Below are positions 1-49,026 of a stretch of 49,026 bases of DNA, piece by piece. The notes beneath the pieces were generated by a model. It was given only the letters and a program-made list of their open reading frames with translations. It had not been told where the DNA came from and searched no databases. The position numbers and the translations under genes were made by a program. The DNA lies in assembly GCA_011525805.1 (NCBI GenBank), contig WYBR01000130.1, positions 1-49,026 on the forward strand, in the 5' to 3' direction. The stretch is from Vicinamibacteraceae bacterium (GTDB taxonomy: Bacteria > Planctomycetota > Phycisphaerae > Phycisphaerales > UBA5793). The number at the start of each line of letters is the position of its first letter. Position 1 is the first letter of the stretch.

Positions 1-2389
1 CGTAGTGCCCGCTCTCCGTCGCGGGCAGTTGGGTCGAATAGGCACCCGGGCCCGTCGGCCGCAAGCGGAGTTCGACGCGGCTTCCGTCCGGGAGGTAGGC
101 CACGCCGGGCACCGAGACCATCGTCGGCGAGAGCGTCGGCGCCTCGACCTCTTCGCCCTCCACTTGCCGCAGCGTGATGAGGAGGCGGTCGTTCCCGATG
201 CTCGTCATGAGTTCGAAGTTGCTGCTGCCTGCGGGTCGGGCGATGGTCCGCGCCAATCCGCTCCAGAGTTGCCGGTATCCGGGCCAGTCGAGCCAGTTCG
301 CCGCCCAGCGGTCGTGCGCATCGGAGGTGAAGGCGGCGACGCGTCCCAATCCAGCCTGCCAGTGAGCGAGAATCGGCTGCCCCTCCGGCGCTGACATCAG
401 AACACTCACGTCAGGGCGGTCGCGCCGCTGGGTGAGCACGAGGCCTCCCAGCGAGGGCACCGGCGGACCCAACCCCTCGGTGAGCGGCGAGGCGATCGGC
501 TCCACGAGCGGCGTAAAGGGAACTTCGCGGATGAGCGGCCGGCGGACGATGCGGATCTCCTTGACGAAGATGCGCGGGAGGATGCGGGGGTTCATGACGG
601 CGTAGAACTCGCCGCCGCCTTCGCGCGCCATCTGCGCCAGCAGGGGGCCGTCGATGTCCTGCCCGACGGCGATGGTGCTGAGGGTGATCCCACTCTGCCG
701 CATCGCGCGCGCGATGCCAACGAAGTCGTCAGGCATGCTCCGCCCGTCAGTGAGGCAGATGACGTGGCGTATGTCGGCGTCGACGCCGCGAAGGGCCTCG
801 TGCGCCTCGCGCAGCGCCGGTCCCATGTTGGTTCCGCCGTCGGCCAGGATGCCTCGCACCTGCTTCACCACGGCTTTGCCGTCGCCGACGCGCTGAACCG
901 GCACGATGGTGCTTGGCGCGTTGCTGAAGGCGATGACGGTGATGAAGTCCATCGGGTCGAGCGTGCCGATGGCGACGGCCGCGCCCTCGTTGGCGACTTC
1001 CTGCTTGCTCTGGCCCGGCCCGCCCGAGTCGTTCATCGAGCCGGAGCGGTCGAGGACGATCGCGATCGCCGCGGTCGGCACGCGCAGTTCGTCCGGGATG
1101 CGCATGTCTACGGGCATCAGAGGGTCGAGGGGCGTGTCGATCCAACCACCGGCGCCGAAACTGTCGTAGCCCCCGACCATGATCAGCCCGCCGCCGAAGT
1201 CTTCGACGTACTGCGCCAACTGCCGCTGCTGGGGGGGAGCGACTTCCTCGGCCGGCACGTTCTGAAGGACGATGAGGTCGTAGGCCTGGAGTTCGACGGG
1301 ATTCACGGGCAGATCGCGCGAGTTTACGACCTTGACGGTCAGCCCCGCGTCTTCAAGGACGCGCGGCAGCACGCCTCCACGGCCGTCGTACACGCCATCC
1401 ACCACGAGCACCGCGCCCTGCTGGGGGGTGACGGTGAACGCCTCCGCCACGTTGTTGTCGAGCATGGTGTCCGCTGCGGGATCGTCGGGGGCGAAGACGG
1501 CGCGAAACCGGTTCACCGCCGTTGGCGCCAGTTCCACCTCGACGAGTTCGACGTTCGTTCCCGCCTTGAGCGACACGGCGCGCGAACGGCCCGGCTCGCG
1601 GCCGTTGAGGTCGAGCGGAACGTCTTCGAGGAGCAGGTCGAGGCGGCCCGTCGCGCTCGCGGCGGATTCGATCACGATCCTCGCGGTGATGCGCTGTCCT
1701 GGGCGGGCGTTGGCCGGCGCCTCGATGCGATCCACCTGCACTTCGCGCGCGACGCGGTAGGTGATGGGAACGACGTCGATGGGCACACCTCGGCCGGAGG
1801 AGGCGGCGCCGGCGGCGTCCGCGGCGGCGGCGAGGGCCGAGCCCGCCGTCTCAACTCCATCCGAGAAGAGCACCAGACGCCGCGCCGAATCGGGCGGGAA
1901 CATCGCCAGGCCGAACTCGATCGCCTGCGCAATGTTCGTTCCCTCGCGCTGCGACAGGTCGAACTGGTGGTCCTGGTAGTGCGCCGCGCTGGTGGGGGCC
2001 GTCACCGCGCGCGCCGCGCCGTCAAAGACGATCAGCCCGAAGAGATCGCCCGGCCGGCGATCGGGCGCGGCGTCGCGGAACCATTTGCGCATCGACGCGA
2101 GCGGGTCGGGCGCGGCGCCCTCGGCCGGCGGGGGCAGGTCCGCGAAGTGCCGCACCGAGCCGCTGATATCCGCCAGGGCAATCACCGTCAGACGGTCGTG
2201 CTTCTCGATGCGCGACAGGCCGGCGAGGGTGAAGACCAGCAGCGAGAACACGAGCACGCGCACGCCCACGACCACCGCGGTGCGAACGTGATCGCCCGAG
2301 GCGAGCAGCCGCCACCCCGCCGCGCCCAGCGGCAGCGCCGCCAGCAGCAGCCAGAGCACTTCGGGATGTTCGATGCGGATGGCAGGCAC
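1..2389 (-). CDS. VWA-domain membrane protein, BatA/glutamine-amidotransferase-like (partial)
   Basis: The frame is open from a GTG at 2389 and runs off the window at base 1, so the C-terminus is missing. The N-terminus has two hydrophobic segments (about residues 10-28 and 36-58), then a first VWA-like module starting with DISGSV near residue 74 and containing LVLFSDG. A second VWA module near residue 446 has the metal-binding DRSGSM motif and CLTDGRS. A segment between them (about residues 340-410, around GGYDSFGAGGW) resembles the class I glutamine-amidotransferase-like fold common in this family. Proteins of this architecture are membrane-anchored, probably with the sensing part outside; their function is poorly defined and often annotated as BatA-like or stress-related. 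The GTG start is my choice because homology begins right after it; no strong ribosome site is visible. The next gene upstream (QueD-like) ends 63 bases away on the same strand. Confidence 0.8.
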   Translation of the reverse strand, partial: MPAIRIEHPEVLWLLLAALPLGAAGWRLLASGDHVRTAVVVGVRVLVFSLLVFTLAGLSRIEKHDRLTVIALADISGSVRHFADLPPPAEGAAPDPLASMRKWFRDAAPDRRPGDLFGLIVFDGAARAVTAPTSAAHYQDHQFDLSQREGTNIAQAIEFGLAMFPPDSARRLVLFSDGVETAGSALAAAADAAGAASSGRGVPIDVVPITYRVAREVQVDRIEAPANARPGQRITARIVIESAASATGRLDLLLEDVPLDLNGREPGRSRAVSLKAGTNVELVEVELAPTAVNRFRAVFAPDDPAADTMLDNNVAEAFTVTPQQGAVLVVDGVYDGRGGVLPRVLEDAGLTVKVVNSRDLPVNPVELQAYDLIVLQNVPAEEVAPPQQRQLAQYVEDFGGGLIMVGGYDSFGAGGWIDTPLDPLMPVDMRIPDELRVPTAAIAIVLDRSGSMNDSGGPGQSKQEVANEGAAVAIGTLDPMDFITVIAFSNAPSTIVPVQRVGDGKAVVKQVRGILADGGTNMGPALREAHEALRGVDADIRHVICLTDGRSMPDDFVGIARAMRQSGITLSTIAVGQDIDGPLLAQMAREGGGEFYAVMNPRILPRIFVKEIRIVRRPLIREVPFTPLVEPIASPLTEGLGPPVPSLGGLVLTQRRDRPDVSVLMSAPEGQPILAHWQAGLGRVAAFTSDAHDRWAANWLDWPGYRQLWSGLARTIARPAGSSNFELMTSIGNDRLLITLRQVEGEEVEAPTLSPTMVSVPGVAYLPDGSRVELRLRPTGPGAYSTQLPATESGHY

Positions 2390-2452
2390 GTCGGTGAACT
2401 CTATCGCCCGCGAGCGCCGGCGCGCCGCTCTCGGCCCGCCGCGGCGAGCCGC

Positions 2453-3241
2453 TCACGGCACCGGATAGGTGCAACTGGTTTTCTCTGTCTCCCAGACGGT
2501 GACGTGGCGCAGGTCGAGGCCGGCGTCGGCCAGTTCGCCGCGCAGAAGGTCGTAGGAGACCCGCGCGATGTTCTCAACGCTGGGATTGACGCCGGCGAAC
2601 TCCGTGCAGTCTTCGTTGAGGTATTTGTGATCGAAGCGCTCGATGAGAGTGCGCCCGACGATCGCTTCGAGCGCCGGCAGGTTGAAGCCGCGCGGTTCGC
2701 GCGGATCCATCTCGACGGCGACTTCAACGCGGTAGTTGTGCCCGTGGCCGCGCTCGCTGTTGCACTTGCCGAACAGGCGCCGATTCTCCTCAGCCGTGAG
2801 GTCCGGGCAGTGAAGGCGGTGCGAGGCGGCGAACTCGAAGTGCTGTCGAACGAGGCATCGGGGCATCGGCTTGGTCTCCATCGAAACGCTGTAGAAGGGA
2901 GTGAGGCGCCAGGTCAGTCGCCGGATGCTCCCGCCCAGCCGTTCGTTGACCGCGGCCAACAACGGCGCCATGAGCGTCCACGGTTCGTCGCCGGGCCGGT
3001 GACGCACGGCCTGAGCGATCAGTGGAAGCGCGGCGCGGCGCACTGCTTCGTCGATCGCGCGGATGTTCAGAAAATAGCCGGTGCGCGGGTCCGCCTCGCC
3101 GGCGCACGCCACGTCGATTTCGTAGTAGCGGCCCAGGCCGCGCATGCTCGGCCACGCGGCGAAGGTGTTGGAGCGCGGCGTCGCCGCCTCCTCCGGCGCT
3201 TCGCCGACGCAAAAGCGCACGGTGCGGGTCAGCAGCAGCAT
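2453..3241 (-). CDS. Tandem 6-pyruvoyl-tetrahydropterin synthase / QueD family protein
   Basis: The product is 262 residues, about twice the usual 6-pyruvoyl-tetrahydropterin synthase or QueD (120-140), and reads as two such domains in tandem. The C-terminal half carries the active-site set: H141 in ASHRL, catalytic-type C160 in GKCN, H166 and H168 in HGHNY (zinc ligands), DHKYLN, and ETEKT near 251. The N-terminal half starts TRTVRFCVG and keeps the fold pattern but lacks the HGHNY zinc motif. QueD makes 6-carboxy-tetrahydropterin in queuosine synthesis; PTPS makes tetrahydropterin. Which applies cannot be told from sequence alone. The ATG at 3241 was chosen over the longer frame to 3334, because the upstream part is low-complexity repeat translation. 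It is transcribed divergently from gspF and lies upstream of the VWA gene on the same strand. Confidence 0.85.
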   Translation of the reverse strand: MLLLTRTVRFCVGEAPEEAATPRSNTFAAWPSMRGLGRYYEIDVACAGEADPRTGYFLNIRAIDEAVRRAALPLIAQAVRHRPGDEPWTLMAPLLAAVNERLGGSIRRLTWRLTPFYSVSMETKPMPRCLVRQHFEFAASHRLHCPDLTAEENRRLFGKCNSERGHGHNYRVEVAVEMDPREPRGFNLPALEAIVGRTLIERFDHKYLNEDCTEFAGVNPSVENIARVSYDLLRGELADAGLDLRHVTVWETEKTSCTYPVP

Positions 3242-3284
3242 CGCGCAATGGTAGGCGACGGCCGCAACGCGCCTCCCTCCGGCG

Positions 3285-3350
3285 CCCTGCGCGCCGCAAG
3301 CCGCAAGCCCCACACCCCAAGCCCCATGCTCCAAGCCCCGAGCCTAAACT
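3285..3350. repeat. Low-complexity CAAGCCCC-type repeat
   Basis: The spacer between queD-like and gspF contains degenerate head-to-tail units such as CCGCAAG, CCCCAAG and CCCCATG. On the minus strand they translate to an alternating GAWGLG-type peptide. Similar runs occur in spurious ORFs of many planctomycete genomes (established impression, not searched). It is not coding here, and its presence explains the false N-terminal extensions of ORFs on both strands. Confidence 0.5.
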
Positions 3351-3360
3351 TCCTCCCAGT

Positions 3361-4554
3361 ATGCCGGTCTTTGAGTACGTGGCGAAAAGTGCGACGGGCG
3401 AGCGCATCATGGGCCAGGCGGCCGGCCTGAGCGCCCAGGCGGTCGTCGCCGACCTCGAAGCCAAGGCGCTCATTCCCGTCTCGGTGCGCGAGCAGACGGG
3501 CGCGGCTGTTCGAGGGGTGCGCCTCTCGGTGCGCGCGATGGCGACGTTCTATCGGCAACTGGGCGAACTGCTGCGCAGCGGCGTGCCCATCCTCCGCGCC
3601 CTGCAACTGCTCAGCCGCAGCAAGAGCAATCCGAAACTCGGTGCGGTGGTCGGCCGCATCGCCGAGGACGTGGCCGACGGCGAGGGATTGGCCGAGTCGA
3701 TGGCCCAGCACCCGCAGACCTTTCCCGCCATCCACATTGCGATGGTCCGCGCCGGCGAGCGCGGCGGGTTTCTCGAAGAGGTCCTCAAGCGCCTCGCCAT
3801 GTTCCTGCATCGCCAGGCGGAACTGCGCTCGACCATTCTCGCCTCGATGATCTACCCGATGGTGCTCGTGGTGGTGGGCACGATCGTGGTCGTCTCGGTG
3901 ATGATCGTCTTTGTGCCCAAGTTCCGTTCGATGCTTGAGGGAATCGGCGAACTGCCGCTCCCCACGCGCATCGTCATGGGCGCCAGCGACGTGCTGACCC
4001 AGCAGGGCTGGCTGGCGCTGCTCGTCGCGGCGGGCGCGGCGGCGGGGATGTGGTGGGCCTCGCGGCAGCCGGAGGTCCGCGCCTCCGCCTCGCGCCTCTC
4101 GCTGCGCCTGTGGATCATCGGGCCCCTTGTCGCGAACACGGCGGTGGCGCGATTCTGCCGCATCCTCGGCACGCTGCTGGCCAACGGAATCCCCATGCTC
4201 TCGGCGATGAACATCAGCAAGGAGGCGACGGGCAACGCCGTCATGGTCGAAGCGATCGCCAAGGCCACCCGCTCGGTGCAGGCCGGCGAGACGCTCGCCG
4301 AGCCCCTCGCCGCCAGCGGCCTCTTCGAGGATGATGTCATCGAAGTCATCCGCATCGGCGAGTCCGCCAACAACCTCGAGGAAGTGCTCGTCTCCATCGC
4401 GGAGACGATCGAATCGCGGGTCGATCGGCTGCTCGGGACGGCCGTGCGGCTCGTGGAACCTCTGCTGCTGCTCATGCTCGGGGCGACGCTGCTGTTCATC
4501 ATCCTCGCCCTCGTCGTGCCGCTGGTGCTCCTCAGCGCCCGGGCGGGCGGCTGA
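3361..4554 (+). CDS. gspF: Type II secretion inner-membrane platform protein GspF
   Basis: The 397-residue product matches the usual GspF/PilC length (about 400). It starts MPVFEYVAKSATGE, typical of the family. It has two repeated T2SSF domains (about residues 60-185 and 265-385), with the signatures FYRQLGELLRSGVPIL and FCRILGTLLANGIPML. Hydrophobic stretches lie at about 165-190, 220-240 and at the C-terminus 365-392. GspF sits in the cytoplasmic membrane and couples the secretion ATPase to pseudopilus assembly. The ATG at 3361 is preferred over in-frame starts from 3022 because the extension is only the antisense of the queD-like gene. It is the first gene of the T2SS operon; gspG follows after 108 bases. 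No gspE ATPase gene is adjacent. Confidence 0.95.
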   Translation: MPVFEYVAKSATGERIMGQAAGLSAQAVVADLEAKALIPVSVREQTGAAVRGVRLSVRAMATFYRQLGELLRSGVPILRALQLLSRSKSNPKLGAVVGRIAEDVADGEGLAESMAQHPQTFPAIHIAMVRAGERGGFLEEVLKRLAMFLHRQAELRSTILASMIYPMVLVVVGTIVVVSVMIVFVPKFRSMLEGIGELPLPTRIVMGASDVLTQQGWLALLVAAGAAAGMWWASRQPEVRASASRLSLRLWIIGPLVANTAVARFCRILGTLLANGIPMLSAMNISKEATGNAVMVEAIAKATRSVQAGETLAEPLAASGLFEDDVIEVIRIGESANNLEEVLVSIAETIESRVDRLLGTAVRLVEPLLLLMLGATLLFIILALVVPLVLLSARAGG

Positions 4555-4662
4555 AGGCCTTCGCCGCGGGTTTGCGCCGGGAGATGGCGGAATCCTTCCG
4601 GCGTCGGGTCGGTATAATCGAGTTGACGCCGCAGCTAGTTTTCCGTGACCAAGGAGAACCCG

Positions 4663-5175
4663 ATGAAGTACGACTCAACGCTCCGCCCCGCCTTCACCCG
4701 ACGCACCGGCTTCACCCTCATCGAAGTGCTCATCGTTCTGGTGATCGTGCTGGCCATCGGCGGGATCGTCGCGGTCAACCTCATGCCGCGGCGCGACCAG
4801 GCGCTCAAGGACACCGAGCGCGTCCAGTTGCGCATGATCGAAGCGGCGCTGGAGCAGTTCTACCTCGACATGGGCCGCTACCCGACCGAAGAGGAGAGCA
4901 TCGCCTCGCTCTGGGACAAGACAAAGATCGAGGATGAGAACCTCCAGACCAAGCACATGGGCAACTACTTCGCCCAGGGCAAGAAAAACCTCAAGGACCA
5001 GTGGGGCAACGAGTACGGCTATCGCCCGCTCGACTCCGAGGCCGAAGGTGGCGAGTCCGACGGCCGCAAATACGAACTTTGGTCCAATGGACCCGACGGC
5101 GAAGAAGGCACGGAGGACGACATCAAACTCGAAGAGGCGACGGAAGAAGAAGGGGCCGGCGGCACCGGCATCTGA
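4663..5175 (+). CDS. gspG: Type II secretion major pseudopilin GspG
   Basis: The product is 170 residues. The class III signal peptide ends in TRRTG and cleavage before FTLIEVLIV leaves the conserved Glu at mature position 5. It is followed by a hydrophobic helix and the GspG landmark GNEYGYRPL...GPDGEEGTEDDI, where calcium is usually bound. The C-terminal tail is unusually acidic. The ATG at 4663 has an AAGGAG site at 4651-4656 with 6-base spacing; the in-frame GTG at 4645 lies before that site and is unlikely. GspG polymerises into the periplasmic pseudopilus that pushes substrate through the secretin. The next gene (gspH) begins 78 bases later. Confidence 0.96.
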   Translation: MKYDSTLRPAFTRRTGFTLIEVLIVLVIVLAIGGIVAVNLMPRRDQALKDTERVQLRMIEAALEQFYLDMGRYPTEEESIASLWDKTKIEDENLQTKHMGNYFAQGKKNLKDQWGNEYGYRPLDSEAEGGESDGRKYELWSNGPDGEEGTEDDIKLEEATEEEGAGGTGI

Positions 5176-5253
5176 CCGTCCGCCTTTCGGGACGCTGCTG
5201 TGCCTCCGGGCGCCGACGCCGATCTGCTTCGATCTGTTCACGGGAGGCGCGCC

Positions 5254-5979
5254 GTGAGAAGCCGCCGCGGCCTGACGTTGCTGGAAGTCCTGATCGTGCT
5301 GGCGCTGCTCATCGCGTCGGCGGCGATCGCGATCCCGGCGATGTCGCGGCGCTTCGAGGCCACGCGCTTTGACGCCACGGTCGATCAGATCATCGCCACC
5401 CTCGCGCTCGCGCGGGCCCAGTCGCAGCAGCAGCGCCGGCCGGTTCAGGTCATCTGGGACGCCAACGCGCGGACCGTCCGCGCCGCCTGGCTCGACGCAG
5501 CGGCGCTCGCCGACGAAGACGATTCGGATGGATCATCGCACGAGGCTGAGGAGCCGCGCGGTCCGGCGGATGGTTCGGACGAGCGCAGCGGGCAGGATCG
5601 CCTCGACGCCGCCGCCGTGAACGCCGACGCGATGGCGACAGGCGGATCGAGTCTCCGTGTGCTCCTGCCCGAAGGGTGCCGCGTCGAAGTGCGCCCGACC
5701 GCCGACGAGGAAATGCCGGCAGACGCGGCGGAGGATCGGTTGGACCCGATCGCCGCCGCCGATTCGGCCGGGCGAAACCTCTCGCTCGCCGTCTTCATGC
5801 CTGACGGATCGACGTTCGGTCAGGCGTCTTTCAGGGTCGTGGACAACCGTGGCCGGCAGGTGCGCATCGACATCAACCCGTGGACGGGGCAGGCGGCGTT
5901 CGCGCCGGTCGCTGCCGCCTCGCCGCCGGCGGGTCCGTCTGAGGACGGGGCGCCGTCCGGGATGGAGCGCGAGCCGTGA
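5254..5979 (+). CDS. gspH: Type II secretion minor pseudopilin, GspH-like
   Basis: The product is 241 residues. The prepilin N-terminus reads RSRRG followed by LTLLEVLIVLALLIA (Glu5 present), then a 'FDATVDQIIATLALARAQSQQ' type helix common in GspH, and a late segment with RQVRIDINPWTGQ. A long acidic, low-complexity insertion (about residues 85-130) makes it longer than the usual 150-200. The GTG at 5254 is chosen because GGGAGG lies at 5242-5247; the in-frame ATG at 5200 gives a non-prepilin extension. Its stop overlaps the gspI start by 4 bases. Assignment as H rests on position between gspG and gspI and on the minor-pseudopilin form. Confidence 0.85.
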   Translation: MRSRRGLTLLEVLIVLALLIASAAIAIPAMSRRFEATRFDATVDQIIATLALARAQSQQQRRPVQVIWDANARTVRAAWLDAAALADEDDSDGSSHEAEEPRGPADGSDERSGQDRLDAAAVNADAMATGGSSLRVLLPEGCRVEVRPTADEEMPADAAEDRLDPIAAADSAGRNLSLAVFMPDGSTFGQASFRVVDNRGRQVRIDINPWTGQAAFAPVAAASPPAGPSEDGAPSGMEREP

Positions 5980-6476
5980 ACCGTCTGCGCGGCGCCATCC
6001 TCCTCGAGATTCTCATCTCGCTGGCGCTCTTCGTGACCGCCGGGTCGATCATACTTGTTTCGACGACGAGCATGACCTCCGCGCTCGTGCGGTCGCGCGA
6101 CCGTCAGATCGCGTTCGATCTGGCGGTGGCGAAGATGGCGGAACTCGAGGCCGGACTGACCACCGCCGAGCAGTTGCACGATTCGTTCGTGGACGTGGCG
6201 CTCATCAGCGAAGCGGACCGCGAGAGGCTGGATCCGGCCGGCGCCGGCCCCGGGCGCTGGCGCGTCGTCGTCGAGACGGAGCCTTCGCGATTTACGCCGC
6301 TGACCAACGTGACCATCCGGATTCTTGATGCGCGCGACCGTCGCGGCGGCTCGGAGCCGGAACTTGCAGTGATCCACCAGTTGCTGCGGCTCAACTCGGC
6401 GGGGCCGGATGAGTTCGAGACCGATCCGATTCTCGACGCCGTGGGCGCCGCCGACGCCCCGCAGGAGGCCGGATGA
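5976..6476 (+). CDS. gspI: Type II secretion minor pseudopilin, GspI-like
   Basis: The product is 166 residues. The short leader MNRLRG is followed by the hydrophobic helix AILLEILISLALF. The usual Phe at mature +1 is replaced by Ala but Glu5 is kept. The rest is a soluble domain without other motifs I recognise; length and order (G-H-I-J-K) support GspI. The GTG start at 5976 overlaps the gspH stop as GTGA, so translation is probably coupled. It is thought to form the pseudopilus tip with GspJ and GspK. Confidence 0.82.
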   Translation: MNRLRGAILLEILISLALFVTAGSIILVSTTSMTSALVRSRDRQIAFDLAVAKMAELEAGLTTAEQLHDSFVDVALISEADRERLDPAGAGPGRWRVVVETEPSRFTPLTNVTIRILDARDRRGGSEPELAVIHQLLRLNSAGPDEFETDPILDAVGAADAPQEAG

Positions 6477-7324
6477 ACCCGCGCGAGAAGGCAACACGGC
6501 CGAGGAGCGGACCCCGGAGCGCCTTCACGCTCATGGAGACGATCGTCGCGCTGGCGCTGCTGCTCGTGCTCGTCGGCTCCGTCTTCGCCTTCGGAATGAA
6601 CCTCACCGCCAGCCGCGAACGGCTCAACCGGCACATGCGGCGATCGCAGGCGGTGCGCGTGTTTCTTGACCGGCTCGAGCAGAATCTCCGCACCGTCGTT
6701 GCTTCGGATGCAAAGCACGGCGCGGGCATCGAGGGACGCGAGGATTCGCTCGTGCTGCTCAGCCGCAGCGTCGGCGCGATGGGGGGGCAGGGGGGGACCG
6801 CGGCCGCGTTCGGCGATCTCCAGCGCAGCGAGTATCGGTGGAACCGGTCGGCCCGCTCGCTCGAGGCCGCCTGCGGACCCGCGGGCGATTCTGCTGCGGT
6901 TCACGCCATCGCCGACGATCTCGGATTCGTCCAGTGGCGCTACCACGACGGGACCGGCTGGTCGAGTTCATTCGACAGCGGTTCGACGCGCCGACTGCCC
7001 GTGGCCATCGAAGTCGCAATCTGGTTTGACCCCCCGCCTCTCGATGAGACGGCCTCACCCGCTCCGCCGGAAACGGACGACGCGGCGGCGCAGGATCCCT
7101 TCGGCTTGCCGCTCAGCGCTCAGCCTGATCGCACGTCGGCTGGCGACGAAGCGTCGGGCCTCGAGGATGAACTCGAAGACGCTTCGCGGCGCAACTGGCC
7201 GCCGCCGGATCGCGTGCGGGTGATCGTCGTGCCCGATGCGCCCGAGTTCGAGTACGGCCGGCGCTTTGACGACGATGCCGATCTGCCCGTGCCCACCGAC
7301 GCTCCCACGGAAGGAGGCGTGTGA
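6473..7324 (+). CDS. gspJ: Type II secretion minor pseudopilin, GspJ-like
   Basis: The product is 283 residues. The leader ends PRSA and is followed by FTLMETIVALALLLVLV. Residue -1 is Ala instead of Gly, and Glu5 is conserved. The extended soluble domain includes WRYHDGTGW, a GspJ-like feature, and an acidic Pro-rich C-terminus. The ATG overlaps the gspI stop by 4 bases (ATGA). Two tracts of seven G lie at 6781-6787 and 6790-6796 inside the gene. The placement before gspK fits the conserved I-J-K tip complex. Confidence 0.85.
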   Translation: MNPREKATRPRSGPRSAFTLMETIVALALLLVLVGSVFAFGMNLTASRERLNRHMRRSQAVRVFLDRLEQNLRTVVASDAKHGAGIEGREDSLVLLSRSVGAMGGQGGTAAAFGDLQRSEYRWNRSARSLEAACGPAGDSAAVHAIADDLGFVQWRYHDGTGWSSSFDSGSTRRLPVAIEVAIWFDPPPLDETASPAPPETDDAAAQDPFGLPLSAQPDRTSAGDEASGLEDELEDASRRNWPPPDRVRVIVVPDAPEFEYGRRFDDDADLPVPTDAPTEGGV

Positions 7325-9024
7325 TGGGCAAGACATTGAGGACTCATGGGTGCGCGGCATTGACGGATGATGTCGCACGGCGCCGCTCCCGCCTGGGTCC
7401 TCGCACTGACGCGGGACCTGTGAAGGCCGCGGCGCGGCGCCCGCGTCCGCAGCGGCGCGGGGTGATCATCCTCGTGGTCTTCGTCATCATCAGCGGCGCA
7501 GCGCTCATCATGACGAGCCTCTCGTTCCTCGGGCGGGCGGAAATGCGCAGCGCAGCGCTCGTCGGCCGAACGGCGCAGGCCCAGGCGCTGGCGTGGTCGG
7601 GGGTCCAGGCCGTCATGGCCGAACTCGACGCCCAGCGGCAGGAGATGCTCGACGGGCGCGATCCGCAGATTACCGACGCGTGGAGCCTCTACGGGACCGG
7701 GTCGGAGCGCGGCATGATCCAGTTGCTCCCCCTTGGCCCCGAGGATGAACTGATCGTCTCCGAATCGGCCAAACTCGACGTGAATCTCGCCGACGCCGAG
7801 TCGCTCGCGAAGATGGATGCGTTCCTCACGCCTGAATTGGCGCAGGCGATCGTCGAGGCGCGCCAGGCGAGGCCGGGCGGTCGGTTCGATTCGATCACCG
7901 ACCTCCTCGAAGTCGACGGCATTGCGCCGGAACTGCTCTGGGGACCGCTCGACAAGGTCCAGGTGCAGCGGGCGGCGGCGTCGGAGCGAGACGCGGATGT
8001 TCACTTCGAGCGGCGCCTGCGCTCCCTTCAGCGCGGCGTGGCCGGGCCGGAACCCCGCGGCCTGGCCGATCTGCTCACCGTCTTCAGCATCGAGCCGGTC
8101 ATCCAGTCCACCGGGCGCTACCGCATCAACATCAACGCGAAGTACGATGATCGCATGCACCGCCGTATCGCGCGGCGCTACGGCGAGGACCTCGCCGACA
8201 CTGTGCGGCAGTTCCGCGAGAATGAGCCGGACCTCGTCATCACTGAGAAGCAGTGGTATGACCTTCTGGTGCTGACCGAATCCGAGGATCGGCAGACTGA
8301 CGAGTACCTTGACGGTTTCTGCCTCGACGAGCAGAAGTACACCCAGGGCCGCGTCGATCTCAATCGCGCGCCGGCGGAGGTGCTGGCGGCCCTGCCGGGA
8401 CTGGACATGGATCTCGCCGCCGCCCTCGTTACGGAGCGCGAGACGCTCAGCGCCCGCGACCGCGCCGGGCTGGCGTGGCCGATGGCCGCCGGCGCGCTTA
8501 CCGAAGTTCAGTGGGCCGCGGCGGCGCCGCGACTCACCTGGCGCACCTCGGCGTGGCGCGTGCGCGTGCTCGGCCGCATTCTCGCCGGCGAGGAGGAGGA
8601 CGTGGAAGTGGCGGGGGAGTGCGTCTACGAGGCCGTGATCGATCTGTCCTCGCCCCAGCCGCGCGTGGCCTACCTGCGAGACATCACGATGCTCGAGACC
8701 GCCGTCTCGCTGCGCCATCTGCTGCCCGCCCCGCCCGTCGAGGACGAAGCCCGGGCCGACGAGGCCGATGGGACGCCGGATGCGGATGAGCCCAGTTCCG
8801 AAGCCGAGGCGCCGTCGCGATTCTCCTCCCGCCGCGACTCCTCCGGCCGACTGGTCGATCGGCCCACTTTTGACACTCCTGAGACAGAAGAACCGACTTC
8901 CCCTCCACCCGATCCACCCTACGATGGGCGCGACGCCGACGGTGCGGCAGCCCAGGAGCCGGGCGGTGAGAAGCCGCCGGTCAGGCAGATCAAGCCCATC
9001 GGCCGCTGGACAGGAGACCGATGA
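7324..9024 (+). CDS. gspK: Type II secretion minor pseudopilin GspK
   Basis: The product is 566 residues, longer than usual GspK (about 320-380). After a basic leader it has RRGVIILVVFVIISGAALIM, which lacks Glu5 as is normal for GspK. Two helix-hairpin-helix-like segments follow: LDVNLADAESLAKM...FDSITDLLEVDGI and VDLNRAPAEVLAALPGL. GspK caps the pseudopilus tip. The ATG at 7324 overlaps the gspJ stop (TGATG), with AAGGAGG at 7311-7317 and 6-base spacing; the GTG at 7321 is too close to that site. The C-terminal 110 residues are acidic and Pro-rich, probably disordered. The stop overlaps the gspL start. Confidence 0.9.
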   Translation: MGKTLRTHGCAALTDDVARRRSRLGPRTDAGPVKAAARRPRPQRRGVIILVVFVIISGAALIMTSLSFLGRAEMRSAALVGRTAQAQALAWSGVQAVMAELDAQRQEMLDGRDPQITDAWSLYGTGSERGMIQLLPLGPEDELIVSESAKLDVNLADAESLAKMDAFLTPELAQAIVEARQARPGGRFDSITDLLEVDGIAPELLWGPLDKVQVQRAAASERDADVHFERRLRSLQRGVAGPEPRGLADLLTVFSIEPVIQSTGRYRININAKYDDRMHRRIARRYGEDLADTVRQFRENEPDLVITEKQWYDLLVLTESEDRQTDEYLDGFCLDEQKYTQGRVDLNRAPAEVLAALPGLDMDLAAALVTERETLSARDRAGLAWPMAAGALTEVQWAAAAPRLTWRTSAWRVRVLGRILAGEEEDVEVAGECVYEAVIDLSSPQPRVAYLRDITMLETAVSLRHLLPAPPVEDEARADEADGTPDADEPSSEAEAPSRFSSRRDSSGRLVDRPTFDTPETEEPTSPPPDPPYDGRDADGAAAQEPGGEKPPVRQIKPIGRWTGDR

Positions 9025-10799
9025 CCATGTTCGCCTCGCCCCGGGCCGGCGCCCGGATGATCGCGATCGACCTTTCCAGCAGCCAGTTCACCGCGGTGCA
9101 ACTGGGCGCGATGAAACGGGGCGTGCGCGTCGGCGGTCGCGTGTGCGTTGACATTCCACCCGACGTCGAGCCGAGCGATGATGAGTGGTTGGGCAAGTGG
9201 ATGGCGCGAACGATGGAGGAGCACGGCCTGGGCCGCGCGCCGGTGGTGTTCGTCGTGCCGCGGCAGTCCGTCGGGCTCAAACACCTCACGCTTCCCTCCA
9301 CGCGCCTCGACGAACTGCCGGGCATGGTGGCGATCAAGATGGCGGGGCAACTGCCCTTCCCGGCGGAAGGGTCGATCATCGACTACGCCGTCGTGGCCGA
9401 GACCCAAGGCTCGTCGGAGGTCATTGCCGCGGCCGCGAGACATGAACTCATCGACCGCTACCGGGCGCTGGCCGAGGCGGGTCGATTGAAGATCGCGCGG
9501 ATCGCGCTGCGCCCGCTGGCGACCGGCGCGCTGATCGCCGAGTTTTCCCGTCGGCGCAGCGGCGCGCTGCTGGCGATCGACCTGAGGCGGTATGGAGAGG
9601 TCGAACTGGTCGTCGCGTGCAACGGCGTGGTGCGCTTCGCGCGAGCCGCCGAGGTCATCGCCTCCTCGGAGGAGGTCGATCGACACGAAGAGGCGCGCCG
9701 GCTGGCCACGGAGGCGAAGCGCTCGTGGATGAGTTTCCGCGCGACGGAGGAGGCGCCTGACGTCGATCACATCGTCGTGATCGGCGCCGACGGCCTGGCC
9801 GGCGCCGTGGCGGCCGAGGTCCGCTCCTCGCTCGGACGGCCGACCGAGGTTCTGTTGAGCCATCCGGCAGTGGATGGAGAGGCGAGCACGCTCGGCTCGG
9901 TCTGGCCTCTCGTCGGCGTGGCGCTGCAGTGCGTCGAGGGCGTCGACGGGGTCGATTTTCTGAATCCCAAGAGGGCGCCGGACCTGGCCGCACGTCGCCG
10001 GCAGCGCGTCCTCGCCGGAGCGGCCGCGGGCGTCATCCTCCTCGGCGGCGCCTACACCCTGGGCAACTTTCACCTGCGCCGACTTGAAGACCGCCTCGCG
10101 GCGCTCAAGGAGGAGTCAAAGGTTCTGCTGCCGGACTATTTGAGTTTTGAGCGCGCCCGACTTCGCCTCGAGCACCTGCGGCGGTGGGAGAAGGCGGGGT
10201 TCGACTGGCTCGAGCACCTCGCGTTCATCTCCGATCACCTGCCGCCGACTGACCAGGCGATTCTCGGATCGTTCTCCGCTTCGATGAGCGATTCCGCGAT
10301 CCGGTGGACCAAGGGCCAGTGGATCGAGCCGGCGCCGATCGCGACGATCACGTTCAACGGCGCCGCGGTGAGCCGTCCCATCGCGGATGCGATCCGCTCC
10401 TCCTTCGTCAGCGAGAAGGCGTATGAAACGACGCCGATCGGCACGGACACTTCCTCCAACGACAAGACGTACCTCGAGGCGTTCAACCTCAGACTGCGCA
10501 CGCTGAAGGCGACGCCCTACGAGCGCGCACTGACTCGCGAGCCGGCGCCGGCGGACTTACCGCAGACTTCGGCGCCGGCGGATGAGGGCGGCGGTTCGGG
10601 CGCGGCGGCGGAAGGCTTCGAGTTCGGCGGCGTGGAAGCGCCGTCGTCCGGCGCTCCGCCCGTCGAAGGCGCGGCCGCTCCTGACGCCGAGCCAGCGCCC
10701 GTCGAGGACGGCGGCGCGGCCGGCGATGGCGCGCGCCGACCGGCGAACAGCGGCAGCCGCCCGCGCCGCCGCAATCCGCGCGAGGGAGGCGGCGGATGA
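9021..10799 (+). CDS. gspL: GspL/PilM-like actin-fold assembly protein
   Basis: The product is 592 residues. The N-terminal part (about 1-320) reads as the PilM/GspL cytoplasmic actin-like fold, with MIAIDLSSSQFTAVQL at the start, KHLTLPSTRLDELPGMVAI, and ALLAIDLRRYGEVELVV. A membrane segment lies near residues 330-350 (GVILLGGAYTLGNF), followed by a coiled coil (RLEDRLAALKEESKVL) and a periplasmic domain. The last 80 residues are Ala/Pro/Gly-rich. GspL recruits the ATPase GspE and binds GspM. The ATG overlaps the gspK stop by 4 bases and has CAGGAG just upstream. The fold looks more PilM-like than classical GspL, which is common outside Proteobacteria. Confidence 0.85.
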   Translation: MTMFASPRAGARMIAIDLSSSQFTAVQLGAMKRGVRVGGRVCVDIPPDVEPSDDEWLGKWMARTMEEHGLGRAPVVFVVPRQSVGLKHLTLPSTRLDELPGMVAIKMAGQLPFPAEGSIIDYAVVAETQGSSEVIAAAARHELIDRYRALAEAGRLKIARIALRPLATGALIAEFSRRRSGALLAIDLRRYGEVELVVACNGVVRFARAAEVIASSEEVDRHEEARRLATEAKRSWMSFRATEEAPDVDHIVVIGADGLAGAVAAEVRSSLGRPTEVLLSHPAVDGEASTLGSVWPLVGVALQCVEGVDGVDFLNPKRAPDLAARRRQRVLAGAAAGVILLGGAYTLGNFHLRRLEDRLAALKEESKVLLPDYLSFERARLRLEHLRRWEKAGFDWLEHLAFISDHLPPTDQAILGSFSASMSDSAIRWTKGQWIEPAPIATITFNGAAVSRPIADAIRSSFVSEKAYETTPIGTDTSSNDKTYLEAFNLRLRTLKATPYERALTREPAPADLPQTSAPADEGGGSGAAAEGFEFGGVEAPSSGAPPVEGAAAPDAEPAPVEDGGAAGDGARRPANSGSRPRRRNPREGGGG

Positions 10800-11758
10800 G
10801 CATGCGGCGCACCATCGTGCTCTCCATCGCGGTGATCGGCGGCGCGCTGCTCGCGTGGCGCCTCGCCTCGTCGCTCTACCTCGCCCCGCGCCGCGAACTG
10901 CTCGCGGAGATCGCCAACGCACAAGAGGAGATTGACGGCCGCCGGGAGGTGATCAGCGGCGAGGTGGCCCTGCGACGCCAACTCCGCGACGTTTCGCAGC
11001 GCACGCTCGGCGGAACGGCGGAAGAGGCGATCAGCGCCTTTCGCGCGCGGCTCAACACGATCGGGCACGGCGTCGGCTTGAGCGATCTGCGCGTCTCCAC
11101 CTCGCCGGTGCGCGCCCTCGACTCACCCGCCTCCGCCGCTCACTCGCGCGAGTCGGGGTGGAAGGCGATGGCCCGCCAGCCCGACTTCCTCGAGATCAGC
11201 GCTGAGTTTAGCGGGCAGGGAACGCTCGAGCAGGTGGTCCGCGCGATCGAGATCCTCGAAGCCGAGCCGTACGTCAAGCGCCTCAATCGCGTTACGCTTC
11301 GCCCGCGGCGCGAAGGGGAGGTCGTTGATCTCTCGACATCGCTCACCACGATCATCCTCCCGGACACGGCCGCGCAGGTGCTGCCCGACCCGTCCGTGGC
11401 GCAGCCGACTCTCTTCGCGGCCCTCGCGCAGAAGAACATGTTCCGCGCGCCGCCTCCACCGGCGCCGCCTCCTGCGGTTCGCCCGGAGCCGACGCCGGCC
11501 GTGGCCGAGCATCGGCCCCCGCCCATCCCGTGGGGCGACTGGGTTGTCACCGGCATCGCCTGGATCGACGGCCAGGGCGAACTCTGGGTCCGCAACACGA
11601 AGACCAGCGAATCGAAGCAACTGCGCTCGGGCGATCGCCTCCTCGACGCGCAGATCGAAGCCATCAACCACACGGAGGCGATCGTGTCAATCGACGGGGC
11701 GAGGTTCCTGATCGAAATCGGGCAGACGCTGGGAGACCGGAGGGCGGTCGACCAGTAG
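10796..11758 (+). CDS. GspM/PilO-like protein fused to a GspC/PilP-like HR domain
   Basis: The product is 320 residues. Residues 8-24 form one membrane helix, followed by a coiled coil (RELLAEIANAQEEIDGRR) and a ferredoxin-like region to about 190, the arrangement of GspM and PilO. After a linker, ALAQKNMFRAP plus a Pro-rich stretch leads to a C-terminal domain (about 246-314: VVTGIAWIDGQGELWV, LRSGDRLL, FLIEIGQTLGD) that resembles the homology region of GspC and PilP. That region normally contacts the secretin N0 domain. The fusion would link inner-membrane platform and secretin in one polypeptide and explains the absence of a separate gspC here. The ATG overlaps the gspL stop by 4 bases. 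The split of roles is inference from motifs. Confidence 0.75.
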   Translation: MSMRRTIVLSIAVIGGALLAWRLASSLYLAPRRELLAEIANAQEEIDGRREVISGEVALRRQLRDVSQRTLGGTAEEAISAFRARLNTIGHGVGLSDLRVSTSPVRALDSPASAAHSRESGWKAMARQPDFLEISAEFSGQGTLEQVVRAIEILEAEPYVKRLNRVTLRPRREGEVVDLSTSLTTIILPDTAAQVLPDPSVAQPTLFAALAQKNMFRAPPPPAPPPAVRPEPTPAVAEHRPPPIPWGDWVVTGIAWIDGQGELWVRNTKTSESKQLRSGDRLLDAQIEAINHTEAIVSIDGARFLIEIGQTLGDRRAVDQ

Positions 11759-11784
11759 ACTGTTCGGTATCTGAAGATGATCCG

Positions 11785-11823
11785 CCGCCCGTTGGGGGCG
11801 GAGAACACCCCGCGCTCGCGGGG
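11785..11823 (+). promoter_or_regulatory. Two GC hairpins before gspD
   Basis: In the 89-base spacer between the gspM/C-like gene and gspD, CCGCCC (11785-11790) pairs with GGGCGG (11796-11801). Directly after, CCCCGCG (11808-11814) pairs with CGCGGGG (11817-11823). The second hairpin ends 8 bases before the AAGGAG ribosome site at 11832. There is no T-run, so these are not typical terminators. They could stabilise or separate the gspD message or tune its translation; this is inference. Confidence 0.45.
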
Positions 11824-11847
11824 CCGGCGCGAAGGAGTGGACGCACC

Positions 11848-14800
11848 ATGCTGAAGCGGAGCATCGGTTGGCTCGTGTGTTTGCCAGCGGTTGTCGCGAT
11901 GTCGGCGTCCGCATCAACGCTTTGGGCCCAGGGTGAGACTCCCGCCGCGCCTCCACCGGCCGCGGCGCCGCCGGAGGCGGCTCCCGCCGCCGAGGCGACT
12001 CCGACCGCTGAGCCGGTCCTCCAGTTCAACTTCAAGGATGCGCCGTACAGCGAAGTGGTCAACTTCTTCAGCCGCGCCGTCGGGCTGCCCGTGATCGCCC
12101 GGGTCGATCCCCCGCCGGGCGCGCTGACGTACTTCTCCCCCGAGTCCTACACCTACAGCGAAGCGCTGCGCATTCTCAACATCATTCTTCAGACCAAGGG
12201 CGTGACGCTAACGCGCGAGGGCGAGTTTCTCTACCTCGGAACCTTCGACAAGACCAATCCCGGGCCGACCTATCTCGCCGGCACCATCCCCGGCGACGTC
12301 ACGCCCGAGCAACTCATCACCGTTCTCATCCGCCTCGAAAACATCACGGCCAACGAACTCTCCGAGCGGCTCAAGTCGCTCGTGGGGGCTTACGGCGGCA
12401 TCACCCCGCTTCCCCAGCAGAACGCCCTGCTGGTGACGGAGACGGCCGGGCAGATCCGCCGCCTCCAGACCATCGTCGAAGCGCTCGACAGCGCGGGCGA
12501 CTACCAGGACCAGGTCCGCATCTTCCCCGTCGAGCACGCCCAGGCCACCGCCCTCGTCAACACCCTCAAGGTGCTCATGAGCGAGCGCGTCGTCAAGTAC
12601 GTCATCAACCAGCAGGGCCAGCAGGTCAAACTCGAAGAGGACGATCTCGCCGGCCTGCGCATCGAGCCCGACTCGCGGACGAACACGATCATCGCCAAGG
12701 GACCGATCGGCCGCCTCGACACGCTCAAGGAGATGATCGCGATGCTCGACGTGCCGGGGCGGCAGGGGGCCGACGGCACCGACATGACGACCATCAGCCT
12801 CGGCCGCATCTCCAGCGCCGAGGCGTCGCGCCTGCTCAACGATCTCTTCCGCCCGCTCAAGAACGAGGACAAGCCGGTCATCCTGCCCCTCGACGAACTG
12901 AACCGGATCACCATCGTCGGCTCGGCGGTGGCGCTCGATCGGGCCGTGGAACTTCTGGAGGAAGTCGACGGCGGCGGAGGAGACCCGCTCAACTTTGCGC
13001 GGACGGCGACGGTCGTGCCGCTGCGCTATGCCGCGCCGGCGAGCGTGCAGCAGGCGCTGCGTGCCCTCATGACGCCGCGCCAGACGCGCCTCGTGAACAC
13101 GCTGCCCTCGCCCGACGGCCGCTCGCTCATCCTCGCCGGGCCGACCGGCGACGTCGAGCAGGTGCGCTCGCTCACCCAGACGCTTGACGTCGAGCCGCGC
13201 GACCGGCCGCGCGAAGTCCGCCTCATCCGCCTGGCACGCGGCGACGCCGAAGCGGTGCTCAAGCGCGTCGGAGAACTCTACGAGCGAGAGACGGGCGGAC
13301 CCGAGGCCGACCCGATGCGGGTGATCGAGGTCGAGCGCGACCCGGAATCCAACGCCATCACTCTCATCGGCCGGCGCGAAGCGATCGACCGCTGGCAGGC
13401 GCTGCTGACGTCCGTCGAATCCGCCCTTCCCATCGAGAAGGAAACGCGGCAGGCGGCGGTGTCGCCGGGTCAGGCCGCGCGCATCGCCGGCCCGCTGCGC
13501 ACCCTCGCGCAGCAGATGCTCACGCCTGCGGACGGCTCGCCCTTTGTCGCGCCCGAGATCACGCCCGTCGAAGCGCTGGACGTGATACTGCTCACGGCCC
13601 TGCCGGAGCAGATGCCCGTGCTCGAGTCGATCGTCAAGGCGCTCGATGACCGCCGCGCCCGCGACGTGCAGTTCCGGGTGGTGAACATCGCGGGCGCCGA
13701 TGCGGAGTCGGTCGTCGCCCGCGCCGCGGAGATTTACGCCCAGCAGCGGCAGGCCGACGCGGCCCTGACGGAAGTGAGCGTGGACCACGACGCCGCGGCG
13801 GGAGTTCTCTACCTCGTGGCGGAAGCGCCGGCGATGGCGCGCTACAGCGCGATCCTGACGCAACTCCAGCAGACGGTCGGCGCCGCGCGCGAGGCGCGCC
13901 TCGTCGCCCTCCAGTTCGTCGACGCCGGCAAGGCGGCGTCGTTCCTCGGCGACCTCGTCTCGGCGTCGAAGTCGTTTCAGGGCGGAGCGATCGGACCCGC
14001 GCCGATCGTCGAAGTCATCGAGGCGACGAATTCGCTCCTCGTCGCCGCGCAGCCGGCCCAGCACCAGATCATCCAGGCGATCCTCCGCGAGTTTGATCAG
14101 CCCCGGCACAGCGACGAAACGGTCGAACTGCGCGTCTTCAACCTCGTCCAGGCGAAGGCCGCGAGCATCGTGCCCGCGATCCAGTCGCTCCTGGCCGCCA
14201 AGGGCGCAGCGCCCGGCGCCCGCGCGGCGAGCGTGACGGCCGAGGAATCAACGAACTCTGTCGTCGTCGCCGCCGCCACCGACCAGATGCGCGAGATCGA
14301 GTTGCTCATTGATCGCCTCGACGCCGGCCAGGCGGCCGATCAGCCTCAAGTGCGGACCGTCTTCCTCCGCAACGCCCGGGCGGAGCGCGTCGCCCCGATG
14401 GTCGAGCAACTCCTGCGCGGCGAGCAGATGGACCAGTGGATGCGCTTCGACTTCATGCGGCGGGGCTGGCAGTTGCCCGACCTCGGGCCCGACGTGCGCG
14501 TCGCCTCCGAGCCGCGCCTCAACGCGGTCATCGTCAGCGCTCCCGCTTCCGTGCTCAACCTCGCGGAGGAGATGGTGCGGCAACTGGACGTCGATCCGTC
14601 CCAGACGGCCAGCGCCTCGCGGCGGTCGATCCGCGTCATGCCGCTGCTCAACGCGACGGCGCAGGATGTCGCCGCCGGCCTCGAGGCCGTGCTCGCCGAC
14701 GACGCCGGCGCCGCGGCCGACCCCCCCGTTATCCGCGTCGATGCCGGCAGCAACTGCCTCATCATCCGCGCCACCGCCGAGCAGTTCACGCTGATCGAGC

Positions 14801-17800
14801 AGATCGTCTCCGAACTCGAGGCGGCGACGATGACCGCGTCGCGCGAGGTCCGGATGATCCCCATCGACCGCTCGCGCGCCAGCGCCGCGCAGACTGCGGA
14901 AACGCTCCGTCGCCTCCTCGAACAGCGCGGCGGAACCCGCGTCGAGATCATCAGCGTTGATGAACTTATCCGCCGACAGAAAGAGGCGGAGGGAGAGTCC
15001 TCCGCTGAAGACGAGCGCGACGAAGGCGAAGAGGCGCAGGGCGCAGCACCCGCGGCGTCGAAGGCGATGGCGCCAGCGGTCGCGGAGGCGAAGACGCCAG
15101 CGGCCTCGGCGCTGTCCGATGCCTCGATGCCCGAGTGCTTTGACCCCTCGATGCCTCGACGCCTTGATGCGTTGATGCCTCTGTTCGTATCTTTGTGCCT
15201 TTGTGGTGAGATTGACTTCATCGCGCCGCCCGAGGAGGAGCCGGACATCATTATCGCCGTGGACGAGGCGACCAACAGCCTCATCATCGTCGGCTCGCCG
15301 GCGGCCAACCGCCGCCTCGCCCAACTCGCCGAGCAGATTCAGTCGCAGATACCGGGCCTTCCCGAGCACATCCGCTACATCGCGCTCGACGAGCGGGCCA
15401 ACGCGAACCAGGTCGCCACGGTCGTGAACAACATGGTGAACCAGATGCGGCGGCGCGGCGCGGCCGGCGGCCTCACCGGCGAAGTCGCGGTCATCGCGGA
15501 CCAGCAGGGCTCGGGCCTCATCGTCAGCGCCAATGACGTGGATTTTGAGGTGATCGGGCGCGTCATCACCGCGATGAATCGCTTCACACCCATGGAGGAT
15601 GCGCCTCCCCTCACCATGATCGAGACGGTCAGCGCCGCGCCGAGCCGGCTCAAGACCATCCTCGAACAAGTGCTCATCGGCGGCGATCCGGCGCGACGCG
15701 AGCGCATCACGCTCGTCCCCGACGATCCCTCCCAACTGCTGCTCGTGCGGGCGAATGAGGACGACCTGGCGGCGATCCGCGAGGTGGTCAAGGAGGTCGA
15801 TCGATTCGAGACCAAGGAACTGCCCATCCGCGCGATTAAACTCGAGCGCGCCGACGCCCAGCGGGCGGCGCAGTCGCTCCAGCAGTTCTTCGAGGACCGC
15901 GCGCGGCTGACGCAGCGCCCCGGCCAGCCTCGCCCGCCCCGTCGCATCAGCGTGGTGGGAGACCAGCGCTCCAGCACCGTCTTCATCGCCGCCAACGACG
16001 CGGACTTCGGCGAGATCGAGCACCTGCTCAGGGCGTTCGATGCGCCGAGCGAGGCCCAGGACCTCAAGTACGAGATCATCCCGCTCAAGTTCGCCAAGGC
16101 GGAGGATGTCTCGCAGATCGTCAACAGCATGGGCTGGCAACTGACCTACGACCAGGGCGTGGGCCCGTGGGGCGGGCGCTCGGAGGTCCGCGGCAAGATC
16201 AGCGTCCAGGCCGACGCGCGGACCAACTCGCTCATTGTGAGTGGAACCGGTGAGAACTTCGACCTCATCAAGAGCGTCGCCGTGGCCCTTGATGCGCCGG
16301 CGGATCTCCAGGCCGCCCGCTCGGTGCGCATCCTCAGGATCGAGCACGGCGACGTGAACATCATCAACCGCGCCGTGCAGGAGACGTACGGCGCCGCGCA
16401 GATGCCGACGTGGTGGTGGTACGAGCCGGCGGATCCGGACGAAGTGAAGATCATCCCCGACGTCGCCAACAAACTTCTCATCGTCAGCGGGCGAGAATCG
16501 GACCTCGACGGCATCGCCGGGTTCGTCAAGACGCTCGACGAAGCCTCGCAGCGGCCCGGCCAGGCCATCGAGATTCTCACGGTGAATCACGCGCGGGCGA
16601 GCGACGTGGCGCAGAGCCTCGTGCGTTTCTTTAACGACCGCGCGCGGGCGGCGAACCTGCCCAGCCCCGGCATCACCATGACCCCCGCGGATGAATCAGG
16701 CCGAATCGTCGTGTCGGCCACGGCGGAGCAGATCGCGACCATCCGCGACCTCCTCAGCAGCATCGACGTTCCCTCGGCGGGCGACGATCGCGACTTCCGC
16801 CTTCACGCGCTCGAGCACGGCAGCGCCGAGAATGCCATGCAGACGCTTCGCGAACTCTTTCCGGCGCGAGGCGAAACGGCGGCGCGGCAGGTGCTCGTGA
16901 CCGCCGACGCGCGCACGAACAGCCTCGTCGTCAGCGCCCCGCGGGACCGTTTTGGCGAGATTGACGCGGTGCTGGGCATGATCGACGCCCCCCCGGCCGG
17001 CAGCGTCAAACTCATCCAGACCTTCTCCCTCGCCAACGCGCGGGCCGCGGAAGTCGCGCAGGTCCTCTCCGAGGCCTTCGACCTCACGCGTCAGCCCGGC
17101 CGGGCGCGCTCGCGGACGATCCAGGAGGAAGTGACGCGCTTCATGCTCGACGGCACCGACGAGGGCGCGGCGCCGATCGAGATCGACGCCCGCATCACGC
17201 CCAATGCGCGGAACAACTCGCTCATCGTCGTCGCCACGCCCGAGTCGATGCCGATGATCGCGCGCTTCGTCTCCGAACTCGACGAGGCGCCGATCCGCTC
17301 CGTGCGCGAGTACCGCATTTACCCGCTGACGCACATCGTCGCGGCGGACGTGCGCTATACGCTCACGAGCCTGCTGACGCAGCGTGCGGACCGGCCGGGG
17401 GGAGCCACGGCCGATCCGGCGCCGACCGTGAGCACCTCGCCGCGCGACAACAGCCTCATCATCGCCGCCACCGCCGAGCAGCACACCGAGATCGAGCAGG
17501 TGCTGCATCAGATCGACCTGCCCGCGAAGACCGTCCGCACGACGGAGTTCGTCCCCCTCAAGTTTGCGCAGGCGGAGAAGGTGGCCGGGGCGCTCGACGT
17601 CTTTTACGGCCGCTACGCGCTCGAGGCCGACACCCCCTCGAAGCAGAACGTCTCGATCGTGCCCGATCCGGCGAGCAACAGCCTCGTGATCTCTGCCGAG
17701 GAGAGCGAATGGCCGGGCATCCGCGAACTCATCGCGAAACTCGACGGCGAGGAGTACGACACGACGCTGCAACTGGAGGTGATCGCTCTTCGCTACGCCG

Positions 17801-20800
17801 ACGCGTCGTCGGTGAGCACGGCGATCAACCAGGCGTTTGCTCCGCAGGTCGAGCCTCGCCGGGGCGGCAACCAGCCCGTGCGCCGACCGGGCAACGGCGA
17901 GGGGCAGCCTGAAGACGGCGGCGCCCAGCCGCGCATCCTCGTCGCCGACACCGACGTGGTCCGCGCCGCGGCCGAGCCGCTCACGAACTCGATCATCGTC
18001 TCGGCATCGCGCCGCAACCTCGAGAAGATCCGCGCGATCGTCGAGAGTCTCGACGTGGCGGACTACGCGCAACTGCCGCCGGTGCGGCTCATTCCGCTCG
18101 ATGAAGCCAAGGCGGCCGAAGTCGCCGCGACGCTCACGAGCATGTATGCCGACGAATCCGGCCGCGGCGGCGCGCGGCGCAGCGGTCGCAAGAGCGTCCT
18201 CATCAGCGCCGACGCCGCGTCGAACACGGTGATCGTCCGCGCCGAGGAGGAGGAGTTCTCGCAGATCGAGGCCCTCGCCCGCGCGCTCGAGCAGACATCG
18301 CGCAAGGAAGGCATGACGGTGCGCGTCCTCTCGCTGGCCAAGGCGAGCGCGCCGCGCGTGGCCGAAGCGATCCGCGAGACCTTCGCGGCCACGGCCCGGA
18401 CGATGGATGAGCCGCTGGCGATCGAGGTGGACAGCGTCGCCAACAGCCTCATCGTCGCCTCCTCGGCGCGCCTCTTCGAGCAGATCGTCGGCGTGGTCGA
18501 GGAACTCGACCGCCTCGGCCCCGGCGGGGGCCAGCAGATCTTCGTTGTGCCCATCGAAAACGTGGCGCCCGAGGAAATGAAGCGGATTCTCGAATCGCTC
18601 GATCTCGACAAGCAGCGGGAAGGGGCGGCGGGGATTCTCGGCGAACCGCTCAAGGTGACGGTCCTGCCCGGCCGCCGCGCCCTGGCGGTCGTCGGCAATC
18701 CCGGCGATCGCGAACGCATCCTCGCCATCATCGGCGCCCTCGACGCTGCGCCCGACCTCGCGCAGGCGCAGGTGCGGCTGGTGGAACTGCGGCAGGCGGA
18801 GGCCGGCGCCGTCGCGGACATCCTGCGCGAACTGCTCCGCCCGGCCGAGCAGCATGCGCAGACGCCGCTGGCGACCGCGATCCGCGAGCAGGTCCGCCGC
18901 CTGAGCCTGCACCGCAGCGGCGCTCTGGAAGACGATATCGAGCTTGACTTGACGCAGCCGATCCGCGTCGTGCCCGCCCCCAACGTCAACGCCATTCTCA
19001 TCAGTTCGACGCCGGCCAACTGCGAAGCGCTCGAAGAGATCGCGCGGCTGTTTGACCGCCTGCCGGTGACGGAGGCGGTGACGGTGCGGCTTTTCCCCCT
19101 GAGCAACATCGCGGCGTCGATGATGAAGTCAATCGCGGAAGACCTGTTCACGCAAGGCCGCAAACTCGCCACCCAGCCCGGCACGAACATCGAAGGCCGG
19201 CCGCTGACCGAGGTCGGCGGCGCGCTGATCGAGGACGTGGCGATGACGGTCGATGAGCGGACCAACACGCTCATCGTCGCGGGACGTGAGGCGGCCGTCG
19301 CGCTCGTCGAGGTGCTCATCGGCAAACTGGACAGCGACATTGCCGCCCGCTGGGTCGAGCCGCGCGTCCTGCTCCTGCGTCACGCCGACGCCGAAAACCT
19401 CGCCGAAGTGCTCGACGAGGTCCTCGTGCGCGGGCAGGCGACTGGGCCGGAGGCGCAGTCGATGCAGAGACAGGTCGGGCGGCTGCGCATCGCGCGGCGC
19501 GGCGGCGGCCCGGAGGACATGCTCGATGCCGACCTCTTCGTCCCCATGACGCGCCTGCTCATTCGGCCCGAGCCGAAACTCAACGCGCTGGTGGTGGTCG
19601 GCACGCCGGAGAACATCGCCGTCGTCGGCGAACTCGTGGCGATGCTCGATGTGCCCGCCGCCGCCCCGAGCCAGGCCGTGCGCATCTACACCCTCAACCA
19701 CGCCACCGCGGCCCGGGTCGCGGGCATCCTCGTCAACCTTTTCGACCGCCAGGCGCAGACCGGCGCGATCCGCGACGAGGATCGCGTCGTCGCGCAGCCC
19801 GACGAGCGCACCAACTCGCTGATCGTCACGACCAGCCCTCGCAGTTTCTCCGTGCTCGAGATGCTCCTGCAGTCGCTCGACTCGCGCCGCGCCGCGGAGA
19901 TGCACGACATCCGCATGATCCGCCTCGACAACGCCTCCGCGACGGTGATTGCCCCGCTCATTCAGCGGCTGATGGACTCGCGCCTCGAGCGCCTGCGCCG
20001 CTACGAGCCGGAGACGGCGGATCTCCAGCAGGCGACCATCATCGCCGACCCGAGGACCAACAGCCTGCTCATCACCGCCGGGGCGGAGAGTTTCGCGGTG
20101 ATCGAGCAACTCGCCAACTCGCTCGAGAACACCCGCGCCAGCGCCGCCAACGACGTGCAGATCATCCCGCTGGAGCGAGGCAACGCCGCCAAGGTGGCGG
20201 ACACGATCCAGCGCGTCATGGACCGCCAGTACGCCGACCTGCCCGCCGATCTCGCCAGTCGCGAGAAACCGCTCATCCTCACCGACTCGCGAACCAACAG
20301 CCTGCTCGTCACCGCCAGCGCCGACGACCTCAAGCGCATCGGCGACCTCGTGACGAAACTCGAGAACGCGCCCTTCAATCCCGCGTTGAGCCTGCACGTC
20401 ATCCCGGTGACCGGGCAGCGCGTCGAGACGCTGGCGCCGCGGCTCACGTCGCTCATGCGCGAGCGCGAGCGGTCGCTGGGCGAGTCGGCGGGCGTTCAGG
20501 ACCGGACGGTGATCGAGGCCGATCCCGCCACCAACAGCCTCATCGTCGCCGCGAGCGAAGACAACCTCAATATCGTGCGCGGCCTGATCGAGACGCTCAG
20601 CGACGCCGAGACCTTCGCCGCCACCGGCGCCCAGGTCGAGATCATCACGCTGCGCAACTCGCTCGCCGACCGCATGGTCGATCAACTCAACGCGCTGTAC
20701 GTGACGGAGGCGAACCGGACGCGCGGCGCGGGGACGATCCGCGTAAGCGCCGACACGCGACTCAACGCGGTGGCGATCTCCGCCCCCGAGCACGACCTCG

Positions 20801-22626
20801 CCGCGCTGCGCAACCTCATCAACGAACTGGAGTCGACGCAGGTGACCGACGTGCGGGAGATTCAGATGATCCCGCTCAAGGCCGCCAACGCCATTGAGAT
20901 CGTGTCCGTGCTCGAGAACGTCCTCTCCGGCGGGCGGCGAGGCGGCGCGACCGAGGGCCAGGCCACGATCATCCGCTTTATCCGCGAGTCCGCCCGCGAC
21001 CTGATCGAGAAGGAGCGCCGTCAGCCCGGCGAACCGACGGAGACGGAAATCTCCCTCGCGGTGCGCGAGGCGATCCGCTTCACCCCGGACCTGCGGACCA
21101 ACTCCGTCGTCGTCTCGGCCCCCGCCTCCTCGATGCGGATGATCCGCGAACTGATTGACGAACTCGATTCCTCCGAGACGGGCTCGAAGCGAGTGCGGAT
21201 CTTCGAACTTGTGAACGCCGACGCGGTGCAGATGGCGGAACTGCTCGGCGAACTCTTCAACCTGCGCGAGCAGGGGTTGATTCTGCGGCCGCGCGATGAC
21301 GGGGCCGGAGGCGTAACGCCCCCTGACCCCAGCGTCGTCGCCACCTTCAACGACACCGAACTCGTTACCGCGACGGACGAGCGACAGCAACTCTCCATGA
21401 CCGTCGATCCGCGGACCAACAGCCTGATCGTCTCCGGCACGCCGCGCTACCTCGACCTTGTCGAGCAGGTCATCAAGGACCTCGACTCGAAGACCGGCAC
21501 GCGGCGCGAGGAGAAGGTCTACGCCCTGCGCAACGCCCGGGCGACGGACGTCGCCACCGCCCTCAACGACTTCCTCACCCAGGAGCAGGAGCGCATCCTG
21601 CGCACGCTCGGCCCCGATCGCGCCGGCTCCATTCTCCAGCAACTCGAGCGTGAAGTGTCGGTCGTGGGGGTGACGGAGAGCAACACGCTGATGATCTCCG
21701 CCTCGCCGCGCTATATGGACAAGATCCAGGGCATCATCGAGGAACTCGACAAGACGCCGCCGCAGGTGCTTATTTCCGTCATGCTCGCGGAGGTCACGCT
21801 CGACTCCGACGAGCAGTGGGGCATGGACATCACGGTCGGCCCGTTCCGCGGCGACCGCGTGACGGCGTCGTCCTCCTTCGGCCTGGCGGCGGCGACGCTC
21901 TCGGGCCTGGGCGTGCCGAACCTCTCCGTCTCGACGGACGATCTCGAACTGCTCATCCGCGCCCTTGAGGCGCAGGGGCGACTTGAAGTCCTCAGCCGCC
22001 CGCAGATCCTCGTCAACAACAACGTCAACGCGACCTTCCAGGTCGGCCAGAACATCGGCATCGTCGAAGACGTCAACGTCTCCGACACGGGAACGGCCCG
22101 TTCGACCGTCGGCCGTAAGGACATCGGCATCATCCTCGACGTCCTTCCCTCGATCAGCCCCGACCGCTTCGTGCGAATGGAGGTCAAGCCGGAGATTTCC
22201 AGCCTCTCCGCCCGCACCACGCAGGTGAGCGAAGACTTCCAGGCGCCGATCATCGACACGCGCACCGTGGACACCGTCGTGACGGTCAAGGACGGCCAGA
22301 CCGTCGTCATCGGCGGCCTGTTCTCGACGCGCACCGAGATGCGCAACCAGAAGGTGCCCTTCTTCGGCGACATTCCGATCCTCGGCATCCCCTTCCGCAC
22401 CAAACTCCATCGGCGCGAAAAGACCGAGTTTCTCGTGGTCATCACGCCGCACGTCGTCGGCTCGATCGAGGACGCGAAGAAGTACACCGACGAGGCGATC
22501 ATCGACCTCACCCTGCCGGAGACGACCAAGGACCAGATCCGCAGCGGCCGCATCGACCCGAGCCTGTGGACCGATCCGACGGACAAGGACAAGAACAAGG
22601 CCCGGAAGGAGGAGGAGGAGCGATGA
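11848..22626 (+). CDS. gspD: Giant secretin GspD with about 37 N-domain repeats
   Basis: The product is about 3592 residues; GspD is usually 600-750. A signal peptide (cleavage likely after LWA, residue 27) is followed by an Ala/Pro linker. An N0 domain lies at about 56-135 (VLQFNFKDAPYSEVVNFFSR). From about 159 to 3301 I count some 37 repeats of about 85 residues. Each has a beta-start such as VRIIPL, an [A/N]A..V...L helix, and a closing RTNSLIVSA...I..LI..LD segment, the pattern of secretin N1-type ring domains. The C-terminal secretin domain (about 3303-3545) has VLISVMLAEVTLD, LSRPQILVNNN, VGQNIGI, KDGQTVVIGGL and VPFFGDIPILG. The tail is charged. The repeat near residues 1000-1150 has an inserted low-complexity segment. 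The ATG at 11848 has AAGGAG at 11832-11837; the open frame extends back to 11530 but only overlaps the previous gene. The product should form the outer-membrane T2SS channel. Confidence 0.93.
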   Translation: MLKRSIGWLVCLPAVVAMSASASTLWAQGETPAAPPPAAAPPEAAPAAEATPTAEPVLQFNFKDAPYSEVVNFFSRAVGLPVIARVDPPPGALTYFSPESYTYSEALRILNIILQTKGVTLTREGEFLYLGTFDKTNPGPTYLAGTIPGDVTPEQLITVLIRLENITANELSERLKSLVGAYGGITPLPQQNALLVTETAGQIRRLQTIVEALDSAGDYQDQVRIFPVEHAQATALVNTLKVLMSERVVKYVINQQGQQVKLEEDDLAGLRIEPDSRTNTIIAKGPIGRLDTLKEMIAMLDVPGRQGADGTDMTTISLGRISSAEASRLLNDLFRPLKNEDKPVILPLDELNRITIVGSAVALDRAVELLEEVDGGGGDPLNFARTATVVPLRYAAPASVQQALRALMTPRQTRLVNTLPSPDGRSLILAGPTGDVEQVRSLTQTLDVEPRDRPREVRLIRLARGDAEAVLKRVGELYERETGGPEADPMRVIEVERDPESNAITLIGRREAIDRWQALLTSVESALPIEKETRQAAVSPGQAARIAGPLRTLAQQMLTPADGSPFVAPEITPVEALDVILLTALPEQMPVLESIVKALDDRRARDVQFRVVNIAGADAESVVARAAEIYAQQRQADAALTEVSVDHDAAAGVLYLVAEAPAMARYSAILTQLQQTVGAAREARLVALQFVDAGKAASFLGDLVSASKSFQGGAIGPAPIVEVIEATNSLLVAAQPAQHQIIQAILREFDQPRHSDETVELRVFNLVQAKAASIVPAIQSLLAAKGAAPGARAASVTAEESTNSVVVAAATDQMREIELLIDRLDAGQAADQPQVRTVFLRNARAERVAPMVEQLLRGEQMDQWMRFDFMRRGWQLPDLGPDVRVASEPRLNAVIVSAPASVLNLAEEMVRQLDVDPSQTASASRRSIRVMPLLNATAQDVAAGLEAVLADDAGAAADPPVIRVDAGSNCLIIRATAEQFTLIEQIVSELEAATMTASREVRMIPIDRSRASAAQTAETLRRLLEQRGGTRVEIISVDELIRRQKEAEGESSAEDERDEGEEAQGAAPAASKAMAPAVAEAKTPAASALSDASMPECFDPSMPRRLDALMPLFVSLCLCGEIDFIAPPEEEPDIIIAVDEATNSLIIVGSPAANRRLAQLAEQIQSQIPGLPEHIRYIALDERANANQVATVVNNMVNQMRRRGAAGGLTGEVAVIADQQGSGLIVSANDVDFEVIGRVITAMNRFTPMEDAPPLTMIETVSAAPSRLKTILEQVLIGGDPARRERITLVPDDPSQLLLVRANEDDLAAIREVVKEVDRFETKELPIRAIKLERADAQRAAQSLQQFFEDRARLTQRPGQPRPPRRISVVGDQRSSTVFIAANDADFGEIEHLLRAFDAPSEAQDLKYEIIPLKFAKAEDVSQIVNSMGWQLTYDQGVGPWGGRSEVRGKISVQADARTNSLIVSGTGENFDLIKSVAVALDAPADLQAARSVRILRIEHGDVNIINRAVQETYGAAQMPTWWWYEPADPDEVKIIPDVANKLLIVSGRESDLDGIAGFVKTLDEASQRPGQAIEILTVNHARASDVAQSLVRFFNDRARAANLPSPGITMTPADESGRIVVSATAEQIATIRDLLSSIDVPSAGDDRDFRLHALEHGSAENAMQTLRELFPARGETAARQVLVTADARTNSLVVSAPRDRFGEIDAVLGMIDAPPAGSVKLIQTFSLANARAAEVAQVLSEAFDLTRQPGRARSRTIQEEVTRFMLDGTDEGAAPIEIDARITPNARNNSLIVVATPESMPMIARFVSELDEAPIRSVREYRIYPLTHIVAADVRYTLTSLLTQRADRPGGATADPAPTVSTSPRDNSLIIAATAEQHTEIEQVLHQIDLPAKTVRTTEFVPLKFAQAEKVAGALDVFYGRYALEADTPSKQNVSIVPDPASNSLVISAEESEWPGIRELIAKLDGEEYDTTLQLEVIALRYADASSVSTAINQAFAPQVEPRRGGNQPVRRPGNGEGQPEDGGAQPRILVADTDVVRAAAEPLTNSIIVSASRRNLEKIRAIVESLDVADYAQLPPVRLIPLDEAKAAEVAATLTSMYADESGRGGARRSGRKSVLISADAASNTVIVRAEEEEFSQIEALARALEQTSRKEGMTVRVLSLAKASAPRVAEAIRETFAATARTMDEPLAIEVDSVANSLIVASSARLFEQIVGVVEELDRLGPGGGQQIFVVPIENVAPEEMKRILESLDLDKQREGAAGILGEPLKVTVLPGRRALAVVGNPGDRERILAIIGALDAAPDLAQAQVRLVELRQAEAGAVADILRELLRPAEQHAQTPLATAIREQVRRLSLHRSGALEDDIELDLTQPIRVVPAPNVNAILISSTPANCEALEEIARLFDRLPVTEAVTVRLFPLSNIAASMMKSIAEDLFTQGRKLATQPGTNIEGRPLTEVGGALIEDVAMTVDERTNTLIVAGREAAVALVEVLIGKLDSDIAARWVEPRVLLLRHADAENLAEVLDEVLVRGQATGPEAQSMQRQVGRLRIARRGGGPEDMLDADLFVPMTRLLIRPEPKLNALVVVGTPENIAVVGELVAMLDVPAAAPSQAVRIYTLNHATAARVAGILVNLFDRQAQTGAIRDEDRVVAQPDERTNSLIVTTSPRSFSVLEMLLQSLDSRRAAEMHDIRMIRLDNASATVIAPLIQRLMDSRLERLRRYEPETADLQQATIIADPRTNSLLITAGAESFAVIEQLANSLENTRASAANDVQIIPLERGNAAKVADTIQRVMDRQYADLPADLASREKPLILTDSRTNSLLVTASADDLKRIGDLVTKLENAPFNPALSLHVIPVTGQRVETLAPRLTSLMRERERSLGESAGVQDRTVIEADPATNSLIVAASEDNLNIVRGLIETLSDAETFAATGAQVEIITLRNSLADRMVDQLNALYVTEANRTRGAGTIRVSADTRLNAVAISAPEHDLAALRNLINELESTQVTDVREIQMIPLKAANAIEIVSVLENVLSGGRRGGATEGQATIIRFIRESARDLIEKERRQPGEPTETEISLAVREAIRFTPDLRTNSVVVSAPASSMRMIRELIDELDSSETGSKRVRIFELVNADAVQMAELLGELFNLREQGLILRPRDDGAGGVTPPDPSVVATFNDTELVTATDERQQLSMTVDPRTNSLIVSGTPRYLDLVEQVIKDLDSKTGTRREEKVYALRNARATDVATALNDFLTQEQERILRTLGPDRAGSILQQLEREVSVVGVTESNTLMISASPRYMDKIQGIIEELDKTPPQVLISVMLAEVTLDSDEQWGMDITVGPFRGDRVTASSSFGLAAATLSGLGVPNLSVSTDDLELLIRALEAQGRLEVLSRPQILVNNNVNATFQVGQNIGIVEDVNVSDTGTARSTVGRKDIGIILDVLPSISPDRFVRMEVKPEISSLSARTTQVSEDFQAPIIDTRTVDTVVTVKDGQTVVIGGLFSTRTEMRNQKVPFFGDIPILGIPFRTKLHRREKTEFLVVITPHVVGSIEDAKKYTDEAIIDLTLPETTKDQIRSGRIDPSLWTDPTDKDKNKARKEEEER
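15115..15211. repeat. Composite genomic repeat inserted in frame in gspD
   Basis: Within the gspD repeat that starts near residue 1010, 15115-15180 consists of degenerate units like CCTCGATGC and CCTTGATGC. Then 15184-15211 reads TTCGTATCTTTGTGCCTTTG followed by TGGTGAGA. On the minus strand these give peptides of the GIEASRH and TTKAQR type, which I recognise as recurrent artefact peptides from intergenic repeats of many environmental genomes (recollection, not a search). Base use is less GC-rich than the flanks. The gspD frame stays open and reads DASMP...DALMPLFVSLCLCGE, unlike any other part of the protein. Confidence 0.65.
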
Positions 22627-23282
22627 GAGGATCCGGCCTGGTGAGAGGCTGCTTCACAACGGTGGCACGGGCGTCTCGCCCGTACAAGCCGACGGGCTCG
22701 AGGCCCCTTCCACCTTTCCTTTGTGAGATTCTGAAACGAGCTTTGGGGGTGATCGCGACCGCGGCGTGGCTCGCCGCCTGCCCCCTCGGCTGCGTCACGG
22801 AGTACGAGGAGGGTCAGACCCCGCTGCCGCCCCAGCCGCGCGAGATCCCCAGCCAGCCCTCCTCGCTCGCCGTCAATCGCATTTCGTTCCGGCCGGAACT
22901 CTACGGCCGCGATACGAACGGCAACGGGCGCGGCGATCGCTTTGATGCCACCGTCTACCTTTGGTCGGAGCCGTATCCCTTCCCGCTGCACTCGGACGGG
23001 AGTTTGACGATCTCGCTCTTCCGCGTCGGCGACTACAGCAATCCGCAAGCCGAGCCGATGCGCGAGTGGGTCTTCGACGCCGAGGCGCTGCGCGCCGCGC
23101 GGGCCAAGGCGCTGCCTGGGCCGTGCTACTTTCTCCAGATCTCGATGCTCGACGCGGACCACCGCGGCGGCGACGACATTGGCGAAGGGACCATCGACCT
23201 CGTCGCCCGCTTCGAGCAGACCGGACGCCCGCCCATCGTCTCAGGGATCTCCACCGTCCACCTCGATCATCCCGGCCGGTGA
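22623..23282 (+). CDS. Lipoprotein downstream of gspD
   Basis: The product is 219 residues and not a recognised family. A hydrophobic stretch ending in ACPLGC gives a lipobox with Cys57. The mature part has DTNGNGRGDRF, a Ca-loop-like motif, and a predicted beta-rich body ending in HLDHPGR. The ATG overlaps the gspD stop (ATGA) and has AGGAGGAGGAG just before, so this start is well supported. That leaves an odd 40-residue region before the signal core, encoded partly by a palindromic repeat (22661-22690). A role as secretin pilotin or T2SS accessory is possible because pilotins are lipoproteins and this gene is coupled to gspD, but no pilotin motif was seen. Confidence 0.7.
   Translation: MRGSGLVRGCFTTVARASRPYKPTGSRPLPPFLCEILKRALGVIATAAWLAACPLGCVTEYEEGQTPLPPQPREIPSQPSSLAVNRISFRPELYGRDTNGNGRGDRFDATVYLWSEPYPFPLHSDGSLTISLFRVGDYSNPQAEPMREWVFDAEALRAARAKALPGPCYFLQISMLDADHRGGDDIGEGTIDLVARFEQTGRPPIVSGISTVHLDHPGR
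22661..22690. repeat. Palindromic repeat in the lipoprotein 5' end
   Basis: The stem ACGGGCG (22667-22673) pairs perfectly with CGCCCGT (22677-22683) around a TCT loop. The flanking text GGTGGCACGGGCGTCTCGCC gives the minus-strand peptide YGRDARAT, a very frequent artefact peptide from dispersed repeats in planctomycetes and related environmental genomes (recollection). Here it lies inside a translated region, between the start codon and the signal peptide core. Confidence 0.6.
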
Positions 23283-23388
23283 TTCCCCCCGGTTGATGGT
23301 CCGGCGCGCGGTTCACGAGGCGCCGGCGGGCTCGGGCGGCTCGATCTGAATTGCGCGCTCAATTCCCGGTGGCCGCCGGGGCGGGCGG

Positions 23389-24516
23389 ATGTACGCTTGG
23401 GACATGATGATCATGCAGCCAGTCAGCAGCCGTCCGAGCGAGTCTGAGATGTACGAGGCGCTTCTGCGCCGCGACCCCCAAGGGGAGGGGGTTTTCTTCG
23501 TGGGCGTGAAGACCACCGGCGTCTTCTGCCGCCCCACGTGCAGCGCCCGCAAGCCGCGGCGCGAGAACGTCGAGTTCTTCCTCAGCGCCCGCGATGCGCT
23601 GCACGCGGGCTACCGGGCGTGCCGTCGCTGCCGGCCGCTGGACGCGGGCCGACGGCCGCCGGAGTGGGTGCAGCGGCTGCTTCAGAGCGTCGATGCTCGA
23701 CCGGATCATCGCTTCACCGACGCTCAACTGCGGTCGCTCGACATCGCGCCGACGCGCGTGCGCTCGTACTTCAAGGAGAAGTACGGGATGACGTTTCATG
23801 CCTACTGCCGCGCGCGGCGTCTGGGCGAGGCGCTCAACGAGATCCGCCGCGGATCGCCGGCTGAGCGTGTCGGCCCGCGCCAGGGCTTCGAGTCGCCCAG
23901 CGGCTTCCGCGACGCTTTCTCGCGCCTTTTCGGGGCGCCGCTTGGGCGCGGCCGGGACGTGCGCTGTCTCGCGGCCGACTGGATCGACACGCCGCTGGGC
24001 GCAATGCTTGCCATCGCCGGCGATGAGGGTCTGCATCTGCTCGAGTTCGTCGATCGCCGCGCCGTCGAGAAGCAGGTAACGGCCCTGCGCCGGCGCCTCG
24101 GCGCGACGGTCGTGCCGGGCGTGAACGAGCATCTGAGCAGCGTCCGCGGCGAACTCGAAAACTACTTCGCGGGCCGTTCGCTGGTCTTTCGCACACGCCT
24201 CGCGCCGGTCGGCAGCGAGTTTCAACTCGCGGTCTGGCGCGAGTTGCGGCGCATCGCGCCCGGCGAGACGCGCTCATATGCCGAACTTGCCGACGCCGCG
24301 GGCCGCCGCGGCGCCTGCCGCGCCGTTGGCCGCGCCAACGGCGACAACCGCATCGCCATCGCGATTCCCTGCCACCGCGTCATCGCCGCCGACGGAACCC
24401 TCTGCGGCTACGGCGGCGGCCTGTGGCGCAAGCAGTGGCTGCTCGACCACGAGCGCGCGTCTGCTCGCTCCGCCAGTCTCCTGGTGCGGGAGAGGAGGAC
24501 GAGCGCGGTTGAGTGA
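23389..24516 (+). CDS. ada: Bifunctional DNA-methylation repair protein Ada
   Basis: The product is 375 residues, close to E. coli Ada (354). The N-terminal Ada zinc domain has four Cys: C47 and C51 in GVFCRPTCSARKP, and C78 and C81 in ACRRC. C47 is the expected acceptor from methyl phosphotriesters. An AraC-type helix-turn-helix region covers about 100-190 (FTDAQLRSLDIAPTRVRSYFK, FESPSGFRDAFSRLFG). The C-terminal O6-methylguanine methyltransferase domain has the AIPCHRV active site with C328. Ada repairs alkylated DNA and activates its own regulon once methylated. Several in-frame ATGs (23389, 23404, 23407, 23413) are possible; none has a clear ribosome site. It converges with accD 5 bases downstream. 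Confidence 0.93.
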   Translation: MYAWDMMIMQPVSSRPSESEMYEALLRRDPQGEGVFFVGVKTTGVFCRPTCSARKPRRENVEFFLSARDALHAGYRACRRCRPLDAGRRPPEWVQRLLQSVDARPDHRFTDAQLRSLDIAPTRVRSYFKEKYGMTFHAYCRARRLGEALNEIRRGSPAERVGPRQGFESPSGFRDAFSRLFGAPLGRGRDVRCLAADWIDTPLGAMLAIAGDEGLHLLEFVDRRAVEKQVTALRRRLGATVVPGVNEHLSSVRGELENYFAGRSLVFRTRLAPVGSEFQLAVWRELRRIAPGETRSYAELADAAGRRGACRAVGRANGDNRIAIAIPCHRVIAADGTLCGYGGGLWRKQWLLDHERASARSASLLVRERRTSAVE

Positions 24517-24521
24517 TGCGG

Positions 24522-25559
24522 CTACTTCCCGCCGTAGTCGATGATGCGGCTGATCTCGCGGCGGAGTTCCGCGCGCTTCACTACGCGGTCGACGAAGCCC
24601 GTCTTCTTGAGAAACTCGGCGCGCTGGAAGCCGTCGGGCAGGTCCTGGCGGATCGTCTGCTGGATGACGCGCGGCCCGGCGAAGCCGATGAGCGCGCCCG
24701 GCTCGGCGAGGATCACATCCCCGAGCATGGCGAACGACGCCGTCACCCCGCCCGTCGTCGGGTCGGTCAGGACGCTGATGTAGAGCCCTCCGGCGTCGTC
24801 GAACTGCGCCAGCGCCGCCGACGTCTTGGCCATCTGCATCAGTGAGAGGGTTGATTCCTGCATGCGGGCGCCGCCGGACGAACAGACGATTATGAGAGGC
24901 CAGTCCTGCTCGGTGGCCCGCTCAATGGCGCGCGTGATCTTCTCGCCCACGACGCTGCCCATCGAGCCCATCATGAACGTCAAGTCCAGGACGGCGAGCA
25001 TGACGCGCCGGCCGTGAATGTAGCCCGAGCCTGTGGTTACCGCTTCGTTGCGGCCGGTGCGCTCGATTTCCGACTTGAGGCGCTCGGGATAGGGCTTGAG
25101 GTCAGTGAAGTGGAGCGGATCGGCGCTGACGAGGTGCTCATCCATCGGCTCGAAGGTGCCGGGGTCGCACAACTGCTGCACGCGCTGGCTCGCCGAGATG
25201 CGGTAGTGGTGCTGGCACTTGTCGTTCGTGCAGACGTGGAGGTTGTCTTCGAGGGCTTTGCGGAAGAGCATCTCGCCGCAGGCGACGCAGCGCATCCACA
25301 GCCCCTCGGGGACCTTCTTGCGCTTCGGATCGGCTTCGTCGGGCCAGGTGCGCGGCGCAGCACGGTCGGGCGGCGCCTCCGGCGCGGAAGCGGCCTGGGC
25401 CGTCGCCGGGGGTGCATCGGTCGGTGCGGTCGGCTGGGAGAGCGGCTCGTCGTCGGCGCCGGGCGCGGCTGTCGCATCCTGGGCGGCCGGCGATTCTTCC
25501 GCAGCGCGGCGGCGGCGGTGGCGGTCGGCCGGCTCTCTGGTGGTTGCTGGCTTGCTCAT
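24522..25559 (-). CDS. accD: Acetyl-CoA carboxylase carboxyltransferase subunit beta
   Basis: The product is 345 residues. The zinc finger has C91, C94, C110 and C115 (CVACGE...HVCTNDKC). The carboxyltransferase core has SGYIHGRRVMLAVLDLTFMMGSMGSVVGEKI, SSGGARMQES, DPTTGGVTASFAMLGD and FAGPRVIQQT (each highly conserved in AccD). With AccA it transfers the carboxyl group from biotin to acetyl-CoA in fatty-acid synthesis. The N-terminal 80 residues before the zinc finger are a Pro/Ala/Asp-rich extension beyond the usual protein. The ATG at 25559 was chosen because the frame further upstream is only the antisense region of the peroxiredoxin gene. The peroxiredoxin gene ends 137 bases upstream on the same strand. 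Confidence 0.95.
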   Translation of the reverse strand: MSKPATTREPADRHRRRRAAEESPAAQDATAAPGADDEPLSQPTAPTDAPPATAQAASAPEAPPDRAAPRTWPDEADPKRKKVPEGLWMRCVACGEMLFRKALEDNLHVCTNDKCQHHYRISASQRVQQLCDPGTFEPMDEHLVSADPLHFTDLKPYPERLKSEIERTGRNEAVTTGSGYIHGRRVMLAVLDLTFMMGSMGSVVGEKITRAIERATEQDWPLIIVCSSGGARMQESTLSLMQMAKTSAALAQFDDAGGLYISVLTDPTTGGVTASFAMLGDVILAEPGALIGFAGPRVIQQTIRQDLPDGFQRAEFLKKTGFVDRVVKRAELRREISRIIDYGGK

Positions 25560-25696
25560 GAAGCGGCACTCCGCCTGGTCCCCGCGCCCCCGAAGTCCGC
25601 GGCGCGTTGGAGCGCCGAGCGAGGCCGCCGCGACGCCAATTCTAGGACACGCGCGTCCGATCCTCCCGCCCGCCCCGGTTCCGCCCGGACGCCGCT

Positions 25697-26167
25697 TCAG
25701 GCGGCACTCTGCACGGCCTTGCGCACTTCCTCGTAGTTCGGCTCGACGCCGGGATTGGCGCCTTCCCAGGCATATGCGATCTTGCCCGCGCGGTCGATGA
25801 CGAAGGCCGCCCGCTTGGAGACGTTCCGAAGGCCGATGAGGTCTTCCATGAGCACGCCGTAGGCCTTCGCCGCTTCGCGGTTGAAGTCGGAAAGGAGCGG
25901 GAAGGGGAGTTTGTTGTCCTCCGCGAACTTCTTGTTGACGAAGGGGCTGTCCACGCTGACGCCATAGACCTTGACTCCCAGCGTGCTCCACTTGCTCCAG
26001 TCGTCGCGCATCGTGCACATCTCTTTCGTGCACACGCCGCTGAAGGCGAGGGGAAAGAAGAGCAGGAGAATCTTCTGCTTGCCGATCTCGTCGCCGAGGT
26101 CGATCCACTGCTTGGGTTCGGGTGAGAGTTTGACGGCCGCCGCCTTGTCGCCGACTTTGAGTGCCAT
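25697..26167 (-). CDS. Peroxiredoxin (AhpE/BCP-like)
   Basis: The product is 156 residues, a full-length AhpC/TSA-fold thiol peroxidase. The peroxidatic Cys is C46 in PLAFSGVCTKEMC, the family P-x-x-F-[ST]-x-x-C pattern. C51 is a possible second thiol, and the classic features VSVDSPFVNKKFAEDN and PLLSDFNREAAKAYG follow. The likely job is cytoplasmic reduction of hydrogen peroxide or organic hydroperoxides. No signal peptide is present. GGAG precedes the ATG by 9 bases. It lies upstream of accD in the same direction but with a 137-base gap, so common transcription is uncertain. Confidence 0.92.
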   Translation of the reverse strand: MALKVGDKAAAVKLSPEPKQWIDLGDEIGKQKILLLFFPLAFSGVCTKEMCTMRDDWSKWSTLGVKVYGVSVDSPFVNKKFAEDNKLPFPLLSDFNREAAKAYGVLMEDLIGLRNVSKRAAFVIDRAGKIAYAWEGANPGVEPNYEEVRKAVQSAA

Positions 26168-26360
26168 GATGGTGCTCCGTGTTGGGGGACTCGTGAATGA
26201 GAAGGGTAGGGGGGAAGGGAGCGAGGCATCAAGGGAGCGTGGCAGGGATCAGGAGAACACAGGACGGGGCGTGAGCGGTGCTGGGACGCCGCCGGCGTTT
26301 CTCGACTCGCTTGCCTCTTCGCATCACGTGTGCCAGCGCAGCCGAGGCTTACGGAAAGAA

Positions 26361-26394
26361 CCCCAGGCGCGAAAGCGCCCGGGGCCCGAATGAT
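26361..26394 (-). terminator. Candidate intrinsic terminator after the heme protein gene
   Basis: CCCCAGGCGC (26361-26370) pairs with GCGCCCGGGG (26375-26384) with one mismatch around a GAAA/TTTC loop. Read on the minus strand it is followed by TTCTTTCC. It lies 35 bases past the stop of the 26419-27330 gene. Confidence 0.6.
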
Positions 26395-26418
26395 CGCTCC
26401 GAGATGTGAGGCGAGGCG

Positions 26419-27330
26419 CTATTGCGCCCGAACGACGTTGCTCGTGCGGCAGGAGGCGATGTCGAGCAACTGGAAGTACCCGCCGCAGACGCCCGAGCCG
26501 GTGTTGGCGTTGAGGGTGCGGCTGCCGTTGGCGCCCGAGCCGCCCTGCCAGGCGACCTGGAGTTGGTTGGTCCCCAGCCCGAGGGGCGTGCCGGCGCAGG
26601 GATTGCCCTGCGGGATGGGGAAGTTACCGGTGTTGCGGGCATAGAGCAGGGCGACGGTGCTGTTGGGCGTGGCGTTGGACCAGGAGATCACGATGGGTCC
26701 GCCGCCGGGGCAGGTGGCATCCACGGTCAAGGTGACCGGCGGATTGCCTGCGGTGACTTCGAGATAGAACAACTCCTCCTGGTACCAGTCTCCGCTCTGA
26801 CCGGCGAGCGCAGACCTCATGAGGTAGTAACCGGGCGGCGTAGCGGCGTCGACCTGAATGTTGTACGTGACTTCCGTCGGATCGTTCGTGCCCCAGTCGT
26901 ATCCGTTGCTGCCTCCGTCAGCGCGGCAGAAGTAAGTCTTGAAGCTCCCGCGGTAGGCAAGCCACAGGGGGTCGTCGCTGTACACCAGCGTGCCGCCACG
27001 TGTCACTTCGGGATCGTCGAAGCCGAGGATCTGGAAGGCATACTTGCTGTGTCCGTTGAGCGCGTGAATGGTCATGCCGACGGCCTGTCCCGCCTGCACA
27101 GTGAAGTACTTCAGTTCGCCCTGATCAGGTACGCCCTGTCTCTCCACAGGATCGACCAGGCCCGTGAAGTTCATGAGTTCCATGCGTCCAGTCTGCGTAC
27201 TCGTGTGGCACGCAAAACAGTCGCCGTTCGTGAACTGCGCTGAGTCGGGGAAGCCGAGGACCGGTGTGGAAGTCACTGCAAGCATCAGCACACCGAGCAG
27301 CGACAGATCACCTTGTCGTTGGTTCAACAT
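26419..27330 (-). CDS. Secreted single-heme (CxxCH) protein, copy 1
   Basis: The product is 303 residues. An N-terminal hydrophobic signal (about 10-26, ending VLG) is followed by one c-type heme motif CFACH (C38, C41, H42). The middle is a probable beta-sandwich with VDPVERQGVPDQGELKY and YDWGTNDPTEVTYNI, and the C-terminal 105-residue domain is rich in Gly, Asn and Cys and ends SCRTSNVVRAQ. It is probably periplasmic or extracellular. Function unknown; heme attachment is inferred from the motif only. A strong AAAGGAGA site lies upstream of the ATG. It is clearly a paralogue of the next gene at 27797-28720. Both lie downstream of the cbb3 locus in the same direction, but an electron-transfer link is not proven. 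Confidence 0.8.
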   Translation of the reverse strand: MLNQRQGDLSLLGVLMLAVTSTPVLGFPDSAQFTNGDCFACHTSTQTGRMELMNFTGLVDPVERQGVPDQGELKYFTVQAGQAVGMTIHALNGHSKYAFQILGFDDPEVTRGGTLVYSDDPLWLAYRGSFKTYFCRADGGSNGYDWGTNDPTEVTYNIQVDAATPPGYYLMRSALAGQSGDWYQEELFYLEVTAGNPPVTLTVDATCPGGGPIVISWSNATPNSTVALLYARNTGNFPIPQGNPCAGTPLGLGTNQLQVAWQGGSGANGSRTLNANTGSGVCGGYFQLLDIASCRTSNVVRAQ

Positions 27331-27796
27331 GATTCCTGTCTCCTTTCGAATCGCGGGTTGTGATCGACCGGCGTCGATCGTGTGTGCGCCGATTCGATGA
27401 CGCCACCGATGAAGACTACCACTTGACTTCTCAGTTGTGAATCAAGATGACTAGACGCGGCGCCGAATCAGGAGTTTGACCTTGCTAACGGACTCCAAGT
27501 GGTGAGAGTTTTCGCCAACCGGCAGCGCGTGCTCTCCCCCAACGGGGGCAGCGGTCAACTCTGATTCGATCAACGTGAGAATCCCAAGCAGCGGATCTCG
27601 GCGTTTCTCGAGGAATCCGAGTACCGGGTGATTGTCACAAGCGCGCTCGTCGCGATGCGAGATTGACGAAGTGAGAGATGCCTCCTCGGAGCGCAGGTAT
27701 GCCCGCTCTTCCATCGCAATTCTGTTGGCGCAAATGAACGACGGCCTCCGGAATCGGAGGCCGCCGTCGAATGGTCGTCGCAAGGCGGGGCGTGGA
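27331..27796. other. 466-base spacer between the two heme-protein paralogues
   Basis: The spacer is less GC-rich than its surroundings. It holds a hairpin near the right end (27743-27762) and an open minus-strand frame of 87 codons at 27451-27714 (starts MEERAYLRSEE, ends KVKLLIRRRV) without a ribosome site. I see no similarity and do not call it a gene. No tRNA or other RNA was recognised. Confidence 0.5.
27743..27762 (-). terminator. Candidate terminator hairpin after heme protein copy 2
   Basis: GGCCTCCG (27743-27750) pairs perfectly with CGGAGGCC (27755-27762) around a 4-base loop, and the flanks extend the pairing partly. The minus-strand tail GTCGTTCATTTG is only weakly T-rich. It lies 35 bases past the stop of 27797-28720. 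Confidence 0.5.
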
Positions 27797-28720
27797 CTAC
27801 TCGGCGCGAACGACGTTGCTCGTGCGGCAGGAGGCGACATCGAGCAACTGGAAGTACCCGCCGCAAACGCCCGAGCCGGTGTTGGCGTTGAGGGTGCGGC
27901 TGCCGTTGGCGCCCGAGCCTCCCTGGAACGCGACCTGGAGTTGGTTCGTTCCCAGTCCGAGGCGCGTGCCGGCGCAGGGATTGCCCTGCGGGATGGGGAA
28001 GTTGCCGGTGTTGCGGGCATAGAGCAGGGCGACGGTGCTGTTGGGCGTGGCGTTGGACCACGAGACGAGAATCGCCCCGCCTCCCGGGCAGGTCGCATCC
28101 ACGTCGAGGGTGAGCGGCGGGGCTCCCGCCGTCACTTCGAGGTAGAAGAGTTCGCTGTGGTACCACCCGTCGCGGAGCGTGTCGCGCCCGACGAGCGCAA
28201 ACAGGAGCAGGTAGTAGCCCGGCGGCGTCGAAGCATCGACGGCGATGTTGTAGGTCACCTCCGTCGGATCGTTCGTCCCCCAGTCATAGCCGTCAGTTCC
28301 TCCGTCGGCGCGGATGAAGTAGGTGTTGAAACTGCCGCGATAGGCGAGCCAGACCGGGTCGTCGGCGTAGACGAGCACGCCGCCGTTCGTCACATCCGGA
28401 TCGTCGAAACCGATGATCTGGAAGGCGTAGTTCTCCTCGCCGTCGATCGCGCGCATCGACATGCCGACGGAGCGGCCGGCTTCAACGGTGTAGTACTTCA
28501 GTTCCCCCTGGTCGGGAACGCCCTGCCGTTCGACCGGATCGACCAGGCCGGTGAAGTCGAAGAGTTCCATCCGGTTGTTCACGATGGTCGAGTGGCAGAA
28601 GAAGCAGTTGCCGTCGACGCCGCGGCCGAAGTCCGGATACGCCTGCGCCGTCGAGGCGGCGAGCGACAGCACCACCGCGCAGAGCGCGAGCAGTCCGATA
28701 GCGGTTCGATCAAGTCTCAT
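27797..28720 (-). CDS. Secreted single-heme (CxxCH) protein, copy 2
   Basis: The product is 307 residues and has the same architecture as its downstream neighbour. A signal peptide ends about ASTAQA (residue 27), then one CFFCH heme motif (C39, C42, H43), the central region with VDPVERQGVPDQGELKY and YDWGTNDPTEVTYNI, and the C-terminal domain ending SCRTSNVVRAE. The C-terminal third is almost identical to copy 1 while the N-terminal part has drifted more. GGGAGGAG lies directly upstream of the ATG. Function unknown. The domain ending in CxTSNVV recurs in secreted proteins of Phycisphaerae (recollection). Tandem arrangement with 466 bases between copies points to local duplication. Confidence 0.8.
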   Translation of the reverse strand: MRLDRTAIGLLALCAVVLSLAASTAQAYPDFGRGVDGNCFFCHSTIVNNRMELFDFTGLVDPVERQGVPDQGELKYYTVEAGRSVGMSMRAIDGEENYAFQIIGFDDPDVTNGGVLVYADDPVWLAYRGSFNTYFIRADGGTDGYDWGTNDPTEVTYNIAVDASTPPGYYLLLFALVGRDTLRDGWYHSELFYLEVTAGAPPLTLDVDATCPGGGAILVSWSNATPNSTVALLYARNTGNFPIPQGNPCAGTRLGLGTNQLQVAFQGGSGANGSRTLNANTGSGVCGGYFQLLDVASCRTSNVVRAE

Positions 28721-28869
28721 GTCTTTCTCTCCTCCCAGAAGTTCAAGTCATGGCCGGCGGGCGCCGGCTCCGCCCCCGCGCGGCGCCCCATGGACTACAG
28801 AGTACCTCACGAATGCTCGGCAGGCGAGCGAATATTGCCTGGAGCCCCGAAGATGCAGAAAAAAGGAGT

Positions 28870-29685
28870 TCACGGCCGGGCCGCAGAGGCATCGCCGGAC
28901 CTGTTCGAGGCCGCTGCGGCGTCTGGGGTACAAAGCGGGCACGTTGGATCGCCCGGCCCGGAGTGGTGGTGCGCCGGCCAGGACCGCCAGACGAAAATCG
29001 AACCGACGATCAGGGCCATCACCGCCGCCGCCCGGTTGCCGTGCCGCCTCCAGCGGATCGGCAGCAGGCGAGCGGCGAGCACCAGCCCCGACAGCGCGGG
29101 AAGCGTTCCCAGGCCGAAGCCGATCATGCCCAATGCTGACGCGAGCGGATGCCCCAGCGCGGCCACGGCCGCGAGCATCACGTACACCAGCCCGCAGGGC
29201 AGAAAGCCCATGATCCACCCCAGAAGGAAGCGCGATCCGGGAGTGGACTGGGCCGCGAGCGAACGAAGAACTGCGCCGCCCTCGCCCATCCACCCCTTGG
29301 CGGTCGTGCCATCGAGAGCCTTCGAGCAGGCCGACGGCGAACCCCACGCCAGCAGGAGGGCCGTGAGGATCGCGCCCGCCCCCGCCAGAATGCCCACCCA
29401 GCCTTGCAACCGGCTGAGCCAGAGCGTCTCCCTGATCCATGTTCCGAGCGTTCCGGCGAGGGCGCCAAGCATGGCGTAGGTGCAGATCCGACCGGCGTGA
29501 TACCAGAGCAGATCGCGCGCGGCCCGGCGCGCCGCGTGTCCTACGCCGCGGCCCTCGATCGTCAGCGCGGCCGACCCATCGGCGCCGGCCAGCGCCGCGA
29601 GGATCGGCCCGCACATGCCGACGCAGTGCAGGCTGCCCGCGAGGCCGGCGGCGAAGAAACCGAGAAACGCGAGTGCGAGCGTCAT
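28870..29685 (-). CDS. SafE/TauE-like sulfite exporter family membrane protein
   Basis: The product is 271 residues with about six hydrophobic segments. It starts MTLALAFLGFFAAGLAGSLHCVGMCGP and later has GRICTYAMLGALAG and GFLPCGLVYVMLAA. The pair HCVGMCGP and LPCGLVY is typical of the DUF2892/SafE-like family often sited beside cbb3 genes, where it is called CcoH-adjacent or 'urease accessory UreH-like'. A role in copper or cytochrome c maturation is suggested by this context, not by the sequence. The C-terminal tail has HHHSGPGDPTCPLC, which could bind metal. The ATG overlaps the ccoI stop as ATGA, so it is translationally coupled to the copper ATPase. Confidence 0.82.
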   Translation of the reverse strand: MTLALAFLGFFAAGLAGSLHCVGMCGPILAALAGADGSAALTIEGRGVGHAARRAARDLLWYHAGRICTYAMLGALAGTLGTWIRETLWLSRLQGWVGILAGAGAILTALLLAWGSPSACSKALDGTTAKGWMGEGGAVLRSLAAQSTPGSRFLLGWIMGFLPCGLVYVMLAAVAALGHPLASALGMIGFGLGTLPALSGLVLAARLLPIRWRRHGNRAAAVMALIVGSIFVWRSWPAHHHSGPGDPTCPLCTPDAAAASNRSGDASAARP

Positions 29686-31874
29686 GTCGGGCGTCCCTCC
29701 ACCGCCGGCGCGAGGCGGCGCGGCCGCAGCAGCCCGTTGTGTTCCGCCTCCCCGGGCGACAGGCGCTTGGCATGGACCGGGCCGTCGATCGCCGCGTCGA
29801 TTGGACGCACCGCGATCACGATCGTGACCGCGCTCGACACCACCATCGCGATCGCGGCGAAGACGGGCGTGAGCAATCCGATCGCCGCCAGCGCCAGCCC
29901 GACGCTGTTGTAGCCGAACGACCACGAGAGCGACAGGGCGATCCGCCGGCGCGCCACGCGGGCGGCGGCGAAGAGCATCACGAGGCGACTCAGATCGCCC
30001 TCGAGCAGGCTCGCCTGGCCTGAGGCGTGCGCGAGGTCGCTTCCTCCCGAGACCGTCACGCCGAGGTCCGCTTCCGCGAGCGCCAGCGCATCGTTGATCC
30101 CGTCGCCGACGAACGCGACGGGGCGGTGCGACTCCTTGCGCGCCGCGCGGACCGCGTCGCGCTTGGACTCCGGCGTCATGCCGCTCCTGACGGGCACATT
30201 CAGGGTCGCCGCCAGATGGGTCGCCCGCTCCGAAGCGTCGCCCGTCAGCACATCGCTTTCGATGCCCATCGCCCCGAGGCGGTCGACGACCGCGCGCGAC
30301 TCGGGCCGTATCGACTCTTCAAGGCCAAACCATGCGACGACCTTGCCGTCTCGAGTCAGCACGATGGGGAGCAGCCCCCGGCAGTCCGCGGGAATTGAGA
30401 AGTCCGACGCTGGACGACCGACGTACCACCGCTCCCCTGCGATCGAGCCGCGCACTCCGGCTCCGCTGATGGGCTCGAGATCGACGGCAAGCGGCGCCGG
30501 TGAAGGTGCATTGCTCGCCGTCCGGAACGCGCGGGCGACGGGGTGGCCCGAGGCGCGTTCGAGGGCTGCGGCGATGGAAAGCGCATCGATTCCAGGATCG
30601 ACCCCGAGCACGCGCGCGACGCGGAAATCGCCGTGCGTCAACGTGCCCGTCTTGTCGAAAAAGAGCCGGTGGACGGAGGCCGCCAGTTCGAGCGATCGGG
30701 CGCTGCGCACGACGACGCCCCGCCTCGCCAGCGTGGCGGCGATGCGCGAGACGACCAGCGGAGCCGTCAGCCCCAGCGCGCAGGGGCAGGCGATGAGTGC
30801 GACGGCCAGGGCGCGCATCACTCCTTCCATCGCCTGCCCTCGCGCCAGCCACTGGTGCGCGAAAACCGCCGCCGCGAGCGCCAGCGTCGCCGGGACGAAG
30901 ACGGCCGCGACCCGGTCCGCCAGGCGCTGAAGGCGCGTCGGCTGGTGGCGCAGCGCGTGCAGTTGCGCGAGGATCGACTCGATGCGCCGCTCAGAGGCGA
31001 TCGAGGCGACGCGCACCCACAGCGCGCCCTCGATGAGCATCGAGCCCGCCCAGACCGCCGAGCCCGGTTCGCATCGCAGCGGCTCCGACTCGCCGGTGAG
31101 CAGGGCGGCGTCGACGAAGCCCAAACCGCGCACCACCTCGCCATCGACCGGAAGCGCCGAACCCGCCGCCACGCGCACGACCTCGCCCGGCCGCAGGTCC
31201 GCGACGGCGACCGTCCGCTCGCCCTGGGGAGATTCGACGATGGCGTCGTCCGGGAGGCTCAGCAGGCGTCCTTCGGCGCTGCGCGCCGCGGCGGTCTTCA
31301 TCTTCGCTTCGAGGTACTGCCCGACCGTGACGAGCACGAGGATCATCGAGGCGGTGTCGAAGTACATCGGCCCCTCGCCCCGCACCACCGACAGCGCGCT
31401 CACCGCGTAGGCGGCCAGGGCGCCCGCCGCGATCAGCACGCCCGCTTGCAGTCGGCCCGCGCGCAGGTCCGCCCACGCATCGAGCGCCAGGCGCGACCAG
31501 AGCGTCAGCATCACCCCCGAGGCGAGCGTCAGCAGCAGCCAGCGGAAGAGTTGCTCGAGCGCGGCGTCGGCGTGCGAAGTCTCGTCCGGCGGCGCCAGCG
31601 TCTCGGCGCCGTAGAAGCAGAAGGTGAACGCCATCACGTTCATGCCGAAGAAGATCCCCAGCCCGAGGCGCAGCATCGCCGAACTGATCGTCCGGTCCGC
31701 TTGGCGCGAAGCGAGAAGCGAGTGAACGAGGCGGCAACCCGCGCAGCAGAAGACTGGTTCCGCGGCCGGGCCGGAGGAGAGCGAGCCGCGTGCGGGCGCG
31801 CTCACCGGCAAGCCGCAGTGGGCGCAGGCCGGCGCTTCCGTCTCGTGCTCCGGATTGTCGGGCGGCCGGTTCAT
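29682..31874 (-). CDS. ccoI: Copper-transporting P-type ATPase CcoI/FixI
   Basis: The product is 730 residues. It has the P1B-ATPase set: LLTGES actuator motif, ACPCAL membrane metal site near residue 362, phosphorylated Asp in DKTGTLTHGD near 407, GHPVAR, TGDASER and GDGINDALAL near 590. The N-terminus carries CAHC and FCCAGC (C17, C20, C43, C44, C47) instead of a regular HMA domain, as in FixI-type pumps that are linked to cbb3 oxidase assembly. It should export copper across the cytoplasmic membrane for insertion into the oxidase. It begins 22 bases after the 47-residue membrane peptide and its stop overlaps the SafE-like start. Confidence 0.94.
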   Translation of the reverse strand: MNRPPDNPEHETEAPACAHCGLPVSAPARGSLSSGPAAEPVFCCAGCRLVHSLLASRQADRTISSAMLRLGLGIFFGMNVMAFTFCFYGAETLAPPDETSHADAALEQLFRWLLLTLASGVMLTLWSRLALDAWADLRAGRLQAGVLIAAGALAAYAVSALSVVRGEGPMYFDTASMILVLVTVGQYLEAKMKTAAARSAEGRLLSLPDDAIVESPQGERTVAVADLRPGEVVRVAAGSALPVDGEVVRGLGFVDAALLTGESEPLRCEPGSAVWAGSMLIEGALWVRVASIASERRIESILAQLHALRHQPTRLQRLADRVAAVFVPATLALAAAVFAHQWLARGQAMEGVMRALAVALIACPCALGLTAPLVVSRIAATLARRGVVVRSARSLELAASVHRLFFDKTGTLTHGDFRVARVLGVDPGIDALSIAAALERASGHPVARAFRTASNAPSPAPLAVDLEPISGAGVRGSIAGERWYVGRPASDFSIPADCRGLLPIVLTRDGKVVAWFGLEESIRPESRAVVDRLGAMGIESDVLTGDASERATHLAATLNVPVRSGMTPESKRDAVRAARKESHRPVAFVGDGINDALALAEADLGVTVSGGSDLAHASGQASLLEGDLSRLVMLFAAARVARRRIALSLSWSFGYNSVGLALAAIGLLTPVFAAIAMVVSSAVTIVIAVRPIDAAIDGPVHAKRLSPGEAEHNGLLRPRRLAPAVEGRPT

Positions 31875-31896
31875 GGCGGTCTCGCCTCGGCGGCGG

Positions 31897-32040
31897 CTAC
31901 TGGTTCGACCCGCTCAGAAGCAGGAAGCGCACGAGGTAGATGACGGCGGCGCTGAAGAAGGTGATCCACATGACCGTCAGAAACCACGGAAAGTGGTATC
32001 CCTCGTAAGTGTGCGCCATGTGCCGCCGGAAGATCTTCAT
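31897..32040 (-). CDS. 47-residue single-helix membrane peptide in the cbb3 operon
   Basis: This small gene encodes 47 residues: a basic, His-containing N-terminus (MKIFRRHMAHTYEGYHF) and one hydrophobic helix at about 18-42. Its ATG overlaps the stop of the ccoS-like gene by 4 bases (ATGA), and ccoI follows after 22 bases. Size and place resemble small cbb3 subunits such as CcoQ or CcoH, but I see no shared motif, so no name is assigned. Coupled position in a conserved-looking operon is the main support that it is real. Confidence 0.75.
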   Translation of the reverse strand: MKIFRRHMAHTYEGYHFPWFLTVMWITFFSAAVIYLVRFLLLSGSNQ

Positions 32041-32372
32041 ACCCGCCCTCCCTTCGCGTCAATCTCGTCCTGGAGTTCGAGCATGCGGTACTTCGGCCGT
32101 TCGACGTCCCGGTACTCGCCGCGGTTGAAGGACCAGATGAAGATGCACAGGAAGCCGGCCGCGATCGCCAGATAGGAGACGACGGGCACGATGGCGAAGG
32201 ACGCCGCCCCGCCCCGCGCCCACGCCAGCGTGAACTCAATGAGTTTGAAGATGAAGCCCGACCCCGCCAGGATCGTCATCGACCAGAGAAAGATCCACAC
32301 CCACAGCGGGTTCTTTCCGGAGCGCGGCCGGCCGCGCGACGTCGGCGGATTCTCGGGATGATCGGTGCGCAT
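32037..32372 (-). CDS. CcoS-like cbb3 oxidase assembly protein
   Basis: The product is 111 residues with two hydrophobic helices (about 24-46 and 60-82). The C-terminal part SFNRGEYRDVERPKYRMLEL resembles the CcoS end 'W..xSGQFDDLEGPAYRIL'. CcoS is usually about 50 residues with one helix, so this looks like an extended form. CcoS is needed for heme and copper loading of cbb3 oxidase. Its ATG overlaps the ccoO stop by one base (TGATG). Alternative: another small cbb3 accessory protein. Confidence 0.65.
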   Translation of the reverse strand: MRTDHPENPPTSRGRPRSGKNPLWVWIFLWSMTILAGSGFIFKLIEFTLAWARGGAASFAIVPVVSYLAIAAGFLCIFIWSFNRGEYRDVERPKYRMLELQDEIDAKGGRV

Positions 32373-33154
32373 CAGGCGGGCTCCTCTCCGCTGCCGTACG
32401 GGTCTTCCTCGGCGCCGTAGGGGTCTTCCTCCTCCGGCGCTTCCTCGGGCACATACGGAGGATACCAGTCTTCGTTGAAGGGCAGCCGCGGCAGGTTCTC
32501 GTGCTTCGTCGGCGCGAACTGCGTGTGCCACGAGCCGAGCCACTGGAGATACGTGACCACTCCCAGGCCCGTCCGGTTGGGGACTTTGCCTTCGGCGTCG
32601 TCGAAGAACCAGGTGTAAGGCGGCATGACGGAGTAGGGCGCCGTGTGCCGCGGATTCCACAGGTGCGCCAGGTGCCAGTCGTTCGAGTGGCGGCCGGAAC
32701 TGCGGACCAGATCGGGCCCGACGCGCCGCGTCCCGAAGAGGTGGGGGTAGTTCATCGCGTTGTGGTATTCGTCGGCCTGCGAGGCGAGGTTCGTGTCCGG
32801 CGCCCAGCGGCTGATGTCGTGGCCGACTTCTGTGCCGTCGTTCGGGTCGATGCGGCGAATCTGCTGGGTGTGGCAGTGCCAGCAGGCTTCGGCGATGTAG
32901 GCGCGGCGGCCGACTTCCAGTGCCTCCTTGAACGCCTCGGCCGTCGGCTCGCGCGTGCCGAACGCCTTCTCGAACGCCTCGGGGTAGTCCCGTGCGAGTT
33001 CCTCGAACTGGTAGGGGATGTTCGTCGCCAGGGTGTCCATCGTCACGACGTCGATGCCCTGGTACTGCGCGAGAGGCAGCGCGCCCATGATGACGAACGC
33101 CAGCGAGAAGAACATGACGCCCGCAACGACGAAGATGAAGTTGAATCGTTCCAT
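32372..33154 (-). CDS. ccoO: Cytochrome c oxidase cbb3-type subunit II (CcoO)
   Basis: The product is 260 residues. It has one N-terminal membrane anchor (about 5-28) and one c-heme motif CWHCH (C91, C94, H95). The distinctive CcoO text follows: TQQIRRIDPND, HLFGTRRVGPDLVRSSGR, NDWHLAHLWNPRH and MPPYTWFF. CcoO carries electrons to the catalytic subunit at the periplasmic face. The C-terminus ends in two acidic DPYG-repeat units that are not part of the usual protein. It starts 1 base after the ccoN stop. Confidence 0.95.
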   Translation of the reverse strand: MERFNFIFVVAGVMFFSLAFVIMGALPLAQYQGIDVVTMDTLATNIPYQFEELARDYPEAFEKAFGTREPTAEAFKEALEVGRRAYIAEACWHCHTQQIRRIDPNDGTEVGHDISRWAPDTNLASQADEYHNAMNYPHLFGTRRVGPDLVRSSGRHSNDWHLAHLWNPRHTAPYSVMPPYTWFFDDAEGKVPNRTGLGVVTYLQWLGSWHTQFAPTKHENLPRLPFNEDWYPPYVPEEAPEEEDPYGAEEDPYGSGEEPA

Positions 33155-33155
33155 C

Positions 33156-34616
33156 TCAGTCCCTCGTTCCGCCCGCGCCCGCCTGGGCCTCGACGAACTG
33201 GCCGGCGTAATCGCTGTCCGAGTGCTCCTGCCGCGCCAGGAGCGACATGAGCATGTTCGCCCCCAGGCAGATGAACCCGATGAGGATCATCCATCCCGAA
33301 ATCATCCGGAAGAACCATCCGATTTCCGAGTAGCGGATCGATTCCTCCCACGGCCGCAGTCCGTCCCAGAGCAGCCCCTGCACGACGCCGATGACGGTCA
33401 GGTCGGCGAACATCAGCGCCACGCCGCCCGTCCACAGCCAGAAGTGCCAGAGATTGAGCCGGCGCGACCACCAGTCGCGGCCGGTGAGTTTCGGCCAGAG
33501 GTGTTCGATTACCCCCGCGATCCAGAAGGAGAAGACGCCGAACATCACGAGGTGAGAGTGCCCGACGACCCAGTCGGTGAAGTGGATCACCTTCTGCATC
33601 GTCAGCGTCGTCTGGAAGGCGCACTGGAGGCAGGTGATGAAGTAGCAGGTCATGCCGACCATGAACCAGCGCAGGGCGATGGAATCCTTGAGCCTTCCCC
33701 ATTCGCCGCGCATCGTCATGACGAAGTTGATGACGACCGTGGTCACGACGATCTCCACGGCGATCGTGGAGATGACGGCGCCGTACTGCGCGAACATCGG
33801 GATCGGCGACCAGAGAAAGTGGTGCACGCCGTTGAGCGGATAGAAGAACGCCAGGCCCCAGAACCCTACGAGGCTGATCGCGTGCGAGAAGATGGGCTTG
33901 CGCGTGATCACGGGGACGAAGAAGTACATCAGCCCCCAGCCCATCGGCGTGACGAAGAGGCCGACGAGGTCGTGGATGTAGAGCCCGACGAGTGCGGCCC
34001 CGCCCGTGCCGGGCACGAGCGTCTGGGGCAGGTAGTTGCCCATGATGTACACAAGCGGCGTCCAGACGAACGCGGCCGTGAAGTACCACAGCGAGACGTA
34101 CATCGCCTTCTCGCGCGACCGGATGAGCGACCAGCAGAAGTTGACGACGACCAGCGCCACTCCGACCACGACGAGGTGGTCCGACCAGAAGGGCGTCTCG
34201 CCCCACTCGATCGCCTGCGCCTGCCCGAGGAGGATGCCGCCGATCGCCGCTGCCACGATCGCGTTCCACGCGAGGAAGATGAGTTTCGAGAGCGCGTGGC
34301 TGAGCACCGGCTCGCCCGTCAGCCGCGGCACGACCCAGTGGAGCATCCCGATGAATGCGTTGGTCAGGAAGCCGTACGCCATGAGGTTGGTGTGCACCAT
34401 GCGCACCCGGCCGGGACTGAGCCACTCCACCCCCTCGTTCGGATAGAGGCGCAGGAAGACGAAGGAGTAGAGCAGGCCGGCGACGATGCCCACGCCGATC
34501 CACGCGACGGCGGCGGCGAAGTGCAGCAGACTCGACGTCGTGTCTACCAGCACGCGCGTCTCGCCGCGGCTCGTCACGACAACCGGCTTGATCAATGAGG
34601 TCGCAATCTGAGTCAT
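33156..34616 (-). CDS. ccoN: Cytochrome c oxidase cbb3-type subunit I (CcoN)
   Basis: The product is 486 residues with about 12 membrane helices. Heme/copper ligands are visible as RMVHTNLMAYGF (low-spin heme His), HDLVGLFVTPMGWG, FFYPLNGVHHFLWSPIP (Cu-B His pair) and WVVGHSHLVMFGV (heme His pair), in the order and spacing of CcoN. It reduces oxygen to water and pumps protons under low oxygen. The upstream spacer (34617-34743) contains a two-copy repeat and no clear promoter. The gene is followed directly by ccoO. Confidence 0.95.
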   Translation of the reverse strand: MTQIATSLIKPVVVTSRGETRVLVDTTSSLLHFAAAVAWIGVGIVAGLLYSFVFLRLYPNEGVEWLSPGRVRMVHTNLMAYGFLTNAFIGMLHWVVPRLTGEPVLSHALSKLIFLAWNAIVAAAIGGILLGQAQAIEWGETPFWSDHLVVVGVALVVVNFCWSLIRSREKAMYVSLWYFTAAFVWTPLVYIMGNYLPQTLVPGTGGAALVGLYIHDLVGLFVTPMGWGLMYFFVPVITRKPIFSHAISLVGFWGLAFFYPLNGVHHFLWSPIPMFAQYGAVISTIAVEIVVTTVVINFVMTMRGEWGRLKDSIALRWFMVGMTCYFITCLQCAFQTTLTMQKVIHFTDWVVGHSHLVMFGVFSFWIAGVIEHLWPKLTGRDWWSRRLNLWHFWLWTGGVALMFADLTVIGVVQGLLWDGLRPWEESIRYSEIGWFFRMISGWMILIGFICLGANMLMSLLARQEHSDSDYAGQFVEAQAGAGGTRD

Positions 34617-34650
34617 GCTTCCATTCCGTTCAGGTCAATGCGCCCACGCC

Positions 34651-34719
34651 CACCATGAGGCTCAGCGAATCGTTGGGGGCGGCCACCCCCACGATGAGGC
34701 TCCGCGAATCGTGGGGTGC
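34651..34719. repeat. Two-copy GAGGCTC(A/C)GCGAATCGT repeat
   Basis: Copy 1 lies at 34651-34680 and copy 2 at 34689-34719; they share GATGAGGCTC-x-GCGAATCGT with few changes. Copy 2 folds with CCCCACGAT (34687-34695) pairing with ATCGTGGGG (34708-34716). Minus-strand translation gives RFAEPHRG, a frequent artefact peptide of genomic repeats in this group (recollection). It sits between the diheme cytochrome gene and ccoN. Confidence 0.6.
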
Positions 34720-34743
34720 TCTCCCCTCTCATGCTTCGTCCCG

Positions 34744-35814
34744 TCATTCTCCTTCGCCGCGCCTCGGCCAGATCGCGGCGGCCCGTTCGCCCTCCGGCTT
34801 GCTCTGCTCGCGCAGCCAGAGTGTGTAGGCTACGAGGTCCCACGCCCGCTCGTCGCTGTAGGACTCGTAGCGCTCCGGCGCCGCGGTCTTCCATGCGGTC
34901 ACCTCCTCCAGCGTCGGCAGGAGGTCCACGAACGGCTCGATCAGACTCTGTTCCTCCTCGTGCAGGCGGCTGAAGACCATGCCCTTGAGATCGCGCGTCA
35001 CGAGGCCGAGTGTGTCGGACTGGTAACTGGGCATGGGCGTCACGCCGGTGCGGAAAGTGCGGTAGATGTCCAGCGGCGTCGCGCCTCCTTTGGGAGCGCC
35101 GCGGTGGTAGTTGTACGGCCGCACGGGCTGCTCCCAGTCGTCCAGCAGCGTGTGGGCGCTGGACCCGTCGCCCCGGCCCGTCATGCCGTGGCACATCTGG
35201 CAACCCATGCCGACGTAGGCAAACCGCCCAAGCCACACGCGCTCCTCCGTCAGCAGGTCGGCCGGCTCCGAAGCCGGCAGCGGCACGCGCTCGCGAACCT
35301 CCGTCGCCAGCGTCCAGCGCGGCGAGTACAACTTGATGAACGCGATCACCGCGCTTCGCTCGCGCTCGGGCAGGAACTCGAAAGAGGGCATCGAACTGCC
35401 CTTGAGCCCTTGACGGATCGTGCGGTGCAGGTCTTCGTCAAGCGGCAATTGGCCGTTGGGCGTGGAGCGGAACTTGAAGTCGCCCCCTTCGACGCTCGGG
35501 ACACCCGTGTTCGGGTCGATGATGACTTTGGCCGTGAAGTCGCGCGGCCGGATGACGAGGCGCTCGGCCGCCGGCCCCTGGCCGTCGCCGTTGATCCCGT
35601 GGCAGCCCACGCAGTTGCGCGAGTAGACGGCAAAGCCGAGTTCAAGATCCCGCGAGGCGAGCACCGCGGCGCGCACGCCTTCGGGCAACTCGTCAATCGT
35701 CGCGATGGTCTTCGTCGGTCGCGTGTCGCGCGAGCAGCCGACGGGCCCGAGGACGGGCAGCAGCGCAGCGCTGAGCGAGAGGCGAAGCAGCACGGCACGA
35801 AAGGGAATCGTCAT
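34744..35814 (-). CDS. Diheme cytochrome c lipoprotein of the cbb3 locus
   Basis: The product is 356 residues. A lipobox VGC (C27) anchors it to a membrane. It has two c-type heme domains: CVGCH (C68, C71, H72) with possible axial Met in SSMPSF near 142, and CQMCH (C205, C208, H209) with PMPSY later. It probably passes electrons to CcoO and could take the place of CcoP, which also has two hemes but is absent here. The ATG at 35814 is chosen because the signal core starts right after; GTG at 35823 is an alternative. The membrane protein gene upstream ends 31 bases before. Confidence 0.85.
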   Translation of the reverse strand: MTIPFRAVLLRLSLSAALLPVLGPVGCSRDTRPTKTIATIDELPEGVRAAVLASRDLELGFAVYSRNCVGCHGINGDGQGPAAERLVIRPRDFTAKVIIDPNTGVPSVEGGDFKFRSTPNGQLPLDEDLHRTIRQGLKGSSMPSFEFLPERERSAVIAFIKLYSPRWTLATEVRERVPLPASEPADLLTEERVWLGRFAYVGMGCQMCHGMTGRGDGSSAHTLLDDWEQPVRPYNYHRGAPKGGATPLDIYRTFRTGVTPMPSYQSDTLGLVTRDLKGMVFSRLHEEEQSLIEPFVDLLPTLEEVTAWKTAAPERYESYSDERAWDLVAYTLWLREQSKPEGERAAAIWPRRGEGE

Positions 35815-35845
35815 GGCATCCACCAGAGTTCAGGATCGGCCCGGC

Positions 35846-36526
35846 TCACGCCCCGGCGCCGCTGCCGGGCGAACCGGGCCCGATGCGCTCGACGCTCGCC
35901 CAGGGCGCCAGTTCGCGGGTTGGATCGAATCGTCCCCACGCGGAGAGCATGAAGTAGGAAAGTGCGAAGACGAGGTGCGTGGAGAGGCCCACGTACCACG
36001 GCGTGTTTTCCGCGATCCAGTTCCCGCCGAAGAGGGCCGGCTGGAGCCACGGCAGAATGACCAGGAAGTTCAGCGCCCACAGCCCCACCCCGAATGCGGT
36101 GCACGCGATTCCTCGCACGAAAACTCCCTGCCGCGCCGCCGGACCCTGGAGAATGAACTGAAGGACGATCCCGAACAGCGCTCCCGTGGCGAGGTACAGG
36201 AACGAGCCGGCGAAGAGCAGCAGGCTCCGATTCGCGCCCGGTTCGAGCGTCAGTGCCTGCTCGCCCATGCCGAACGTCAGGTACACCTGGATGATGCGCA
36301 GCGGGTGCTCCTCCGGAAGCATGAGCGTGGCGCCGAGAACGTTCCAAAGCAGGCTCGCAGCCGCGGCGAGGCCGCCGATGGTGATCCCCGCCATCACGTG
36401 GTACATCGTGTAGAACCCGCGCGGCCGCCAGTCGCCCGACAAGCCTGAATCCAGCCGCTCGCGCAGCCGCTGGACCTCGGCGACATGGTGCTCCAGTTGA
36501 CGCAGCAGTTCGTCGCGCTCGGACAT
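35846..36526 (-). CDS. Multi-helix membrane protein of the cbb3 locus
   Basis: The product is 226 residues and not recognised. A short coiled coil (RQLEHHVAEVQRLRERL) precedes four to five hydrophobic segments at about 44-66, 100-122, 136-156 and 178-198. No heme or metal motif is evident. The start MSERDELLR at 36526 fits the coiled-coil beginning; a longer in-frame extension exists but looks noncoding. It is the first gene of the tight cbb3 run (then cytochrome c, ccoN, ccoO), so an accessory role in the oxidase or its electron input is likely but unproven. Confidence 0.7.
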   Translation of the reverse strand: MSERDELLRQLEHHVAEVQRLRERLDSGLSGDWRPRGFYTMYHVMAGITIGGLAAAASLLWNVLGATLMLPEEHPLRIIQVYLTFGMGEQALTLEPGANRSLLLFAGSFLYLATGALFGIVLQFILQGPAARQGVFVRGIACTAFGVGLWALNFLVILPWLQPALFGGNWIAENTPWYVGLSTHLVFALSYFMLSAWGRFDPTRELAPWASVERIGPGSPGSGAGA

Positions 36527-36698
36527 GAATCGCGGTCTCCATTGCGTCGATGGGCGTCCGTCTCGTCGGAAACGTCGTCCGCCACGCGCAGCCGATGGGG
36601 CATGATTGCCGGGATGGACCGCGTATTCAAGCCGTCGAAAACCGGGCCGTTGTCCCGATTTACGCCCCTTCGCAAGCGTGGTCGGTCGCTGTTCGCGG

Positions 36699-36718
36699 CC
36701 ATCGGCCGTCCCCGATGG
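36699..36718. other. Perfect inverted repeat downstream of the AlgJ-like gene
   Basis: CCATCGG (36699-36705) pairs with CCGATGG (36712-36718) around 6 bases. It lies in the 215-base gap between the AlgJ-like gene and the membrane protein gene. It has no T-run on either strand; it could be a terminator remnant or a regulator site for the cbb3 run. Nothing else was recognised in this gap. Confidence 0.35.
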
Positions 36719-36741
36719 TCGTCGCATGGCACGATTCGCCC

Positions 36742-38103
36742 TCACGGCGGCAGGGTGAAGCGATATGAATAGGTGCGGCCGTTCGTGTTCGGATCGGAGT
36801 TGTCGGAAGTGGCGAAGTAGACGAACCCTCCCCAGTGGACGTAGCGGCCGGCGCCGTGCGACCGGATGTCACTCATGAATGCGTTGCGAGGCCCAAGGGG
36901 AGTCCCGTCTTCGAGGAGTTCCAGCACCGATCGATACGTGTCGCGCGGGTTGCTGGAGCACGCCGCCCAGTTCGGGAGGGGAGCGGACCACATGCCCGGC
37001 GAGTTCTCCTTGAACGGGCCTTCGAGGATGATCGGCTCTCTCACCTGAGCCAACTCGGCGAAGGGCGCGTCATCGCCTCGCACCTCGGGCAGTCGTCCCT
37101 CGAGCGCTTCGGCGAGCATGGCGGTGAAGAGCAAACGCCCCTGCTCATTCAAGTGATCGCCCTGACCATAATGCTCGACGCGAAGGCGAGGGTCTTGCGT
37201 GAAGTCGAGCAGCAGCGATCCCTGCGACTCCAGGTAGGTGCGAAGATCGGCGACGTACCGGCTCATGTAGTCGTTCTGCACCGCGCGGCCCGCCTGCTGC
37301 GCCTCGGCCGCCGTGACCCGCTTGATACGGACGAAGGCCAGGCGGATACCGGCCCGCTGCGCCATGGCGATGTCGGACGAAAGAAACGAGCGATTCAGCA
37401 GCGTCCCGAAGTCTTGACGATCATCCGCGGGTGCGGTCATGGCCTCAATCTGGGCCTTGGAGAACAGCGCCACGTTCAGGTTGGAATCGGCGAACACGCG
37501 ATCGATGGCGGCGTCCACTTCACCCAGGCCTCCCATCTCAAGCGCGCGTCCGATGCGATGCTTGACGAACCGCTCGACGCCCGGCTTGACGATCTCCCGC
37601 TTGCGGTCGAGCGGCCACAGGTCGGTGATCAGGTAGGCCAGGGCGTCGCGCCGGTCCTTCTGATAGGCGAGTTGGTCGAGCAGCGGCTCCACCGGTCGGC
37701 GCAGCGCGTCGAGCCGCGGCTTGTACTGGCCATGCACACGAAAGGTCGCGTCGGTCAGATATTGGTCGGTGAAGAAGACCACGACCATTTCCGGACGGTT
37801 CGGATGCTCGGCCAGAACGTTCTTGATCATCAGGTGATTCCACGCCGCCGCCACGCCTCCATCCCACATCTTGATCGCGTGCACTCCCGTGCGCATGGAG
37901 AAGTGGATCTCGTTCACGCCGTGCCCGAGCATCGAGTTGCCCAGCAGCACGACCCTCGGCCGCTCCATGGCCAGCGCCCGGCGATAGTCTTCCACGCGCC
38001 GGACGGCTTCAGGATCGAGTGCCGGCGTCAGCGGCTCAAGAGCCTGCGTCACCGCCGCGAGGGTGAAGAGGAACAGAGTTGGACTCGCGAGGCGCTTGAG
38101 CAC
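36742..38103 (-). CDS. SGNH/AlgJ-like acyltransferase partner protein
   Basis: The product is 453 residues. An N-terminal hydrophobic anchor (about 6-22) is followed by an SGNH-type fold: LLGNSMLGHGVNEI with candidate nucleophile S57, and GDHLNEQGR near 310 carrying the D-x-x-H pair. The last 100 residues form an extra domain with HGAGRYVHWGGFVYFATSDN. Such proteins pair with membrane-bound O-acyltransferases (AlgI with AlgJ/AlgX) to acetylate surface polysaccharides. The GTG at 38103, 10 bases after the AlgI-like stop, is chosen because the longer frame overlaps that gene. Specific substrate is unknown. Confidence 0.78.
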   Translation of the reverse strand: MLKRLASPTLFLFTLAAVTQALEPLTPALDPEAVRRVEDYRRALAMERPRVVLLGNSMLGHGVNEIHFSMRTGVHAIKMWDGGVAAAWNHLMIKNVLAEHPNRPEMVVVFFTDQYLTDATFRVHGQYKPRLDALRRPVEPLLDQLAYQKDRRDALAYLITDLWPLDRKREIVKPGVERFVKHRIGRALEMGGLGEVDAAIDRVFADSNLNVALFSKAQIEAMTAPADDRQDFGTLLNRSFLSSDIAMAQRAGIRLAFVRIKRVTAAEAQQAGRAVQNDYMSRYVADLRTYLESQGSLLLDFTQDPRLRVEHYGQGDHLNEQGRLLFTAMLAEALEGRLPEVRGDDAPFAELAQVREPIILEGPFKENSPGMWSAPLPNWAACSSNPRDTYRSVLELLEDGTPLGPRNAFMSDIRSHGAGRYVHWGGFVYFATSDNSDPNTNGRTYSYRFTLPP

Positions 38104-38113
38104 GGCGGCACTC

Positions 38114-39502
38114 TCAGAACTGGAAGTAGATGAAGTCCTGCCCTCGCTCCTGGGCGAAGAGCACAATAAGGCAGACGGCCAGGCCGAAGGCGATGGCGGA
38201 AACCGGGCCCCTCCTCGAGGCTCGCCGCGAAAGCACGAGAGAGACGACCAGAGGCGCCGCGTACAGACCCACCAGCGCCGCGATGGTTGAGGCGACCACC
38301 AGCGGATCGCCCCTGAGGCCCAGCCTCATCTGACTCACGGCCTCGGCCAGCCACGTGAGACTTGGAGCGCGGAAGATGGCCCAGCCCGCCAAAGTGAGCA
38401 GGAACATCACCGCCCACGCCACGGCGAAGCCCAATCGCGTCGCCGGCCTCCACCGGCCGCTCATGCCCAGTTGGCGGTAGATGATCAGCAGCAACGCGTG
38501 GTAGAGGCCCCAGACCACGAAGTGCCACGCGGCTCCGTGCCACAGCCCGCTCAAGCCCATCGAGGCAAGAACGATGAGGGCGCCGGCCAGCGCGCTCCCA
38601 GCCCGCGAGCCGCCCAGGGGAATGTAGACGTAATCGCGGATCCACGTCGAGAACGAGATGTGCCAGCGCCGCCAGAAGTCCGACGGTGAGATGGCGAGGT
38701 AAGGCGAATCGAAGTTCTCCATCAGTTCGAAGCCCAGCAGTCTCGCCGCGCCCCGCGCGATGTCGGTGTACGCCGAAAAGTCCGCGAGGATCTGAACGGC
38801 GAAGGCCAGCGTCCCCGCCGCCAGCAGCAGCGCCGTCGGCTGGTCAAGCAGGTAGACCTTGTCGGCATAGACGGCGACATTGTCCGCGACGACGAGCTTC
38901 TTCAGATACCCGCGAATGAGCAGCGGCCACGCCGACATGAAGACATCCGTGTTCCATCGGCGCGGGGTCTCGATCTGCGGCAGAAAGTGCGTCGCCCGCT
39001 CGATCGGACCCGCCACGAGTTGAGGGAAGAACGCGACGAACAGCGCGAAGTCCACAAAGTTGCGCCGCGGCTCCAACAGGCCGCGATAGATGTCGATCGT
39101 ATAACTGAGCGTCTGGAACGTGTAGAACGAAATCCCCACGGGCAGGAAGAGCCGGGCGGTCACAGGACTCATCTCGAAACCGAGGCCGTGCATAGCGGCC
39201 ACGACGTTGTCGGCGAAGAAATTGAAGTACTTGAAGACGCCCAGCATCCCGAGATTGCCGGTCAGGCTGACGAGCAGCAGGCTGCCGCGCCATCTCGGAA
39301 AGCGGGCCATCCCCAGTCCGCACAGGTAGTCGAGAATCGTCGAACCCGCGATGAGCCAGCAGAACCAGGGATGAACGTACCCGTAGAAGAAGTAACTGGC
39401 GACGAGCAGCAGGACATTCTGAAGCGACTTGCGGCGCAGCGCCCAGTACGCGACGGTTACGGCCGCCAGAAAATACACGAAAACGAAACTCGTGAAGATC
39501 AT
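38114..39502 (-). CDS. Membrane-bound O-acyltransferase, AlgI/DltB family
   Basis: The product is 462 residues with about 11 hydrophobic helices. MBOAT landmarks are FFYGYVHPWF, FLPVGISFYTFQTLSYTID, FFPQLVAGPIERATHFLPQ, FWRRWHISFSTWIRDYVYIP and the catalytic His in GLWHGAAWHFVVWG. The family moves acyl (usually acetyl) groups across the membrane to extracellular sugars. Its direct partner is the SGNH gene downstream. The ATG at 39502 begins the usual MIFTSFVFVYF start. It lies between ccoG and the rest of the cbb3 locus. Confidence 0.9.
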   Translation of the reverse strand: MIFTSFVFVYFLAAVTVAYWALRRKSLQNVLLLVASYFFYGYVHPWFCWLIAGSTILDYLCGLGMARFPRWRGSLLLVSLTGNLGMLGVFKYFNFFADNVVAAMHGLGFEMSPVTARLFLPVGISFYTFQTLSYTIDIYRGLLEPRRNFVDFALFVAFFPQLVAGPIERATHFLPQIETPRRWNTDVFMSAWPLLIRGYLKKLVVADNVAVYADKVYLLDQPTALLLAAGTLAFAVQILADFSAYTDIARGAARLLGFELMENFDSPYLAISPSDFWRRWHISFSTWIRDYVYIPLGGSRAGSALAGALIVLASMGLSGLWHGAAWHFVVWGLYHALLLIIYRQLGMSGRWRPATRLGFAVAWAVMFLLTLAGWAIFRAPSLTWLAEAVSQMRLGLRGDPLVVASTIAALVGLYAAPLVVSLVLSRRASRRGPVSAIAFGLAVCLIVLFAQERGQDFIYFQF

Positions 39503-39602
39503 GCGGGATGTGCGGCGCGGTTCGTCGCGCCGAGCGGCAGGCGCGCGGCGCTCAGCCGTGAATGCTTGCCTCGCTTGCCCGCCGGTTCAAGCGTCGGTCG
39601 GC

Positions 39603-40550
39603 TCAACTTCCCGCTTCGGCTCCGGTCGCGCTTGTCGTCCGGGTTCGTTCGAGACGCTGCGGTCCCTCAAAGAAGCCGAACCGCAGCGGCACTTCGTCGA
39701 TTCCGCGACGGACCGCCGCGAGGTCGATCATCATCTCGCATGCCTGGATGCAGTCGCCGCACTTGAGGCAGTGGTTGTGAGCCGGCGCATCGCTCACGCT
39801 CACGCCCCCGCGCGCCGGGATTGCCTCGGCAAGGTCCATGGGGTTGAGGTCCACCGGGCACACTTTGATGCAGGCGTTGCAGTGCAGGCACGCGTCGGCG
39901 TTGCCCGCGCCGTTTTCCGTCGCCTCGCGGAAGTAAATGCCGAACGACTGGCTCGGCGCGACGAAGGAGTAGTACAGTCCGACGGGGCACGCGCGAATGC
40001 AGAACCCCCAGCGCCACCACCGGCCGAGCGAGGCCAGCGCCGCAATCCCCGCGAGCGTGAGGCCCCAGACCCACGCCAGCGCGGTGGGCGACTCGAGCGC
40101 GATGTACGTCGCCGGGCTCGTCCACCACAGCATGCACGAGACGGTCAGGAGCGCGCTGTGGGCGGGCGGCCCGGCGGCGTCGCGCCAGCGCTTCCACCGC
40201 GCCTGACGCTTGTCGGGTCTGAGACCGGCCACGTCCGCGAGGCGATTGAGAAACCCCACCGGGCAGCCCCACCCGCAGAACATCCGCCCGCAGGCGAAGT
40301 TGATGAGGAAGGTGACGAGATAGAGGGCGGCGATGCCGAGGATCACCGCCGCCAGCCCCTCCCGGAGGGTGGCGTGGCGCCAGAGCATCCGGTGCTCGCC
40401 GCCGTAAAAGTCGACGCGCGCCAGACCAGAGAGGGGAACGACGAAAAGAGTGCCGATCGTGATCGATTGGGTCAGAACCCGCAGCAGGGCGTAGCGGTGA
40501 CCCCTCGATTCGACGCGCGGCAGAACCTTCAGGCGGATGTCGGTTGCCAA
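39603..40550 (-). CDS. ccoG: Polyferredoxin CcoG/FixG/RdxA-like protein
   Basis: The product is about 315 residues. It has several membrane helices, then CGRMFCGWGCPVGFLNRL, CIRACPVGLYYS and two 4Fe-4S ferredoxin motifs, CLHCNACIKVCPVDLNP and CLKCGDCIQACEMM. This is the CcoG/NapH polyferredoxin layout; CcoG helps reduce copper during cbb3 assembly. It is shorter than typical CcoG (about 470), lacking the C-terminal Ig-like domain, so NapH-like is an alternative name. The TTG at 40550 has GGGAG 7 bases upstream; an earlier TTG at 40601 has no such site. It is divergent from the Rrf2 gene. Confidence 0.8.
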   Translation of the reverse strand: MATDIRLKVLPRVESRGHRYALLRVLTQSITIGTLFVVPLSGLARVDFYGGEHRMLWRHATLREGLAAVILGIAALYLVTFLINFACGRMFCGWGCPVGFLNRLADVAGLRPDKRQARWKRWRDAAGPPAHSALLTVSCMLWWTSPATYIALESPTALAWVWGLTLAGIAALASLGRWWRWGFCIRACPVGLYYSFVAPSQSFGIYFREATENGAGNADACLHCNACIKVCPVDLNPMDLAEAIPARGGVSVSDAPAHNHCLKCGDCIQACEMMIDLAAVRRGIDEVPLRFGFFEGPQRLERTRTTSATGAEAGS

Positions 40551-40734
40551 GGCGGCTCTCCCGCGAGGCGGAGCGGGCCGCACTCGACGCAGTTCGATCA
40601 AGAGTAGAGCCCTGCCCGCCTCCCCAACGCCTCCGCACCGCCCGAATCGGCCCGATTGGGGCCGCGCCCCGTCCGGAAAAGCGGGCCGGCATGGGGCGAT
40701 TTCCCCGATTCTCTCGAATCTTGACCAAGAGGAC

Positions 40735-40763
40735 TTGAAATGCGGATAGTTCTGTCGTATTTA
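40735..40763 (+). promoter_or_regulatory. Sigma-70-type promoter of the Rrf2 gene
   Basis: TTGAAA at 40735-40740 and TATTTA at 40758-40763 are separated by 17 bases, a near-consensus match in an otherwise GC-rich region. The expected transcript start is about 40770, leaving a 40-base 5' region before the GTG at 40809. Confidence 0.65.
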
Positions 40764-40784
40764 ATGTTCTGAAGGTCTGCTCAT

Positions 40785-40798
40785 GTTCCGATAGGAAC
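40785..40798 (+). promoter_or_regulatory. Inverted repeat GTTCC-GATA-GGAAC, possible operator
   Basis: A perfect 5-base dyad around GATA lies between the promoter and the Rrf2 start codon. Rrf2 proteins often repress their own gene through such dyads. The 3' half overlaps the ribosome site (GGAACGGAG), so an RNA hairpin role is the alternative. Confidence 0.45.
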
Positions 40799-40808
40799 GG
40801 AGACTGCC

Positions 40809-41288
40809 GTGATCTCCACAACCGCCGAGTACGCACTCCGCATGATGATCGCCCTCGCCGAGGCGAACGGCGATCCTTTGACGAGCGAGCAACTCTCCCG
40901 GCGCACCGACGTCTCCCCCGATTACGCCGTCAAGATCCTCCAGCAACTCGGCCGCGCCCGGTTTGTGCGGGCGCAGCGCGGACGGGGAGGCGGGTTCCGC
41001 CTCGCCTGTGATCCACGACAGACCACGCTCCTCGATCTCGTGCGCGTCATCGATCCCCTCAGCCGCATCTCCGCCTGCCCGCTCGGCCGCAAGGAGCACG
41101 AGGGCCGGCTCTGCGCGCTGCACGCCAGTCTCGACAAGACGACGGGCGTGCTTCACGATGAACTGCGCTCGCTGACGCTCCAGGACCTTCTCGAAACCAG
41201 CCGGGCGCCGATGTGCAGCCCGTGCGATGAGATCGTGTCGCTGACCACGGAAGGCAACGGCCGCACCGAAAGGACGATACGGCGCTGA
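40809..41288 (+). CDS. Rrf2-family transcriptional regulator
   Basis: The product is 159 residues, normal for Rrf2. The winged-helix region starts MISTTAEYALRMM and has DVSPDYAVKILQQLGRARFV, then the wing RGRGGGFRLA. Cys90 (ACPLGR) and Cys102 (LCALH) flank the usual iron-sulfur loop; the third, middle Cys of NsrR/IscR is missing, while C67, C136 and C139 are extra. It may therefore sense redox or nitric oxide with a changed cluster ligand set, or none. Divergent orientation toward ccoG suggests control of the cbb3 locus. GTG start at 40809, preceded by CGGAG. Confidence 0.88.
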   Translation: MISTTAEYALRMMIALAEANGDPLTSEQLSRRTDVSPDYAVKILQQLGRARFVRAQRGRGGGFRLACDPRQTTLLDLVRVIDPLSRISACPLGRKEHEGRLCALHASLDKTTGVLHDELRSLTLQDLLETSRAPMCSPCDEIVSLTTEGNGRTERTIRR

Positions 41289-41356
41289 GCGCTTCGGCGG
41301 GCATGGCCCGCCGGGTCGGCAACGGGGACTGCCGGCCGCGCCGCGCCGCAACGAGC

Positions 41357-41395
41357 GAGACTCCGCGATTTCCCTCGCGGGGTCTCGTCATTTTT
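41357..41395 (+). terminator. Intrinsic terminator after the Rrf2 gene
   Basis: GAGACTCCGCGA (41357-41368) pairs over 12 positions (one G-T) with TCGCGGGGTCTC (41375-41386) around a 6-base loop, followed by GTCA and TTTTT at 41391-41395. A clear plus-strand terminator 69 bases past the Rrf2 stop. Confidence 0.85.
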
Positions 41396-41471
41396 CCGCG
41401 CTTCCCGCGCCGCCGCTGCCGCCCACGCGCCCAAGCAGTGCAACGCCGCTCATCGCGCGTGCTTCCCCCCG

Positions 41472-42377
41472 TCACTCGACGGATCTGAGATGGGTGCGGA
41501 AGAAGTCGATCATGAGCCGATCGACTTCCGGGTGCGAGTCGCGGAGCGAGTTGTGCGCCCCGCCGGGAAGGACCACCAGACGCGCCCGGCCGGCCGAGGC
41601 CTCCGCCAGCCGCCGGGCGTGGCTCACCGGCACGATCGAATCCGCGTCGCCGTGGAGCAGCAGCGTCGGGCGGTCGATCGTCGCCATGGCGTCGATCGGG
41701 CGCTGGCCGTCCGGAATGCAGACGGCCGCGACCCATGATCCGAGAAAGAAGGGGGGATCGCCGCCCATGGCGCTCGCGGCCACTTCGCGCCAACTGGTAA
41801 ACGCCGACTCAAGCACCGCCGCGCGGATCTCCGGCCGGCGGGCCATCACGTTCAGCGCGATCGCTCCGCCGAGCGACTGCCCGTACAGGCCCACGCGCTG
41901 CGCATCGACGTCGCTGCGGGTCAGCAGGTGGTCGAGGGCCGCGTCCGTGTCGGCGATGAGCGCCTCGCGCTTCGTCGCGGAGCCTTCGCTCTGTCCATAG
42001 CCGCGGAAGTCAAAGATGAAGATGTTGAACCCCGCGCGCGGGAGGTGCTCGGTGAACCAGACGTGGCTGAGAATGTTGCCCGCGTTGCCGTGAACGTGCA
42101 GGATGGTGGCGTGCCCGCGCCGCTGCCCTTCGTTCTCGGCGCCGTGCGCAGGGATGAACCAGCCGTGGAGTTTCGTCCCGTCGGCGGAGCTGAAGTCGAC
42201 CGCCTCCGTGCGCGGCGGGGCCTGCGAGAGCGGCGTCGGCCCGCGCTGTGGATAGTAGAACAGTCTCTCCATGCAGCCCGTGCTCCAGAAGAAGAAGCCG
42301 AGGATGATGAGCAGAACCGTCCAGCGCAGGACAAGGTTGCGCAGGCGCCTCTTCCGAGTTGGCCGGCGGTCAGTCAT
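41472..42377 (-). CDS. Lipoprotein-type alpha/beta hydrolase
   Basis: The product is 301 residues. The basic N-terminus and hydrophobic core end in WSTGC (C35), a lipobox, or alternatively a simple membrane anchor. The hydrolase fold has HVHGNAGN (oxyanion region), DFRGYGQSEG, nucleophile S168 in GQSLGG, HGDADSIVP with the acid, and PGGAHNSL with the catalytic His. It belongs to the BEM46/DUF1100-like group of serine hydrolases with unknown substrates. It is probably attached to the outer face of a membrane. The start MTDRRPTRK at 42377 gives the natural signal. Confidence 0.85.
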   Translation of the reverse strand: MTDRRPTRKRRLRNLVLRWTVLLIILGFFFWSTGCMERLFYYPQRGPTPLSQAPPRTEAVDFSSADGTKLHGWFIPAHGAENEGQRRGHATILHVHGNAGNILSHVWFTEHLPRAGFNIFIFDFRGYGQSEGSATKREALIADTDAALDHLLTRSDVDAQRVGLYGQSLGGAIALNVMARRPEIRAAVLESAFTSWREVAASAMGGDPPFFLGSWVAAVCIPDGQRPIDAMATIDRPTLLLHGDADSIVPVSHARRLAEASAGRARLVVLPGGAHNSLRDSHPEVDRLMIDFFRTHLRSVE

Positions 42378-42584
42378 GCTTCAGGAGCGTAGCCGGGTGA
42401 TCGTCGTTCCGTCCGGGGCGGCCCCCGCGGGCGTGTCCGGAGTTCGGGTGGTCTTGCGCGTGAAGCGCTGCGCGGAACGCCCAACTGACTCTCGCGCTCC
42501 TCGCCGAGGCAGTCCTTTGGCGGATGGATCGGCGGCATGGCCTACCGCTGCGCGTTCCACACTCGTCGCTGACCCGGCGACGTA

Positions 42585-42617
42585 TGCGATCCGAACCACT
42601 TCACTCTCCGGATCGCA
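42585..42617 (-). other. Hairpin at the 3' end of the Zn-ribbon gene
   Basis: TGCGATCCG (42585-42593) pairs perfectly with CGGATCGCA (42609-42617) and spans the stop codon of the gene ending at 42601. No T-run follows, so termination is uncertain. The rest of the 223-base gap to the hydrolase gene shows nothing I recognise. Confidence 0.35.
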
Positions 42618-43377
42618 TCGCGCGCGCACCGGGCCTTACGACCCGGCCGCACTCCGGACACCTCTCGTGCGTCGCACCGCGCAGGTCGTACGCGCAGCCG
42701 ACGCACCGTCCTCGCCACCGCCGGACGGCGGATCGGACTGCCCCGCGCACCAGTCCGATCGACCGCCACACCGCCGCGACGGATGCCGCGAAGAAGGCCG
42801 AATTCACGAGCATTCCGCGCCACAGCGGCTGGCACGGCAGGTTGCCGGCCCCGGTGATCGGCTTGAGGCTGCCTGAGACTTCCGACGAACCACTCGTACT
42901 GCGATCGACGCCCGAAGATGGTCCGAATCGTACGTCGCGCGTCCACTCGCGATACCGCAGCGTCAACAGCGGCCAGCCCGTGTAGAACTCCCGATAGGAG
43001 TATCTTGGCTGGTAGAGTTCGCTCAGCGCGGCGTCCGCAGCCGTGTCGGGTCGGATCGAAGACCCCCGATGAAGCGCGGAAACGCGAGGCAGAAGCGAGA
43101 GGATATCGGCCTCGCTGAAAGCGGTTCGGCCCCCTTCGTCCTCTGTCATGTCACCGGAGTTGATGTGTTCAGCGGCGACCAGCCGTCCGAGTCCATGCGA
43201 GACGATCGTGCGCCTGATCCTCCAGCGGCGCTCATCGACCTGCTCCCACTGTTCCCACACGAGCGTCTGCATCGGCGCCGCAGTCGGCACGCGCAGCGCC
43301 AGCACCCAAGCGACGGCGATGTTCACCGAACCGCCGAAGAGCAGATAGAGCAAGGCTGCAACAAGGAAACGCTTCAC
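42601..43377 (-). CDS. Membrane protein with C-terminal zinc ribbon
   Basis: The product is 258 residues. It has an N-terminal membrane helix (about 4-26), a soluble middle, a second helix near 190-208 (MLVNSAFFAASVAAVW) and a C-terminal ribbon RCVGCAYDLRG...RCPECGRVV with two CxxC pairs. This C-x-x-C-x-YDLRG ending recurs in Phycisphaerae proteins of unknown function (recollection). The ribbon should lie in the cytoplasm and bind zinc. It ends 9 bases after the start side of no other gene; the thioredoxin-like gene ends at 43387, just upstream of its start. Confidence 0.75.
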   Translation of the reverse strand: MKRFLVAALLYLLFGGSVNIAVAWVLALRVPTAAPMQTLVWEQWEQVDERRWRIRRTIVSHGLGRLVAAEHINSGDMTEDEGGRTAFSEADILSLLPRVSALHRGSSIRPDTAADAALSELYQPRYSYREFYTGWPLLTLRYREWTRDVRFGPSSGVDRSTSGSSEVSGSLKPITGAGNLPCQPLWRGMLVNSAFFAASVAAVWRSIGLVRGAVRSAVRRWRGRCVGCAYDLRGATHERCPECGRVVRPGARAMRSGE

Positions 43378-43386
43378 GCCTCACCC

Positions 43387-44850
43387 TCACGGATTCACGA
43401 TCGTGAAGCCGGGAACCGGCGATGTCTCGACGTAACCCTCGTGGTACATGTCCATGAAGATCATCAACTCCTCCGCGCCGGCGCACTTGACCTTGTACCC
43501 GTCGAGGATGTGGCCGTCGGGCCCGCCGCCGAAACTGCCCGCGCGAGTGAACGAGGGCCTTGATCCGTCAGGGCATCGCAGGCGGTCGAGATAGGCCCGC
43601 TCGCCCGCCGGCATGGCGCAGCGGACCGGGTTCTCGCGCGAGCCGAGCGGCGCCGCGGCTTTGGCCGGCGCATCGAATCGCAGTTGATAGACGAGCATCT
43701 CCTTGGGCCAGAGGCGGATGCGCTGATGCTGTGCGTCAAAGTCGAAGATCGGCTGCTCCATCAGATACACGGCGCCGCCTGCCCCATCCTTCCGCCAGCC
43801 CACGCTCCGCAGCGGGTAGTTCACCGGCGTCGATGAGACGGTCGCGCCTTGGCGGTCGATGAAGAACAGCCGATCGCGCCCGCCCGTGATGAAGTTCGTG
43901 CCGTCGAAGGCGAGGCCGGTGATCCAGCGCTCACTCGTCTGGATTGATGACAGAACCTCGCCCGTCTCGGGATCGACCTCGCGGATCACGCCGCCCATGC
44001 CTTCGAGGACGTAGAGCCGGCCGTCGATGAACTCGATGCCCTTGGCGCCGTGGCTCCGGTTCTCCTTGTTCGCCTCCGTGATGATGGAGCGGGCCGTCTC
44101 GCCGGTGGCGGGGTCGATGACGTAGATGGGCTGACCCGCGGTCCAGCCGCCGGTCATGGCGTAGAGGCGCTGCCCGTCGGTGCAGATGTCCAACACTGAG
44201 CCGTCGAGAGGGAAGGTCCGCCGCATCTTGCCGGCGGCGTCGCACTCAAAGAGCGATCCCATGTGCGCGATCCACATCGCATCGCCGATGAAGGCGAACC
44301 CGGCGGGCACTTCTTCGCTCGGCGCCTTGAAGGATTCGATCGTCACGTTCGGCGCATCGCAGATCTGCGCCGGCCGCGGGTCGGGAATGTCCCACTCCTG
44401 CCCGGCCCTGTAGAGGTCGTAGCGGCGCAAGGCATCGGCCAGTTGCGCCTTGAACGGCTCGGGCAGCATGTAGCCGGAGAAGCGATGCACCTTCTCCTGA
44501 TGATCGCCGAGGGTGATCAGCGAGGGAAAGGCCGAGACGCTGAAGCGCGGCGGGACCTCCGGAGTTTCGTCGCGGTTGACCTTCACCCAGTGAAAGGCGC
44601 GGCTCATCTCGATGACGGACGAATCGGAGTAGGTGTCCTCCTCGAGTTTCCTGCACCAGTGGCAGGCGTTGAAGGTGAAGTAGGCAATGACGGGCCGGCC
44701 ATCGGCCTTCGAGAGTTGCATCGCCTCGTCGAGGTCGCGCCGCCAGCGGATGCCCTCCTGGACCGGCGGCTGTGCCGCCGCGGCCGCGGCGATGGCAAGC
44801 ATTGAGACGAACGCGATGGCGATGCGGAGCGAGAATCGATGGATGAACAT
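43387..44850 (-). CDS. Secreted thioredoxin-like protein with beta-propeller-like body
   Basis: The product is 487 residues. A signal peptide ends about AAAAAAQ (residue 27). Residues 35-135 form a thioredoxin-like domain with active pair C63 and C66 in NACHWCRKLEEDTYSD and the cis-Pro region SAFPSLI. From about 170 to 430 come repeated short beta units such as GFAFIGDAMWIAHMGSL, YVIDPATGETARSI and REVDPETGEVLSSI, as in NHL or PQQ-type propellers. It is probably a periplasmic thiol protein of unknown partner. The ATG at 44850 is preceded by GGGAGGACC; the longer frame runs into the promoter region. Confidence 0.8.
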   Translation of the reverse strand: MFIHRFSLRIAIAFVSMLAIAAAAAAQPPVQEGIRWRRDLDEAMQLSKADGRPVIAYFTFNACHWCRKLEEDTYSDSSVIEMSRAFHWVKVNRDETPEVPPRFSVSAFPSLITLGDHQEKVHRFSGYMLPEPFKAQLADALRRYDLYRAGQEWDIPDPRPAQICDAPNVTIESFKAPSEEVPAGFAFIGDAMWIAHMGSLFECDAAGKMRRTFPLDGSVLDICTDGQRLYAMTGGWTAGQPIYVIDPATGETARSIITEANKENRSHGAKGIEFIDGRLYVLEGMGGVIREVDPETGEVLSSIQTSERWITGLAFDGTNFITGGRDRLFFIDRQGATVSSTPVNYPLRSVGWRKDGAGGAVYLMEQPIFDFDAQHQRIRLWPKEMLVYQLRFDAPAKAAAPLGSRENPVRCAMPAGERAYLDRLRCPDGSRPSFTRAGSFGGGPDGHILDGYKVKCAGAEELMIFMDMYHEGYVETSPVPGFTIVNP

Positions 44851-44888
44851 GACGGTCCTCCCGATGCGATTCGTTGCTGATGGCGCGT

Positions 44889-44903
44889 CGGGATCATATC
44901 CCG
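44889..44903 (-). promoter_or_regulatory. TATGAT -10-like box inside a dyad
   Basis: Upstream of the thioredoxin-like gene the minus strand reads CGGGATATGATCCCG, a perfect 6-base dyad that contains TATGAT (44893-44898). No good -35 is visible at 16-18 bases. It may be a promoter with an overlapping operator. Confidence 0.35.
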
Positions 44904-44929
44904 TCGGCGCAAGGCCCATTCCGGACGTT

Positions 44930-46186
44930 TCACTCCACGAGCGGTGCGACGAGGCAGCGGTCCGGCTCACCCTCGGCGAGGGATTCGGCGAGGCCACTGG
45001 CCGCATCGAACGTCACAGGCATGGTGTGGAGGACGGCCCGCCCGGGCCGCAGTTCGAGCGAGTCAACGTTTATCCCGCTTCGCTCGATGCAGTGCAGGAG
45101 CGCCCCTGGATCGGGGCCGCCCGTCGTCGCGTCGGCGCGGATGTAGTGGCGGCGCAGCGCCGTCGTCCGGCTCGTCGCGGCGCGGCGGGGAGAGGCGTGC
45201 GCCTTCGGCGCCGCTTCCCGGCGCGGCGAAGCGAGCGCGAGCAGGTCGCTGATGACCGCCGACGCAGTGCAGCGCGGCCCCGCGCCGGGGCCTTGCAGGT
45301 GGATGCGGCCTGCGAGTTGAGCCTCGATCTCGAATGCGTTCCCGCAACCGGTGACGCTCGCGAGGCCGTGGGCAACCGGCACAAAGCACGGCCCGACGCA
45401 CAGGCGGACGGCGCCGTCGGTGTGGCGCTCCGCTTCGGCGATCAGTCGGATGACGCAGCGCTGCCGCCGCGCGCTGCGAACATCCTCCGCAGTAATCGTC
45501 GTGATCCCCTGAACCTTGACGGCGTCAGGATGAATCCAGCCCCAACCCGCGCGCTGCGCGAGGACGCAGAGTTTCTCCGCGCTGTCGCGGCCGGTGAGAT
45601 CGGCCGTCGGATCCGGCTCAGCATAACCGAGTCGTTGCGCCTCGCGCAGGGCCTCGTCAAGCGTGCAGCCGGCCGTCTCCATGCGCGTGAGGATGAAGTT
45701 GCACGTGCCGTTGACGATGCCGCGGATGGCGGTGATGCGGTCGCCGCGCAACTGGTCCAGTGCGGCGAGGATGGGCGTGCCGGCGCCGACGCTCGCTTCG
45801 CACAGCAGCCGCGCGCCGCAGCGTGCGGCGAGATCGTGCAGTGCTTGGCCGTGCCGCGCGATGATCGACTTATTCGCCGTCACGACGTGCACACCGCGGC
45901 GTACCGCGGCCTCGACGTGGCAGCGTGCCGGCTCGACGCCGCCGAGGAGCTCGATGATCGCGTCGGGTTGGGAATCGAGCAATTCCTCAATCGACCGGGT
46001 GAGCAGGGCGCGCCCGACCGGCCGCGGCCGATGCACGTCCCGCACGAGAACGCGCGTGAGGCGCACGTCTTCGCGCTCGAGGAGGCGGCGCGCGACCTCG
46101 GCGCCGACGTTGCCGCAGCCGAGAATCGCCACGCGCAGGGGATCGGCGGCGCGGGTTTCATGGCGCTCGTCAGGGAGCCGGATCAT
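44930..46186 (-). CDS. hom: Homoserine dehydrogenase
   Basis: The product is 418 residues, the usual size for the monofunctional enzyme. The NAD(P)-binding start is VAILGCGNVGAEVARRL. The catalytic domain has VVTANKSIIA (Lys), GIVNGTCNFILTRM, EADPTADLTGRDSAEKL-type text (here GYAEPDPTADLTGRDSAEKL) and GPGAGPRCTASAVISDL. It reduces aspartate semialdehyde to homoserine in Met and Thr synthesis. The C-terminal part from about 325 is divergent, with an Arg/Ala-rich linker before a short ACT-like remnant. The ATG overlaps the stop of the cystathionine synthase gene by 4 bases (ATGA). Confidence 0.95.
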   Translation of the reverse strand: MIRLPDERHETRAADPLRVAILGCGNVGAEVARRLLEREDVRLTRVLVRDVHRPRPVGRALLTRSIEELLDSQPDAIIELLGGVEPARCHVEAAVRRGVHVVTANKSIIARHGQALHDLAARCGARLLCEASVGAGTPILAALDQLRGDRITAIRGIVNGTCNFILTRMETAGCTLDEALREAQRLGYAEPDPTADLTGRDSAEKLCVLAQRAGWGWIHPDAVKVQGITTITAEDVRSARRQRCVIRLIAEAERHTDGAVRLCVGPCFVPVAHGLASVTGCGNAFEIEAQLAGRIHLQGPGAGPRCTASAVISDLLALASPRREAAPKAHASPRRAATSRTTALRRHYIRADATTGGPDPGALLHCIERSGINVDSLELRPGRAVLHTMPVTFDAASGLAESLAEGEPDRCLVAPLVE

Positions 46187-47367
46187 GCCCGCACCTCCCG
46201 GCCGCGCAGCGCTGCCGCCGCGGACCGCTCCAGCGCCGCGTCGAGGTCTTCAATGAGATCGCGCACATCTTCGATGCCGACGGAGAGGCGCACCAGCCCG
46301 TCGCCGATGCCGATTCGCTGGCGCTCGGCAGGCTCGACGGCGGCGTGCGTCATCGTCGCAGGGTGGCACAGGAGCGACTTGACTCCGCCGAGGCTCTCCG
46401 CCAGCGGCCAGAGGCGCAGTTGCCCGATGAGCGAGCGGATGCGCTCGACGCCGCCCTCGAACTCGACGCTGACGATGGCGCCAAAGCCCGCGGCCTGCCG
46501 CTTCGCGAGATCGTGCTGCGGATGGCTGGGCAGCCCCGGATAGATCACGCGCGTGACGGCGGGATGCGCGGCAAGGTGCTCGGCGAGTCGCTGCGCGTTG
46601 GCGGCGTGCCTTTCGACTCGAAGCGAAAGCGTCTTGATGCCGCGCAGGAGGAGGAAGCAGTCCTGCGGCCCGGGGACCGCCCCGGTCGCGTTCTGCACGA
46701 ACTTGAGATCGGCGTAGAGATCATCGTCGCTGGTGATGAGCGCCCCGCCGAGCACGTCGCAGTGCCCGCCGATGTACTTGGTCGTCGAGTGCAGGACGAT
46801 GTCGGCGCCCAGCGCCAGCGGCTGCTGGTGCACCGGCGTGGCGAAGGTGTTGTCCACGACGCTGCGCACGCCGCGCTGCCGCGCGATGGCGCAGCACGCC
46901 TCGATGTCGGTGAGGCGCAGCAGGGGGTTGGAGGGCGTTTCCAGCCAGAGGAGTCTCGTCGCTCCGGTGATCGCCCGCGCAACGTTGCGGACGTCCGTCG
47001 TGTCGATGAGGGAGAACTTCACGCCGAAGCGCGCGAAGATCTTCGTGAAGATGCGATAGCACCCGCCGTAGAGGTCCTGCGAGGCGACGACGTGGTCGCC
47101 GGCGCTGAGCGTCTGCAGGAGGGCGTTGACGGCGGCGAGTCCGCTGGCGAACGCCAGGCCGTGCCCTCCGCCTTCGAGCGCGGCGAGGCTGGCTTCGAGG
47201 GCGGCGCGCCCGGGGTTGCCCGTGCGCGAGTAGCACCAGTCGGGTTGGCCGCCCAGTTCGTTCTGGGCGTAGGTGGTGGTCTGATAGATCGGCGTGACGA
47301 CCGCCCCGGTCAGGGCGTCGTTGGGCTGGCCGGCGTGGATCGCCAGCGTATCAAAGCGGTAGGACAT
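46183..47367 (-). CDS. metB: Cystathionine gamma-synthase / PLP-dependent trans-sulfuration enzyme
   Basis: The product is 394 residues, the usual Cys/Met-metabolism PLP enzyme size. Markers are YSRTGNPGRAALE, FASGLAAVNALL, ETPSNPLL, VVDNTFATP and PLP-binding K197 in LHSTTKYIGGH. It joins O-acylhomoserine with cysteine, or acts as a cystathionine lyase; the family does not split cleanly by motif, and coupling to hom favours the synthetic direction. The ATG at 47367 follows GGGGAACCG; an earlier ATG at 47382 is possible. Upstream lies a possible leader peptide and attenuator region. Confidence 0.88.
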   Translation of the reverse strand: MSYRFDTLAIHAGQPNDALTGAVVTPIYQTTTYAQNELGGQPDWCYSRTGNPGRAALEASLAALEGGGHGLAFASGLAAVNALLQTLSAGDHVVASQDLYGGCYRIFTKIFARFGVKFSLIDTTDVRNVARAITGATRLLWLETPSNPLLRLTDIEACCAIARQRGVRSVVDNTFATPVHQQPLALGADIVLHSTTKYIGGHCDVLGGALITSDDDLYADLKFVQNATGAVPGPQDCFLLLRGIKTLSLRVERHAANAQRLAEHLAAHPAVTRVIYPGLPSHPQHDLAKRQAAGFGAIVSVEFEGGVERIRSLIGQLRLWPLAESLGGVKSLLCHPATMTHAAVEPAERQRIGIGDGLVRLSVGIEDVRDLIEDLDAALERSAAAALRGREVRA

Positions 47368-47474
47368 GATTCGGTTCCCCATGATTCGAGTGTGCGGGAG
47401 GCGGAAAGCACAACGCGGTCCGGAGAGGCCCGGACGGGGAAGTCGAATCATGCGGCGGCGGGGGCAGTCGATTC
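47365..47474 (-). promoter_or_regulatory. Possible attenuator or structured 5' region of metB-hom
   Basis: Between the leader ORF stop and the metB start several segments are mutually complementary. The 10-base CATGATTCGA (plus 47443-47452) can pair with TCGAATCATG at 47380-47389, or over 9 bases with CGAATCATG at 47365-47373, which includes the metB start codon. A GTCCGG/CCGGAC stem lies at 47418-47435. GAATCGAC at 47467-47474 can pair with codons 2-4 of the leader (47564-47571). This looks like switching structure; no known SAM riboswitch core was recognised. Confidence 0.45.
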
Positions 47475-47574
47475 AGCAGACCGCGACGCCCAACCAGCCG
47501 CAGGAGACAACTCCCGCGCCCGGGCTGGGCATGGACATCATCATGTCCGTCGCGATGTGAAGCGAATCGACCAT
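47473..47574 (-). CDS. Met/Cys-rich leader peptide candidate upstream of metB-hom
   Basis: An ORF of 33 codons starts with ATG at 47574. Codons 11-15 read MMMSM, and Cys occurs at 25 and at the last position 33 (SCGWLGVAVC at the end). A peptide rich in the pathway product, placed before the biosynthesis genes, fits a ribosome-mediated attenuation leader. There is no ribosome site; the promoter just upstream would start the transcript within about 3 bases of the ATG, so translation would be leaderless. It is too short for ordinary gene calls, and its reality is inference. Confidence 0.5.
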   Translation of the reverse strand: MVDSLHIATDMMMSMPSPGAGVVSCGWLGVAVC

Positions 47575-47582
47575 CGGGGGCG

Positions 47583-47610
47583 AGGATAGCACGAGTTCGC
47601 GGGGCGTCAA
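47583..47610 (-). promoter_or_regulatory. Promoter of the metB-hom transcript
   Basis: On the minus strand TTGACG (plus 47605-47610) and TATCCT (plus 47583-47588) are spaced by 16 bases, and TG-C before TATCCT makes an extended -10. The expected start lies at about 47577-47574, at the ATG of the leader ORF. Confidence 0.65.
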
Positions 47611-47773
47611 GTCGTCCGCGACGGTCGATCGACAGACTGCGGCGGAGCGTCTCCTCCACCCGGCCCTCTCCGGCGGTCTTCTCCAATCACGCGGCTCCGT
47701 GCGGCTACACTTGCCCGGAGCCCGCGAGCGCGGGATTCATCGCAGGGCGCTGCGACGGCACGAGGAGATCACG

Positions 47774-48493
47774 ATGGCGCAGGGCACGGCCAAGGGCACC
47801 AAGGGCGAGAAGCCCCGCATCTACGACGAAGAGGTCGGCCTGCTCATGCAGGCGGACGAACTCTCGCACCGCATCGTCCTTCTTCCCTGCGGCGACCCGC
47901 GACAGGCCACGCCCGGCCGCCACCGCATCCGCATCCAGTGGGGCCAACACCTCCTCGCCGACCTCCTCGCCTTCAAGTACCGCACCCTCGTGTGCGGCGT
48001 GAACGCGAAGGACAACTCGCAGGGCATCATCTCTCAACTCGCGCGCCTCCTGCCTGGCTGCCAGTGGAACGAGAAGTCCATCACCCACCACGCCCAGGCC
48101 TTCGCCCGCTCGCTCGAAGATGACGAGGTGCTGGTGATGAAGTACGACTTCGACGCCGTCGAAGTCTTTGCCCTTCTGCGCCCCCCGGCGGCGGATCACT
48201 TCACCCTCAAGATGCTCGAGCGCGGATTCGTGAAGGTGGCGGAGATGCTCGAAAGTCGCCGCGACCGCATGCCCTGCGCCTCGGTGAGTTTCCTCGGCGC
48301 CAAGTCCAACCGGCTCGTCGGCTCAGACGGCCGCGAGCCGAGTTTCGAGCGCGTCTTGCGGATCATGTTCGAGTCGGGCTATCGCGGCGACGTCTATCCG
48401 TCGCTGGGAATGTGGGAGTGCGCCCCCACGGGCGTCTTCGCCGCCTACCCCTTCCCCGAAGGCATCGACCGCATGCGCAGCGGCGGATTCTGA
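47774..48493 (+). CDS. Protein of unknown function
   Basis: The product is 239 residues; I do not recognise the family. After a Lys/Gly-rich N-terminus it has a soluble, compact composition with RIVLLPCGDPRQATPGRHR, KYRTLVCGVNAKDNSQG, SFLGAKSNRLVGSDGREPSFERVL and GMWECAPTGVFAAYPFPEGID. No signal, membrane segment or known catalytic motif is evident; four Cys are scattered. The ATG at 47774 has GAGGAG at 47762-47767; the longer frame from 47699 lacks such a site. It is transcribed away from metB-hom, alone, with the next gene on the opposite strand. Confidence 0.75.
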   Translation: MAQGTAKGTKGEKPRIYDEEVGLLMQADELSHRIVLLPCGDPRQATPGRHRIRIQWGQHLLADLLAFKYRTLVCGVNAKDNSQGIISQLARLLPGCQWNEKSITHHAQAFARSLEDDEVLVMKYDFDAVEVFALLRPPAADHFTLKMLERGFVKVAEMLESRRDRMPCASVSFLGAKSNRLVGSDGREPSFERVLRIMFESGYRGDVYPSLGMWECAPTGVFAAYPFPEGIDRMRSGGF

Positions 48494-48562
48494 CGCCGCG
48501 CGATCGCCAGTTGTGCGCCGCGTGTCGGGTGCGTTGAGGCATTGCAAAATGCACCGTCTTCG

Positions 48563-49026
48563 CTACTCAAAGGTCCACGTCACGGTGTGGCTGATCTCGC
48601 ATTCGAACGGTGCGATGGCCTGCATGCGAATCGTGCGGCCGCGGGCGATGAGGGGGACGTTGACGGTGATCGTCGCGACTCCATTCACGTCGGCGCGAAC
48701 GGCGGGGAGGGCGATGGGGTCGCGGATCAGCAGCGTCCCGCCGGGGCAGGCGGCTCGAACCTTCTGCGCGCCTTCCTGCGTGCCCCAGACGAGATGCACG
48801 CGCTGATTCGGCGCAAGGCCGGTGATCGTGATGGTGTTCTGCGTCCCAGCGCGCCCCGGCACGGGATCGGACATCTCGAAGAGGTACGGTGTAACAAGGA
48901 AGCCGCGCTCGCGGCCGTCCGTGTACTCGCCGAAGACGGCCATCTGGCCGGCGTCGTTGATGTCCTTGGCGCTGACCAGGCGCAGGTCCGCGTGGCGGGG
49001 AATCCAGTCGTTGAGATCGAACAGCA
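48563..49026 (-). CDS. C-terminus of a secreted HAF-repeat protein (partial)
   Basis: The frame is open to the window edge, so the start is missing. The visible 154 residues begin LFDLNDWIPRHADLRLVSAK, then DINDAGQMAVFGEYTDGRERGFLVTP, which matches the extracellular HAF/'INDxGQ' repeat style. A C-terminal beta domain follows (ITGLAPNQRVHLVWGTQEG, RAACPGGTL, ITVNVPL) and ends SHTVTWTFE. Such proteins are usually exported; function is unknown. The C-terminal domain is similar in style to the Gly/Cys-rich ends of the two heme-protein paralogues in this window. Confidence 0.7.
   Translation of the reverse strand, partial: LFDLNDWIPRHADLRLVSAKDINDAGQMAVFGEYTDGRERGFLVTPYLFEMSDPVPGRAGTQNTITITGLAPNQRVHLVWGTQEGAQKVRAACPGGTLLIRDPIALPAVRADVNGVATITVNVPLIARGRTIRMQAIAPFECEISHTVTWTFE

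Follow-up and report, generated by a model that had tools for sequence, protein, structure and literature searches.

Textbook secretins are channels with a few rings in the periplasm. The DNA analysed here (the window, a whole stretch of 49,026 nucleotides from contig WYBR01000130.1) contains a gene for which a sequence-only reading had proposed a single open frame of 3,592 codons, a normal N0 domain, about 37 repeats of about 85 residues resembling secretin N-domains, and a secretin C-domain. This raises the questions of whether such a protein is a true secretin, to which secretion system it belongs, and what an array of this length would build.

The ORF listing and translation gave a product of 3592 aa from one uninterrupted frame, running from the ATG at 11848 to the stop at 22626. 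A GTG start at 11530, listed mechanically, overlaps the upstream gene (end 11758), and the ATG was therefore taken as the start. The product comprises a signal peptide, a weakly recognised N0 domain, exactly 37 Secretin_N domains (ring-building motifs, RBMs, here also called rings) and a secretin C-domain (Table 1). Pfam searches gave 157.5 bits for Secretin (PF00263, aa 3372-3537, cut-off 27.5) and 1061 bits for Secretin_N over the whole protein; when PF03958 was run on the source genome, most of the array was matched domain by domain on this contig, with few matches elsewhere. Having both a PF00263 C-domain and Secretin_N/RBM domains, the protein falls within the secretin family, for whose members an oligomeric outer-membrane channel would be expected. 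The proposed open frame and C-domain were thus both borne out, while the N0 domain fared less clearly: it lies in the right place and is matched over nearly its full span, but its PF21305 score of 18.7 bits is below the cut-off of 27, and a PDB search with it gave no significant match. Open frames of 738-1107 aa are also present opposite the giant gene, at 19129-22452 (-), 14248-16590 (-) and 16696-18912 (-); they are probably not genes, such frames being expected from high GC3.

Table 1. Features of the type II secretion operon and of the giant secretin gene in the window.
Feature	Position	Strand	Basis or remark
GspF	3022..4554	+	PF00482; true start probably downstream of 3022
GspG, major pseudopilin	4645..5175	+	PF08334
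GspH-like pseudopilin	5200..5979	+	PF12019
GspI-like minor pseudopilin	5976..6476	+	Position, N-terminal hydrophobic segment; weak ComGE
GspJ-like minor pseudopilin	6473..7324	+	PF11612, sub-threshold
GspK	7321..9024	+	PF03934
GspL/PilM-like	9021..10799	+	PF11104
GspM-like, C-terminal domain reminiscent of GspC-HR/PilP	10796..11758	+	Synteny
Giant gspD, 37 Secretin_N/RBM domains	11848..22626	+	Pfam, iterated repeat profile, translation
Sec signal peptide MLKRSIGWLVCLPAVVAMSASASTLWA, cut before Q	11848..11928	+	Translation, read by eye
N0 domain, conserved across giants	12025..12222	+	Weak PF21305 match, profile positions 1-65 of 71
37-RBM array, ~85 aa per domain, ~6-aa linkers	12325..21759	+	Repeat profile, linker measurement
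Variable insert, alpha1-beta2 loop of ring 12, junction J1	15058..15246	+	Partly similar to a dispersed genomic repeat
Signal-peptide-like stretch MPRRLDALMPLFVSLCLCGE in ring 12	15151..15210	+	Position corresponds to g22 gene boundary with signal peptide
Rings 15-22, AlphaFold2-predicted stretch	15829..17751	+	AF2 model, pLDDT 75.5
Secretin C-domain (outer-membrane channel) with VPFFGDIPILGIPF motif	21961..22458	+	Pfam, structure/profile matches

An iterated profile built from the repeats placed exactly 37 domains between aa 160 and 3304, every one with E <1e-7, and the period is about 85 aa. The domains are joined by short linkers (median 5.5 aa in this protein, and 5-6 aa in 21 of 21 giants measured) and are highly diverged from each other, the mean pairwise score being 39 against a self score of 378, or about one tenth. 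A profile of rings 15-22 matched solved GspD (E 4e-24) along its successive N-domains, and rings 35-37 together with the C-domain matched it at E 5e-26, their profile reaching 3e-69; by sequence profile the closest solved relatives are GspD proteins, ahead of PilQ or type III secretion system secretins. In an AlphaFold2 (AF2) model of rings 15-22 (15 sequences; pLDDT 75.5), a beta-alpha-beta-beta-alpha fold was predicted in 8/8 rings, and the model found the Deinococcus secretin 8co1 (Foldseek, best E 4e-9) and ExeD (1e-8), with a VIA-align Z of about 10 against GspD N-domains. The pTM values of the AF2 models are low (0.38 for rings 15-22, and 0.40), and the packing between rings is not confident. 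The identification of the repeats as GspD-type N-domains is supported by these sequence matches and by the predicted RBM fold; the repeat number and period of the sequence-only reading were confirmed, and a failure of the repeats to match secretin N-domain models, which it had named as refuting, did not occur.

The giant gene is the last of an operon on one strand, preceded by genes for GspF, GspG and GspK and for GspH-, I-, J-, L- and M-like proteins, including T2SSF, T2SSG, GspH, T2SSK and PilM-like genes, and this type II secretion system (T2SS) context identifies its product as GspD, albeit one with 37 RBMs in place of the three (N1-N3) of T2SS GspD. No GspE gene adjoins gspF; the genome has 13 T2SSE matches, all at other places. 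A relative of the GspM-like gene is found upstream of giant gspD in many loci, and relatives with ordinary secretins have GspM-like and HR-like domains as separate genes before gspD (L094, L099, L100, L110). By synteny and by eye, the C-terminus of the GspM-like protein is reminiscent of GspC-HR/PilP. Pfam and PDB searches with this gene gave no match and the HR-like domain was not recognised by profile, so that its GspC-HR identity was not confirmed.

Giant secretins recur among the relatives of this bacterium. All four same-genus species checked have 37 rings, and about 22 of 61 close relatives, from several families, encode secretin frames of 2.4-5.1 kaa, with 44-53 rings in other families and 24-30 in shorter giants (counts are accurate to +/-1, as a split ring was counted twice in some proteins). 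A search for gspD lengths across the class, as the sequence-only reading had suggested, found matching frames >2.3 kaa in about 50 of 198 genomes sampled. Overall, giant GspDs have about 24-63 rings and occur in many Phycisphaerae families and in Verrucomicrobiota metagenome-assembled genomes (MAGs), the largest array (L129, in genome G099) having 63 rings in a 6169-aa frame. In a phylum-wide sample, matching frames outside Phycisphaerae did not exceed about 1430 aa, and among the planctomycetes sampled giants were found in Phycisphaerae only. From these sequences the oversized secretin is old, conserved and widespread in Phycisphaerae. A second unusual type of secretin, of about 1500-1700 aa, is present in many genomes of the order (e.g. 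G000:C65:34394-34918).

Within clades the ring arrays are collinear. Reciprocal best hits between rings were monotonic (37/37, 42/42 and 46/46), and all 37 rings of the window protein aligned in order both with congeners and with L029, a protein from another family. Differences in array length are due to gains or losses of blocks, the extra blocks of L029 following window rings 6, 8 and 13; between clades the collinearity is weaker. Such ring-by-ring correspondence indicates that every ring within a clade carries its own inherited identity.

The named records with giants are Phycisphaerales/Phycisphaerae MAGs and several Verrucomicrobiota MAGs, the latter (L071-L079, L083, L107) having 42-47 rings. 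In a quick C-domain tree, the deep branches of which are weakly supported, the Verrucomicrobiota giants fall inside a Phycisphaerae group, and their arrays are collinear with that group at 31 of 32 positions. This nesting and collinearity suggest that the Verrucomicrobiota probably acquired the secretion operon by horizontal transfer. The record names Akkermansia, Leptolyngbya, Cyanobacteria and Pirellula staleyi look like bin labels and not identities.

In some lineages the array is divided between two or three adjacent genes, of which the later ones nearly always start with a signal peptide. At nearly all loci of family f19 with both genes visible, N0 and 22-29 rings (N0 not being called in L155 and L156) are followed by a second gene with 12-16 rings and the C-domain, and each second gene has a plausible Sec signal peptide. 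In genus g22 the first gene encodes 17-19 rings and the next one 24 rings with the C-domain; in L033 the genes overlap in an ATGA and the signal peptide is clear, and in its sister L030 the break is an in-frame stop. Genome G088 has three genes with 9, 14 and 15 rings, and a signal peptide on each. At 11 gene boundaries readable on both sides, a set that includes the ordinary-sized secretin L105, one RBM ring is divided between two proteins: the upstream protein ends in all or part of the first half of the RBM and the downstream one, after its leader, begins with the second half, although the half-ring matches are weak at a few boundaries (E 0.02-0.3) and the profile did not detect the upstream half at the first boundary of G088. 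The first pair of L139, tested as a twelfth boundary, was discarded, as its middle frame begins in a run of masked N; the same masking, and the two genes of other f19 loci, led to L139 being rejected as a three-gene array. A split in L081 was also rejected, being a single in-frame stop that lacks a signal peptide and is possibly an error. Ordinary-sized secretins in two genes, one for N0 with 4 repeats and a separate one for the C-domain, occur in Omnitrophota and Verrucomicrobiota (L120, L121, L122, L123, L127).

The reading considered probable is that this protein is a T2SS GspD in which the N-module has expanded from 3 to 37 RBMs forming a coaxial stack of about 38 rings. We infer its stacking, oligomeric state, tube length and pseudopilus path, as well as the cleavage discussed below. 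Each RBM would contribute one ring of an oligomer, for which the analogy with GspD suggests about 15 copies. The rings would be piled coaxially onto the C-domain, and N0 would lie at the bottom, close to a GspL/GspM-like platform. If each ring is assumed to add 2-3 nm, the stack would reach a length of about 80-110 nm and could serve as a tube or vestibule through which substrate and pseudopilus pass to the outer membrane from a deep-lying site at the inner membrane. In divided arrays, chain B would dock on chain A by completing the shared RBM, thereby interlocking the segments. A continuous stack is favoured by the shared split rings, the short uniform linkers and the conservation of individual rings. 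Against it stand the length of a tube of about 100 nm, which exceeds an ordinary periplasm, the normal size of GspG, which implies that a piston would need a very long pseudopilus, the low pTM values noted above, and the weak recognition of N0 and of the GspC-HR-like partner.

Planctomycetes can have greatly enlarged periplasms, as shown in classes other than Phycisphaerae (PMC5394234), and the described Phycisphaeraceae lack crateriform structures. The earlier suggestion of a link to the enlarged planctomycete periplasm is not specific: among the planctomycetes sampled giants are confined to Phycisphaerae, and Verrucomicrobiota MAGs have them too.

Whether the stack would be built from whole or from cut chains is a question raised by ring 12 (aa 1002-1167), whose sequence is broken by an insert of about 90 aa. 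The insert contains CGATGCCT-type repeats (window 15040-15240) with 23 further partial matches in the genome (75-100% identity over 22-110 bases), and the GC3 of ring 12 is 0.78 against about 0.90; by sequence, a dispersed short repeat seems to have entered the giant gene in frame at this ring. Single-gene giants of Phycisphaerales have a variable insert at the same ring, about 25 rings from the C-end, and these J1 inserts often hold a hydrophobic stretch with an A-x-A-like site. More of the J1 inserts than of other inserts scored above 2.4 as signal-peptide-like (24/44 against 3/72; rank test p 2e-7), as did the J2 inserts of families f8/f22 (6/9 against 1/33; rank-test p 1e-5), the score and threshold having been set after examples were seen and the proteins being related, so that the p-values do not represent independent tests. 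Counted from the C-end, the J2 inserts sit 10-15 rings in, at the place where the last gene of split families starts. Against composition-matched shuffles, 6 of 36 J1 inserts reached p<0.05 and none p<0.01, with 0 of 9 for J2, which is only suggestive. Such junction inserts may reflect processing, be left over from a gene fusion or form a hydrophobic loop.

It is conceivable, if on balance unlikely, that the product of the single gene is made as a precursor and then cleaved internally, at a signal-peptide-like site of ring 12 (about aa 1100-1120), the two chains remaining joined through the shared ring. Processing into smaller pieces was among the refuting outcomes named by the sequence-only reading, and related lineages do encode the array as two or three chains that are exported separately. 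The g22 boundary with its second signal peptide lies at exactly this ring, and the junction inserts of both kinds are more signal-peptide-like than others; on the other side, the post hoc score, the relatedness of the proteins and the shuffle result weaken the comparison, and a decaying fusion relic would leave the same pattern. In the window, the in-frame starts showed no Shine-Dalgarno-like sequence, which tells against this reading and led to an internal translation start at ring 12 being rejected. Cleavage overlaps with the stack model, as the final structure may still be a long stack. A more general proposal is more doubtful still: that the T2SS conduits of Phycisphaerae and some Verrucomicrobiota consist of about 35-60 stacked rings, measure about 100 nm and are assembled from one to three polypeptides interlocked by a split RBM, with single-gene precursors cut internally and the mature tube always segmented.

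The array might instead be a long flexible or folded-back chain of RBMs, in which only the last few domains by the C-domain form true rings and the rest act in the periplasm as scaffold, tether or a brush that binds substrate. A fully stacked tube being far longer than the usual periplasm, and AF2 giving no confident packing between rings, both speak for such a chain, which is nevertheless judged improbable: linkers of a uniform 5-7 aa are unlike beads on a string, ring positions are individually conserved within clades, and a gene boundary that divides a ring would oblige two chains to share one domain.

Across 3421 codons, divergence from a congener is 10% at first, 6.5% at second and 36% at third codon positions, a pattern that indicates a real gene under purifying selection. 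An assembly or annotation artefact, in which repeats were expanded or frames fused, is rejected as vanishingly improbable even though the source genome is a draft of 138 contigs, since the diverged repeats lack tandem repetition at the DNA level (a tandem-repeat search showed only short low-complexity runs), selection on the gene is strong, congeners have the same 37 rings, and giants recur in many independent genomes, including the single-contig genomes G015, G032, G062 and G094; the assembly artefact of collapsed repeats that the sequence-only reading had named as refuting thus did not materialise, and neither did a stuttered assembly.

Among known systems, GspD/PulD/XcpQ share with the window protein the N0, RBM N-domains, C-domain and operon setting, and provide its best sequence and structure matches, but have 3 RBMs in about 650 aa and lack the extra C-terminal domain of the upstream GspM-like protein. 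The nearest described case of a ring number extended for depth is Thermus thermophilus PilQ, described as among the largest systems characterised, whose six stacked N rings (N0-N5) span a wide periplasm (PMC5745081); this is a secretin of type IV pili and DNA uptake, with 6 rings as opposed to about 38 predicted for the giant. GspD N-domains on separate polypeptides are found in mitochondria of heteroloboseans and jakobids (GspDN1-GspDN3), where GspDN2 and GspDN3 are described as halves of a single N-domain, the C-terminal and the N-terminal one respectively (PMC8134430), and resemble the split rings of giants; that system is eukaryotic and reduced rather than expanded, and nothing points to a shared origin of the split. 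Within the same phylum, other planctomycetes (Pirellula-like records among them) have extended secretins of about 1240-1430 aa with 6-8 repeats; these lack the giant array, and their C-domains fall outside the giant groups in the quick tree with its weak deep support. Papers describing Phycisphaerae use 'giant genes' for those >15 kb, and most giant gspD genes fall below this size. No description of giant secretins was found in the open-licence PMC literature, which is weak evidence of absence; automatic domain annotations may well exist in public databases.

At the sequence level, a new size class of GspD with a segmental architecture is established, a class-wide secretin with about ten times the usual ring number, kept position by position within clades. 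It implies a secretion conduit of about 100 nm, or else a cell envelope of much greater depth than supposed, or ring-building domains put to a novel use. The stack model makes a specific prediction that electron tomography could make visible, and the divided arrays would be natural building blocks for the reconstitution of ring stacks.
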